Shown one piece after another: positions 1-64,000 of a DNA stretch of 64,000 bases. The stretch lies in assembly GCF_000003815.2 (NCBI RefSeq), contig NC_049987.1, forward strand, positions 14,836,484 to 14,900,483, written 5' to 3'. Position 1 is the stretch's first letter; each line of letters opens with the position of its first letter. Made by a program: the position numbers and the translations under genes. The DNA is from Branchiostoma floridae (lineage: Eukaryota > Chordata > Leptocardii > Amphioxiformes > Branchiostomatidae). The notes beneath the pieces were generated by a model. The model saw only the letters and a list, made by a program, of their open reading frames with translations. It had not been told where the DNA came from and made no database searches.

Positions 1-637
1 ATGTCTCGACCATGTAGATGTCGTCTGTAGCATATCTGCCGAGGAACTGTTGTAGAGTCATCTCCGAGAGAGGCTGCGTTCTGTCTTCTTTCTTCTTCGT
101 CACAACAAGATGGAACTTTGTGGCAGCCTCGGGAAACGTCCGTAAATAATCGTCAGAATTCCACTTCCTGTAGGCCACTGAGTCCGTTATAGCTCCTTTG
201 AACAACAGAGGAACGGAGGAGATAGCGTACTCTTCGAGGAAAACTTTTGGGGAGGGGAACCCTTTGCGCGCGTCTACCCTCTTGACTGGTGCCTTGGACC
301 CTACTGGTTCTAAATGCCCAGGCCATAGGGAAGGGTCGTCTTCTAACGTGACTCCGTTTGGAGGCCATTCTTCGGTATCTTCTTCAAAAACTTCGTCTTG
401 TCCACCTTCCATGTCTTTAGTTTTCTTAGATGTAGCTGCTTCCTTCCCAGATGCCGAATTCGCCTTCTTACTTGCCTGCGTTTTAGTCTGACTTTCCCTC
501 TCCGATTGTTTCGTTGGTTCGGGTTTTACCTCAGGGCCTCCACCTTTTTGTCCTTTTTTCCTTGCGCCTTCTTCTAATCCCAGGACAAGGTTGACCACTA
601 AGAGGAGCGCGATCAGAACCCATGTTCCTCGCGCCAT
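1..637 (-). CDS. JmjC/cupin-like secreted or ER protein, N-terminal part (runs off the left edge)
   Basis: An uninterrupted frame starts at the ATG at 637 and leaves the window after 212 codons with no stop. Residues 1-20 (MARGTWVLIALLLVVNLVLG) form a clear signal peptide. Residues about 22-80 are a charged Lys/Glu/Gln/Ser-rich linker. From about residue 120 the sequence becomes globular: FLEEYAISSVPLLFKGAI, then KWNSDDYLRTFPEA and PLSEMTLQQFLGRY. This is the pattern at the start of JmjC/cupin_8 domains (a segment like 'pvllkGa', then a Trp, then a strand before the metal site). The Fe(II)-binding HxD...H residues would lie outside the window, so catalysis cannot be judged. If intact it would be a 2-oxoglutarate oxygenase-like protein of the secretory pathway. 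It is divergent from SRRM1, with 963 bp between the two ATGs. Family assignment is inference; the gene itself is well supported by the signal peptide and long frame. Confidence 0.62.
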   Translation of the reverse strand, partial: MARGTWVLIALLLVVNLVLGLEEGARKKGQKGGGPEVKPEPTKQSERESQTKTQASKKANSASGKEAATSKKTKDMEGGQDEVFEEDTEEWPPNGVTLEDDPSLWPGHLEPVGSKAPVKRVDARKGFPSPKVFLEEYAISSVPLLFKGAITDSVAYRKWNSDDYLRTFPEAATKFHLVVTKKKEDRTQPLSEMTLQQFLGRYATDDIYMVET

Positions 638-944
638 GTTGCTTTCTCAGTGTGAACAAAAGAACAACGTGGCCTACACATGTCCGTGAGAATTATACCA
701 GCTGCCCCAAAATGCTATCACACTTTAGATATCGGAGGGCTAAATATTAAACACACGCACAAACACAAACACACGCCTGTTTGTACGATGTTGGGAGGCG
801 CGCGCGGCAGTTGGCCCCTGGGCCTAGACACCTCCGTGATATTAGACAAGGGCTTAAACCACTGAAAAGCCGTTAGAACTTATAGTGGGGTATGAAATCT
901 GGGCAGTTTTGAATTGTCCATAAATGCGTTTGTACTTGTAGATA

Positions 945-1309
945 AGGCCACACCAATTTAATTTTTTGGTTCACGGATTTTTTCATAAAAAATATGGAGC
1001 GAGAGGGCGAAATAAAAATAAAAATAAAATTGTAAAATGGTTGGGGTAAAGGTAACGGCTAATCCAAAACATAAAAAAAAGTTTTCAGCTTGAAAAGAGT
1101 ACAAAAACACTATTGTTGTACAGTAACAGCACCTGTACCCACACTTTAAGGAGCTTATAATATAAAGGCCAATTTCCTACACCAGAAAGTTGGCGAATGG
1201 TTTCATTAATGGTGAAAATTTGCTGAGTGGTAATTTTTATTTTTATTTTTTTCTCCAAAAAATAGGAGCGAGCGAATCCGTGAACCAAGAAATTAAATTG
1301 GTGTGGCCT
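945..1309. mobile_element. MITE-like inverted-repeat element in the shared promoter spacer
   Basis: The 35 bp at 945-979 (aggccacaccaatttaattt onward) are the reverse complement of 1275-1309 with one mismatch. Further in, A-rich ataaaaataaaaataaaa near 1011-1030 faces a T-rich mirror near 1231-1250, and gagcgag motifs flank both. No coding frame is visible between the arms. Terminal inverted repeats without a gene, about 365 bp in all, are typical of a non-autonomous DNA transposon. It sits between the divergent JmjC-like gene and SRRM1. Confidence 0.6.
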
Positions 1310-1493
1310 AAAAGAAAAAGGTGTTTTTCATGGCTCAAGTTGACCTACGTTGCCTTTTTTTTCGGACTCATATCAGTGCTATCTTTCTGTGGAACGTATC
1401 TTTTTGTGGGACACGCCGAAATTCCCCTTCCCAGCCTTAGATAGACTATTACCCATTGTTGAATTGCTAGAAAACTGTGAAGGAGGCTAAAAC

Positions 1494-1600
1494 CACGTGT
1501 GTTTGTTGTCCTCTGTCACTTCCGGGTTTGGCGCTGTGCAGCATGGGAAATCATTTCCTCCTTGGTCACGTGGTGCGTCCCTGCCTGCAGACGAGCCAAG
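1494..1600 (+). promoter_or_regulatory. SRRM1 proximal promoter / 5' leader
   Basis: The sequence just before the SRRM1 start has an ETS-like cacttccgggt at 1517-1527 and two palindromic CACGTG E-boxes (1494-1499 and 1567-1572). No TATA box is evident. This is the usual housekeeping-promoter make-up. An upstream ATG at 1543 is out of frame with the main ATG at 1601. The transcription start cannot be placed from sequence alone. Confidence 0.4.
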
Positions 1601-4600
1601 ATGGACGCAGGATTCTTTCGGGTTTGTTTGCGAATTTCTCCTTTATTTTCCTCAGAATTTTCAAAATTTTCGATGCATTTGCAATTTTGATAAGCGCAGA
1701 CTTCCTGGGAATTGTCACAATGGGTTTAATTGGTGCAAAGGGGAGAATGTAGACAAAGAAAATGTTGTGGACAACACGAGGTATTTTCCAAAATGGCGGC
1801 CATAATTTACCTTGCACGCTAGAAGCAGACAGAACCGGTTTTACTTCTCCTTGTTTAGATGCTTTAGCGTTTGGAATTGGGAAAAAAGGCACAGAAAATC
1901 AACGCTATGTTAGTATGATTAGTGACAAATGTTTCTGCTGGTTTTGGGCGTATTTTTTTTCGTTTAGAATGGTTGAAAAAGTAGTCTAACCAGGAACTAA
2001 CACAAAATCCTGAAACAAAAAATTCATAATTTGGACCATGTTCGAAATTCTTCTCAACTTTTAGAGGTCAAAACCAAGTGTAGCAATCAAGTTCAACATA
2101 CTGAGTGTGTAGATTTAGAAAATTCAAAGATCCCAAAATTTCAGGAGATGTTTTTGTAAATGTAGTGTGTGTCTTTGTTTGTTTTACTTAGAAATGCAAC
2201 ATGTGTTGCTATGAATAATAGATAACTTTACTGTTGTACAAATTATTCATGAGATAGCATGGAACAAATTAAGTGATAATTGGAAATTTTGAACAGCCAG
2301 AAATGTGCAAGATGTTTGTCTTGTTGGTTCAAGAATATTTGGTTTAAATGTTGATCAGATATCATACCTGCATCATCTTGGCTTTGTTTTTGTTAATTTG
2401 TTGAGTGCAACAGACATATTGATTGGTAAAGGTCCTGTTTCAACCAGTTCCGAGTAACCGGTTGAAGCAGGATTGGTTTAGATATGTGTGCTTCTGAATG
2501 GCAGTCATGTATTTTAAATGTGGAACATCAAAAACTGGAAGTTTCACTTCAGTACTACATCATGCTCCTATGAGCCCCCAAATCTAATCATTCCGAGTTT
2601 TTGTCAATGTCTACCCACATGCCCAATATCAAGGCAATCCACCCATGCATTTTGAAGTTATTGTGATCACATTCACAGCCACACACATGAATATTGACCA
2701 AAACATAACCTTCTTGGCAATTCAGATGTGGGCTTGAATTAAGTTCCAAACTACAACTATTCGGCTACTAGAGCAGCATCTTTTGAAAGTTTCTGAAGAT
2801 GTTGCATGAATGTACGGTTAACTTGAGGTTTTCTTGGCTATTTCAAGTTGTGCTTGAATTTCTAATATCTGGCTTCCTTAGAAAACATTAGACAACACTC
2901 AACTCCATTGTCCCAGTCTACATGGAATCTACTAGCCATTGTCACACATAGTACATATAACTGAACAAGAAACTAGCTTCAATGATCAAAATCTATTCCT
3001 CTACAGGGCACCAGTGCCGAGCAGGACAACCGTTTTGCCAACAAGCAGAAGAAGCTGCTCAAACAGATGAAGTTTGCAGATGGCTTGGACAAGAAGGTTT
3101 GTTGGGATGCTCTTTCCTTGCATATAGATCTTTTCCAAAGATGGCAACGAGAAAGGAGAAATAAACGCACCAAGGCCTTGTTGGTACATCATGTATTATT
3201 TAGTGTCAATTTTCCTGATTATCTGTAGGTGGAGAAGTTGAAAATACAATAGTTAGAAAATGGGTGTGGCTTCTTTTTATGGAAAAATAGCCCTATCTCA
3301 CATGCAAAATTGAAAATGATTTCATAGTACCACACTTTTCTGCACTATGTGGATATAAACATAGTAATTGAAGGGCTCTGATTGGCGAAAGGGTAGTAGG
3401 AATGTTCTAAGCAAGAATTGCAGATGAAAGCAAAAACATCTTTATGTCAGTCATACATTGTATGCAAGTACATTGTACATGTAAGGGCATCAACTATAAA
3501 TGATTTGGCTTGTTATTCATTCTTATTAACTACTGTTGTGTTTCTTTTTAATTGACAGGTTGACATGACAAAAGTCAACATCGAGACCATCAAACCATGG
3601 ATCAAACAGAAGATTAACGACATGCTTGGATTCGAGGATGACGTAGTCATTGATTACGTCTTCAACCTGCTGGAAGAGGAAAAGGTAATATTAGTCGCGT
3701 CCGATGACTGAGGAATCATAAAGAGGAATACAATTACTTTTTTAATTGATGTTATCAGAGGTTGGAAGTGACTTGAGTGGTGCTGTGGTTGGTAGGAGTG
3801 TTTCTGTTAAACCTAAACAGAAATCTAAAGTTAGTAAAGATGACTCGACTTCTGATATGATGGGGTTGACCTAATGTTGAAACTTGGAAGAAGGATGGCT
3901 TGTACTTCGTTACTCTGGTTTGTAAGGTTTCCTATTTCTTTTTAATTCTAATTTTCAGATTAGAACTGTGATAAAAGGAGAAATAGATCAATGCAATTTT
4001 CAAATATTATGTATTTGTTTTTCTGGTAAGAAAATTGGTACTTCTAGATCTTATTTGAAGATCTTTGTTTGTTTTCAACATTAGACCAACCCCATGCTCA
4101 TTTCCACAATGTCTTGTGTGTAGATTTTTACGGACGGCTCACTCTTTACGTGACTGTGCATCTGTGTTATCTCATTTGTTTCCACTAAAGTGCCACAGCA
4201 TCCTAGCGATTGTTGTAGGGCAAGGATCATTGTGCGCTCTACTTATTTTACCTGTTTCATTTCCCATGATTTTAGATTATTCTAAAATATTCTCACGCAT
4301 TGAGGTGAGTGTACCAGAGCAAGGACCCCCCACGGACCTGCTGCCTTGTTTTCAGGCCCAAAACCCTCTTCAGCTCTGTCTGCCAGGCTTTAGGAGCCGT
4401 TGCCACGGTATTGTCATGGTAACACAGGGCCTCCCAATATGTAAATGGTCGGTAAACTGTCTTTCTTACCTAGAGGAGAGAAGGGACTAGCTTGTTTGTT
4501 TTCGTAAGTTGAAAGGTATGTCCTGGAGGCAGGTGTTTTTCTAGTCAGGTACGAGTTTAGTTTTTGTTTCAGCATTTTTTCGACTTCACAGAAAAGGCAT

Positions 4601-7600
4601 TTGTATTTATATCGTAATGGATGCAGGAAATACAAACGCTGGACAAAAATGCACTTTGAATCTCTTTGAATGTCTTTTTGCACATGCCAAAACCTTGTAT
4701 AGCCAATTAGCCATGGATATAAATTGAAGTGTTTGGCTTGAGTTGAAGAATACAAAAAAGGAAATAGAAAGAACATGAAGTAAATTTAGCTTCATAGACA
4801 TCAGATGTTAACACAAATTGGGTCAGTTGTTGAAAAAAAATTGGGTGATGAAAATGACATGTTTACTTAGAAAAAAAACAGTTTTGACAAGTAAACAGAT
4901 GTTTTTCCACAAAGTTTTTAAAAGTTCAAGCCTTCTGTCTGTATCATAATGATAGCATGGGTTTTACCTTGTTCTGGGGTGGTTAGATATACTTAGCATT
5001 TCTCTTTGTAGATCTAAAAAGAAATAGTCCAATGATGCATATGAGTAGGCACATGACTTAAATGTATTCTAAACGATGCTGCTTTATGTTTCTAAAAGAA
5101 GTGAAATAGTGTACAATACGTCAGGAACTTATGTAGCATGTTGTCTGACCACAAGTCTTCCCCTATGCATCTTTCCTCAGGAGCCAGACCCAAAGTGTAT
5201 GCAGATCAACCTGACGGGGTTTCTGAATGGGAAGAATGCGCGAGAGTTCATGGGGGAGCTGTGGAAACTTCTGGTCAGCGCGCAGGACAACATTGCCGGC
5301 ATTCCTGCCGAGTTCCTTGACAAGAAGAAAGAAGAAATCAAACAGAGACAGGTAGGTTTGGAAAATGCAATTATACCTCATTGGTTCAATGTTGTTTAGG
5401 AGACGTGCCTTATGCAATATTCCTGTAAATTGCTAGGTGGTGCACACATTAAAAGCATGATGGGAACCGACATGGTATCCCTATCCAATCAGCATTAATG
5501 AAATTTATCCCATGGTCAATATGGAAATGGTTAATAAAAGAAGGTGAAGCAGTCACCCTCTATTTAACATGAAGCAAAATGCTTTTTCATGGTCGTCTTA
5601 GAAATTGTGTTGGACTCCACCTCAGACTTTTTAGCAAATTGTGTTAAAACATTAACTTGTGGACTAGCCCCCTGCAGTAGTATTATCTGCTTGCACAAGT
5701 GTGTGGCACAAGGGCACAGAGATGGGTGCTTCCCTATACACAATCTAGTATGGAAGGACTTAACCCTTCTCTTTTATATAAATGTTTTAACTGAAGGTGA
5801 ATGAATCTGTTGCAGCTTGAACAGGAGCGTATCCAGGCGGGGCTGAAGCGTTACCAGGAGCTGAAAGACCAAGAGGATAAGGAGGAAGAAGTGAAAGTGG
5901 AAGAAGGGGAAGAAGAGAAAAAGGACAAAACAGAGGGATCACCAGAGGAGGGGTTAGTTCTCTGCTGTATATTGTCATTGTTTCACATATTACTGCCTTG
6001 AGAGATTTTTTTATGTCCAAGTGAAATAGATGCTGTACTGTAAAAGCATTGACAAGGTATTAAATGTTACTGTTAGCCAATAGCTACTGCTTTTTCCAAC
6101 AGTAGTGACTTTGGTCATCTGTAATGTATGGTGTAATAATACAGTACAAATGGTGGAAGCAAGTGTCGTTGTACTGTAAGAAGTTCTGGGCTGTCTTCAG
6201 AACCTGTCCTAGGATGGAAATTTGCTTGTTGGGACAGACCAACCCAAAATTTTACCCGTACCATCCCCAAAATCTGAACTTTATTACATGAAATAGATGA
6301 AAATGTGTTTTCATAAGCTTTAAATGACAGATTTAACAACTAAAATGAACATCATGAGCTCCCAAACAATGATTGAAAGAGAAAAAATGAAGAGCTTGAA
6401 ACAGCCCTGAAGCAGTTATAGAATGTTGTACTAACATGTGAACGTATGTCACATACACCAGCACACATGCTGAGGAGGCTGCTAAGGAGGAGTCTCCCAA
6501 CCAGGCTAATCCTGCCTCTGCTCCTCAGCCTAAGAAAAGGTAGTCTGCACCTTAAAGTAAAGCACTTACTAAACCATGCCTGTGTGTGTGTGTTTGTGTG
6601 TGTGTGTGTGCTTGTGTTATTGAGTGTGTGTTTGTGAGTGTGAGTGTATCTGTGTATGAAAGTAAAAATGTACCAGCTAACAAAATCATTACTGGATTTG
6701 TATGATCTTGTTTCTGTAAGATTGTAGGACTTGAATAAAAGTCCAATGTTGTGATCTTGGGAAAAGATCCTAATCGGAAGCTGGACTTTCTTTATGATTC
6801 TTTGGAATGTGGCATTTAGATTAAAATCTAATGTCCTACAGTGTAATATGCATTTGCTTTTAACTTCTTGAAGTCCAGGAAGATTAACTACCTACAAACT
6901 AATGTATGATAGCTAATGGGCTGAATAAAGTATCCAAATATTTGCAAGAATATCACTCACACACTCACTATCCGGTTTAACGTCTAATAACTGGACAAAT
7001 TTCAGTTTTTGCCATGTTCAGATCACTAACTCTTTTTTCAACCTCATGACACTTTCTGTGACTACTAAAGATCCAGCTAACTCCATGAGAAACTTGTCGG
7101 TAACGTCTTGTATTATCTCTGTTTTTAGCTCAGAGTCCAAGTCTCCCTCCAAGGAAGAAACCAAGAAAAGGAGCCCCTCTCCCAAGAAAGCTGAGGCTGA
7201 CACTCCTGCAAAGAAGAGGTAAAGATAAAAGAGGAAGGAAATTCATTCCTTGAATTGATAATAGAATCCATCGTCTCTACACTTATGTTAAAAAGTGGTC
7301 ACTAGCCTTTTTTTATATTGCGTTCACATTTGATCATGATGATCACCTTTTAAGTAGAATTAGGAAGAAGTATTGGTGTATTTTGATACGTTTGCCCATG
7401 TAACTTGGGAGCTAAGTTAACAACCTTTTCTTCCCATCGTTAGTAGCGAACATGACAAGAAGCGTGACCGTAGACGGTCTCGCTCACGATCTCGGTCGCG
7501 GTCCAGATCCAGATCCCCTCGCAGATCTAGATCCCCACGCCGAAGCCCTCCCCGTAGAAGGCGGCGATCGTCCAGGTAGGGGAAGTCATTGTCGTTAAAG

Positions 7601-10600
7601 TACTATTGCTGTTGTTGGAACTAAGAACTAATATTTAAACTTGTTCTAGATTTATTGCTGCAAATTGCATTAAATTACACTGTTCAAAAACTGGCACATT
7701 GTTACTTTTTGATTCACATTGTCTGTGCCTATTAAATGGACTTCCAACATAACACACCAGCAAGGTTGGATGTATTTCACAAAGTTTGGGTATTGTTATT
7801 ACAAGAGCATTATTATTATTTGAATTGTTCCTGTTCTGTGAATGTGATCCTTGGTTGCATCAAAAAGCTCCCCTTTTCCTTCATTCTCAAATGTGTGAAA
7901 GATTTAAGAAAACTTTCCAGACTTCAAGTCAGTAGTGTGATGATATAGTTGGTCCTGAGAGTGCTGTAAATCTTGAAATGTTGGCAGTTTTTACAGTGCC
8001 CACACTGCAAATGTGCGTTTCCAATGTATTATTACTGTCCTACAGAAGTATTTCATCCACAAAATTATAACAGTAAACGTCCTTCCCATTTTTACTACGG
8101 AGCTAAGTCCCAACAAAAATGAATGAATTTACAGTATATTGTAGAGCCTGTCAGGTGTGTTGTGATGTTTAAGGCATCACAGTCCCATTGTGGCGCCAGG
8201 AGTGCACCCTTGACTGGTGTAGCCTATTGTTGCAGACTAAGGGTGCCCAGAAAGCCTGAATCTCAAAGGGCCAGGTGAGACAAGTACAGATGTTTCTCCC
8301 GTCTCAGGTCGCGTTCACCACGCCGTCGCTCGCCGCCACGACGCAGGTCCCCGCCACGGCCGTCCCGACGCAACAGGTGAGTCAGTGTCAAAAGTCATAG
8401 TTCAAAGTTCAGTCTGTGACATTAGCATATTGAAAACACACAAGAGGAACTGACTATATAGATATTTTAACTGTGGCATATCAGAGTTGAAAACTGGACA
8501 TGTATATTCACCTTAAACAAGAAAATATATATAATTATATATAGTAGATGTAGAAATGAAGTTGTAAAGGCTTATGGTTGAAATCTGGTGGATTGCAAAA
8601 AGCATAACTTTTGTCAGATGTAGGGGTCATTACAAGTTTGATTTTTTTCCCTAAGTCCCTATACTAAAACTGAAAAAGATGTTTGAAAGCATATGGCATT
8701 GATAGTATATTTATGTGCCTCTATTTGTATTATAGAGCTGACAGGGGAAGAGGTTGGATGACCCAAAGGTACTTTCCACCTTAAGTTAAAGACTTCTGTG
8801 TTGCTGACCTTTCAGTGTGATTTGAAGTGGCAGTTTTCAGAAATCTTTTGGTGTGAACGTCGGTGTTGTGGCATTTGCTTTTTTTTTTCAAAGTCGAAGT
8901 ACTTATTTAAAAAAAAAAAATATCTGTATACTGTACATTCTAAATGTGGGGTGGAACAGCCGTACATAATGCTATTGAGCATACAATTGCTTCAATGTTG
9001 AAGAATGTTGAAAAGAGTTTAGAATAGTGTTGTTCTACTCATCTACATATAGTGTACCCATCAACTAATAGTTGGGACAGGAAGGGTTAAAACTTTGGTT
9101 ATACTTTTTAAGTGCCAGGGACTGTTTAAGGTGCCTTGTTCTTCCTTGCTAGACACTTAAGGGTTAGAAAGATAATTCAAACAAAGACATAGGAGATGAT
9201 TGTCAGTCAAGCTCTGTTCTTACTTATCTTAGTGTGCATGTAATGTGCGTGTGGTTGTCTCTTACTGCCATCCATTCAGTCCTTCAATCTAACTGCCGTT
9301 CATTCAATATGTGAGAACAGACTGTTTCACGATCACATGTACTTTATTTGTACCATAGACCACAGAGGGGGAGAGGTTGGCTGCTACAAAGGTACAGCTG
9401 AACCTTTGTTGGTGTAAAAACAAACAAACAAACAAACAAACAAACAAAACAATGGAGATGATGACAGCTTTGGAACAGTTGTGTGGCTCCTTGCACTGGT
9501 GCAGGTGCCTGAAAAATCTGACAGTTTGGTGGCTCATTGCCAAAGAGAAAGTTTTTGTGCTGCCTTTTTGCATGCTGTATTTGTAGTTTGGTTACTGGAG
9601 AAGTAAAACGGTTGTTTGCTTTTTTTTGTATAGTATTTTATGTATTTGAGTTGGTTATATTTTTGCATTATTATGTAGATAGGCTTCACTTGACATTCCA
9701 GTAGCAAGCAAACTGGCTAGAATTTTCAAAATCATATGTGTGAATTGTTATAGATGAATTTTGGGGATTTGACTAGGGTATCTCCTCAAATTCAGCCATT
9801 TAATGGACTATCTATAAATTTTCTGTGTATTTTAAGACATCCATCCACTATTTAAATGTTTTGTATTGTTAGCTTGGGCAAAAACTTTTTTCAAGACTTA
9901 GAGTTAGAATCTAAGAATCTGGAAGAATTGTCTCCACAAAAATGCATTCTCTCAGGTTGTTTACACTTGCAAGTAGTAGATTTAATGATGAAAAGTAGGT
10001 TCTGCTTAGTTATGAGCGAAAGCTATAGTCTTTAGAAAAATAAAAGATTTTGGGTTCATGGTGTTTTAGTCAAAAGGATAATGTGAAAGGAATTTTCAGG
10101 AATCACCACTGTATCTAACAAGCCTTACTTTCCAGGGAGCGTCGCAGAGGGCGGTCTCGGTCAAGGTCAAGCTCTGGATCGTCAGGATCATCTGGTTCAA
10201 GGTCACCAGTGAGGCGACAGAGACGACCATCCTCGCCAGCCAAGCGGTCGCAGAAACCAGCCGCATCACCCAGCCGGAAGGACAAGTCACCAGAGCCCAA
10301 ACCGAAGACGGAAACAGAAGTAAAGGTTGAAATTTTCTCTAGTATATTATGTGTGCCTGTGTGTGTTAGAGGCTTAGTATTGAAGGGACGAAATATTAAC
10401 AAAGTTGGAGGACAAATTTATGTGTCTCTGACTCTCTGGTTTGGTCTTGCAATTACAGTCAGTATTCATCTCAAATCTTCTTGAATGGTTGCTGCATGCA
10501 GTCAGTCATCAATAGTTAATTGCTACCACTGTAGACTCCTTCATTTAGCCATTGAGTTGCAAGAGAGTTTTAGGATTCTAGTTCTAAATCCCATCAGCTG

Positions 10601-13600
10601 TCCTAAAATTTCTGTCTTGTTTTCAATTTTGTATTGCCTGGAACAGCACGAATTCTTGTGACCTGTTTGTTTGTTTGTTTGACCCTCAGGAGGAGAAGAA
10701 GATAGCTGTTGTCCGCCCCCTGGGCTCACCCTCCCCACCACCTGCACACTACAAGGCTAAACTGGAGAAGGAGAAGAGTCGGGATTCGGGGGATGCTGAT
10801 GGTATTACAGACATCACTTGCCCTTTTTTGCACAAACATGCAATAGATAACATTTTATCATACATACTCTTGTCATACTGGTGTATCTAACTTAAGTATC
10901 TATTTCAGCATGGTGGTATCCCATATTTATGGCCTGTGTCTTGTATTTCACATTAGAAGCTGGTCCTGCGTATGAATACGTACCAAAGCCAGATGGTCTG
11001 CAGCAGAGACGACAGTACAGAAAGCAACACTCCTCTCCCTCAGGTAAGGAATGTGGAACATTGTCAGCTTCATGCTTAAAGATCTATCTCCCATTACTGT
11101 TTGTTTTTCTATTATGTATGATTCATGATACAATGCAGTTGTATAAGATTTTTGCCCTTTGTACATCTAATCTAGTACATCTAAGATTGACTGAGAAATT
11201 GCTTTTCTTCAGATTCCTCCTCGTCGTCTTCTGATGAAGATGACAGGAAGAAGTCAGGGAAGGAAGGCGGGCGTCGCCAGCGGTCCTACAGCCGGTCTCG
11301 CTCCAGGTCACCACGGAGACGAAGACGGAGCTCCTCCCCAGACAGACGTAGAGCATCTCCAAGGTGAGCAGCCCATTTTCTTAAAGAAACTGTAAATTTC
11401 CTGTTAAGAAGTTGTACTATACTAGATATAATGTTTTCAGTAGTTAATGAAAACTGATTATCTTTCTATATATTTGCACAGGAGACGCGGAAGATCGCCG
11501 TACCCTAGAAGACGCACCCCCTCCCCGATCCTCCGCAGACCACGATACAGTCCCTCGCCTCCCCCTCGCAGAAGACGCCGCTCGTTCTCACGCTCTCCGA
11601 GACGCCGGTCACCCTCTCCGAGAAGGCGGGGCACTCCGTCTCCGAGAAGACGCACCACTCCTTCGCCCAGAAGACGTTCCCCATCTCCTAGAAGACGTAG
11701 GACCCCGTCCCCACGCCGGCGACGAAGCCCGTCTCCCAGAAGACGATCCGTCACCCCACCGCCACAGAGAAGACGTCGATCCCCGACACCACCGCCGAGG
11801 CGTAGATCGCCCCTCACCCCGCCCCCTAGGAGACGCATGAGCCCGTCCCCAAGGCGATCACCCAAACGGGCGCGACCCAGTAGAGACCATTCCCCATCCG
11901 CATCCCCGCCTCCCAAGCGCCGTGCCCCCTCCCCCCACAGGGAGTCGCCCTCCCCGGTCCGTAAACGGCGTTCCCCCTCCCCCCCTCCCCGGCGCCGCCG
12001 CACGCCCTCCCCACAGCTGAGAAGGCAGTCCCGGTCCTCCCGATCTCCACGCAAAATGTCGCCCCGGCGGAAACAACAGGACGTGTCACCGAGACGGAGG
12101 TCCAACTCGTCACCACGGCGCAGGTCTGCCTCGTCTCCACAGCGCTGGTCAGCTGGGTCACCAAAGAAACCAGTGAAGGAAGTGTCCCCAAGTCCCGTAA
12201 AACGGAGAAAAAGAAGTGCTTCAGGGTATGTACCAACAGTAGTTTCTTACAGGCAGGCCAGTAAGAGTAGTTGTTTTGAGGCTATGAATGCTGATTGAGT
12301 ATGCACTTTTGTGCACCCCAACTTGGAACTGTGCACCTGATTTGGGAACCTAGAAAGTTGTATAGGGTTATGTTGTAATTGAACACTGATATACAGCTCA
12401 CTCTTCAGTCTTCACATTTACGCATTTAATTGTTGGAAAACAAGAGCTTCTGAAAAAAGCTAGTCTTTCGCTTACTTATATTGTGTAGGTAAAATTGTTT
12501 GGCATAGTTTGGTCAAGCGTGGGTGCCAAGTCTGCAACGTTGGCAGCTCTGGCACAGTTTGGTCAAGTGCTAGGTTATATAACTGTTTAGTAAGGTAGTG
12601 GTTCTCACAGAGTATATTTTACTTGAACTGTATAATAACACAACTGCATGAATGATGTTAACTTTATTCGGATTGTTTCGCTGTTAAGAACGGCTCTGTT
12701 ACAGTACAACAGGGTTTTATGAAAGTGCACTGTAGTAATCAAATTTATCAGTAGATGTGTCCTGAATTTCTGCAAGAACAAACAAAGTATTGTCACCATA
12801 AACAACTGAACATAAAATATTAACATGGCATATACAGTAATGGAAATATTTTTTTTAATGGCAAGATCATGTGAAAGGTAGATATTTTAAACTAAAACAG
12901 GTCCGTGGTATGTTTAATGGAACGTTTCGTTTCTTTTAGTAACGCAATTATGCTTTTACTTGACGGAGTCGTGACGTCACGCGTCAGACTCACTCCGTCG
13001 AGCTCGGTCAGAATCTTCCCTTTCGAAATTATAAATTAAATGTGGGTAATTCTATTTTCAACGCATCCGAGGGCTACTATTTTGCTGAAAGAAGTTTGTT
13101 ACACGAAAATAGCCTGAAATTTCTTAGAGTAAGAAATTTCCGAATACGCCCCCCTCCCACACCATGTCAGATGCGGCGCACGCATCTTACACAATTCTAG
13201 ATTTTGTAGCGGTGATTTTCCATAAAACAAAGTAAATGACATGTCAAACTGTTCTCTACAATGTCTGTTTTATTATAACCAAACAGCGAACATGTTAGTT
13301 TATAAATTGTATACAATCTTACGAAGAAATCCTCACCGTTCACATCCGTCTCTGCAAATTCCTGCTTATAAGCCATACAGAAACCAAGCAGCACATTCAT
13401 GGTAGGCCGATACGTATGTCATAACGTTACATACCGTCGAATCTGCAGGGTAGAATATCTCGCTAGCACGATATGGCATGGACCGCAAACCAAGCAGCAC
13501 ATTCATGGTAGGCCGATACGTATGTCATAACGTTACATACCGTCGAATCTACAGGGTAGAATATCTCGCTAGCACGGTATGGCATGGTCGACCCGGACGG

Positions 13601-15516
13601 ACGGACGGACGGACAGACGGACAGAAATCTAATATCGGTCTGATTGCCTTTCGCCGCGGAAGCGCGGCGAAAGACAAAAAAAGTTGTATTACTTGTTTGT
13701 AATGTTGAAGTTAGCCATAGCCTTTCAGATTTAAGTTCAGAGAGAGGCAGTAAGGTTTGTAATTAGGTTTTGCTTACATCCTATTTTATTGTATGTAATA
13801 CACCCTCAAGTCTTTCCTTGCACTGTTTAGGTTGGTACTACAGTGCAGCAGTACTACAGTTTAAAGTTTGTGCAAATATGTGTCTGCAACAAGTTTTGCT
13901 TCAGTAAATTGATGAATGTTTTTTTTGTTTCCACAGGGAGAGATCCCCATCTCCAGCTCGAGCTCCTGTGATGAAGAAGAAACCGTCACGCTCGCCTTCC
14001 GGCTCCAGAAGTCCATCTCCAAAACCAACCCCGAAGAAGAAGAGCAAGAAGGAAGACTCCGGTTCTGAAAGCCCTGACAAGGTAAGAATAGTGCTCTCAA
14101 GAGCTGGCTTTTAGCCGGGCATGTGTCCAGGCGTCCCAATGACGCACTGTTCTTAAAATAATAAGAAATTGGACACAAGACGCCCTAAAGAGGCTCTTAT
14201 ACTGTGGAGCAGATCTTTTGACAAGCATGAAATTCTGATTGTCTAGGAATGATACCTGGTACTTTCTTCCAGTAATTTTGCCTCTCAAGATACCTTAGAA
14301 TGCACCATTTTAACTTGAAATTCTCCAAAACTCTGCACCATGGAAGGTTGAACCTCCCTACAGTACTTGGGCCTGTAGTTCTCTCCGCACAACTAAATTT
14401 GGACCCCCTATCATAAAATCCTGCTCAAGAGAATGATTTGAACTGCCAATGTGTTTAGCAATTGTGGACTTCATACACTGGACATAGTCATATATTTCCT
14501 GTACATGTAATGTGTACTGAAGTGCTGAAGTTTATACTTGCTGTTCTTGTTTCTTAAGGAGTCTGATGCCGAAATAAAGAAGAAGTCCAAGAAGGAGAAG
14601 AAGCACAAAAAGCACAAGAAGCACAAGCACAAGTCCAAGCACAAGAAACACAAGAAGGAGAAAGAAGAGGAGAAAGAGGTGAATTGATAAACATTTTTTC
14701 AATTTTTGCTTTTCTGCTTTCAAGCATCCTAGTAAAGCTGTGGATACAGATACTGCCCTAATTCAATCAGGCTTCTTAGCCAATCAAGATTCTTATCCAA
14801 TCAGGATGCTTAGCCAATCAGGGTGTGTGATTTTGGACCAGTTGTTAGAAGACATCAGGCTTTGTGTAGTGAGTGCACCATATTGCTAATATAGAACTTT
14901 CTACATTGGTCCTAGGGGGAGTCTATTGTGGACCAGGACCTCTCAGATTGAAGGACAAAGAGGAATATTAATGTAAATATCTACCTTATATGAAACATGA
15001 AGTACCAGGTCTGTGAAAGTGGATATGAGGTGTTTTTTTGTGTGCCCCTCTTTAGTAGGTCTTTTAGTTTTTTCTATGAAGAATATTTCGCTCTCCTCTA
15101 AAAGAGGCTACTTCCCTTCTAGTCGCTTTGCCATTTCTGCAGTTTATGGAACTGTTCATTGCTAAAAACTAATAAAACCAGTGTAGTTATTGTATCTTAA
15201 ACTCTTTGTGTAAAGGACAAGAAAAAAATGGAATCTTTCTGTTAAAGACACATAGTTCTGTAAACTTGCTGCAGTGATGACCACATGTGTATTTTTAACA
15301 CCATAATGTATGTACTTTCTATGAAACTTTGTTTTACTTGAAAAATAAAAAATGACACAAACATGGCTTCTTTCTTGTGTTTTTCAGGGCTCAGAAAGTG
15401 GCGAGGAAGATGACAACCTTGACGAACTCGAGAGAAAGTTACGGGAGCGAGCGCTACAATCCATGCAGAGCAGAGCCAAGAGTTCAAAATCAAACTCCCC
15501 GCAAGATGACGACTAA
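1601..15516 (+). CDS. SRRM1: SRRM1 / SRm160 splicing coactivator, 17 constant exons
   Basis: Exons: 1601-1621, 3007-3096, 3559-3684, 5181-5351, 5816-5952, 6462-6539, 7129-7218, 7444-7575, 8308-8376, 10136-10325, 10690-10801, 10957-11043, 11213-11363, 11482-12225, 13937-14081, 14559-14678, 15388-15516. All junctions are GT-AG, phases match, and the sum is 2592 nt (863 aa), close to vertebrate SRRM1 at about 900. The start MDAGFFRGTSAEQDNRF is SRRM1-like. A PWI domain spans about residues 25-136, with P50-W51-I52 in exon 3 and MQINLTGFLNGKNAREFMGE in exon 4; in this family it binds nucleic acid. Then come an acidic/Lys-rich linker, RS dipeptides, a conserved QQRRQYRKQ block (exon 12), and the 744-nt exon 14 of RRRSPSP/RRRTPSP repeats. 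The last exons give a KHKKHKHKSKHKKHKKEK stretch and the conserved EEDDNLDELERKLRERAL end. Nuclear role: bridges SR proteins and snRNPs and links splicing to 3'-end formation (known for the family). Exon 10 may end at 10319 instead of 10325. Confidence 0.95.
7441..7446 (+). promoter_or_regulatory. Tandem NAGNAG splice acceptor at SRRM1 exon 8
   Basis: The intron ends tagtag, giving acceptors after 7443 or 7446. Both keep the frame: the first makes Ser-Ser-Glu-His and the second Ser-Glu-His, so isoforms would differ by one serine just before the RS-rich segment. NAGNAG sites are a known source of one-residue isoforms; use here is inference. Confidence 0.4.
8236..8274 (+). other. Possible 39-nt alternative SRRM1 exon just before exon 9
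   Basis: A tgttgcag acceptor precedes 8236 and a ccag/gtgaga donor follows 8274. The 39 nt fit the local phase (1 nt + 12 codons + 2 nt) and read R-L-R-V-P-R-K-P-E-S-Q-R-A-R with no stop. Exon 9 begins only 33 nt downstream, too short for an ordinary intron, so both could not easily be spliced together. Retaining the 33 nt would give an immediate TGA. It may be chance. Confidence 0.25.
8736..8768 (+). other. Candidate SRRM1 cassette micro-exon a (33 nt)
   Basis: A tattatag acceptor lies before 8736 and a caaag/gtactt donor after 8768. The phase fits between exons 9 and 10 (1 nt + 10 codons + 2 nt) and codes RADRGRGWMTQR including the shared edge codons. A second 33-nt unit with the same phase and very similar residues lies at 9359-9391. 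Splicing in one or both adds 11 or 22 residues without changing frame. Function is unknown. Confidence 0.5.
9359..9391 (+). other. Candidate SRRM1 cassette micro-exon b (33 nt)
   Basis: A taccatag acceptor lies before 9359 and a caaag/gtacag donor after 9391. Length and phase are identical to micro-exon a. It codes RPQRGRGWLLQR, sharing R..RGRGW..QR with the first copy, while the flanking intron sequence is unrelated. An (AAAC)n tract follows at about 9420-9446. Confidence 0.5.
13381..13592. repeat. Tandem duplication, two 106-bp units, in the SRRM1 intron after exon 14
   Basis: The unit beginning aaaccaagcagcacattcat at 13381 recurs from 13487 with only a few changes (for example ctgcaggg/ctacaggg, gatatgg/ggtatgg). 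The second copy runs into a (GGAC)n tract at about 13597-13620 and then the hairpin at 13648-13673, suggesting part of one dispersed repeat. Confidence 0.75.
13648..13673. repeat. GC-rich perfect hairpin inside the SRRM1 intron
   Basis: The arms ctttcgccgc (13648-13657) and gcggcgaaag (13664-13673) pair perfectly around a short gaag-type loop. It follows the tandem duplication and a GGAC microsatellite, and may be the end structure of a non-autonomous repeat. Confidence 0.5.
14759..14824. repeat. Short CCAATCA-containing minisatellite in an SRRM1 intron
   Basis: About three and a half units of an 18-20 bp motif (ccaatcaggatgcttag and variants) lie in tandem between exons 16 and 17. Each carries a CCAAT-type core. 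It is probably a neutral minisatellite. Confidence 0.55.
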
Positions 15517-16300
15517 TCTAGAACAATTGTTATATGTTATTATAGATATGCAATTTGTGTAACAGCAAGGGGTGGAAAGAAAAAGCTGTATTTTGTGAGC
15601 TTTTTTGTTCAAATTAATTTGCCAATTGATACAATAGACAGGATTGGATTGTAACAGATAGACTTAGTTTTGGTTGGTGCATTTTTTTAGATATTCTCAC
15701 AATTGAAACCCGTATGTGTATATGAATATGTACTTTCTTTCTGGTTGTTTATTTTAACTGGACGCAGTTCAACTCAGTTTCTGACGCTTGGTTAAGACTT
15801 AAGCACAAAACTGCCAATTTGGAGTTTGATATGAAAAGACTGTGACTGTGAAAAGTGTTTACAATGTCATTGACATGTTTGTTTAAACTGAATATATGAG
15901 TAGGTATGACAAGTCATTGAAACTGCCAGCTAATGCGATGGTACTAAAATTATGTGTGTTTTAGCTGAATGAAAGAATGTACAACTGTCTGTATGGCCGA
16001 AAGAATTAAAGTAGTCGTGCTGTATGTTTATTTGCTCGTTTAGTTAAATTTGTAGCAGTGTTGGTACAATTCTTTTCTTACTGCCCTCCTTGATGGCAGA
16101 CCTCAGAGAGATTCCCTGCAAAATGTGCTGGAAAAAATTTCTTAGAGATGTAAGCATTCATGGATACCAGTAGCTAAAAGCATCCCAGTAACGTGTTATT
16201 CCAGCAATAACACGGGTAATGTAGTTTTTTTTTTGGGTTAAAATAAACAAGAACAGGTAATACATGGTGTGTCTGGTAGCCTTGGTCATCATTTCTCTTC
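15517..16300 (+). other. SRRM1 3' UTR with candidate polyadenylation signals
   Basis: No coding frame follows the TAA at 15514-15516. An ATTAAA hexamer at 16005-16010 is followed by T/GT-rich sequence, and an AATAAA lies at 16242-16247 after a T-run. Either could end the transcript; which is used cannot be told from sequence. Confidence 0.45.
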
Positions 16301-17639
16301 TAAGTTGTAACCATTTTCCTTAACCGTATCATGGTAAATACATTTGTGCATTTTCGTCGGTTGGATTTTGAGCATTAGTATATAGTAGTTTTGGTACATC
16401 TACATTTTGAACTGTCTTGCCTGTATGAATAGATGACTCGGAAACCCCAGCAATTTCTTGAACTCAGGCTTTCGCAATTATAAACATGCGGATATTAATT
16501 TTCATGTGTGCTACATAACCAGCCTATGTAAACAGAGCATTGATCGGGCATTGGCATGGTTACTCAACTCACTAAGCAAAACACTGAAAGTTTGCATTGC
16601 AGCAAGGAAAAAAAAGTACTGGTAAGGCAGTCTTCAGAAGGACTCAAAAGTTTCCAATAGCTTGTTTTGTGTGCATTCCACTAGAGTACTGTAGGATGTA
16701 TAACTCGTTGTGATTGGAGGTGTTCTGCCAGGCTGGAAAAAATATTGATGTTTAGATTTTGGCCCCTTCCGCTAAAAAATATACCCATGGGCCATAGATC
16801 TAAATAATTGTCTTTAATTAGCGCTAGCAGGAGTATGATACCACAATTTGACCCAAAAAATCATCAGGTGTGATGCAGATGGACCCCCTCTATCAAAATA
16901 TCAGGTGAAACCTTTTCTGTAACATGGGTTGAACGAAATCACATTTCTAGGCCTCTTTTAGGAATTGGCTCCTGTACTACAATAGAATTTATTGGTTTAA
17001 GTTACAGCTGCAAGATAGTAAATATTCCCAGTACATACCTTTTAGCTTTGATATCAGCAACTATTTAAGTGATGATTGTTGGAAAATTCTTCATGGTATT
17101 AAAAAAGAATTGAAAAAAGAAATGTTATTTGGTGTTTTTCTCTTCGTTTTAAAACTTATTTTCCTCCAAGTGTGCAAAGATAAATCTTTGAAAGAAAATG
17201 AAATGATAAAGTTTATTTGATCACTAACGGTTGATAACGTTACAGTAATAGTCCGTCTGTTTTTGGTAAAATAGGATCAAGTCTTTAAAGTGATATACAT
17301 TTGTGTTACATACCAAAGTATAGCTATCAACACGTCTACAATGTGTTCTACCACCTTAAACAGCCATTAAAACAGTTCAAAGTTTATCAACCATTTTTTG
17401 TCATGGAAGAACATTGATTGTAATATCTTTATTCACTATAGGCAACGTTCAATTTATAAAAAAAAACCAAAAAAACATCGTTCTATTTTGGATCTATGTG
17501 CAATACATTTCATACGGAAAATTCGTCAGCTTCTTTCTCTTCTGTGTCGTCGGTTCATTGAAAAGCCCGCGCGCCGCAAAGTTCTTACCTGCTTTGCAAT
17601 GCAAAACACCTGACGTTTTCATGACGTCACAAATACAAG
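16301..17639. other. AT-rich spacer between SRRM1 and the three-SH3 gene
   Basis: I see no supported exon here. The short open frames are AT-rich and lack splice context. The last 150 bp before 17640 are richer in CpG and include tgacgtcac at about 17620, so the promoter of the downstream gene is likely there. Confidence 0.4.
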
Positions 17640-20600
17640 ATGGCGTTCTTCTGTCCGGCGAGAATTCTTGGCCGGAAGCGAAAGAAAGGTTTGCTTTTGT
17701 CCATTTCTACAATCTTTTGTGTTAATTAATGAACAATTAGCGGAAGGTTAAGTGTTTTGTCTATGCTTGTTTTAGTGTGTTTCATATTATGTTAACGTTG
17801 ATCACTTGTACGTGTGATTTTAGATAGCAAGTAGGGTCAACGATCGCGATCTGCTTGTCTAGGGACCTATCGTTATCATTACTGTCTACAATGAAACGTG
17901 TTGGTGTTAAACGTGTTTTACTCCTACGTTACTGCCAAGAACGCCATATTATGCAGGTATGCAGGTATATTGTTATGATCAGGGGCTAAAATAACACAAG
18001 AGGTTGAATGGGGTGAGGAGGGGGGGGGCACAACTTACCTAAATTGCATACCGTTCTTGCGTGTTATTTTCTTCCAAAAGGCAGATAAAGATCCTGGAAA
18101 CGACAGCGTCGACTATTCTTTGTCCCATTGTTGTTCAAAATTCCTACAGGCTTTTCAGCTTTGGCGAAGCAATTTTAGACTAGTCGCTTGCTTATTTCAG
18201 TTCACTGCACCGCAAAAGGGAAATCAAGCTGTACCAAAACGTGAAAACTTTATTCTTTCCGTGTCAGTTGCTCTACAGTTATTTTGTAGTCTATCATGAA
18301 AACTTGAAAGCGAATAGAAAACCATTTAACGTTCTAGCAAACACTGAAGTGACAGGCTTCAATTGGAAAAGAATTCAGGGCGAGCACAAAAAAACACAGC
18401 CCGTTCTTTCAGTCTGGTTTTTGGCGGGTCAGGATTTCTTTTGTGTGCGGTGACCCGTGTCGAATGCGGGAGTCGACTGGAGACGAGAGTTGGATACTAT
18501 AACGTATAGCCTCGGACGCAAGGCATATCGAAAGGTACCTGTAAAGAAAAAGAAATGAGAGAAATGTGTAAATGCGTGTTGGCTACCATTGTATTGCATT
18601 TCTATCAGAGTATTACAAACAAAATTAGCACCACGAGAAATTTAGGGTCCATGGAGATATTGCAAAAAAGTGACTGGTTATCCCAAGAAGCCTTAACTTT
18701 GAGGCTATGTCTGAATTCACATATAAAAAGGCGCCTATGCTGTAGGTTGCAGTCTCCCTGGAAATAATAGGAGATTACAATATCCATTGATGCAGTATAT
18801 ACACGATTGAGTCATGTTAGATACAGGTCACTTGGCTTGTAATACGGCATTTCTGGAGGGAATTACTATCAGACTTTTGTATTGTGTGACGAAGTCGATA
18901 TTTCTTCACCATAGAAAAGTCAATGGATAGAGAAAGGATCTATGAAGAGGTCTATTCTAAACAGGGTAAAGTTGAACTTGAATGGTCATGCTGTTCTCAA
19001 AGAGGTTTCCATTGCTGTTGTTCAGAAGTTATTAGGGACAGACCTGTAATGATCATTAAAGGGGGAGGGGGTGATAGAAGGGGATTGTCCAGACATTATG
19101 AGGAAAGGGGTCCAAATTTGCTCCGCATTTCAGTTGGTAGATCCTCCATTCGTTGCGCATGCGTAGACCCTAGTCTAGCCTGAGTTTCATTCTTGTTAGT
19201 TAGGGCCTTGGTCCCAATTCCGGGCCCGGTCGGGTAGCTTTCGTGATACGTGATAAGAAAGGCAACAAAACACTCAGAGTCAGAACTTAAAAAGGAAAAT
19301 TAGTCAGAAGCATGATTTGTGTATATTCCTTGGTAAACGGTTTCATTTTTCGTTCCCGCAAACATCCCGGTCTGGTCCCGTTTCGGAAACGGGACATAAC
19401 TGCCTGGGGCTCCCGTACTCCCGAGTTCTGGACTACTAGTATATTGACGCCAAGGGACAGGAAATTCAAGCCTGATTCAGTCACGCTCCTAGATCCTAGC
19501 CGCCCCCTCAGTGACGGACGGTCCCCTAGGAGGGGCCCATAGCGTCCAGACAACAGCAGTTCCCAGACTCGAGGAATTCATGGGTCATTGCCATCGTTTA
19601 GCAGTCGGGACTGTAACAATATCGCGTTTCATTCAGGGTAGAACATCAACAGCCTAAACATACTGAAGAAAAACATCGACTTTGACTGGATACCCGAAGT
19701 GATGGTGATGATTTTAGAACACAATGTAGTTGTGACTTTTGAAGATTGATGTATGTCTTAGACTTTACGTTCTTGTATATTTCAACCATGTTAGAATGTT
19801 GCTAGAGTTGGGTTTCTGGTGGCATTGGAGTGTCGTCATGGTCGGAGGAATAGTGGATCGTATGTCTCGTTGTAAACAATGTCAGAGGCATAGTAATTAC
19901 ACTCATGAGTGACAGTATCTCATCTAATGGTTTCTGGTTGGGTGGGGTGACGAGCGACACCAGATTTTGTTCAGTCGTTCGCATCGACGGGCGCCTCTAT
20001 CTCGGGACTCAGTCCTAAGGCTGCAGTACCATCATGTATTACTAGGTGGCACTTCAGTACTGCCGAGTTGCAGCATTCCAATAAATACATACAGTCGAAC
20101 CTGCCCAAGCGACCACCTCTTCTCAGCGACCACCTGGCCATTTCGACCGCTTTTTCCCGGTCCCGAATTTTTTTCCCATTGACGTAAGCATTAAGCGACC
20201 TTTTTTCAACGACCACCTGGTCAACGCGACCACGACCGGCCCAAATTGGGACCCATAACGACCGCATCATTTTCAAAATTGAGGTTTCCATCGATTTTTG
20301 ATGATAACTAGCGCGATTTTGTGCCGAAATCGGCCAGTTTGCGACGGATTTTGACTGCCATTACGATGTTATGTTTAGAATACAGATGGCGGTGGTCAAT
20401 GGGTGGGTCAATGGGGCAGTCTACTGTAAGGAAATTTCGTTGTAAGAAAATCCGAATTTAGTTGTTACAGAAGTTTTTTTTCAATCTATATCATCATAAG
20501 GTGAACGAATGCTGAAACGTATATAGCCTCATACTTTTTCAAGAAAGATCTGTGTAGCTCATACCTTTTAAGAAAGATCTGTGTGAGTGCTTTTGTTCAA

Positions 20601-22797
20601 CTGTACTTTACCCGTGGGTAAGTACGCTATCGGGACATACCGGGCATTGAATTAGAAAGGTGCACCGTTATTTCAGATACGGCGATCAAGAACACAGCGA
20701 CGCATAAAGGCTTGTATGGTAACTGACAGCATCAAAGTTCCCTTACTGTCTGAAACGTTAGTGTACAAATATGGAGCTTAAGAACACTGTATCGAATAAA
20801 AGCTCGATAAAATCTTGGGGTTAAATTTACAGTTTACAGTGTGCGTGCAGTGTGCTTGCTATTTGCCATTAAACACAGCGGAAACCATTTATACTTTGCA
20901 CCGGAATGTTTTGAGTTGATACTCTTCTCAGCGACCACCTGTCCAAATCGACCGTTTTTCCCGGTCCCCCGGGTGGTCGACTTGGGCAGGTTTGACTGTA
21001 ACTCCGATATAAAGAGCGATCAATTACAGCAAAAATGTTAATTATGCCGCCTACTTAACAATTTTCCAAACATAAACTACATGTACTGCAAATACTACAT
21101 CAATATTGACCGTGGTAGTGGTAAATACTGACTTTACCATACGTATTTCCATTATACTATAGATAGCTTTAAAAAGTATAGAAAATTGCCAAAATTTTGT
21201 AGCAATCGTTAATTTTATTAACTTTATAAACTGTATGCTATCATGATTTTCCTGGTTATAAAAACCAGCCATTTTATATATTGATTTGTACAATCTGATC
21301 TAGTTCAACCATGTATCTTTTCTTTTGACCCCCAAACCCCCAAGTTTCTAGCAATCGTTGATTTTATTAACTTTATAAACTCTTTGCTATCTAGTATTGA
21401 TTCTTTTTGTACCAGTCAGGATCGATTGTATTTCTTTGTACTTATTGTTTGTTTTGTGTTGTCTGAATAATTTTTTTATGTTACTTTTGGAATTTAAAGA
21501 AAAAGGTTTTAAAAATCAAAGTTTTCGAACGTTTCTTCCGTGTTCCAGCGAGAGAACGGCACCAACCAGTGAAGCCCGTCCCCGGCCGTATTACGGGTAG
21601 CGACAGCGTGGACACACTGGTACGGGTCGGGCTGGAAAAAGAACAAGGACTGAAGACCAGCTCTCGCATGGTCGTCGTTCGCAACTTCTCCCCCTGCGTA
21701 GAAGACGAACTGGACGTCAAACGCGGCGACACCGTGTACGTTTTATACACCGAGAACGATTGGATCTACGTCATATCACCCAATGGGAGGGAAGGTTTCA
21801 TTCCATCCGGGTACTGCGCACCCGAAGGCACGAACATTGACGACTTCGCCGACGACGGGTACTCGGCTTCCGACGGGGATTCGTTATCGTCCGGAATTCA
21901 TCCGCCATCTTCTATCGCTTCACAGACTTCTGAAACAAGCATGTTTAAGAAAGAACACATGGGGAAATACTTGGTGTTGTTTGACTTCACGGCCAGGGAT
22001 GAGAACGATTTGAACGTGGAGAGGGGAGAGTGGGTGACAGTTTTAAACAAGGAGGACCCGTTGTGGTTTTGGGTTCTAAGGGGGAACAATCAAGAAGGCT
22101 TCGTTCCTAGCAACTTCTTAAGTCCGGACCTATCCTCACAGGAGGCATATGCACCTTTCTCAGGTATGTTAAGACTTTGTTGTAAGAGTTACGTAGGAAA
22201 ATTATTGGGTTGGTGTATTTGATGAAAAAAATTGTGCACAACTTTTAAATGTCATTGCAGCTGCAAAGGCAAGTTCAAAGTTCCCAGTGCACATGTTCAG
22301 TCGTGACGTATTTTGGTTTTGAGGTCAAAGTTCACCTCCAATGACCTTTTACGACAATAAACATGCGCACTTGGAAAGGTGAACTGGCTTATTGCTGCTC
22401 AATTACGTTAGTACACATTTATACACTATTATGATACTTGTGACGTGTTCGCAATGACGCGAAAGTTTGATTTCTTGTGTGCACAGCGCTTGTTTGTTGT
22501 CTCTGATCATTTCATTCTTACCCCTTTTTTCCAGAATCCGATGACCGGTTGTTAGACCACCCGACCATGCGGGCGCGCCTGCCCATCACCCGGCCCAGGG
22601 GCACGGAGCTCATCGCTCTGTACGACTACGACGCCAAGGCACCGGACGATCTCACTGTGACGCAGGGGGACTACCTGTACGCAGACCTGGAGAACCAGGA
22701 CCAGGAGGAGTGGCTATGGGCGTACTCTGCCGCGCAGAAGAAACACGGTTACGTACCGAGGGCGTACGCCAAGCCTCCTGCAATGACCGCTTTGTAG
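17640..22797 (+). CDS. Three-SH3-domain adaptor, Dlish-like
   Basis: Three exons, 17640-17688, 21549-22163 and 22535-22797, with GT-AG introns and matching phases, give 927 nt (308 aa). The N-terminus MAFFCPARILGRKRKK is short, cysteine-bearing and basic. SH3-1 spans about 57-110 (ELDVKRGDTVYVL, NDWIYV, REGFIPSGY). SH3-2 spans about 153-211 (YLVLFDFTARDENDLNVERG, DPLWFWV, QEGFVPSNFL). SH3-3 spans about 243-302 (LIALYDYDAKAPDDLTVTQG, EEWLWAY, HGYVPRAY). No catalytic domain is present. Three SH3 domains, this size and the N-terminus resemble insect Dlish (CG10933), a cortical adaptor that works with Dachs and palmitoyltransferase in Fat-Hippo growth and polarity signalling. The Dlish name is inference from recalled architecture; SH3-1 is the most divergent domain. 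The 3.9-kb first intron contains a terminal-inverted-repeat element. The next gene, the cadherin, is convergent. Confidence 0.85.
20090..21000. mobile_element. 911-bp terminal-inverted-repeat element (MITE-like)
   Basis: The left end tacagtcgaacctgcccaag at 20090 matches the reverse complement of the right end (cttgggcaggtttgactgta, ending at 21000); pairing continues through a gaccacc motif. Both ends are bounded by TA. A second motif (cttctcagcgaccacctg..., ending cccggtccc) occurs in direct orientation near both ends (about 20116-20165 and 20924-20969), so the element looks composite. No transposase frame is visible. A short relative lies at 62221-62300. Confidence 0.65.
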
Positions 22798-22993
22798 ACT
22801 CATCCTCTACCAGTCTCCGTGGATCGGTGGTCTAATTGTAGAAATTGGACAAATAGAGTCAATAGTACGCTAGGGGAGTCAGCCGGCCAGAACAATCTGT
22901 ATCCTCCCCCAATGGCCGTGCTATTGACTCTATTTGTCCCATTTCTACAATTAGACTACCGATCCACTGAGACTGGTGGAGGCTTGACTCATC
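22797..22993. repeat. Long inverted repeat (hairpin) at the stop codon / 3' UTR of the three-SH3 gene
   Basis: The left arm, about 22797-22865, begins at the last base of the stop codon (gactcatcc). The right arm, about 22920-22993, is its near-exact reverse complement: roughly three mismatches over the core 54 bp (agtctccgtggatcggtggt ... gtcaatag). About 55 bp separate the arms. In the transcript this would fold into a stem of some 70 bp. It may be a fold-back MITE insertion. Confidence 0.8.
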
Positions 22994-25900
22994 CATTAAC
23001 TAGAAACTGATCTTGCTCGGATTTCAAAATTTTTGGTAACGCCTCAGAGACGGAGCTTTCTTTATGGCATCATTTAGAACATGTTGACTCATACCTTCTA
23101 GGAGATACAACCAACCAACCAACCAAATTCAGTATTTTGAAAGAAGCACACGTGTCCATATTTTCCAAAGCCTTTGCTGACAAATTTATCTTTTGTATGT
23201 CTGAATTAAGTCGCAATGTCTGGAAAGTTGACCGTCATAATTGTGCAAGAATTAGCCTTACACTCAAATAATGTTTGCAGAACTTTCTGATAAATGCTTT
23301 GTACCACTGTTGCTCTGAAGCAATAAATTGTATGTTAGAAGAAGTAGAATATCAATTGCGTGAACACAACTCACAACAATCAGCATAAAAACGCTTGATT
23401 TAATTTTCCACTGTTCATATGATGTCTGTTTTGAAACTGTATACAACTGTTATGTCATTTTTAACGGCCTATGATGTTATGGAAAGAGGTGATAACGATA
23501 AATGGTATACCCCATTTGAAACGTAGGGGCTGAAAGGTTTATCGATATCGGTAGGGGTGTAGAAAAACCCAGGTGCTCATGCAATACTTACCTCATATGT
23601 AGTGAACTAACTATTGAAACACCTTATTGTAACGTTTTTGTTCTATTTAAAATGAATTTAGAGGGTATTTCTGTGTTAACGAAAATGTTTTCTTTATTTT
23701 TTATATGTTGCACCATATGTAGCATAGTACGTTGTCATTATTTTCCCAGAGTTTTCACTTTTGTATACCTCAGTATTAAAGAAGTATGTTTAACAAGTAC
23801 ATGTGGCTTGTCTTTTCAAAATGTCTACCGATTGTGTCTATGGTACGTTTATATATTCATCACATGGTTTTCTCAGGATATTTTAGACACTGGTATTTTT
23901 ACCTTCGCCAGAAGGTTATACTTTCGGTTTGGCTATACTATAGTGAAGTGACTGTGGATGCAGGCGACATGAGTCTTGAAGCAATGGATGGATGTTCATG
24001 ATGATTTATAGGTAAGTAACTGTTGGGGAGACAAAGGTCAAGAAAATGGGCCTTCTCGCGGATTTCTACGTTACTGCAGCGGACTTTTTGGGTTTCTTAT
24101 CAGAATAATTCGAGGTGCTGTGGATGGATCTTGATAATATTTAGTAGGTATGTAAGGTTAAGGAAGAGGAAGGTCAAGTTCGATAATGGGCGGCAAAGTT
24201 CAGGAAGTGCCATTGTCGTGATTTTTGAGTAGTGGATAGGTTTTGGGGGTATATCTTAAGTGTAAGTTTGGGCCCCCTAGCGGCTTGTCATAAATCTTTT
24301 ACAAAAGTTTGTGCTTTTTTTTACCCCCTCCAAGGGTTTGTTTCAAGTTGGAAAAAAAGGAACAATAACGCAAATTCCATCAATTTATACCACCGGAATT
24401 CTCTGCTGCTAGCTAGGGCTTCCTTTTATAGTTGTTGTATCAGACTCAAACGTAACGACGACTAGCAAAAATTGTGATTAACTCTCAGCTACATTCTACA
24501 CCACCTAACAAGAAATCAACGGACGCACACTTGTAGAAAATGTCACACTTGCTCTTGCCTTTATTACTATGCATTGAAAGAACAGCGAGGACTGCAAACA
24601 CTTATCATACATGTACACCTGAATCCCAAATTCTACAAGCTCTCTTGTTTAAAAACACCAAAAAACACAGCCCTATTCTTTTAACGGTAGCAAAACCATT
24701 ACAAAACCCTATGTTACAGTGTAACACTCTCTTGTTACCGAGCAAACAGTCACATGTACACCTAAAAGTGACAATCTTTACGTACACGCCTCAGTATTTT
24801 ACTTATGGCTTACAAAAATTCCATATTTACAGATACAAACATGCCACTATTTGATGTTCATTGTGGTCGTTTTGCGTAGTTTTGGAGTAGATTGTCTTCG
24901 ACTTAAGGCCATTATCAGAAATATTGGGCCGATTCAACGTCAATTAAGGAAGGTGATGAGCCCCTAAAAACTAAAATTATTTTGTTACATTTTTTCGACA
25001 TCTTTTTTTGCGACGCCTCAGGAGCGGATGCAACTTAGCAGTTGAACGCAATCAAAGAATTACCCCAAATGCAGACATCTCATTGGCAATTATATCCGCC
25101 CACATTGACAGTGAATCGTCCCATAGTTTGCTCGAGTTCAGAGCAAAGCGAAATTTTCTATCCATGTCTGAATGAGCTTCAGTCAGTAGCCTTACGTCAT
25201 ACAAAATTGAAGCATTGTCAAATACAATCTTATTTATATGGTACAATTATGTGTATTGTACAATGGTTGATGAAAACACCAAGGTACTGGCATATACATT
25301 CATGAGCCAAATTGAAGTCAAATATATCTCAATATTTTGAATAAGAAACATGTAAAACACGTCTACTTTAAAATACAGTTGTTGTATTTTTTGACTGAGC
25401 TCATACCACTGAACTTTTGCTGTTTTTTTTCACAGTTCATGGATATCATCAAATCCCTGTACATTTTGTTGGTCCCTTTTAGCCAAGGTGCAAAAATCTT
25501 ACAAGTACAAACGTCATGGAAAATGCCACGTACGTACGACAGAAAAGCCCCGTACGTCTGTTAGAAAGATTGCGAGGTCACGTGACACGGGTCAAGTCTC
25601 GCAGCATCACACGAGAGTTTGAGAGAGTGAGCGACAGAATTCAAATCTGATCAACAGATTCTCTGACACCATATATAGACATATGTACAATCGAGCCCCA
25701 GTTAAAACGGTAGATGCAACCCAATGGTTACTGTGTCTTGATTAATATTGTAAAAATACCACAAAAAAAGCTTATTTACCGACTAGTTAACAATATCCAA
25801 TAAAGTTAATTGCCGTTTTTAGCTGCACTGGTACAAACTTAATCATTATACATAATCATTTCTAGATTTCCCAAAAAAAAGCGTGCTAGTCATGTGAAAG

Positions 25901-27025
25901 CTCTAGATTGCTCTTAAAAGCATAAATAACTGCTCGAAGTTTCAAATTGCAAATACCTATAAAAATTGTACTAAAATTTGTGCAATCAAATGCACATGAT
26001 CGTGAGCTTAAAATTCTATCAGCACTAGTACAAAATTTTACCAACGCTAGGCACCATGATATTCCAAATAACAACAAAAATACATATCAAATCCACTAGA
26101 ATATCTATATACAATTGTCTGTCATCTAAGAGTTGACTTATTTCAATCAGGCGTCATGGGAAACGAATTATTTCATATTTTGAATATAACATATAACATC
26201 ACCGGGTGTTCGTGTAGATGCGGTGAAATCTTAAAGGCAACGGAATGTGTTGCTTTTGTCTGCGTTCATCTATGGACAGAGTTGGACGAATGACACATGA
26301 CATGATATCTCAGCATGCGTCAAGTATTGGTTCCATCAACTTTTCTTTTTTCTTTTTTCTTAACCGTTTTCTTTTTGTGTCGTTTGGGTGGAAAGTTTGG
26401 TATAAATACACCCGCGAACATGTAACGATTACACAGCAGTGCAAAGAAGCGAACTCGCTTCGTTTAGTACAAAAATAGCAGATCTTTATGCAAAACTGAT
26501 TGCACGTCCGACATGTTTGTATTTTCGTGGGACAAGCAGTCTGATGAATATGTTCTATTCTTTGGTAGCTGTTGAAATTTTGATATTTTTTTTGTAAACA
26601 GGGAAATCCCTATTTGTTTTCTTGTACGTGAAGCTAGAAAAAAACAACGATGAAATTTACTGTAGAACTACTTGTCCCAATAATAAAATTGTGTCCATAT
26701 TACAAGAAATATTGCAATGTGTACAAAAAAACTGTACATCCTATGTCGTTTCAAGACATACCTAAATATCCACGTTTAAAACGGGTTTCGTGTATTGTCA
26801 CATTTGCTAACCTAAAACGAAGAAATAAGGTACCACAATTATGATTGGTGATTGCGTCACGTACATTTTTGACCACCAATCAGAATCACTGGCTTATTTT
26901 CTACGTGTGAAGTACAGTGTAAAAGGTATGTCGAGCCAGAAGCCAGTGGTATTAAATATCTCTGACAAAAGACGAGCAAAAATATCAAACGTCTTCCATA
27001 ACAAACATTTCTAGTTCTATACACG
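22994..27025. other. Convergent intergenic spacer
   Basis: Apart from an AATAAA at 23332-23337, a plausible plus-strand polyadenylation signal, I see no exon, RNA gene or element I can support. The frames are short, AT-rich and without splice context. The 3' UTR of the minus-strand cadherin lies at the right end. A CpG-richer patch with repeated cgtacg motifs is near 25510-25625. Confidence 0.5.
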
Positions 27026-30000
27026 CTAGTCGTCTTCACTCTCCCCTTCGTTGAACATGTTGGCGAGTTTGGAAAACCTTGGTCCCCAGTCGTTCAAGTA
27101 GTCGTAGTTCTGGTCCCCGCCGGAGCTGCTGGAGTTGAGGGAGCTGAGGGACCCCGCCAGCGAGCCCTCCCCCTCGTCCTCGTACGGAATGAACTCGTCC
27201 CGCGCGCCCAGGTTGTCTCCTAACTCCTCGTCGTCTAGTCTGGTGTCAATGAACTCACCAACATCGTTGGAGTCGGGCACCTGGAGGAAGGGGGAGGGGG
27301 GCATATTTGAGCTAAGTATGTTTTAACGGGGGAAAGACTTACAATAATCTTTGACCAGAGTGACAAGAATCTGTGCCACCCCAGTAGCAGCACCTCAGTA
27401 TCAGTAGTATTGTTTTAGATAGTCACGTGCTCTCGCTTGATGACCTCGTTATCGTATGGAATCACGTGATCTTGCTCGGTGTCTGCCATCTTGTTTTGGT
27501 TCTGTGTAATCTCTGGTACATTCACGTTCGCTCACTTTTACATTCCGTAATTACAGTAAAAAAAAAGATGAACAAAAAATGACGGAAATTCTACTCCGCA
27601 GTCTATTTTATTTCCTCGAAAAAGTTTTATCGGAAGAAGTAGATGATATCGTACCTTGCTTGTAGGAGAGGCCCTGGTCATAGTTGCGTTCTGCCGCAGT
27701 GCGTTGATGTCGTACGCCTCCTGATCCTCCTCGCCGTACCCCTCCTCCTCGTACTTCACAATGTTCTCGCGAGACTCGGCGTCAGCGCTGATGTAGTTCA
27801 GACTCGCCCTCTTCTTCTCACGGACGTAGCGGCGGCGGAAGATGGCGAACACGATCACGAGGACTGCACATGGCCAAAGAAAAATCATTAGAAAAATCAA
27901 GCGATAAGCAAACTTTAAAAACGAGAAGAAAGATTGATTTCTTCAGCAAAACCTACTATACTGTTACTTCAACCAAGCTTCAACAAACGGACATAAGTCA
28001 GAATTTGAGTTCTACTAGGATTCACATCTCGTAATTCTATTGTCCTGGATTTACTGTATTACAGTGTAGTATTTGCATAGGCTGTCTTCAGAGAAGTGAA
28101 CTAGGGTATAGTCTCTTCAGAAGCATATATGAACAGGATCTTGCTCTGACATGACTCCCCTCGTGTAAAATCAAAATCCAAAGCGGAAATAAGATGGCGC
28201 CGGGATAATGTCAAAATCCAAAATGGCGGCGCCCATGGATGCCGACAAAAACACATCAGGAAACTTACTGAGTAGGATCAGAAGGCAGACACATATGGCC
28301 ACCAGAGCGAACGGAGAGATGCTGACAGGGCCGGACACTCGGAGCGCTCCGCAGTCTTTTCCTGTGTATATAAAGACGACCACGTTAGAAACAAACAAAC
28401 AAACAAAGAAACGTATATAAAGACAGTGAGAACTCGCAATGTAAGCGCAAATATACATATAGAAAAGGTTTGCAGGTTCATGCCATCAATGTCACACAAA
28501 AAAAGAACGAAAAAAAAAGAAGAAATTTCGAGTATGGAGTAAGTTCATGAAAAATACGACCTGAAGTAATAGTACAACTGTATCTAGAAAAATGAATGGC
28601 AAAACATACTGTTGAGAATCCTGGCTTCCGGGTCGTCTGCGCATGTGCAGTTGAATCCTCCAATAAAGCTGAAACAGGTGCCCGGGTCGCACGGGTTGTT
28701 CGCACAGTTGTCAATCACGTTACGACACAGGTAGCCGTCGTACCCCACCTTACAGGTGCACTCGTACGACCCCACCAGGTTCCTACACGTGCCCACAACG
28801 CAGTTGTTCGGGAGGCTGGAAAAGACATAAGACGTTTAATGGATGTGTTTCAATCTTTCTTTTCGGTGTCAAGGTTGGACTAAATGACCGTAACCTGCTA
28901 GCCGCCATGCTAGATAGAGATGCTTGGAGCACCTCTTATTACGAAGACGAACTGAACTTTCAATCGTAGTGAGCATAGACCCTTTGCTAGTGACCCTGTT
29001 TCTGGCCTACTAGGTGTACTTCTGGACCTTAAGATTTAGATTTTCATTGAGATTTCATTGTCTCACCTGCACTCGTCTACGTCATCTTCACAGCTCACGC
29101 CAGTGAAGCCCTGGGGGCAAGTGCAGTTCCTACCGGAGATGCTAGGGGTCGGAGAGGTGCCCTCGATGCAGGTGCCGCCATTTTGACACGGGAAGTTGTA
29201 GCAGTTTCGCTCAGTGTCGCAGTTCACTCCTACAGAAAGAACAACACTTGAGGTTAGATGATATCGAGAGAAATGCTCATGAACACTGACATCCAGGGAT
29301 GTATTACATCTTAACTCATACTTTGATATCTACGTCTTTCTGCAAATACATTGCCTGTTATGTGCCAGCCTCATTATTATCGCAATGGCCAAGAACTTGG
29401 CAGTTAGCTTGCAAATCTAAAGCAGCATTTTTACCACCCCTCTACCCCCCTAGCCACCATCATACCTGGTGCACCGAAATCTGATGATCCAAGGGGGAAC
29501 GTGACAAATTAGAAAGAAAAGATGGTAAGTAATGAAAGGGGTAAGGTTAGTACAACGTTTAGGTCTAGCACATAACATTTACATACAAAATACAATGTGT
29601 ATGTAGGACAGAGACATCCTCTCATGACATGCAATCCGTCCTCGCGATCGCGTAGTTAACGCCAGCCATCACCAGCCAATCACGTCACCGCCTTCAGCCA
29701 GGAGGCAACGTTATTGGCTGGTAACTTTCCCTTCATTCGCTCCAACAACAGAAGTGGCAGTGTCTAATTGGTCAATGACAGCAGGGAGAGTACCTGATTG
29801 GATGGCTCGCAGCCCGGTATACACAACGTCACAAGAGATAGGCCTGACATGAGAGGATGACTTGAATGGGATTCAACAACAGCGACACAAGCAGTGAAAA
29901 AGGTTGCTAATTAAGACCAACCTTTGTATTGCTCGGGACACTGGCATCTGTAGGAGTTCTCCAGGTTGATACATGTCCCTCCGTTCTGACACGGGTCTGA

Positions 30001-33000
30001 TTCACACTCGTCGATGTCGATACAGACGAGCGGGTCGGCCCCGGGTGTCTGTTCGTTCCACCCCGGTTTGCACTCACACACGCCCAGGTTGCACACCTGT
30101 CCTACACCGGTACACTCCTTAAACAGGCAGGTGTCGAGCTCGTGGCACTGGTCAAAGGTGGTCTCCCTGTGGTGAAAAATAATGGTTGAAACACATATTT
30201 AAAACTTGGTCATGTTGGTACAACGCTACTCTTTAAGCAGAGGTTAGGCTCCGGCTGTTTTTTGACGTTTTTCTAGTCGTTTTTATCGGGCTTTCTATTT
30301 TGTACTGTATCTTGTATTGTTAGGTTTTGACAATACAATATACTGCTTGGAGAGCATCATCTTTTGTACTGTCACCAAGATGAATTGATTGCTCATCATT
30401 CACGACTCAACAATATGAAAAATTGAAAATACAATAATACAACAATAACATAAGAAACAATAACACATACCAGTTATAAAGACACGTACAGGCTACAAAA
30501 TCTTACACAGTTTTTAAGTTACAACTAACAACTCTCTTTCGATAATACGACCTTCTTGATGGCTCTTATTTTCCCATTGCTTCAGACTACGAATGTATGA
30601 AAATGTTCTTATCTACTGGCAAATGCTGACGTAAGGTGTTGGGTTCATGTTCTCACCTGCTCTCGATGGTCTTAGTCTTGAAGTCGATCTGATTGGCGGT
30701 TTCTTCCACGCTACTGTAGGACACGAAACGGAATTCTTCCATGCACCCCCTCAGGGACTCCGTCACTTCGATGTACTGTTTGGCATCGGTTGTCAGGTCG
30801 GTGGCGGGGTTTTTGAAGCCGCCAACATATAAGGAGTCGACGTTGAGCGAATGGGCCGCATCGGCTCCCTGTCCTGTGTAGTTAAGAAACGACAGACTCC
30901 ATGAAATATGCGACATTGTTTCTCTCTTTTCTTTCACTATTATTTTTCCAGAATTGTATCTTCGAGTTTTCGTGTGCAATCTCTGTTACCTATCCCCTGG
31001 CCCTTGGTCTGGTTTTTGTTCTGCTTTTATTTCCTCATTACAATTAACTCGTCAGAGAGCTAGTCGACTTGGTTGGCGAAAGTTTTGCGAATACTAGCAA
31101 AACTCTAGCAATCTACTGAAACATGACGAGATCTCGTAAAACCTCGCAACACGCGAGAGGCAAGAATGTGAGATCTCGCAAAATCTCGTCCTGAAATCTC
31201 GTAACACATGAGGTCTCGTAAAATCTCGTCGTGTTGTGCGAGAGTTTACCTTGGAAAGTGACCAGGCCGATGATATTGCCAGCGCGGTCCTTCATGGTGG
31301 CGGTGTTGGCGTCACGTTCGATGAACAGCTCCTGCTCTTGTCCGTCGTTAAATGTGTTGGTAGACTCGTAGCTCTGATCCGCGCCGCTTCCCTGAAGTAG
31401 TCAAGAGAAACTTTATGAAGTTGTACAGAATAGGATAAGATTTTTTCGGCAAATTTTGCTGTTGCAAGCAAATGAGAATACACAATACTATAGAAACGTA
31501 CCTTAGTGTTAAGCCTCAACACAGCTTTCCCATCCTTGAGGTAGACCACTAGCCAAGCGGGGCCTCCGAAGTAGAAGAGCAGACCGTTCTTAGCCCTGGG
31601 GGACAGACACGGAAAGTCAGTATCCACTGAATTACGATCAAAATTCAATCATCACATTTGGAGAAGCAAGACAACATCCCCAAGGACAGGACGAAAGGAG
31701 GAGATTGAAAGAAAGGAAGAAAAGAGAGAGAAAGAAAGAAAGAAAAGAGAGAGAAAGAAAGAAAGAAAAATAAAGAAATTAAAGGACAGAAAGAAAAGGG
31801 AACAAAGAAAGAAAGACAGAAAGAAATACTAGTAGAAAGAAAGAAATAGAAAGAAAGAAAGAAGACATGAATGTAAGGAAATTGCAATCTTACTTTGTCC
31901 TGAACTTGAAGCTGATGGTTGTTCCTGATCTGGGCTGCAAGTCAGCTTCAACCTTCATGTATGACCTTGAACTTCTCAAGGTCGCAATGGAGGGCGGGGC
32001 GCAGACAGGGCATGTCGGGACGTTCTGACCCGTGCCCTCCGTAGTGGAGGTTAGGTCAACTTCTCGTGAAGGACTTCCAACATACAGGTAGGAGATGCAC
32101 ACGATTGGGTAGTTGTACAGACGGTCGGATTGTAACTGTGGATAAAGAACAGCAAACTTAAACACAAAAGGCTACATGATATGATAATGCAGTACTGGTT
32201 GTGTAATCTCCAGGCAGATTTACCAGCGGCATAAGATAGTATTAAGCTGGCTAAGGAGTACAGATGGCCAAACGGAGTCATCAACAAAATACACTCCTAG
32301 AACGGCTTCACTCCTCTGGCAGCTTTTGATACTATCTAATGCTTGGGATCTGCTTGGAGATTATTGGTTGTGTAGAAAATGTTCACAACACAGCTCTCAA
32401 CATCCGTCCTCGTTCACCCCTTCGTTTTCTTCAAATGGTATCGCCCTGTCACTTTTGTGTCTTGCGTATTGGTCTTCCTTGTCTATAGCTGGACATCTTA
32501 CTTACCCTCAAGTCATTGACTTCTTTGTACCCGCCGATAAAGGTGTTCCCTAACAGGTTGGGGTCCGAGAAGGACAGCGTTGGCTGCACGTCCGTTAGAA
32601 CCGACAAGGGGGCGTTGCTGCCGTCGACGACCGCCGTCATCTGTCCGAGATGGTGCTCCCTCATGTTGGTGATGACGACAACGTGAGTCTGGTTGTGCTG
32701 GACGGGAGGGTTGTTCTCGTCTCCTATGAACATCTGTGAATACAGAAGATATTTTGATTCACAATACACATGATTTGTTGAGCACCTAGTCTAGCGATCA
32801 CTCCAAAGACAATGAAAACAGAATATTCACACGCGTTGAATTAAGCAGCCATTTGAGTGTTAGCCTTTCATAGGAAACAATATTCATACGGAGTATACGA
32901 TATCATAATGATAAGTGGCTATCGCACGACTGATATTCAATCATGTCAAAGTTGAAGTGTACGACCGTCGCCGGTGTTGTTTTTTAAAAACATCATTCTT

Positions 33001-36000
33001 ATTCATTCTTATTGGATGGTATTGTGGTTTCAGTTTTGCCTTGTCCTTCTTACGATACTTTTGTCTGTATCCAAGAAATTTTACATACCTCAAGAAGCTG
33101 TCCACTGAGCGAAGCCTCTATGTAAATCCGTCCGTTGAAAACACCCATTGAGAAGAAGTTCTGCGCTTGCCCGGCCTGGTAGATGAGCAGTCCTCTCTCG
33201 TTGCACGCCTTGAACTTTATCTCCAACTTGTCCTCTGCGCCGGCTAGAACCGGATTCTGAGACAGCTGCCATTTCAGGAAACCGCCCTTGTCCACGAATA
33301 TTTCAGAACTCGCCAAGTTGACTATCACCAGTAGTAAAACTGTACAAAAGCAGCAATAATAACAATATCGTTAGAATACATTCCTAGTAAAAAAAATAGC
33401 AGCCGAAATTTTGAATTCACAAGATAATTCTATGAAGCAACAATTTTAAACGGAATAGCAAATAAACTAGAGAACTTCAAGTGAAGCAATATTTAGCGCA
33501 AGTAATTGTGATATACTCCTCAATGTACAACTTTAAAACTAGGCTTTTCAAACGCAAAGGTTATGGTTTGTGCGATTCCTATAACGACCGCAAGATGTCG
33601 CTTGAACCACATCACCCTGGACAGACACCAAGCTGTCATGGGAACTTGTATCTTCCTTGGTAATGTCAGATTCTACGCCAGCTAATCATTGAGCTGCGTG
33701 CAAAATCTGGATCACTTAATTTCTGTATCGAAGCTAGACGTGAAAAATTGAAATACCAGGATCTAGAAATATCCCTGACTGAGTAAAAATTCTACACATA
33801 AGTCTTACTTTGGAGTGGATATATAAGAAGAGACTGGAACGCTGCAAAACACTAATATAGTTCTGTCGACTTAGCCATGACCCTGCCGACCCACCCTGTT
33901 AACAAGTTATTATCGTAAGAATCAGGGGTAATGCAGGCGGGGAATGTACCGACGCGGAGGAGGCGCAGGATTTGTAAACCAGACTGCCAACACCCCCACC
34001 AGACATAACCCAGCTGTTCGCCGGTAGCTATGGGGCCTTGCATGAGAGGAAAATGGTCAACCGATCGTCGATTCTTTTTCTATGACAAACACGGTTTGAG
34101 ATTTGTAGTATCCTAGTGTCCTTTTCTTACATTTCTTGATTGATAAGTGGATATCAAATAAAACTATTAAAAAAGATGACTCATTGAGATAACTTGCAGC
34201 AAATACTACATTACTGAGTCTAAATCGTTCCACGGAAGTTGCCTATCTGACAATTGCCCTTCTATTGCTTCCTTCATGACGTATTTTAGTGACGTAGTAG
34301 AAAATTGGGGCCTAGTCATACAGAAAGTATCCGCCATTTTTTTCACCTATCAGTCGGAAAATGTTATTTCGTACGGGTCAGTTGAACTGAATGGCCAGTA
34401 ATTAAAAAGAAAAGTGTCTAATTGTGTAAGATCATAAGCTGTTGATGCTAAGAGACTCTATAGATGCTTTTGTTTTGAAAGGGTACAACAAAGTAGACAT
34501 GTCCCCTTGTAGAGTAGTACGTTCGAAGTACTCAAATATTGGTCCGTGTACACAGAATTTGTCTTGTAATAGTCATGGTTGTACTTTCGAAACTTAGCTG
34601 ACTTTTATTTGTCTTTTCAATCTAACGGTCGACCCCATAGCTTAGCCGTACAACCACGGCCATTCCCATGAATGCGTGCGCCTTTTCCAGTGCTCTTTTT
34701 GAAGCCAAATCCACCACTCTTGTAGAAAAATAGCCGTATTATGCAATTTCACGGTAGTTTTGTCCGTTTTTCCAGTTGAGCCCCTCGTGGTTGATTGGAT
34801 TATGGAGTTCAGAGGGCACCGTCCTTGTTCAAGCCGCCAGGAATTTAATTTCTGGGGAAACCATTACCTCTCTGTAAGCCTCGTATTTTTAATGGCGACA
34901 TTTCTAAAAGAACTTTCAGTTGCTTGTATGTGATTCAAAACGCTGGCAAAATCTTTTAACAACAGTTGTGTTGATTCGAAGTTGTATCTGGCTATTCAGT
35001 CAATAAATGTATCGTTTCTATCGTATCAGGACATGTAAAAAAAGAAACTAAATGGTGTACTACTACTGGACCGAGCAAGATTTGTACTATCGTGTTGCAC
35101 CACAACATCTGTTGTGTTGGATCTTGCTCAGGCCCATATAACGACTCCATTGATATTTTCTTTTTATCTCCCTGGGTTACAGCTATTACAGCCTCTGCTG
35201 GTGTGTTTTCTTTTCTTCGGGCTTAACTGTTATAGCCCTTTTCTCAATGGTTTGTAGGCCTTTCCAGTGTTTTCAACGTTAGTATAATTCTGACTCCATT
35301 CACATATTTGCAGTGCCAAGAGAGGGGCAGAAAGGCGAATTTAGTCCGATTCATTCTAAGACCTTCTTTTCAAGTGATTTACTTCAAGTTCTTCGTGTGT
35401 ATCATCTTGTATAATGGATCTTAGCGTTAGGTCAATCGTTTAAAGCTGTCGGAATTCTACAGACCATTTCAGGAAATTGAATCTTAAGTATGATTCTCGA
35501 CCAAGAAAGGACAGCTCAAGCACTCAGACGAGTTTTGTCTTAAATATGTGAGACACAAATTCGGTAGAAATTGTAAGAGCGCTACAGTAGACCATTTCAG
35601 GAAATTGGATCTTAAAAAGTGATTCTCAAGCAGAGATTAACATCTGCCAGTCCGAAAATGACACAGCATTCCTGCCGTGGGCCAACCTTCGCTTGCCGCA
35701 GTTTTAAAAACACGCCCTAATTACAAGCCAAATGACTCCGAGCAGCGCTCAAATGACCGTGAAACGGCCCCAACATTCCCAACCCCCAGCAATTATCGAG
35801 GGGCTTCATGGCGAGAGAGTTACCAAAGAGTCTGTTGTATAGCCTCGATACTCAGTCTCTCCGCAGGGTTTCAAGCTCGTGTTCCTCGGCACTGTAAACT
35901 TCTATTTCTACCAACCAAATTACCCTGGATGCCAAAGTGTTTCCAGTGCCTACGGAAGGGGACAACGTGCTCCCAAGGAAATTCTACTGGAACTCTTTTA

Positions 36001-39000
36001 TTAGACCCTAAGCTCCCTCTGAGTTAGACCCTGAGTGGGGAAGTGGTGGGATAAACTAACTAGAATGACACTCAAATGCTATTCCTCAAGTCAAGGAGGT
36101 TATCTATAACCTCCTTGCTCAAGTCAAGGGGACTGAGACAAAATTCTTTGGGTACAGTATGTTTAAGAGGCCAGTAGCTCGTGCCGAAGAGCTGGACTGT
36201 CCGGGCTGTCCCTGGCAACAGCCTGGGTTCCAGATTATATTGCATAGACTACAATGACGCTAACGCTCAAGAGAGATCGTTTGTGTTCACATTGAATCCG
36301 CTTCGTTAATGTGAGGGTTTGAAGTGTGGCTGATTGAAGTCGTGTATTAGAGGTTTATTGTCAGGCGTATAGAGTCTGTCATTATGATTCAGACGTCACA
36401 TCCATGCAGTCTACAAAACGATATTGGTACTTCATTTAGCTGTATTCAAGCTATCCACATTTGAGTACGTGGGTATCAAAAAGGTGTCTATGTTTTCAAA
36501 AGATATGGTGGAGATTCTACCAGTGGAAATCGCGATCGGAGTCAACGGTATCAAACAGCGAAATCTTATATTCCAATCTCTATCGGTAAAACTGTCGACT
36601 TGCAATCTGTACCTTTACATGTATAACGTTACTCGTTTTACCTAGCGTAAAGTATAAAGCTTAAAAAGAAACAATATGATTGACTGATATGTCAATGTAG
36701 GGTATTTCTAGACGATGCAAATGCATCATTTCAAGTGTAGTCTCGACTCTCAAGTTTAAATATAACCGTCCCTTGTTTTCTACACCAGACGTCGAGACAA
36801 GCTATTGTAAATCAACACAAAGAAAGGCATTGAAAATCTGTCCTGTATTGTAATAACTTGTTCGACCACTTTGTGCGTCCGGCCAATCTTCGTCCCGTCG
36901 CAAAGCATGACGGGATGATGTCATTTCTTTGGTAACACCTGTGATAATAACTGTCGTCTGATATGACCTGTTCTGAGAAGAGTGGCATGGCGACCAAAGT
37001 TTGGGACAACCGTTTTGAAAAAAAAAACCTTTGGGAAGACAATAAAAGATACCTCAAGCGCTCATAGAATTTTCGTCATAGTATCTAAGAAGAGATTCGA
37101 CAAGTTGGTCAGAAATTGGTACAAATTTGGTCAGAAAGTGACTGGAAAAAGATTGGGATCGCCAACGTTGTTTATCACCTTTTCATACCTCAAATTTTAC
37201 ACACGCACCGCACAATCACACAAGAGATCTCTCGACTGTTGTCGCCTGGGGCGACCGACGGTCCAACCGCCGATACAAGATGGCGTCCCCTGACCCCTCT
37301 ATTGTACCCTGGGCTACAATCACCAAGAGAGAGAAAATACATCCTGGCGTCACAACAGATGTTAGAATTAAAGCAGAAAAGCCATGCGTTTATTGAGGGA
37401 CGATGGCCTAACCTAAAACTTGAGATCACTTAACCTAACGGACGAACGATACATAACAAATGTCCACATGTGTGACAGGGCGTTCGCACTAAAAGCATTC
37501 TTTGCAGCAGCTAATTTGACATCTGTCAGGGTTTTGAATCGGAGAGGGGGGGTTAAAGTATTCCATTGCTTCGGAATGCATTAGCGTCATAACTGGAACA
37601 CATCGGCCTGGAACCATGGAAAAAACAAGGTTTTAACGTTCGAATTTATTTTCAAGTTTGTATAAATGTACAAATTCATTATTTGTGAACACACAAAAAA
37701 ATGGGTCTTTCTCAAAGAATTAAAGCACCACAGCGTACGTGAAGATCGTTTTAAAAGATTATAAAAGGGTTCTTCCTCATTTTTCCCTTTTATACAAAAA
37801 AACTCACTTTAGTTACAGGAAGGTTAGATATTTCAGTGTAGGAGGTGAATACATACACCATTTACTCGGCGTTGGTCTTCGCAAATATATTCCCACCAAA
37901 ATGGTGCACATGTTTTGACGCCATTTTTCATGTGATAAGACTTTAAATGGGGTCAAACAGTAAAATTTTCTCCCCCACCCTAGGAAATGCAGCGATGTAA
38001 TCTCTTGTATACAACAACTGACCATGATTTGATTTTCTCTCAGATTAAAAGCTTAGAGCTCCCCTGGGTCCTAACAGTATATCAAATGTCTGACAAGCGT
38101 TGATTTAAAATCCCATATTTGAAAAAGTCTGGTGGTATAAAATAAACAGTAAAAACAAGCTGTCATTCATTATTACAGGCGTTTTGACCAACGTGTCTTT
38201 GGCCAGGAACTTAATTTGTTCCTTTTACTTAAGATGGCCACCCTAGAAGATTCAGACAGTCGAGGACGAAGGATAATACATAAAACACAAGATCTGTCCC
38301 AAGATGTCGTCCGTTCTTTTTTCAGGAGATCATATCAAGGTGACCGAGCTAAGCACGGATCAAAATAAATCATATTCTAGCCGCACTCTCTTCATAACAC
38401 TACACTGAGTATGCTTTTAACTTCATATTGAGTACGCTGACATCAAAACCATTAGCTTATTCATATTTTTGAAGAGCACTTTGAGGGAAAGATGATCTGT
38501 ATTAATGCAGACACTCGACATGACTTCCATTTGGAGTAGAGAGGATAGTTGACGATTTGGTCCGAACCGATCGCTATCAAAACTGCCTCTAGATCCTGTG
38601 AAGTTGCCAATACCTCTAACTGGACCTGACAACTGCACTGCTATCTCTATCCCCATCACCGTCTATGTGTACATAGGGAAACGAGGGGCCGGGTCTCTTG
38701 GGTAATATCGAGTTTTAGCGATGCCCTGATTCACTGGGGTAGATAGACTAGGGGCAGTCTATTATCACACTTCGCAACTACACGATTATTGGCTAGAGCT
38801 GCAGGTGCCGAGACAAGTTTACACTGTAGAATAGGATGTGACAGTAAACTACGTGCCCCCCTCCCCACCCACAGAAACTATGGACAGTGATGGGGTACAA
38901 CGAAGTTTCACCGTCTTCCACAATTATCTACTGTTCTGAAATCTTTTTTACAATGTTTTGAGTCCCAACTACATGCCCCCCTCCCCACCCACATAAACTA

Positions 39001-40892
39001 TGGACGGGGGGTATTACAACATAGTTTCACCGTCTTCCATAATCATGTACTGTTTTGAAATCTTTTTACGATGTTTTGAGTCCCAACCACATGTTTTCAC
39101 CAGACTAATCGCTCCTTGGCAGACAATTCTGTTTTCTAGTAATGCATATGAATTTTCCAACAGCTCTTTCAGATTCCAACAACACACATAACACATCTGT
39201 AGTCGCAGTCTGTCATTAGGAACTATGGCCAGAATTCTCCCCAGAGAATATATTAATGCTTCAAAGCCATCTTCATAAAACAGCGCCGACATTGTATATG
39301 GGCGGCTTACAAACATTTTGAATACCAAATTCTGAACTGAATACGCAAGAAGCTCTTGAGCTATAACTGTATGTAGAGTTAGATGTCGCGGTAAGAGTTA
39401 GTCTGGATGACAGCCTTGTTAGGCTCACATCCGCCCCGTGGTGCCTGTTGGAGTGACCGTAAGTATAACCAGGATGGTACCCAGGCTAATCTATAGAGTA
39501 CAATGATGATGAAATAATCTAGAGGAATTTTTGTGGATAAACTAATCATTTTCGGAAATACAGACAGTTCTACTGAGTTCATATAAAAGTAGATATAATG
39601 CTGACTTGAAATTTATTCTGTTTTTGTACGGACGAAAGTATGACTAAGGGCGCGGTCACATAGGTCGTGCGATCGTCGTACGATTTTGATGCCATAGGAT
39701 TTTCAAACAGGCCGTGACAGAACCAGCCACCGACATAGATCCAAAACAGCATTCTGTGTACCAAGAAAGACAGTTGGACTTTGCAGGAGACGTACATTTT
39801 TTATCCTCCAAAAGGCCCAAAGTTAACATTCGTACGACGATCGCACGACCTATGTGACCGCGTCCTAACAAGGGGCCTAAGATGACTGAATCTGACCGGG
39901 GATCGAACTCGTGACTTCTGCTTACCGAACGCTAACAGGAGAACACACACACCACCTGACGCTGATGTATGATGGGTCCCGTGGGATCTCCCAACCTTTT
40001 CTGTCACGCTCCTCTTTATATCTGTCGCAGATGAGGACACAGAATCGCGGAGCGTGCCCCCGGACTTTAATAACGACAAGTCATCGTATCGTGCACCGCA
40101 TCCGTCATACTGATTACAATCCAGGGACCGACAGGAACGATTGACCCATATTTTTGCATAAAGTCGCGTGTGTCACAGCAGCGAGGCGTTCATTCATGCG
40201 GTATAACACATTTGGGAAATGTTCTCAAAAACAGCCAGAAAAAAACGACCATTAAGAGAACCAGCTTATCCGAAATGCAAACGAAAAAGAAATAAGAATA
40301 TAGAATGGACACGACACGACAGATATTCAAAACGAAACATGAAATTCCATGATGGTATGATAAATGTAGTATGAGTTCATTCATGCTATATAAAATATGT
40401 CACAATGCTTAAGAACAATCTAGTGCAGAAAGAAACACCGCCAGCAACAAATACACAGGAGCCAATTCGCCCCTAAAACAAGAATGGACATAACAAATAT
40501 TTCACATGAAACGCGAAATTCCATGATAGATTTAAGAGATTGGCGCCTTAACTGGTCTAGCCTATGGCTTTAAAATACCCATTCAAAAGACGACAATAGA
40601 CTAGAATGAACAAGACAGCCTGTCGACCAGTTTTTCAATCACACAGCGCTAATTCACATTCTTGACAGCTACCATATCTCAAACGATGCTACCTAGATAT
40701 TTTAAGAAGATCTTAACGCTAATCTTAAGAAGCACTGTCTTCCTTAAAGATGCGCATGCCTTCAGCTACGCTGAGTAAATACTAGGAAAACAGATAAGAG
40801 CATCGATGACAGAGGTATAACATACTGGCGCACGTTGACTCCACAAGTCAAGAAGTTAACGTTAAACAGAACGTACCTATAGTTCGCTCCAT
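27026..40892 (-). CDS. Classic-type cadherin without cadherin repeats (LamG/EGF ectodomain), amphioxus BbC type
   Basis: Coding exons, transcript order: 40877-40892, 33089-33339, 32506-32733, 31894-32135, 31502-31595, 31250-31391, 30657-30873, 29922-30166, 29067-29229, 28610-28815, 28269-28361, 27655-27863, 27026-27280. All are GT-AG and phase-consistent: 2361 nt, 786 aa. The signal peptide [17 protein letters not shown] joins exon 1 (phase-1 donor gtacgt) to exon 2. LamG-like domains lie at about 22-195 and 225-390. Five Cys-rich/EGF-like modules lie at about 398-605, two starting with calcium-type D-x-D-E-C or DVDEC. One TM helix spans about 618-641, then RRR. The tail (642-786) is unmistakably classic cadherin: [20 protein letters not shown] (p120 site) and SLSSLNSS...[19 protein letters not shown] (beta-catenin site), ending EDD. 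No cadherin repeat and no DxNDN/LDRE motif occurs. Known parallel: the two B. belcheri BbC cadherins. Confidence 0.93.
29615..29859. mobile_element. Small TIR element rich in CCAAT cores, in a cadherin intron
   Basis: The end catcctctcatgaca at 29615 is inverted at 29845-29859 (tgacatgagaggatg) with one mismatch. The 245 bp between include four CCAAT/ATTGG cores and are not coding. It lies between exons 29922-30166 and 29067-29229 and is probably a MITE; the CCAAT cores could bind NF-Y but that is speculation. Confidence 0.45.
31120..31248. repeat. TCTCG-rich short repeat cluster beside a cadherin exon donor
   Basis: Units like atctcgtaaaatctcgt occur several times, with ctcgcaacacgcgag and gtgttgtgcgag in inverted orientation. 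The cluster ends right at the donor site of exon 31250-31391, so it could fold near that splice site. Confidence 0.4.
31686..31866. repeat. Imperfect (GAAA)n microsatellite in a cadherin intron
   Basis: About 180 bp of gaaa/gaaag units with interruptions, purine-rich on the plus strand. On the transcribed strand it is a pyrimidine tract upstream of the acceptor for exon 31502-31595, but too far away to be the tract used for splicing. Confidence 0.8.
35459..35628. repeat. Pair of direct near-repeats
   Basis: A segment reading agaccatttcaggaaattga then atcttaa...gattctc near 35460 recurs near 35590 with small changes, offset by about 127 bp. Nothing coding is associated. Confidence 0.5.
38848..39085. 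repeat. Tandem duplication, units of 120 and 118 bp
   Basis: Unit 1 (38848-38967) starts actacgtgcccccctcccc and unit 2 (38968-39085) actacatgcccccctcccc. Both continue through aactatggac, gtttcaccgtcttcca, ctgttytgaaatcttttt and gttttgagtccca. Divergence is mild; it is noncoding. Confidence 0.8.
39645..39868. mobile_element. PIF/Harbinger-type MITE with TAA target duplication
   Basis: The ends gggcgcggtcacataggtcg (39648) and the reverse complement of cgacctatgtgaccgcgtcc (ending 39865) form terminal inverted repeats of about 35 bp with one mismatch. TAA flanks each side (39645-39647 and 39866-39868). A TWA target duplication plus GG-starting ends is the hallmark of PIF/Harbinger. At 218 bp with no coding frame it is non-autonomous. 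Confidence 0.75.
39894..39936 (-). repeat. tRNA-like 3'-half fragment (possible SINE piece)
   Basis: Read on the minus strand, the segment ends agtcacgagttcgatcccc, which contains a B-box (GTTCGATCC) preceded by gcgttcggtaagcagaa, the arrangement seen in the 3' half of tRNA-derived SINEs. A complete 5' half with acceptor stem is not found, so it is not called a tRNA gene. It directly abuts the MITE. Confidence 0.35.
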
Positions 40893-41150
40893 TCTGTTGC
40901 GTAGTACAGCGTTCACAGACAAGCCTTCACGCCACAAATGCGTTTGAGGGTACTGACAGAAGGATGGAACGATTTTCATGGTCCTAAAAGTCTGACCGGA
41001 AGCGACGCGTGCGGACGGAACTACTGTTGTGAGGTAACCGGCCTGTGGCCTCGCCGCTATTGTCATGCACACCCCCTCAACTGAACCGAGCAACGCACAC
41101 CAGCACACTGACTCACGGGGAAAATTTCATTATTCTGATTGAATTGCCCA
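40893..41150 (-). promoter_or_regulatory. Cadherin 5' leader and likely promoter
   Basis: The 250 bp upstream of the cadherin ATG (40892) are richer in CpG than the surroundings and contain at least two upstream ATGs on the minus strand (near 41067 and 40982). A candidate acceptor (ccttctgtcag) lies about 65 bp upstream of the ATG, so a noncoding upstream exon is possible. Transcription could start here or further right. Confidence 0.35.
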
Positions 41151-44100
41151 GATTTGGTAAGTGAGTCCCCACTGAATGGCGTCCCGACAGGAAGCTTTTC
41201 TCGCCTTACTTCACATCCGACGGCTAGAACTAACCAAATTATGGAAATCATACAGTTTGATACTTTTCTGCTTTGTGTTGTTGAGGAATGCCCCCCGAGC
41301 CAACGGTTGCGTAGCGAGACCGGCGGTCGCTCAAAGAATCCATGAGAGCAATTTTCAAATGGGCTCTGTCACACACACACTGGCATACATACACAGGACG
41401 TTACATCCGAAATATAAACTTGCACGATTCTTGCTCTCTACCCTCTGCGTTTTAAGCCGCATCATCTGCTAGACTGCTGCTGTATTTAGATCTATTTACT
41501 GTGGACGGAGTCGTGTAGATCTATATCACGGGTTTGTCTGGACAATACATTATACGGGAGTTCTTTGGTAGGATAAAGCACAACTCCGTAAACATTCTCA
41601 CGCCCGTGGCTCCACTGAAACCCCATGTTTTTCCTTCCCTATGGAGTACACTACTGATAAGACAATGTTAAAACAGAGCTGCTCATACAAGTGGACTCGT
41701 CTTGAAAAAGCAGAGGACCAAAAATGGGAACGAAATTTTTCAAATATTTTACCATAAATTATGATGTCTTTCTAAGTCCATTAACTAGTTCTAGTAGTTG
41801 GCGCCGACCCAGCCGGCATGTGGTGTGACCCTAGTGGCGATATCACTCATTTTCCGATTTCGTGACTTTCGAGATCATAAAACTGCTACCAAATCTTTCA
41901 GTGGCAAAATAAGATCACACAGAAGTGGATACTTAATAGATTGGCAACTGGTTCACCATTAGAAGATACGGCATTGAAAATAGCCTAGTTTTGGGACCTT
42001 TGGTAGGACCAAGGACATTATACGATGTCCTTGGTAGTATACACGGCGTATAATGATACTGTTCAACAAATTAGATTCTCTTTAAAATACCATGCCTATC
42101 ATATACTGGAAACGCCCTTAACACCGTGAATTTGCAATTTCAAAAGGGTCAAAAGTCTCTGCTAGTATGCTCAGAGATAGACTGCACTTTGAGTCATGAT
42201 GTTGTTAACGTTGAGTAAATACTAACACAAAAGGTGAACTAAAACAATTCACAAATTTTGGCATTTGTACAAGCTTTGTATTCATTAGTTATAAATCACG
42301 ATACCGTGAAGTAAGTGCATTTAGAGTGGATGAAGACTTCTTCTAAGGGGTTGTATTTCTTCCGTGTCATGATTAATGCATGTAACGGCGTCTACTGGCT
42401 AAAATGTAGCTAGCACTGGGGCATGTTTAGTACAACAACACTCACACTGCCTGATCTAATAGCACACTTCCACTGTAAACACGTCAGGGGGGATCTAAGG
42501 AGTCCTGACATATACCCAAAACATAATTTGATGGAATTACGACGAGTGTTTCCTCCATTTACAGAGTGTTTCTGTGACATTTCCTGACTCCGCCAAGCCT
42601 TTCTTCAGATCGCCGAAGTTCACGACCGAGGCGAGGCAAACAATGCGCAGGGGTCGATGGGTAATCTAAACAAACATGGCGTCCCACCAAGAAGCGTTTG
42701 GGTAAGAAAGAAGATTGAACGAATTGATTGGAGGAGCCGTTTTAAACACGGTCTTTGGAAAAACGTCCGCTAATTTACTTTAGGTTCCTATTTAGACATG
42801 GGGTAAGGCGTTAGGAATGTCATTTATGCATACCTAATTGTTGTTAAGAATTTAGAGTCCTTCTGTTAGTCTTGTAATGACTGAAATGAGTCGAGGGGAT
42901 TTTCATTATCACGCATTTCAAGGGCATGAGCGCCATTATCATTGGGGTCGCATCCTTGTGATCTTTCCTCACAATAGCAGATACAACACCTGCTAGACAG
43001 CAATGGGAATTCGTTTTTCATCATTGTCAACAATGTCAAATGCTTTAGTGACATCTACGAATAAACAACGTATCAAGTAATAATTGCGACTAATGCAATA
43101 AAACACGTGTCATGACGTTAATAAATCAAATTACACGGGAGCCAAACATGGTTCAGTGGAAAATAAAGAATGTTAAGAACGTTATATGATTAGTATGATG
43201 AATGGTGGTAGAAAATGAGAAATATTTGGTACATTATGTAGTTCAGTGTAGTTACAGCAGATGTTGATCGCAAGCATTCTTCCGAGATCTTTCAACACGG
43301 AGATTAATCTAAACCCTTGTGTTGGGTTGGATCAATACAAAATACCAGCCATATTTTATGAAATTATGAATCAATATACTCTGACATTAATCTCACTACC
43401 AATTACGTTTTATTCCCGACGTACAGCGTAAATTTTTGTCACAACTTCACTTTCAGGCCTATGCTTTCAAGGGAGAAAATTTAACCTAAATTCAAACCGG
43501 GCTATGTGTAACAAGAACCAAGTGTTATCCTGCAATTCTTATCGCTGATTCTTTCAACGATGTCGCGTAGGAGAGGTATTCTAAGTCTGGAAAGAGAACT
43601 TTGGAACTCGGAAAAGAGATAAGAAAGAAGGTCGCGCCTTTTTCTGGGAGATATAACGCGGTTGTTCTCTTGCACACGTCTTAGTGTCGTCAAGGAATAA
43701 ACTTCTTCTGTTGAAGACATATGTCTCCAGTATCTTCAGAAAACAAATACGTAAGAAGTAGTAAAATGAAACAAATGTATTGAGTTATTTTTGCTATGCT
43801 ATCTCCAAGTTGGTACAGCATTGTACTGGGTACATTCGGTCTCCTGTTACAAATTATCCATAAACTTTTCACCGATAAAAGTTCAAAGGACCAAAGACTA
43901 AGATTTAGTGATGAAATGTCGTCTTGTCGTTGAGTTTATCTGTGAGAGGATCCAGACAGTTTGGTTTGACATTGGAACAAGGTCAACATGACATTGCGTG
44001 CGCAAGGTTACACGTACGTAGGTGTCATGTCAGCTGGGGTATGGAGAAAGACACAGGAAAGAGTGGCTAGATAAAGTAAAGAAAGAATGCGTCTGTGGGG

Positions 44101-47100
44101 CGCTATATAAGTTATAAAAACGTTTGAATTGTTCATTTAGCAACGACAGTTCAATCTATAGTATGTACAATGTGTACGTTTTGGTATTTATAGTGCCATA
44201 ATTAGGCATTGATGCTTTAATATATAGCAAAGAGGTAAAAAAGTCTTTTTTAACCTCCTTGATCATCGCAAAACCGTTTGAAATATTGATGTTTATTCGG
44301 GACTTTTGAGTATTTCTACATATAGAAGTTTAGTAGAATAGTTTGCTACGTAGAAAAATGTACGTGCCTTACAAAGAAAAATGTTCTTAAAAGAATATGA
44401 TATTGAAGACAAGTAAATTACGCTTTTTTTCGGTCAAATCATTATTGGAAGGTTGCCCTTTTGGTTAGACAACTTTTGCTTGTAATGAAGAAGTTTACTG
44501 TCAATAAGCGTTTTCGGTGACGAAACAACACAGGAAATACTATAATCTGTAACTCTGTTAGCGTTATGGTAGAGCATAAATCTGGACAAATTTCCCGACA
44601 CAGGAAATGCTTTCTGAGGAAGATCTAGATTTCCAAGGAAATACCAGTTCGGAAGGAAGCTAGACGGGAGGGACTGTTAGTAGTTAGTCTGGAATTTTAA
44701 GGAAAAGTCTAAAATAGTCATTTTTCCTGCGACAACAGGTGTTTGAAACCTGTCATCACCTAACTTCGAACGCTGGAAAACAAAATGAAAAAAGGAACTT
44801 TAAACGAAATCTATGCTACGGAAACATCGAGTGCAACAATATGTTATGGTAGAGAGAATTTGGGTTAAACAACAGATAATTATGCGTACCTGAAACTGAT
44901 TAAGGAGAAACCAACGATGCCGAATCTGCGACAGAACGAAGTAATTACATTGTAGATTGCCTTGGGAATTATTCAATGACTTTCGATCAATAACTGGAAC
45001 CAAAACGCGAAAACACAAAATAGGCCATATTCCAACCAAAATCCTTTCCTTGTAAGCAAAAAAGTATTTCTACAAAGTAAGCGAAAACTATTTACGTTTA
45101 TGTTTTGAGCAAAGTAGTACTTTTTGATCAAAGCAAGTATTTTCGTTTATGTTTTGATAAATCAACTTTCCAGTGAGGCCACGTAATTGAAATTCAATAT
45201 ACAACGAAGTAACAGGGGACACATTTCTTCCACAAAACGTGGCCACATCTATAATAGTCCTAATTAAAGCCCTTCGTTAACGCTTGGGAGTTAATGAAAC
45301 AGTGGGAATTGTTATTGGGTGATAGACTTTATATACACCATTATCGTTAGAGGGGTCATGATAATGTGAATTTAATGAAGCCCCATCAAAGAAATGAAGT
45401 GTCCAAAGCTCTTTCGCATATGATGTAATCATTTCAACGCGTCTGCGGTAAAATGAATTACCCCAATTTAACGATTGTTCTAGAAAGGCCATACTACAAA
45501 AGGATAGCTCTATGGGTAATCTATAAATAGGACCATCGCAAAGCGATGATTGGACCGAGATGCAATGCAGTGATAAGGACCAATCATAATTAGATTGTCA
45601 GTTTGAACCCGAGAGCTATCTGACGGTTAGGCTTGTGCGACAGGTTACATACCATATAAGGAATGTGGGTGTGTAGTTTATATAATTAAAAGGCTACGTC
45701 ATCGGTACAGCCCATCTCCTTATAAGGAAGTGGCGACCCCTTTCGTGACAGGTAATCTACAGGCTTTAGACACTCGCGTCAAAGTATATAATAGATGACA
45801 TGAAGAGATAGGTGGGTTGTCAGGAATAGTAGCATAGGTGGGGTTAGAGACACAATAACTCATCAATGATGTCATGGAGTTTATTTTCGCGCCATGCGCG
45901 AGCGCCATTTGATTGACAGGTCTATAGGACGATCGACACATCATGTCTCATACTAGTTTGTAGATTCTAAGGTTATTTCAGTACTATATAACAACGATGA
46001 AGTGATACAGAGAGAAGTATTGTCATGATTCAACTATTTTAGAGAAAAGGAAGTCGTGGATGAGTTTAAAACGGAAGTTGGAAGAAGCTGACCGACAGGT
46101 GGCAAGTTAGAAGTTCCTGAAACGTCGCTTATCCGATAGGAACTGGATTTAGACGAACAAAAGAAACTAGGATCAACCAGACAAGAAGGAACTGTGGCGG
46201 AATTTGCGAAATGCTTTAAATCTGACTGAAACACGACAATGTCGGTACACACGTTGACAAGTAGAGATGGCAATGTGTCCAAAATTGGTTAGTCTAGCAG
46301 ACTGACTACACTGCCTATCATTGGGAGAAAAAATTGCCAGGAAAGTTTTGCTACAAGAGGAAACATGAACTTAGCGTGGACTGACTCCCCTGGCCAATTT
46401 CACGATTTTTTTTGCCGAATTCTACGATCCCCGCACCCCAGTAGGAAGGCCTAACAGAGACTAAAAATTGGAGGTGTTTGGACAATTTTTGGCTTCACAA
46501 TTGGCCAATTACGTTGACTCATATTGGTTGGGGTTCTGTGGCGGGCAACATCAAAGCCTACAATTACATATCAAAGCTCGTAAATTGTGACATTGACGTA
46601 GAAACTGCTATCATCTTTTCCGAACTGGTAGAAAAAGGGCAAGGCACGTGGCGTCTGTCTAAGCCAAGCCACCACGCCAACACAAAACGTTGTAGATCAT
46701 GAAAACTAGCAACTTATAAAAACTAGTCTCTTGTAAGTAATCATGGATTTATGTAGATACCATGGAGTAATAATGAAAGAAGCGGTATTCCACGGACTAT
46801 TGCGAACACTAAGATACATCGGTAAGATCAAAGGCTCATTTGAACTGACTCATCGAAATCATTGATCGTTTGAATCATACACTTTCCGTCATAAAATTTA
46901 CCACCGGTTGCTCGTATGTTATATGATTCATACTCAACCCCACCGTTATGGTATAAGTCAGGTTCTTTATATAGATATGATAAGTGAAATATAACAGTCA
47001 TAAGATAATTGTTTGATATTTATGGAATATGATAAATTTGGGCTTAGTTTCAAGGCTCGCACGAAGGAACATTACTTATTCGACATTTTCTGACTGAATT

Positions 47101-50100
47101 TTTATTGAAAGTAACTCGTTGTCATAGTTGGTGCACACATGTAGAAAGACAGCTGGACGCTTGTATAAAGCAGCTGTTTTTGCACCCAAACAATGGCAAC
47201 TTTTTGTCAAAGTCCAGTGGGAATATAATATTCTTGTTTATGTCTGGCACCGTGTAAAGATATATCATTTCAAGCTTCATTTGTTAAGTCTATATGCAAA
47301 TTGTTGAACAGTACGCTTTAAAACCAGATGTTTTAGAAAGAGAGTCGCTCATTGGCTCAGACAAGTAAGTAGGTATATTCGCGCGTGCAATGCTAGGGCA
47401 TACATGTACCTTTTACCTGAACTTTATATTTCCTCTTCCACCAGGGAATGTATCAAGAAAAGTCTAACGGTGTGTAGACGTGTCTGAAGATGTCACATAA
47501 ATAATGGACCACACAGGTGACACACACTAATGCAGGAGGAATGTCATTGTCACCGTTCTATTGTTCTACCTGTCAAACGTCAGGCGACTCAAGATGGCTA
47601 CAGGTAGAGTAGGTCGTGCCGAGAATCTGATTTTGTTGGATACTTGGGAAGTTTAGTAGACACTTGTTGTCGGATGCAGGTGATAGATATAGATGATACA
47701 ATAACGAAGTTGAAAGCACTTCGTCTTCCACATGAGATTTATTAGAACATTTCAAAGTGGCAACCTAAAGTTTTGTACAAGAAATTGTGCTCAATAGTCA
47801 ATTTGGAATCCGTTTTTTTTTCATGTATATTTCTAATGTTTTAAGGAGATTTTTTCTACATTGTTTCGTTTTTTATTCTATATTTATGTTGTACTTTTAT
47901 TTGGAAAATTTGTAATAAGAATATTCGAAAATGAAAACATCTCTTGTTCATGAATTGTACTGTATCCTAACACTAGTAACAGTTATAAAGTGTTTTTTTT
48001 TCCAAAATGTCATCGGCCGTCTACATTGGGGTCTAGGGACAGGAAGCTTCTCTAAGTTATCAAAAAGCATGGGATTCTTTCATAATTTCATTTTAATCTA
48101 TTGTTCTTGAGGTATGAGCTCTTTTGTGTTAAATCACATGACAGGAAAGTTGGGTGATCAGCTACAAAGAATAGTGTCTGAAAGTTCAATTTTACATGTA
48201 CGGATAGGAAACTGTACAGACACTTGTCGCACTTCGTGGAGGTCCTCAATAATTATATTATCTGATTGTATTATGCATATGTATGGTATGTGGACAAGGT
48301 TAGGTCGAAACTGAATAGAGGAAGTACCTCATTTACAAAAGGTAAAATCAGTTCCTTTGGATTCAATAGCCAAGTTTCTAAATGGTTCTAATTGTCTTGT
48401 TCTTCTTTCTTCTTTATCGTGCTCGCGTTCGCAAGGGTTTTACCATAACACTATCGGTTTCTTACACCACAAATGCGCAACAAGAAGAGTGAACAAGAAA
48501 CCCTTACAAGACTTATTTTCATAAGAAAGAAGGTGTGAAACCAGGCCTTCAGGGTGTGAAAAATCTACCAGACAAATTCACGGTTCACATGAATATTGAG
48601 AGGAAACTTCAAGGCTCGAAGCGATCTCTTTTTTTGCATCGGAAGAAAAAATAAACAGGAGGCAAAAGAAGGGGTATCGGTTCCACACCAGTGCACACGA
48701 TTTGTTGACGTTATCGTTTTGTGTGTGTCGCTGAACAAACGTTGTTGATTCTAGTAATCGCGGTGGCGAGAGACGCACTTGAATAATTTGTTATTCTAAG
48801 TTCTAACCCCTGTCCTATGGAATGTCTGTTTTTCGTCTTCTTTTTGGAAAACATAACTGTCTCAGCTTTTTCAACTTTTAACCTCTTGTGGGTTAAGAGA
48901 AGAGTGGCGTTTTGCAATTGTGTGGTTTTACATGCTGAGTCAGAATTTGAGTCATCTTTCGTGAAGTAACCTTCTAGAATGTGTGAATTTGAAAAAAAAT
49001 CTCCGATACGTTTTAGAAGAATGGTCCATATTACATCTTATAAACATGGCAAAGAACATGCTAATTAACAGCACGCCCAGTGACACCGAATCACTAACTG
49101 CCCCCCTCCCTTACTTCACCTTATCGGTACTTCTCGCCTAGTTGACGGACGATCGTCCGAAAGACAAACAACACAGAGCCCCCTATATAAACAACTGTCA
49201 GACATGCTAACTGGTACGGGTGGTACAAAAATGGCACGCCTTTTGTCAGTTTCACTCCCATGCAGTATGGCTTCACGTTTTCTATCGACCATTCAAGGTG
49301 CTTGTTTTCCCGGGTATTCTTTTGTTGGTGGTAAAAAGTAAACAGGAAAAAATAGATCTCTTCTTGGAAAGCACTGCCTGTGTGGTTGTGTGTATGGATG
49401 ACACACATAGCACTCACTGTTGTTTACATAAGTGTGCAGTCAGTCTTTGTGTACACAACGCTGAGTAAAGATATGGGATACTACTAGTTGTACTAGTACA
49501 CGATCTTCGTTCTTGTATTGGCAATGCCATTGGTAAACGCTTGCTACCAGCTATTGCTATCAATGTTGACTGTACTTCAGTACTTCAATGTTATTCCACA
49601 ACGGTTTACAAGCTACACCAGACATACGATCTCTTAAACTTTCTCTTCTTATTGACATCGTATACGAAGTAGACTATAGGCACTGGACAAAGAACCCTTT
49701 TTGCCCTCTATTCCATCCGTGTAATTGTCGTAACTCTTTGTAAAGATTGGCAAAAATTTTAACATAATCTTTGAGATAAATACGATTTCATATCAATCGG
49801 TTTGCACAGGAAAACTGTAAGTGTTGTGTACTCTCAAATCTCACACGAAAAACCTGAGAGACCAATCAGACAAGATTTCCCGCGAAAACTAGACTAATTT
49901 AGGAAGAGATTGTGAAATATGTCTGGTTTCCATGGCGATTGTTCGCTGAGGTGCGCATTATCCACTTTGTCAGGTGGGCATTACCTCCACAGGATTTATT
50001 CGTCTCGTCGCTTTGTTTACGCGACGTGTTTTCTCCACCTCGGGATGAAAATGGCGCCTAATTATCGAAATGTTCCAACAGGGAAGAAGATTGTGGTCAG

Positions 50101-51759
50101 TACTTTCTTTAGGGCTTGTCCAGACAGAAAAATGACCCTTTGAAGCTCACTGACCATGGATAACGTGGATAGGAATTAGATGGCGAAAATTGAACAAAAA
50201 CCGAAATGGGAATCTACGAAAAGAAAACGTCACAATACAAGATACTTTCTCCCACGTCTTGACAGTCACGTTTAGAGGTTTTCAAGATGACCATTAGAAA
50301 ATACCTCGCATATACGACTAAATCTCAGTAAACAATGCCTACGGCGGTTCAAGTTCAAAATTTGGATATATTTTCTCGTCTTGTCTCCTCTAAAATCCGT
50401 TCTTAATCCACCAAGGTCAAAGTTACGTGAGAATCGGGCGGAAAGTAGGGCGTATGTGATTCGTCTGTCAACGGCTGCATCTCAATCTAATGACCAGAAA
50501 GGCGCCAATGACAGACAGCATTACATATAAGGTTCAAGGTTGATCCAGTAAATCCCAGATTAGGATATAAATGAAGAACATCACTCAGGACAAGACGGTC
50601 TCAACATAGACCGGAGTATTGTCAGATAAAACCGCTGGATCTAAAGCGAAGGCGATACGATGGTTAGAATGAGCTGGAGGGCTTTTTCTGTGTGTGTGGC
50701 TTCTTTTTTTAAATACCGATCTCAAATAGTCTGGGACCTTAGCCTCGAATCCTGTGCTCGTAAATAGGAACATGATCTGTATGTTTTGAAAGTGTCCACG
50801 AAGCAATTGGTAGCCTTAATTTTGAGACTGTACATGGACTGTCTACAGACCTTAAGTAGGCTAACTAGACTGGCTCCAAGCGCCTTTCAAGTCTATGATC
50901 TCAAAACTGATGGTTAGCAAGTCTCATCGCCTCGTGACTGATAAGCGAATCTTCAGAGTGTACTGGGGTCGAGGCTAAGACAGATGGGGTCTATATTAGC
51001 TAGGAGACAGTAAACACGCAACAACAAACACTGCCGTCCCTGAAGGAAGCAAAATCAGGACCCGAGCACAGGAAAACGGCACTCGGGTTTCCAACAGAAA
51101 CGTCGTCTGATGCCGTCCGTACGATTCGTACCACCCAACAACATATGGCTCGCCTCAAACACTTACTGTAACATCCAGACTATACAGTAATTTCCTAGAG
51201 ACTACCAGGATGGTCCCAACGATCTTACAACAACATTTACTTGACAGGACTTTGACGTTTTACTGATAGAGCAAACCGGTGGGCGAGGCCACGGCCGTAC
51301 GATAACGAACACGAATTGTTTACCCTATCATCTATAGTACGGCGGCATTCGACCTTGTACAAACAGCTAAAACCGGCGTTGCGGACTGCAAAGACGCTTT
51401 AGAACTCCATGACGAGTATAACAGACCTTACATACAAGTCCATCGGCTATGACATTCCGTATAAGCATTTTACAGAACAGTTGAAATTCGCGTGCTCACA
51501 GGACAATGGTTGAAGCTCTTGCCTCATTTAGAAACATACGCGGTGCGTGTAAGCTATGGTTCACTGTAAGGTACTGTTGTTATAGCCTATATCTCCTCCT
51601 ACACGGAAAAAAATAACACTACAGGCGGACAGCTGAGTACTTGAAGCTTGTCGCTTTAGAATAACAGAACACAAAGCCGTTGTTGATTCTGCCACCAGTT
51701 AGAAACAACACAGAGGTTGTGGCACACAGTCATGGGCTCTTGGTTCTCAATAGACTCAC
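41151..51759. other. Gene-poor AT-rich stretch
   Basis: About 10.6 kb with no coding region I can support. Exception: a possible first exon at 42676-42701 (listed separately). Frames up to about 98 codons occur but have random composition, no splice context and no recognisable domain. No tRNA, rRNA or CRISPR array was seen. Confidence 0.5.
42676..42701 (+). other. Possible first coding exon of an unseen plus-strand gene
   Basis: After CpG-rich sequence (42580-42660), aaacATGG opens a frame coding MASHQEAF plus GG, followed at once by a strong donor (gtaaga). I could not find a second exon in matching phase. It is a suggestion only. Confidence 0.25.
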
Positions 51760-51906
51760 CTGGTAGAAGGAAAGGTGAGAGGCCGTCCTTTCTTCTGTGT
51801 CGCATCGCTGATGTCGCCTCGTAATCGCCTGTCGTCCCAAGAAACCTGAGCTCTGATGAGACGTCTTGGGAATTTCACGCTTGTTCTGGGTCAACTCGAG
51901 GACGAC
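51760..51906 (-). other. Isolated minus-strand exon candidate (147 nt)
   Basis: On the minus strand an acceptor (ttcgttccag) precedes 51906 and a consensus donor (ctaccag/gtgagt) follows 51760. The 147 nt between are open in one frame (VVLELTQNKREIPKTSHQSS at the start, ending SHLSFYQ). An in-frame ATG at 51930 would also make it an initial exon. It lies upstream of the cadherin on the same strand and could be a leader exon of it, or part of another gene or noncoding RNA. The protein is not recognised. Confidence 0.35.
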
Positions 51907-53432
51907 CTGGAACGAAATTTGGAAGAACACTTAGCGATCGTACTACAGGCAAACTCACCCGTGGAATAACTGAAGAAACCCGGGGTGTTTCTGTAAACGA
52001 TGTAGAATTGTTTCTACATACACCTACACGTACGCGTGTGACTTGATCGGTGTTGAACCACTGAAATCGTAAACGGTTTGGGGTCATAGTTCCGTTTAGG
52101 TTTATGAAAATACAGAACAATATGATAAATTGCATTTGAAAAAAATGTCGGCACCTGTACATTTGCTATGTGAAACTGAAAACCTGACAAAAGTGTCACG
52201 CTGTGGAGTTCACGGTCACTGCTTACATGTGAATCGTTCTACAGATGTTTTGTGACTGACTGAAAAACGATTTAGCCGTGTCGTTTGTGGCGGGAAAATG
52301 TTTAAGACTAGATACTAGGCTGTGAGGGAGCGTGGGTCAGTGGTATCAGGAAATGTTTGAATAATTAAAGACCAAGGAGAGCAGTATTTAGAAATGACGC
52401 GATGCTAAGCGAACGTTTAAAATGTTGTTGACTGTTTATGTCACACGGCGGATGTATAAACAATATAGGCTAATATAGGTCAAATGGAAAATGGGAAGGG
52501 GGCAGAACAAACATTTTGCACGACATAAGCTAAGAACTAGGAAAGAAAATCGTTCAAAGTATGTGACTAACTAGACAGTTCATTCAATCAGGGGAGGATT
52601 TGAGTGACGTGACCATATATGTACAACGTCACTGTTGGAAATACCGATGTCTGGTTAAAATCATGACCTAAAATCGAGAATTCTTCAACAACTTCTTATG
52701 TCGGGTGGAAAACTTGAAGTGAAACATCACAGACGTTTCCCTTTCTGTCATCGTCCTTTTTCTTGGACGTTTTCAGCACTTAGCTGGGGAATGGCAAAGC
52801 CTTACTATAGCACAGTGCACGTGCATTGTACTAGTACTACCTGCATTCGATGCATGCTAATGTTTGTAAATACTCCCTTAGTTTGCTGTACATTACTGCT
52901 ACGATCTGTGCTTAGCTTATGAACGTACACGAAATGTTTTCCATTAATCACAATTCAACACATAAAACGGTTCTTCTTTGCCAGCCAAGCCTACCCTTGT
53001 CGAAACCATTAATTTCAATTTAGTTTATTAAGTTCCCAGTACGAATAAAAAGGAAAATGTCACGGTAGCGAGATGGGAATTGGAGATGATCTATAGTAAA
53101 TGAATACATGGTACATTATATAGGGTAGAAAAATTGATAGAGATTCGGAGACAGACACTACAAATGTTTTTAGTTGTCTATGACAGTACGTGGAATATAG
53201 TACAGTAGCATAGTAACAGGGATATGTTTATGGTTACATTTAGGTTATACTAAGCCGTATCTCTACGCATTCTGCACTGTTTTTACTCTGTGGCGTCTGC
53301 CTAAATCCTTATCTAAGGCTAGCTGGCGATCCATAGCCTATAAATGTCACTGGGCAGACGACAAGACAAAATCCAGATGATCAGGATGAAAAATAGAGAG
53401 GCTTGGTAAGGGGAGGGGTAGGGAGGGTGTGA

Positions 53433-53445
53433 GGGGGGGGGGGGG
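53433..53445. repeat. Poly-G tract
   Basis: Thirteen consecutive G residues preceded by G-rich runs (gggagggtgtga); this could form a quadruplex on the plus strand. Confidence 0.8.
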
Positions 53446-54990
53446 CGTTACGTTTACGACTCGAGTTTACAGAAACGTTTTGCTTGTGAGGTTGAAAAAT
53501 TGTCATCGTTAAACGTTAACATGTAAATATAAAACTAATGTAAACGGTGATTAAATCGCTAAGTAGAATACCCGGTGTTGGGCAAGACTACTACTTGTAA
53601 TAGTAGCACTAGCGCAGCGTACTATAGTACCCTTGCTTGTACTCGACATGCATGTTACAAATTAGCGTTACATTCACCACACACATACAGCAAAAACTGA
53701 CCTACCTGCCGACCAAGCTAGCTAGCTCCGAAATGTTCAAGGAAACCGACAATAAACCTCAAGTTTGGACCCAGGTGGCAAGACGAGAACATGAAAAACC
53801 GAGCGGTATCCAAGAAGTCTTTTGCTTTCCCCGAGTGCCAGTATCACCTTACGTTACGCCACACTACTTCAAATGCTCGCTCCTGTAAAAGCACGCGGCG
53901 TCGGGCCCTTTCGGGAGCGATCGTAGCCAAGGCTTCGGATTTAAACCTGCGGTATACCTGTCAACGTACGGTAACCTCAGCCGGGTTCAATGGTACTAGG
54001 TAAGGTAGGGTGGTACGTTTACTTACTGGCGGCGTGGTACACACAGGACTACAAGGGGCAAGGGTGAGCTCTCCAAATGGAAGGAAGATTTAGAAATGTG
54101 TCAGGGATAATGGACATAGGGAGGCCCGGTTTGTGTGTGGGGAGGGGGGCAGACGGGTCGTCTTAGCGTTTATCCTCAAAATGTCCCGCGCACACGTAAA
54201 ACTCAAACAACGCCAACAAATTTATCCCTGTGTAAGGGCATGGAGTGTTTGTTAAAGCCTCCTCTCCCCCACTTTGCAAATTAGCAGCGGGAAAGAGAAG
54301 GCGTTTGGTTTCCCTTCTCATCTCAGTGAGCATTCCTGCGATTGGTTTGTGTTTTCGCGAAGGAAATATTTGAAACAAACGGTTAGTGGAAAAACAGGTC
54401 CACCTCTACCAACAGGCAAACAGGTTTTTTGTTTATTTTGAAGCGCGGACAGTATAGTTCATTGTCTTTATGGCCACATGTGATTCGGGTTTTTCTGTGA
54501 CTCAGGAATGCAAATGGGAAAGAAATGTGGGATATGCGAACAAGGTAAACTCCCCTGCTGCGAGTTTCTTTTCAGATTCAAGAAACGTAAATTGTAAGTC
54601 CTTCGGATTTAGCTTTATTAGTTTGCTTTGAACAACTCGATGACATATATGGTTAAATTTAGCACTTTTTACCACATCATTTTTAGCTTAGCGTATGTCC
54701 TTATGTTTGAAAAAAAATGCTTATTTGGAAAACTTGAGACGCACAGCAGGTGAAAAGTCTGAATATTGGACACGACTCGAAGCAGAAATTACCCCTTTTG
54801 TGTATCTGTAATAAGCCCAGCCTCGCCAACCCCCGACAGACTCCCATAATATACAGTAATTGGTCGCTTCTGCCTCGCAACAATCGGAAGTTTACATGGT
54901 TCACGGTCTTCGTGTTAGGCTGGGAAGAAAAAAATAACCGTCCCTTCTGTTACACATGCCCCAAGGGCATACACGTACTGTGAAAAAAAT

Positions 54991-56966
54991 ATGGCGTCCC
55001 ACACAGGTACGACAGTGTCGTCCTTATGTTGTCGTTCCAAAGAAAATTCGCAAAGAAAAGCCGCCTAGTTTGTATGAATATGGAAAATGCCTCCCTCCCG
55101 CTCTGTCATTCGAAGTTCTTTCAATTTGCCCCACTTCAGGGGTGCCGAGCTCTCGTTGTTGGCGCAAATTTTCATGACAAAGCTAGCTTCTTTCTGAAAA
55201 GGTGACCCCTATTGTACTCCCCTGACCCGATCTTGTCTTGCCCGGGATGGTTGACAAAATTGGCTTCATGGACGAACAGTCCCAAGCCAGTGTGTGTGTA
55301 CCGACGCTCTCTTGAAAAGGGATCTTGAGCGAAAGCCGCTCCAAAATAAACACGCCCCAACAACACTAAAACTGAGCATCGTTCCGTCAACAAGCGAAGG
55401 CTTCCGACAGTTCGGGTAATGTAATTCTCCGTGACCAGTTAAAAACGTTACAAAGCCACTGGAGCTTTCAAAAAAAGAATACACTCCCTAGTAATTGTTA
55501 CCTAGCTATGCCTTGTAGTCACCCACCTGGTGTTAAAAGTCCCTTTCCGCGTCCTTTCCCGATAAGAGAAGTTGAATCTCTCCTTGAAACTGTTTGGAAA
55601 TGAAGAAAAATCCAAGCCCTGGTGGTTTAAAGCAAGGAGCTTTTATACGTCTGAATCCGACAGTTTACCGTCGTGGAATGTTGGGAAGAGCGGGGCGTGT
55701 GAATGAAGCCAGAGGACCCGTCAGACAACTCGGCGCGGGTTCGGACGGGGTCGGAATGGCTTTCGTGCCGTGACGTCGGCTAATCGGCCCCTCATTTGCA
55801 TACTTCGTTGACGACCATTTATGGCAATCGATAATAGGCGGCCCAACAGTCATCCCCCCGAGGGTTGAAAAGGGGGTTATTGTATAATTCAATTTTGTAA
55901 AGGCAAACAAGACTCTTATTCTTCATGCATGTGTAAGAACTGGAGTTCTAGAAAATTTTGAGGTGTTTGAAAAAGTTAGAAACAACACAAGATCTTCCTA
56001 AGAAAAAGGGTAATGTCTTCGTCATTCAGAGAACACTCAGAAGAAGATTTCGATGTTGTATTACATTTTAGACGTTTTCTATGTTTCTTTACAAAGGCTT
56101 CAGACGAATTCGAACATAAAGAATTCTAAGACTAACGTTATAACAAAACGCATAGAAAACTTTCAAAAAGTGGTTCTAGCAAGAACTTCCGTGATTTTCG
56201 CAAACCGTATACACAGCCTCATAATTATTATATATCACGTGTTACTTATCCTTTTGTGCATACCGCCTCCGCATGTCTATGGGTGGGGGCAATCTGCACT
56301 GTCCTGGCTGAGCACGCTTTGCCCAGGCTATTTAATTATTCATATCAAAACACCCATATAAGACGATTCCCTTGCTATTTTTTCCACACGACATCCCCTA
56401 AAGCTGATGACATCACACGATTTATACAGGATTTCAAACGAACACCACCTGTTACTAGTTCATCGCGAATAGGAAATAATAGATATTACGACATTCTTCG
56501 CAATGTTGACCAGGAAAAACGTCAGGAAAACCTTGCGGAACACCGCAAATTACAGGAAAGATGTTGCAACAGACGAAGTCTTTTTGAGAAACTCACGTTC
56601 GAACTATTTACTATCAGCAAGTAAGCGGATTTGGGGTCTAGAAACCCAAACTGTAATACCTTTTTAATTGGGTGAACTCCCTATAGAATAAACTAAACAC
56701 AAAGCCAATATCCTTAGCGATGAAGTATCACAAAAAAATAGGAGTAAATACCAAACCATAAAACTTGGGTGTGTAAATGTTTTGAGTTTTAGTCCCAGAA
56801 ATGACTTTGTGTTTTTCTTCTTCCTTTGACAATCGTTCTTGTTTTATGTGTGGTAATGACCTAATAGAGTTACTAGTAACGAACACATCCCGGCATAACT
56901 CTGAAATGGCCCAGTGTTTTTGTACAAACAAACCGCAAAGATACGATCTGGAAGCGACCAAGTTGA
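54991..56966 (+). CDS. Candidate small three-exon gene, 94 aa, unknown function
   Basis: Proposed exons are 54991-55006, 56404-56620 and 56915-56966, totalling 285 nt. Exon 1 codes MASHT plus one base before a gtacga donor. Exon 2 has a T-rich acceptor (…ccctaaag) and a gtaagc donor and reads on in the phase set by exon 1: ADDITRFIQDFKRTPP, then NRYYDILRNVDQEKRQENLA, EHRKLQERCC, SLFEKLTFELFTIS. This charged, helical, Glu/Arg/Gln-rich composition is unlike the random frames around it. Exon 3 (acceptor atggcccag) adds VFVQTNRKDTIWKRPS and a TGA; this last join is the weakest. No signal peptide, TM or known domain is seen. I do not recognise the family. A pseudogene or transposon fragment is an alternative. 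Confidence 0.4.
55700..55835. promoter_or_regulatory. Candidate regulatory cluster: CRE-like, octamer and CArG motifs
   Basis: Within a CpG-rich patch lie tgacgtcg (55771-55778), the octamer atttgcat (55794-55801), a CArG-type CCATTTATGG (55815-55824) and atcgat (55827-55832), all in about 60 bp. A minus-strand donor-like caccag/gtgggt sits near 55529. Such clustering suggests a promoter or enhancer inside the intron of the candidate small gene or upstream of the cadherin. Motif matches alone are weak evidence. Confidence 0.3.
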
Positions 56967-57384
56967 ATCTGGTGGCCTCGAAGTGACGGCTGCGACTCTT
57001 CGGTCATTAGGCGGGTTCTGTCCGCTTCGGAATTCCCAAAGTCTCGGCGGGTAGACTCACTCAGAAAGGAAAGCTCTCAGACTTTTTTGTTGTTGGAAGG
57101 AAGCGAGTTATTATAGGGTACAAACGCGGTTGAAGGGCGGGTATTCTTTAGTGAGGAGGCCCGGGACAAAAGCGCTGGAGGCGAAGCGAGCTTTGCCATC
57201 TGGGAGACGTGCTGTGTTGTTGTGCTCCGGGGCAAGTTGGACTAGTTGTGTCACCTCGACTCAGCACGGGCACTTTATAATGCACTCAAATGACTCAATT
57301 ACAAGACTAAGCTAAAAACAAGTCCACAGAGGCTGCTAGGATGAGATGGGACAACTGCATGCTTGTTCCAGATGTGCGCGTATG

Positions 57385-57443
57385 TGGTGTGTATGTATGT
57401 GTGTGTCAGTGCGTGTGTGTGTCTGCGCGCGCGCGTGTGTGTA
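57385..57443. repeat. (GT)n/(GC)n microsatellite
   Basis: Alternating tgtgtg, gcgcgcgcg and gtgtgt dinucleotides, potentially Z-DNA forming. A similar GT tract lies in an SRRM1 intron at about 6581-6617. Confidence 0.75.
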
Positions 57444-60400
57444 CAATAGGAATATACATTGAACTTGGATGCTTTAAATGAACGCAAAAAGACACGGTTA
57501 CGTCTTGCTATCTGTAGGCTTAGGCCAATATATACGATCAGATCATATCAGAAAAGGCCTTGCACCAAGACCAAGGCGAAATTTGCTCTGTTTCAAGTTC
57601 AGATTCGTTGACAAAAACTAGATTTTGAAAAATATCTAATCTGAATCTATTTCGAATATCAGCTTTATTCAAATGTAATGAATGTATGTCCAATATTTCG
57701 TGTCTCCAATGACGCTGGTAGCCAACGACAATGGCAAAGTAAAAGAGCTTTTATTTCATCATCATGGAAGTAAGAGTTTCAGACAAATACCGTACTCCAA
57801 AACTTGATTATTTGATATGGTTCGATTTTGTCGTGGACAGATGTAGAGATAAATTCAATAATTTATGTACCATATTCCATACATAACATGTCTCTAATGC
57901 ACTCCGTATTGTTCCTATGGACTAAATAGGAAGCCATCCATTTTATTATATCTATATTGATGCATAAGCATGACTTATGATAGAAGGCGGTTTCAGTGAT
58001 GTGTCCTGAGCGGCCGTTATCTGGCTTGTAGCAGGCCGTTAGGGTTGATGTACTTATCTGTTGTGATACCAGTGGGACATCCGCCTGTTCCACAACCTTA
58101 ATAACGTCCTACGATCGCATCATCATCACTAAAACCCCCTTAATACCTCCCTACCATAGATAACTCTCAATCCCCGACACAAAAGAACGGAGATAGAGCG
58201 TCCCAGGATGAAATATCACATAATTCTGTTCCTACAAAGGGTTCTAAATTGAGTCGTTGGTTGTGAGGTCGTTGGGTTTTGTCATAAATTCGGATTCCTC
58301 ACAAGCACTCAAAAGGGTACTGTGATGCTCGCTAAAACGAGCCAATTATCGTGGAATGGGTGTCTTATGCTTGTTAGACGGGCGATACCACTTCGTAAGG
58401 CTTCGGGGGCGCTTTTTGACTTACAAGTAGTTACTACTCGTCGCTGATTGGCTGATTGGGAATTCGATTATGATCACTACTAATGTACAGAAAAAGGGGC
58501 TACAGGTATTGTTTTCTCAGCATAATAGCTATACCTACGGAAATATTTTGTAAGGGTTTGCCAAACGATAAACATTGCATATTTCTTAGCCGATCTCACC
58601 AGGCCTGATAGAGCCTAAAATAAATCCTCCCGCAAGCCTGGGTCTCTAGACTATAAACCTTGACTTCCTGTGTATCTGTCTTAAAAACCCATCAACTTCC
58701 TGAAAGGATAGTCCCTCCCTTCCGACTATCTCACGATTTGATACCAAAACAGAGTTTTATTGCAGTACACACATGGGGAGGGGGTTATTGTGTCATCTTG
58801 CCGCTTGTGTATCTGTTGTTTGGACAGACGAGCGGTTGGTGGCCAATAAACTTTAAAGAAAACAAAAACATAGTATGCAGTAAAGGAAAAATCCTGTTCT
58901 TAGTTAGTGATCTTTTATTTTATTCGACTGGTATCTCACTTTTGTCTCTAGTTAACTTTTTCCGTTGTTTTAGTTTGAAATTTAAGTTTAAAATGGCTAG
59001 GGTGATCTGTAACGTTACGCGTTATACATTTTTCATTGGTTGGAATTATCAGACGTAATCTTTTGAAAGTAACGGTAATTTGTCACATCAACCGTCGTTA
59101 TGATGATGAAATGTGCGATTAAGGGGGAAGGTTACCCCACGAGACTTGTAATGTAAATTTATGTTGATACATTTATCTAATCTATCCAGCCTAATAAGCT
59201 AAAGGAACCATGACAGATACTAGTATACAAGAAGCAAGCTAACACAAAAGTTAACTTACGCAGAAAAAGCTTAGTAAAAACAAGACGTTTTCTTCTAAAA
59301 GAGTACATCTATCGTATGCAAGTGACGTGAAAGAAACTGTGCTGACGCTAAAGGTGCTATCTCATTGCACTTTGGGCACCGGTGTGGCACTGTGGGGTTC
59401 GTTCACTGTGCACGTGGTACTGTTGTGTTATTTTCGCCGATTTTTAAAAATAATTTAGATATTGCGTAATGCGTAAAAGTATGACTTTAAAGACAACAAA
59501 ATACACATAACGTAAAAAATTAGTGCTTTATGTCTGAAATTCGTTGAGTAATCTTTCCAACCCCACAGTGCCGCACCGGTGCCCCAAGTGCAGAAGATAC
59601 AGTATTTTTTGTGTGAGGGGAAGAAGTGATTTGCCCGTGGCCCAGTCATCGTTTGCACCATTACACACATCCCCTCCGTGACGGTAGGTTAGCGGTGAGG
59701 TCGTACTTACAAGCCCCTGAGTCATAAATCAACACTGGCTACACCAAAGCACGCAGCAATGGTATACTTGAAAACAACTTCTTATATTCATGTCACGAAC
59801 GGGATGCAGATATAAACGGTACACGTAAGTTAGCGATGCATGTCATGGGTGGGGAGGGGGGCACTGTACAAGGTGTGTGAGTGGAGCAACTGTGTACTGT
59901 ACGGAATGTACAGTCGGAGGAGAAAGGTACATGCTGTAGTAGAAGATGGCGTAAAACTCGCAAATTCAACGTCATCTAGCGTAGATAACTCGAGTACATA
60001 GCATGTTATCAAATGATAGTTGACAAAAGTCATACAATTTCGTAAAGAGAGCGCTAGCTTTCTGTCCGACCCTATGGAAACCGTATAACCAGTACAGGGT
60101 AGCTGCCAAGCGTACTAACTCAGGATGAAGGAACGTTACATAGATGGGGGAGAGAGAACAACTATGAAGATACCTGCTTTGTGGTCAGTGATGACTGTCC
60201 GAAGAATGTCCAGTACTGATCAAGAATGTCCACTGATATCAAACAAAAAGGCTGTAAGTTGTCCAGGAATTTGGAATGGTAAGTCCAGAGCGCTCGCCGG
60301 ACGTCCGGCTTGAGTCAGTGTCCAGAGAGAAGTGACCACTGGTCCCAGAGGTGATCACTCTTTAGCCTCGGTCAGTGGATACCCCAGGGGGTCTCCAATC

Positions 60401-62220
60401 TATCACAATCAAAACTACAAGTCGTAAGACACGAGGTACCCGTACACCAGGGCGACGCAGCTGGTACTAGTCTGGTAGTCCGCCCGCCTTCTGCGAGGCA
60501 AAGACTCGGTAATAGTTCGCGGTCTCCATTCTAATTGGCAGGTGTTTTGTGTAGGGCTGACCCGCGAACCCTAGCACAGTCACTTCCATTTTTCATGCGT
60601 TTATTCTTTCCGCAAATGAGCTTTTCGACATTTTGGGTTGTAGCGGGAGGACGGAGCCAATAGTCGGGGGGAAAGAAAGGTATACCCGCGGTGTGGGTGT
60701 TCCATAACAACGGGACACGTCAGTTTTTGTAGAACCACAGTCGGTAGTGTGTCCGACATATTGTGGCTTGTATGTACAATATTGTATGCAGCCATGGGTG
60801 ATTATTACGGAAGTATTGTGCACAAGAGCCGCCTTTAAATCAGGGAGTGGCCGGTGTGTCCAGCCGGTATTGTGTCCGGCGGAGTTTGTTCATGTGTCCG
60901 GAGATGTTGATATTGTGTGGGGTGGTCACCAAATGACCGTGACTAGACAACATCTAACGCGACCGCGCCGCTTCAAAGCGCCGCTGCGGGATCAAAAGCT
61001 CCAAAGTTATATTATTCCATTACGTCTACCCCAGACAAAGGAGTCATGGAAATCGAGAAATCATTGAAAAGAGACTTCCAAAATATTTCTTATAGATGGA
61101 GAAATGATGAGTAAGCACAGTTTGAGAGGGCAGCTGTGGAGAAAAAGAGAAAATCGAAATTTTATTAACTCCCCTTCCGTGAAATGCAACGTAACGGTAC
61201 AATTGTCTTTTTGGCTAGTTTTTCTCACTAGTCCATCTGGCTTAAAACTTGGTGTGTTAAAAATGACAGCTGCGGTTAGAGGTACAAATCTGTTTCTTCA
61301 TTTTTTGTGTTCTAAAACATTATATCATCCTTGACTATTATCAAAAACAAGCTTGATTTTCATGTATCAAAGCAATACCATGTGAGTAGGAATATTTGAA
61401 CTATTAAGCTAAAACATTATCAATGTGAAACTTTTTTAGAAAATAATTTCTTTCAGTTTTTTGCTTGTTGTTTGTTGTCCAGGTTGCTTTCAGAGAAAAT
61501 TGACAATTGGTAACGTAGTTGAAACTTGTATGTAATTTGCAAAAATGAGACATCTCTTGTTTTTCTGTCTCACTGTCATTATTCTAAAGTACTGGAAAGG
61601 AACGTTATTTCAAAAGATAAATTCGAAACACCTTTGTAACAAATGGATTTCCTGAACACAAACATCCCTCCAAAACACCGCAGGAAACCCCCTCTTATAA
61701 ATTACGGTTTGTTTGTGGTTCCTTGTTTACTATTTACGTTGGAATTTGAATCTCAACAGCGATGTTTTGAGCTCCCTATGGGTGGCGAGAGTTCTAAAGA
61801 CGAGCGGCGCCTCGGGGCGTTTCGGCTATTTTCGGTCATCTTCGGACGTCGTCGGACCGTGAACTTCGCCAGGTGGCCTGAGTCACGAAGGCGTGGGGGG
61901 AGGGGGGTCATCAACCGTGGCATTCCTAACGAACAAATAACGTCAGTACCCTTTCATCAACTGTTTATGATATAGGGAGCAGAATTCCTCAAGCATTCCC
62001 ATGTGGAATGTTGAATGATTAAAGATCACGACATATTTACGAATGCAATTTCAGAGATTCCGGAGGGTAACGTTATTGTGGACACCTGTGTGGGGATTGT
62101 TCAGGGACTGACCAAAAAGACGTAGCTTTTCTGCTTCTGACATGTCTTTAATGTTAACTCCTTGCGGCCAATCTTAACAATTTTATGGCCTTAGGCTTTT
62201 GTGGCGTCGAAATCTCCATT
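57444..62220. other. Gene-poor stretch
   Basis: No supported gene. CpG-richer islands occur near 60940-61000 and 61760-61900; they contain short frames but no splice-consistent structure. The 132-codon plus frame at 58660-59058 has random composition. Confidence 0.4.
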
Positions 62221-62300
62221 TACAGTCAAATCTGCCTAAGCCGATGACCTGTCATTTTTGTCCGGTCCCTTTGTGACCGTCTTGAGCAGGTTTGACTCTA
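62221..62300. mobile_element. Short 80-bp relative of the 20090-21000 element
   Basis: It starts tacagtcaaatctgcctaag and ends cttgagcaggtttgactcta, an imperfect inverted pair matching the ends of the larger element. It also contains the shared gacctgtca / ccggtccc core. It probably represents the basic MITE unit from which the longer composite grew. Confidence 0.6.
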
Positions 62301-64000
62301 TTGAGAACAAAAGTTTCGTGACCTGTCCCACTTTCAGCTTTAAAAAAAAATCTCCAGCAATTTCAAAGCTGAAATCGCAACCGAAATTGAAAAGGTGTTC
62401 TCAAGAGACAACAAAACACTCGCAAGCCAATCATATTACTAATGGCCATTTTGTGACTATTTGCGTTAATACGCCCCCCTGTATGAGTATTTCGACATGT
62501 CAATAACTAGGTATTATCTAGAAGATTGATGGCTCAGTTAAAAGGTGTTTTATACCGATCATTATGAAATTAATAACATGTTCTTATTTTGAGGAAGGAT
62601 TTTGATTGGTCGCGGTATATGGGTTACATTGAATCTCTTTAGATGGAAATGTAATTTTGGGGTAGCAACAAAAAAGACTTAGCCCATTGGAAAAATTATT
62701 AATATAATGAAATGTCGTTAATGGTATCGCGTTTATTTTCATGATGCAATTCCAAATATGACATAATATCTATTAAGTATTCATTCTTCAACGTTTGGTG
62801 AATTAGTTTGCTAGATTATGAGCATTATTTCATAAATAGATCGCTCCATCATCAACAATATGTGGTAATAGAAAGGCGCATTACATTGAAATGTATCAAA
62901 ACAATTTCTATCCTTTGTAATGCAAACCGTTATTTCATCTTTGCCTGATTTTGTGCATTTAATTGGATATTAGAAGTAAAGTAAAATAGATGCTAGTTGC
63001 AAAGTATAATTTCTAAAGTTGCAGTAAAATGCCACCACGAAATAAAACTTTGCAACAACACGGAATTAATTTTTGTCTCTAAAAAGTATGAAAGAATTGC
63101 AACACTATATGCGAAACAGAACATTGTATCATCTCCATGTCACCCAAAGATGTACTGACGGATTGAAATAAAGTAGCTGTACCAACGACAACAACATTTC
63201 GGCTAAACCATATTTATTTTAAGACTGGCACCTGCATACCCAAAAGCGTGATGTACAAGAATCACCATAGATCTTTTGACTGATCCCATTGCATGGTGGG
63301 AGAACGGCGCACTGTGGGTGATCATATACAAGATGCAAACAAAAATCTCTTTGATACCATGACAACATACTAGTAGACTGGTCTGGACACTTTGCGTCCT
63401 TCGTTAATTCCCATAGTGCTTCATTCTCCCAGCAGGTATTGGGATCCGTGAAAAAGGTCCATGATTGGTCGATATTTCAGATGACACAAATAGTCATTCA
63501 AACTAATCTCCAAGTATATGTTGGAAAGCAAAATCGTAACGTTTTCCTAAGTGTCCGTTTCTGTTACATGTACGTATACACACCGGGGACTGTTAAAAAA
63601 TATTTTACCCCCCCCCCCCCCCCCCCCGACATCTGCTCGGAGGTTACCCACAACCCTGTTCCATGAGCCAATCCGTCTGGTCTAAAAACGAGTGCCAGTC
63701 TTCACTCATGGGAAAACTAACACCCAACACAAAACAAAAACCAATTAAGATTTAATTGAAACTTGCACACACGTATCTAATAAACGTCGGGAAGGCTGAA
63801 TACTCCGGATATTAGCATATCGATCCGTCACTGGTAGAAAAACGTTCTGTCAGTCTGTCAGATATTTTGTCGTTTTTTCATAGAATCCTATATTTATTTG
63901 TGCAAGCTTCTAGCATAGATAGCAAAATGTCTTTTGCATAAATATCTCTAGTATCATTCACCAACAGACTTCCACGAGGGCTAAAATTCAGCTAAGCGTC
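62301..64000. other. AT-rich right end without genes
   Basis: I see no exon or RNA gene. The only notable feature is a run of 20 C residues at 63608-63627. Confidence 0.5.
63608..63627. repeat. Poly-C tract (20 C)
   Basis: An uninterrupted C homopolymer; it is prone to length error in sequencing and could form an i-motif or quadruplex. Confidence 0.85.

Follow-up and report, generated by a model that had tools for sequence, protein, structure and literature searches.

The window, a 64,000-nucleotide stretch of the Branchiostoma floridae genome, very probably encodes a classic cadherin without cadherin repeats that would serve as an adhesion receptor of adherens junctions, and whose ectodomain is shared with an apparent chimera on C5 carrying a Tie2-like tyrosine kinase. 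The window gene itself belongs to a kind of cadherin already known from amphioxus; what is new is the copies of its ectodomain on C5, which apparently run into a tyrosine kinase.

The window gene and its first exon

On the minus strand, exons from 33339 down to 27026 join in phase and translate into two LamG domains, EGF-like modules, a transmembrane (TM) helix and a classic-cadherin tail. Exon 2 (33089-33339), which is found in both C5 copies, holds the signal-peptide core and the start of LamG 1; exon 3 (32506-32733) continues LamG 1, and exon 4 (31894-32135) runs past it through a cysteine-bearing linker to the start of LamG 2, which occupies exons 5 (31502-31595) and 6 (31250-31391) and ends in exon 7 (30657-30873). 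Exon 8 (29922-30166) is cysteine-rich and EGF-like, and exons 9 (29067-29229) and 10 (28610-28815) are EGF-like; exon 10, with phase 1 out, is the last exon in common with the C5a kinase gene. By hydropathy, a membrane stub and the first part of the TM helix lie in exon 11 (28269-28361). The remainder of the helix and a juxtamembrane p120-like site follow in exon 12 (27655-27863), and the beta-catenin-binding domain and stop codon in exon 13 (27026-27280). A possible poly-A signal on the same strand (24560-24565) is the sole AATAAA/ATTAAA within the 2.5 kb searched past the stop. No Rfam match and no tRNA were found.

Pfam recognizes Laminin_G_2 (1.1e-20, two stretches) and EGF (7.8e-15) in the translated protein; LamG 1 taken alone, with exon 1 left out, scores 6.5e-6, above its cut-off and weak by profile. 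The EGF-like modules, counted by eye, number four or five. The tail matches the cadherin family PF01049 (5.6e-20, residues 730-778) and, in the PDB, E-cadherin in its complex with beta-catenin (1i7w, 1.9e-20). E-cadherin's p120 site, EEGGGEEDQ, aligns with EEGYGEEDQ of the window protein, one core residue differing (GYG versus GGG); in the beta-catenin site it is the middle that departs from E-cadherin. These putative sites are, by sequence, near-canonical, as the preliminary description had proposed, and the predicted protein has both features of a classic cadherin, a beta-catenin-binding domain and a juxtamembrane p120 site.

Where does the protein begin? There must be a coding exon upstream of 33339, because the frame of exon 2 offers no ATG downstream of the stop that precedes it. 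The preliminary description chose 40892-40877 on the minus strand (MERTI plus one base, joining in phase 1) and reported an in-phase join of 786 residues. With this provisional exon 1, the gene has 13 exons in phase with AG/GT borders, and its 2361 nt make 786 codons and a stop. Phase and borders hold for exons 2-13, but the first exon is insecure. Its donor, TAG/GTACGT, scores 7.9, with A at -3 and G at +4, and it is one of 32 first-exon candidates on 64000..33340 (donor score at least 4.5 by a matrix from general knowledge, at most 25 codons). Shuffled sequences held a mean of 3.72 exons of at most 46 nt with an equal or better donor, and 1.74 when a purine at -3 was included, the real sequence having 3; such an exon, purine included, fell within 33340-41000 in 31% of shuffles. 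The exon is thus of chance quality in shuffles, and it has a strong rival at 51805-51760 on the same strand (MRHRRKDGLSPFLLP plus one base, same phase, donor CAG/GTGAGT).

The rival has the top donor of the 32 candidates (1.5% of the 200 shuffles did as well) and a purine at -3, and it would supply a charged n-region and a long hydrophobic core. It would, however, create an 18-kb intron; the candidate first exon of a paralogue (MKSAK, C9:23303947) likewise has five codons; and scanned candidates are prone to chance, the 1.5% having been computed at the rival's own score. Comparison of the upstream sequence with the fetched loci gave 19 matches in all and none in seven of the loci (L024, L025, L032, L035, L042, L043 and L044), and the paralogues offered only chance-prone candidates. 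We put the chances as even that translation really starts in 51805-51760, giving a 796-aa protein, or that two promoters each use one of the candidates. In view of the chance-level quality of the one candidate and the strength of the other, the length of 786 aa is provisional.

Relatives in the genome and the kinase copies on C5

A genome search with PF01049 gave six matches, all 11 candidates being scored, and a query with the TM and tail gave 13, none on C5, C17 or C8. Two more tailed members lie on C9, at 12.03 and 23.28 Mb. These are 2.8 and 8.4 Mb from the window gene and hence not the tandem paralogue that had been proposed; within the window, every tblastn match at E<=10 that did not come from the gene or from its own EGF exons had E>=1.2. 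In the C17 copy similarity is lost inside the TM exon. C6 carries a repeat-bearing classic cadherin, which we infer to be of type III and at which the LamG query listed no match. One family tree and its identity set were computed without exon 3.

The C5a ectodomain is 92.3% identical to that of the window gene over 600 aa, and nine exons are equal in length and phase, with dN/dS of 0.11. In C5a these ectodomain exons are followed, across a phase-1 intron, by another TM and, in frame, the N-lobe of a Tie2-like tyrosine kinase; the last EGF exon borders this intron at C5:3514829 and the TM exon at C5:3514453, and the kinase exons lie at C5:3512292-3510891. The kinase part matches PF07714 (7.3e-27) and, closest in the PDB, Tie2 (3.7e-33). 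GSGNFGEV and AIKVLK stand in frame with the TM, and the reading of the kinase extends to roughly position 121 of the 258 in the profile, short of HRD/DFG. Searches for the catalytic loop of the C5 kinase listed nothing at C5:3.51 or 3.66 Mb among the candidates scored, 134 out of 1264 in one search and 150 out of 496 in the other; most of these were long kinases encoded by a single exon.

Is this arrangement one gene? From homology and the open frame, C5a is apparently a chimera of ectodomain and kinase. That it is instead a pair of adjacent genes, or an error of assembly, we consider unlikely. In favour of an error, C5a and a second copy, C5b, differ at only 3.4% of silent sites, so that the two might be unmerged haplotypes. 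Against this, the last EGF exon and the TM exon of C5a lie on the same strand, 375 bases apart, with a compatible phase-1 join, and the reading, made without the first exon and with one starting base supplied by hand, has no stop in 826 codons. The fetched C5a stretch (L047) contains no N, there is no cadherin tail match on C5, and C5b repeats the order of matching LamG exons followed by kinase exons about 150 kb away.

Silent divergence between the C5 copies and the window gene is 0.38-0.42 and their introns are only partly alignable, which speaks against the C5 copies being strays of the window allele. Between C5a and C5b, 24 of the 391 ectodomain residues compared differ, and dN/dS is 0.92, replacement changes being about as frequent per site as silent ones.

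Absence of cadherin repeats

The preliminary description had the signal peptide running straight into a LamG domain, and indeed exon 2 places the signal-peptide core directly before LamG 1. None of the 14 Pfam families at E<=1 for the window protein is a cadherin repeat, whereas membership of the cadherin superfamily by repeats takes at least one extracellular repeat. A model of the extracellular cadherin (EC) domain gave nothing below E 0.3 over the window and nothing at E<=1 over the fetched C9 stretches, where 2,600 of 20,000 upstream bases are N. The linker motif [DN]DNxP is absent from all six frames of the window, and LD[RYF]E has three matches there, all on the other strand (the motif scan gave results for 3 of 6 patterns). 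In a control, the model recovered at 1.1e-19 an EC domain that had been withheld when it was built, and it matches 17 frames at the C6 cadherin.

Might this nevertheless be an ordinary long classic cadherin, with repeat exons upstream or in the first intron that were missed? Such exons, which the preliminary description had named as the outcome that would overturn its reading, would have room in a first intron of 7.5 or 18 kb. In the published outline, moreover, type III classic cadherins have 14-17 repeats followed by NC-CE1-LG1-CE2-LG2-CE3, so that a 3' fragment of one would resemble the window gene. An upstream frame of 28 aa on the gene's strand (41984-41901) reaches E 0.31-0.79 with the EC model, which is the noise level. 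Set against these points are the position of the signal-peptide core and the empty searches for EC domains and linker motifs in the window and the C9 stretches, together with 50-kb stretches around two paralogues of about 51% identity, likewise without an EC-model match. We reject missed repeats as very improbable. Still less credible is a decaying pseudogene, as the frame is open, the splice borders are intact and dN/dS against the C5 copies is 0.06-0.11, a value covering both lineages together.

Proposed function, origin and known systems

What might such a protein do? Most likely the LamG/EGF ectodomain of the predicted adhesion receptor makes cell-cell contact, homophilic by analogy, and the tail would recruit p120 and beta-catenin, and thereby actin; adhesion and catenin binding in the animal we infer. 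The window gene probably descends from a longer classic cadherin, such as the one on C6, that lost its repeats. Its ectodomain would later have been duplicated to C5 and fused, by way of the phase-1 intron, with a Tie2-like receptor's TM and tyrosine kinase, which would give one recognition module, presumably common to cadherin and kinase, two intracellular outputs; this order of events and the function of the C5 kinases are conjectural. More tentatively, the cadherin and the C5 kinases, with their shared ectodomain (92% for C5a), may interact with one another, or with a common partner, across cell contacts, in which case adherens-junction contact could be read directly as tyrosine-kinase signalling. 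The two C5 ectodomains may themselves be drifting apart in what they recognise.

By itself, the window gene adds one more member to a known amphioxus kind with adhesion machinery and no cadherin repeat. One genome, however, holds a repeat-bearing cadherin on C6, three tailed repeat-less ones on C9, the C17 copy and the kinase-associated copies on C5. If the chimera is expressed, these amount to a natural series of swaps between the extracellular and the intracellular half of an adhesion receptor. Can a signalling receptor take over a junction ectodomain and still recognise the old partner? With an expressed chimera the question becomes testable.

The repeat-less cadherins of B. belcheri are named BbC/Bb1C and Bb2C, and amphioxus BbC cadherins have a LamG/EGF make-up. 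By their titles, published studies describe amphioxus classic-cadherin-related proteins without cadherin extracellular repeats at epithelial adherens junctions (Oda 2002 Evol Dev; Oda 2004 J Cell Sci), two of them with distinct adhesive specificities (Oda 2004 J Cell Sci). The window gene is best read as one of these repeat-less classic cadherins of the BbC kind, the likeness, a classic tail without cadherin repeats, being drawn from the titles. Of the earlier assignment to this kind, the tail and the missing repeats stand, but the paralogues are not tandem and the first exon is insecure. As far as those titles go, two members were named in 2004, against three tailed repeat-less members on C9 of B. 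floridae, none tandem; and unlike the published pair, this genome also holds copies in which no tail was detected and others associated with a kinase.

Type III classic cadherins share with the window protein the tail and the membrane-proximal LamG and cysteine-rich EGF modules, but where the published outline gives them 14-17 repeats the window protein has none, its chain starting at a LamG domain. Among PDB sequences neurexin (3poy) comes closest to residues 1-397 (1.4e-11), and it has a LamG ectodomain in common with the window protein, whose tail, however, is that of a classic cadherin and rules out membership of the neurexins. RET is a kinase with cadherin-like outer repeats; C5a carries instead the LamG-EGF ectodomain of a repeat-less cadherin. 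Tie2 is closest to C5a in the kinase, yet the ectodomain of C5a is 92% identical to that of an apparently intact cadherin of the same genome.

A cadherin tail on LamG and EGF modules

The cadherin gene on the minus strand of the window is built of exons 2-13 (33339-33089, 32733-32506, 32135-31894, 31595-31502, 31391-31250, 30873-30657, 30166-29922, 29229-29067, 28815-28610, 28361-28269, 27863-27655 and 27280-27026), all joined in phase at AG/GT borders. Adding the minus-strand exon 1 of the preliminary description (40892-40877) brings the product to 786 aa, as had been described. Pfam identifies two LamG regions in this protein, several EGF-like ones and a classic-cadherin tail, and the first LamG, scored alone, stands above its cut-off at 6.5e-6. 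Two of its segments are hydrophobic, residues 3-23 and 608-647, consistent with a signal peptide and a single TM helix. The beta-catenin site described for the tail has its counterpart in E-cadherin: the tail aligns at 1.9e-20 with the fragment of that protein in the PDB structure 1i7w, a complex with beta-catenin, and the alignment takes in SLSSLNSS and a segment of 21 residues. Judging from this anatomy, the LamG/EGF modules would mediate adhesion, and p120 and beta-catenin would connect the tail to actin.

Are cadherin repeats really absent, as was first proposed? No repeat is among the 14 Pfam families matched at E<=1 by the protein, and the linker motif [DN]DNxP has zero occurrences in the six frames of the whole window. 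The motif LD[RYF]E occurs three times in those frames, always on the strand opposite the gene. A small EC model, which recovered a left-out control at 1.1e-19, gave no match below E 0.3 among the 2189 frames of 20 aa or more in the window. On a 65-kb stretch around the classic cadherin of contig C6 it matched 17 frames at E<=1, so that the method detects repeats where they are present in this genome. At the same threshold no frames were matched in 50-kb stretches around two further tailed genes of contig C9, at 12.03 and 23.28 Mb (529 and 3,287 N bases), nor in the 20 kb upstream (2,600 N bases) or 10 kb downstream of the window; these flanks yielded none of the remnant repeat exons for which a search had been suggested.

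Which exon begins the protein? Because the frame of exon 2, which begins with a segment of 12 residues, contains no ATG after the stop that precedes it, a further coding exon must lie upstream. The five-codon MERTI exon at 40892-40877, earlier presented as the signal-peptide exon, may be genuine, yet its quality does not exceed chance: 200 shuffles held on average 3.72 short exons whose donor was equally good, and the real sequence holds 3. The rival at 51805-51760 has the strongest donor among 32 candidates, a strength that 1.5% of shuffles reach (the threshold being chosen post hoc), and encodes a good-looking candidate signal peptide. In one paralogue, however, a candidate first exon also has five codons, which favours a short exon 1. 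With either model, a tandem repeat of about two copies of a 119-base unit (38847-39093) lies inside the first intron. Elsewhere in the window, adjoining plus-strand frames at 21467-22773 hold three SH3 domains altogether, and an Arg/Ser/Pro-rich plus-strand frame at 11444-12298, with no Pfam match, looks SRRM1-like by eye, resembling a splicing-matrix protein with SR repeats.

Relatives of the tail and of the ectodomain

In the assembly of 513,431,437 bases (window at C9:14836484-14900483), PF01049 has six matches: on C6, on C9 at 12.03 Mb, 14.86 Mb (the window gene) and 23.28 Mb (two), and on C7. A TM-and-tail query gave 13 matches at these loci and a further match, at E 0.185, at another site of C7, with none on C5, C17 or C8. 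An ectodomain query gave 40 matches (47 of 47 candidates scored). These brought in paralogues on C17 and C8 and, on C5, two near copies; C219 and C11 match weakly.

The tailed paralogues on C9 have ectodomains about 51% identical to that of the window gene (exon 3 excluded). They lie 2.8 and 8.4 Mb away and are therefore not tandem, contrary to the arrangement first supposed. At the 23.28-Mb paralogue (C9:23282640-23283271) there are two consecutive tail exons, of which the second is short and carries a TAG in the frame that matched, possibly an alternative or decayed tail. The C17 copy (C17:12775001-12784500) shares 95.7% ectodomain identity (exon 3 excluded) with the 12.03-Mb gene, a likeness that ends within the TM exon; past this end, on the other strand, is a frame that by eye is reverse-transcriptase-like (821-2491 of that stretch). 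The C7 tail match, at C7:1311176-1314301, falls within a 937-aa open frame, perhaps an atypical cadherin with a putative catenin site.

Apparently kinase-tailed copies on C5

C5a is a putative ectodomain-kinase chimera on the minus strand (C5:3521173 to 3510891). Its nine ectodomain exons, 2-10, have lengths and phases identical to those of the window gene, with 92.3% identity over 600 aa (dS 0.379, dN 0.040). In its EGF exons each of the 30 cysteines coincides in position with one of the window gene, as does a thirty-first at 605, although this one lies in the following exon, which the two genes do not share. The last EGF exon is followed by a phase-1 intron, a TM exon other than the cadherin's, a short juxtamembrane exon and three protein-kinase-domain exons. 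Read short of the catalytic loop, C5a has 826 stop-free codons from exon 2, and its kinase part matches PF07714 at 7.3e-27; the closest PDB entry is Tie2 (3.7e-33). The second copy, C5b, some 150 kb away, has six LamG exons and matches to the three kinase exons at 3660996-3659515. The stretches C5:3510001-3521500 and C5:3659515-3669889 thus both hold ectodomain near copies with Tie2-like tyrosine-kinase exons downstream, a single open frame having been read for C5a. Relatives of this kinase, 53-71% identical, are on C15 and C3 and may represent the donor family. Tyrosine-kinase clusters occur, for example, at C8:24.05-24.14 Mb, C12:0.60-0.98 Mb and C7:24.41-24.54 Mb, many with uninterrupted frames of 900-1000 aa; they look like an expansion of apparently single-exon kinases.

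Compared with the window gene, dN/dS is 0.06 for C5a and 0.09 for C5b (391 codons, exons 2-7), and 0.11 for C5a over exons 2-10. For C5a against C5b the ratio stands at 0.92 (dS 0.034, dN 0.032); replacement and silent differences number 29 and 8 in this pair, versus 24 and 86 between the window gene and C5a (Fisher p=1.2e-9). Any one of recent polymorphism, relaxed constraint and diversifying selection could produce the C5a-C5b pattern, and the two might be unmerged haplotypes.

Comparison with known cadherins and kinases

By their titles, Oda 2002 and Oda 2004 place amphioxus relatives lacking cadherin repeats at epithelial adherens junctions, with distinct adhesive specificities. Sasaki 2017 describes the type III cadherin layout and regards a reduction starting from that layout as a trend that is common; one of its figure legends names an amphioxus Bf-cadherin. 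The window gene alone belongs to an already known kind, and is probably annotated in public databases. The putative C5 chimera was not found in print among titles and the opening lines of abstracts, nor is it mentioned in the available part of a holozoan kinome paper (PMC8662651); the 2008 amphioxus tyrosine-kinase survey of D'Aniello, known through its citation there, may describe it. What seems new, rather than the window gene by itself, is an ectodomain module with two proposed outputs, cadherin and kinase.
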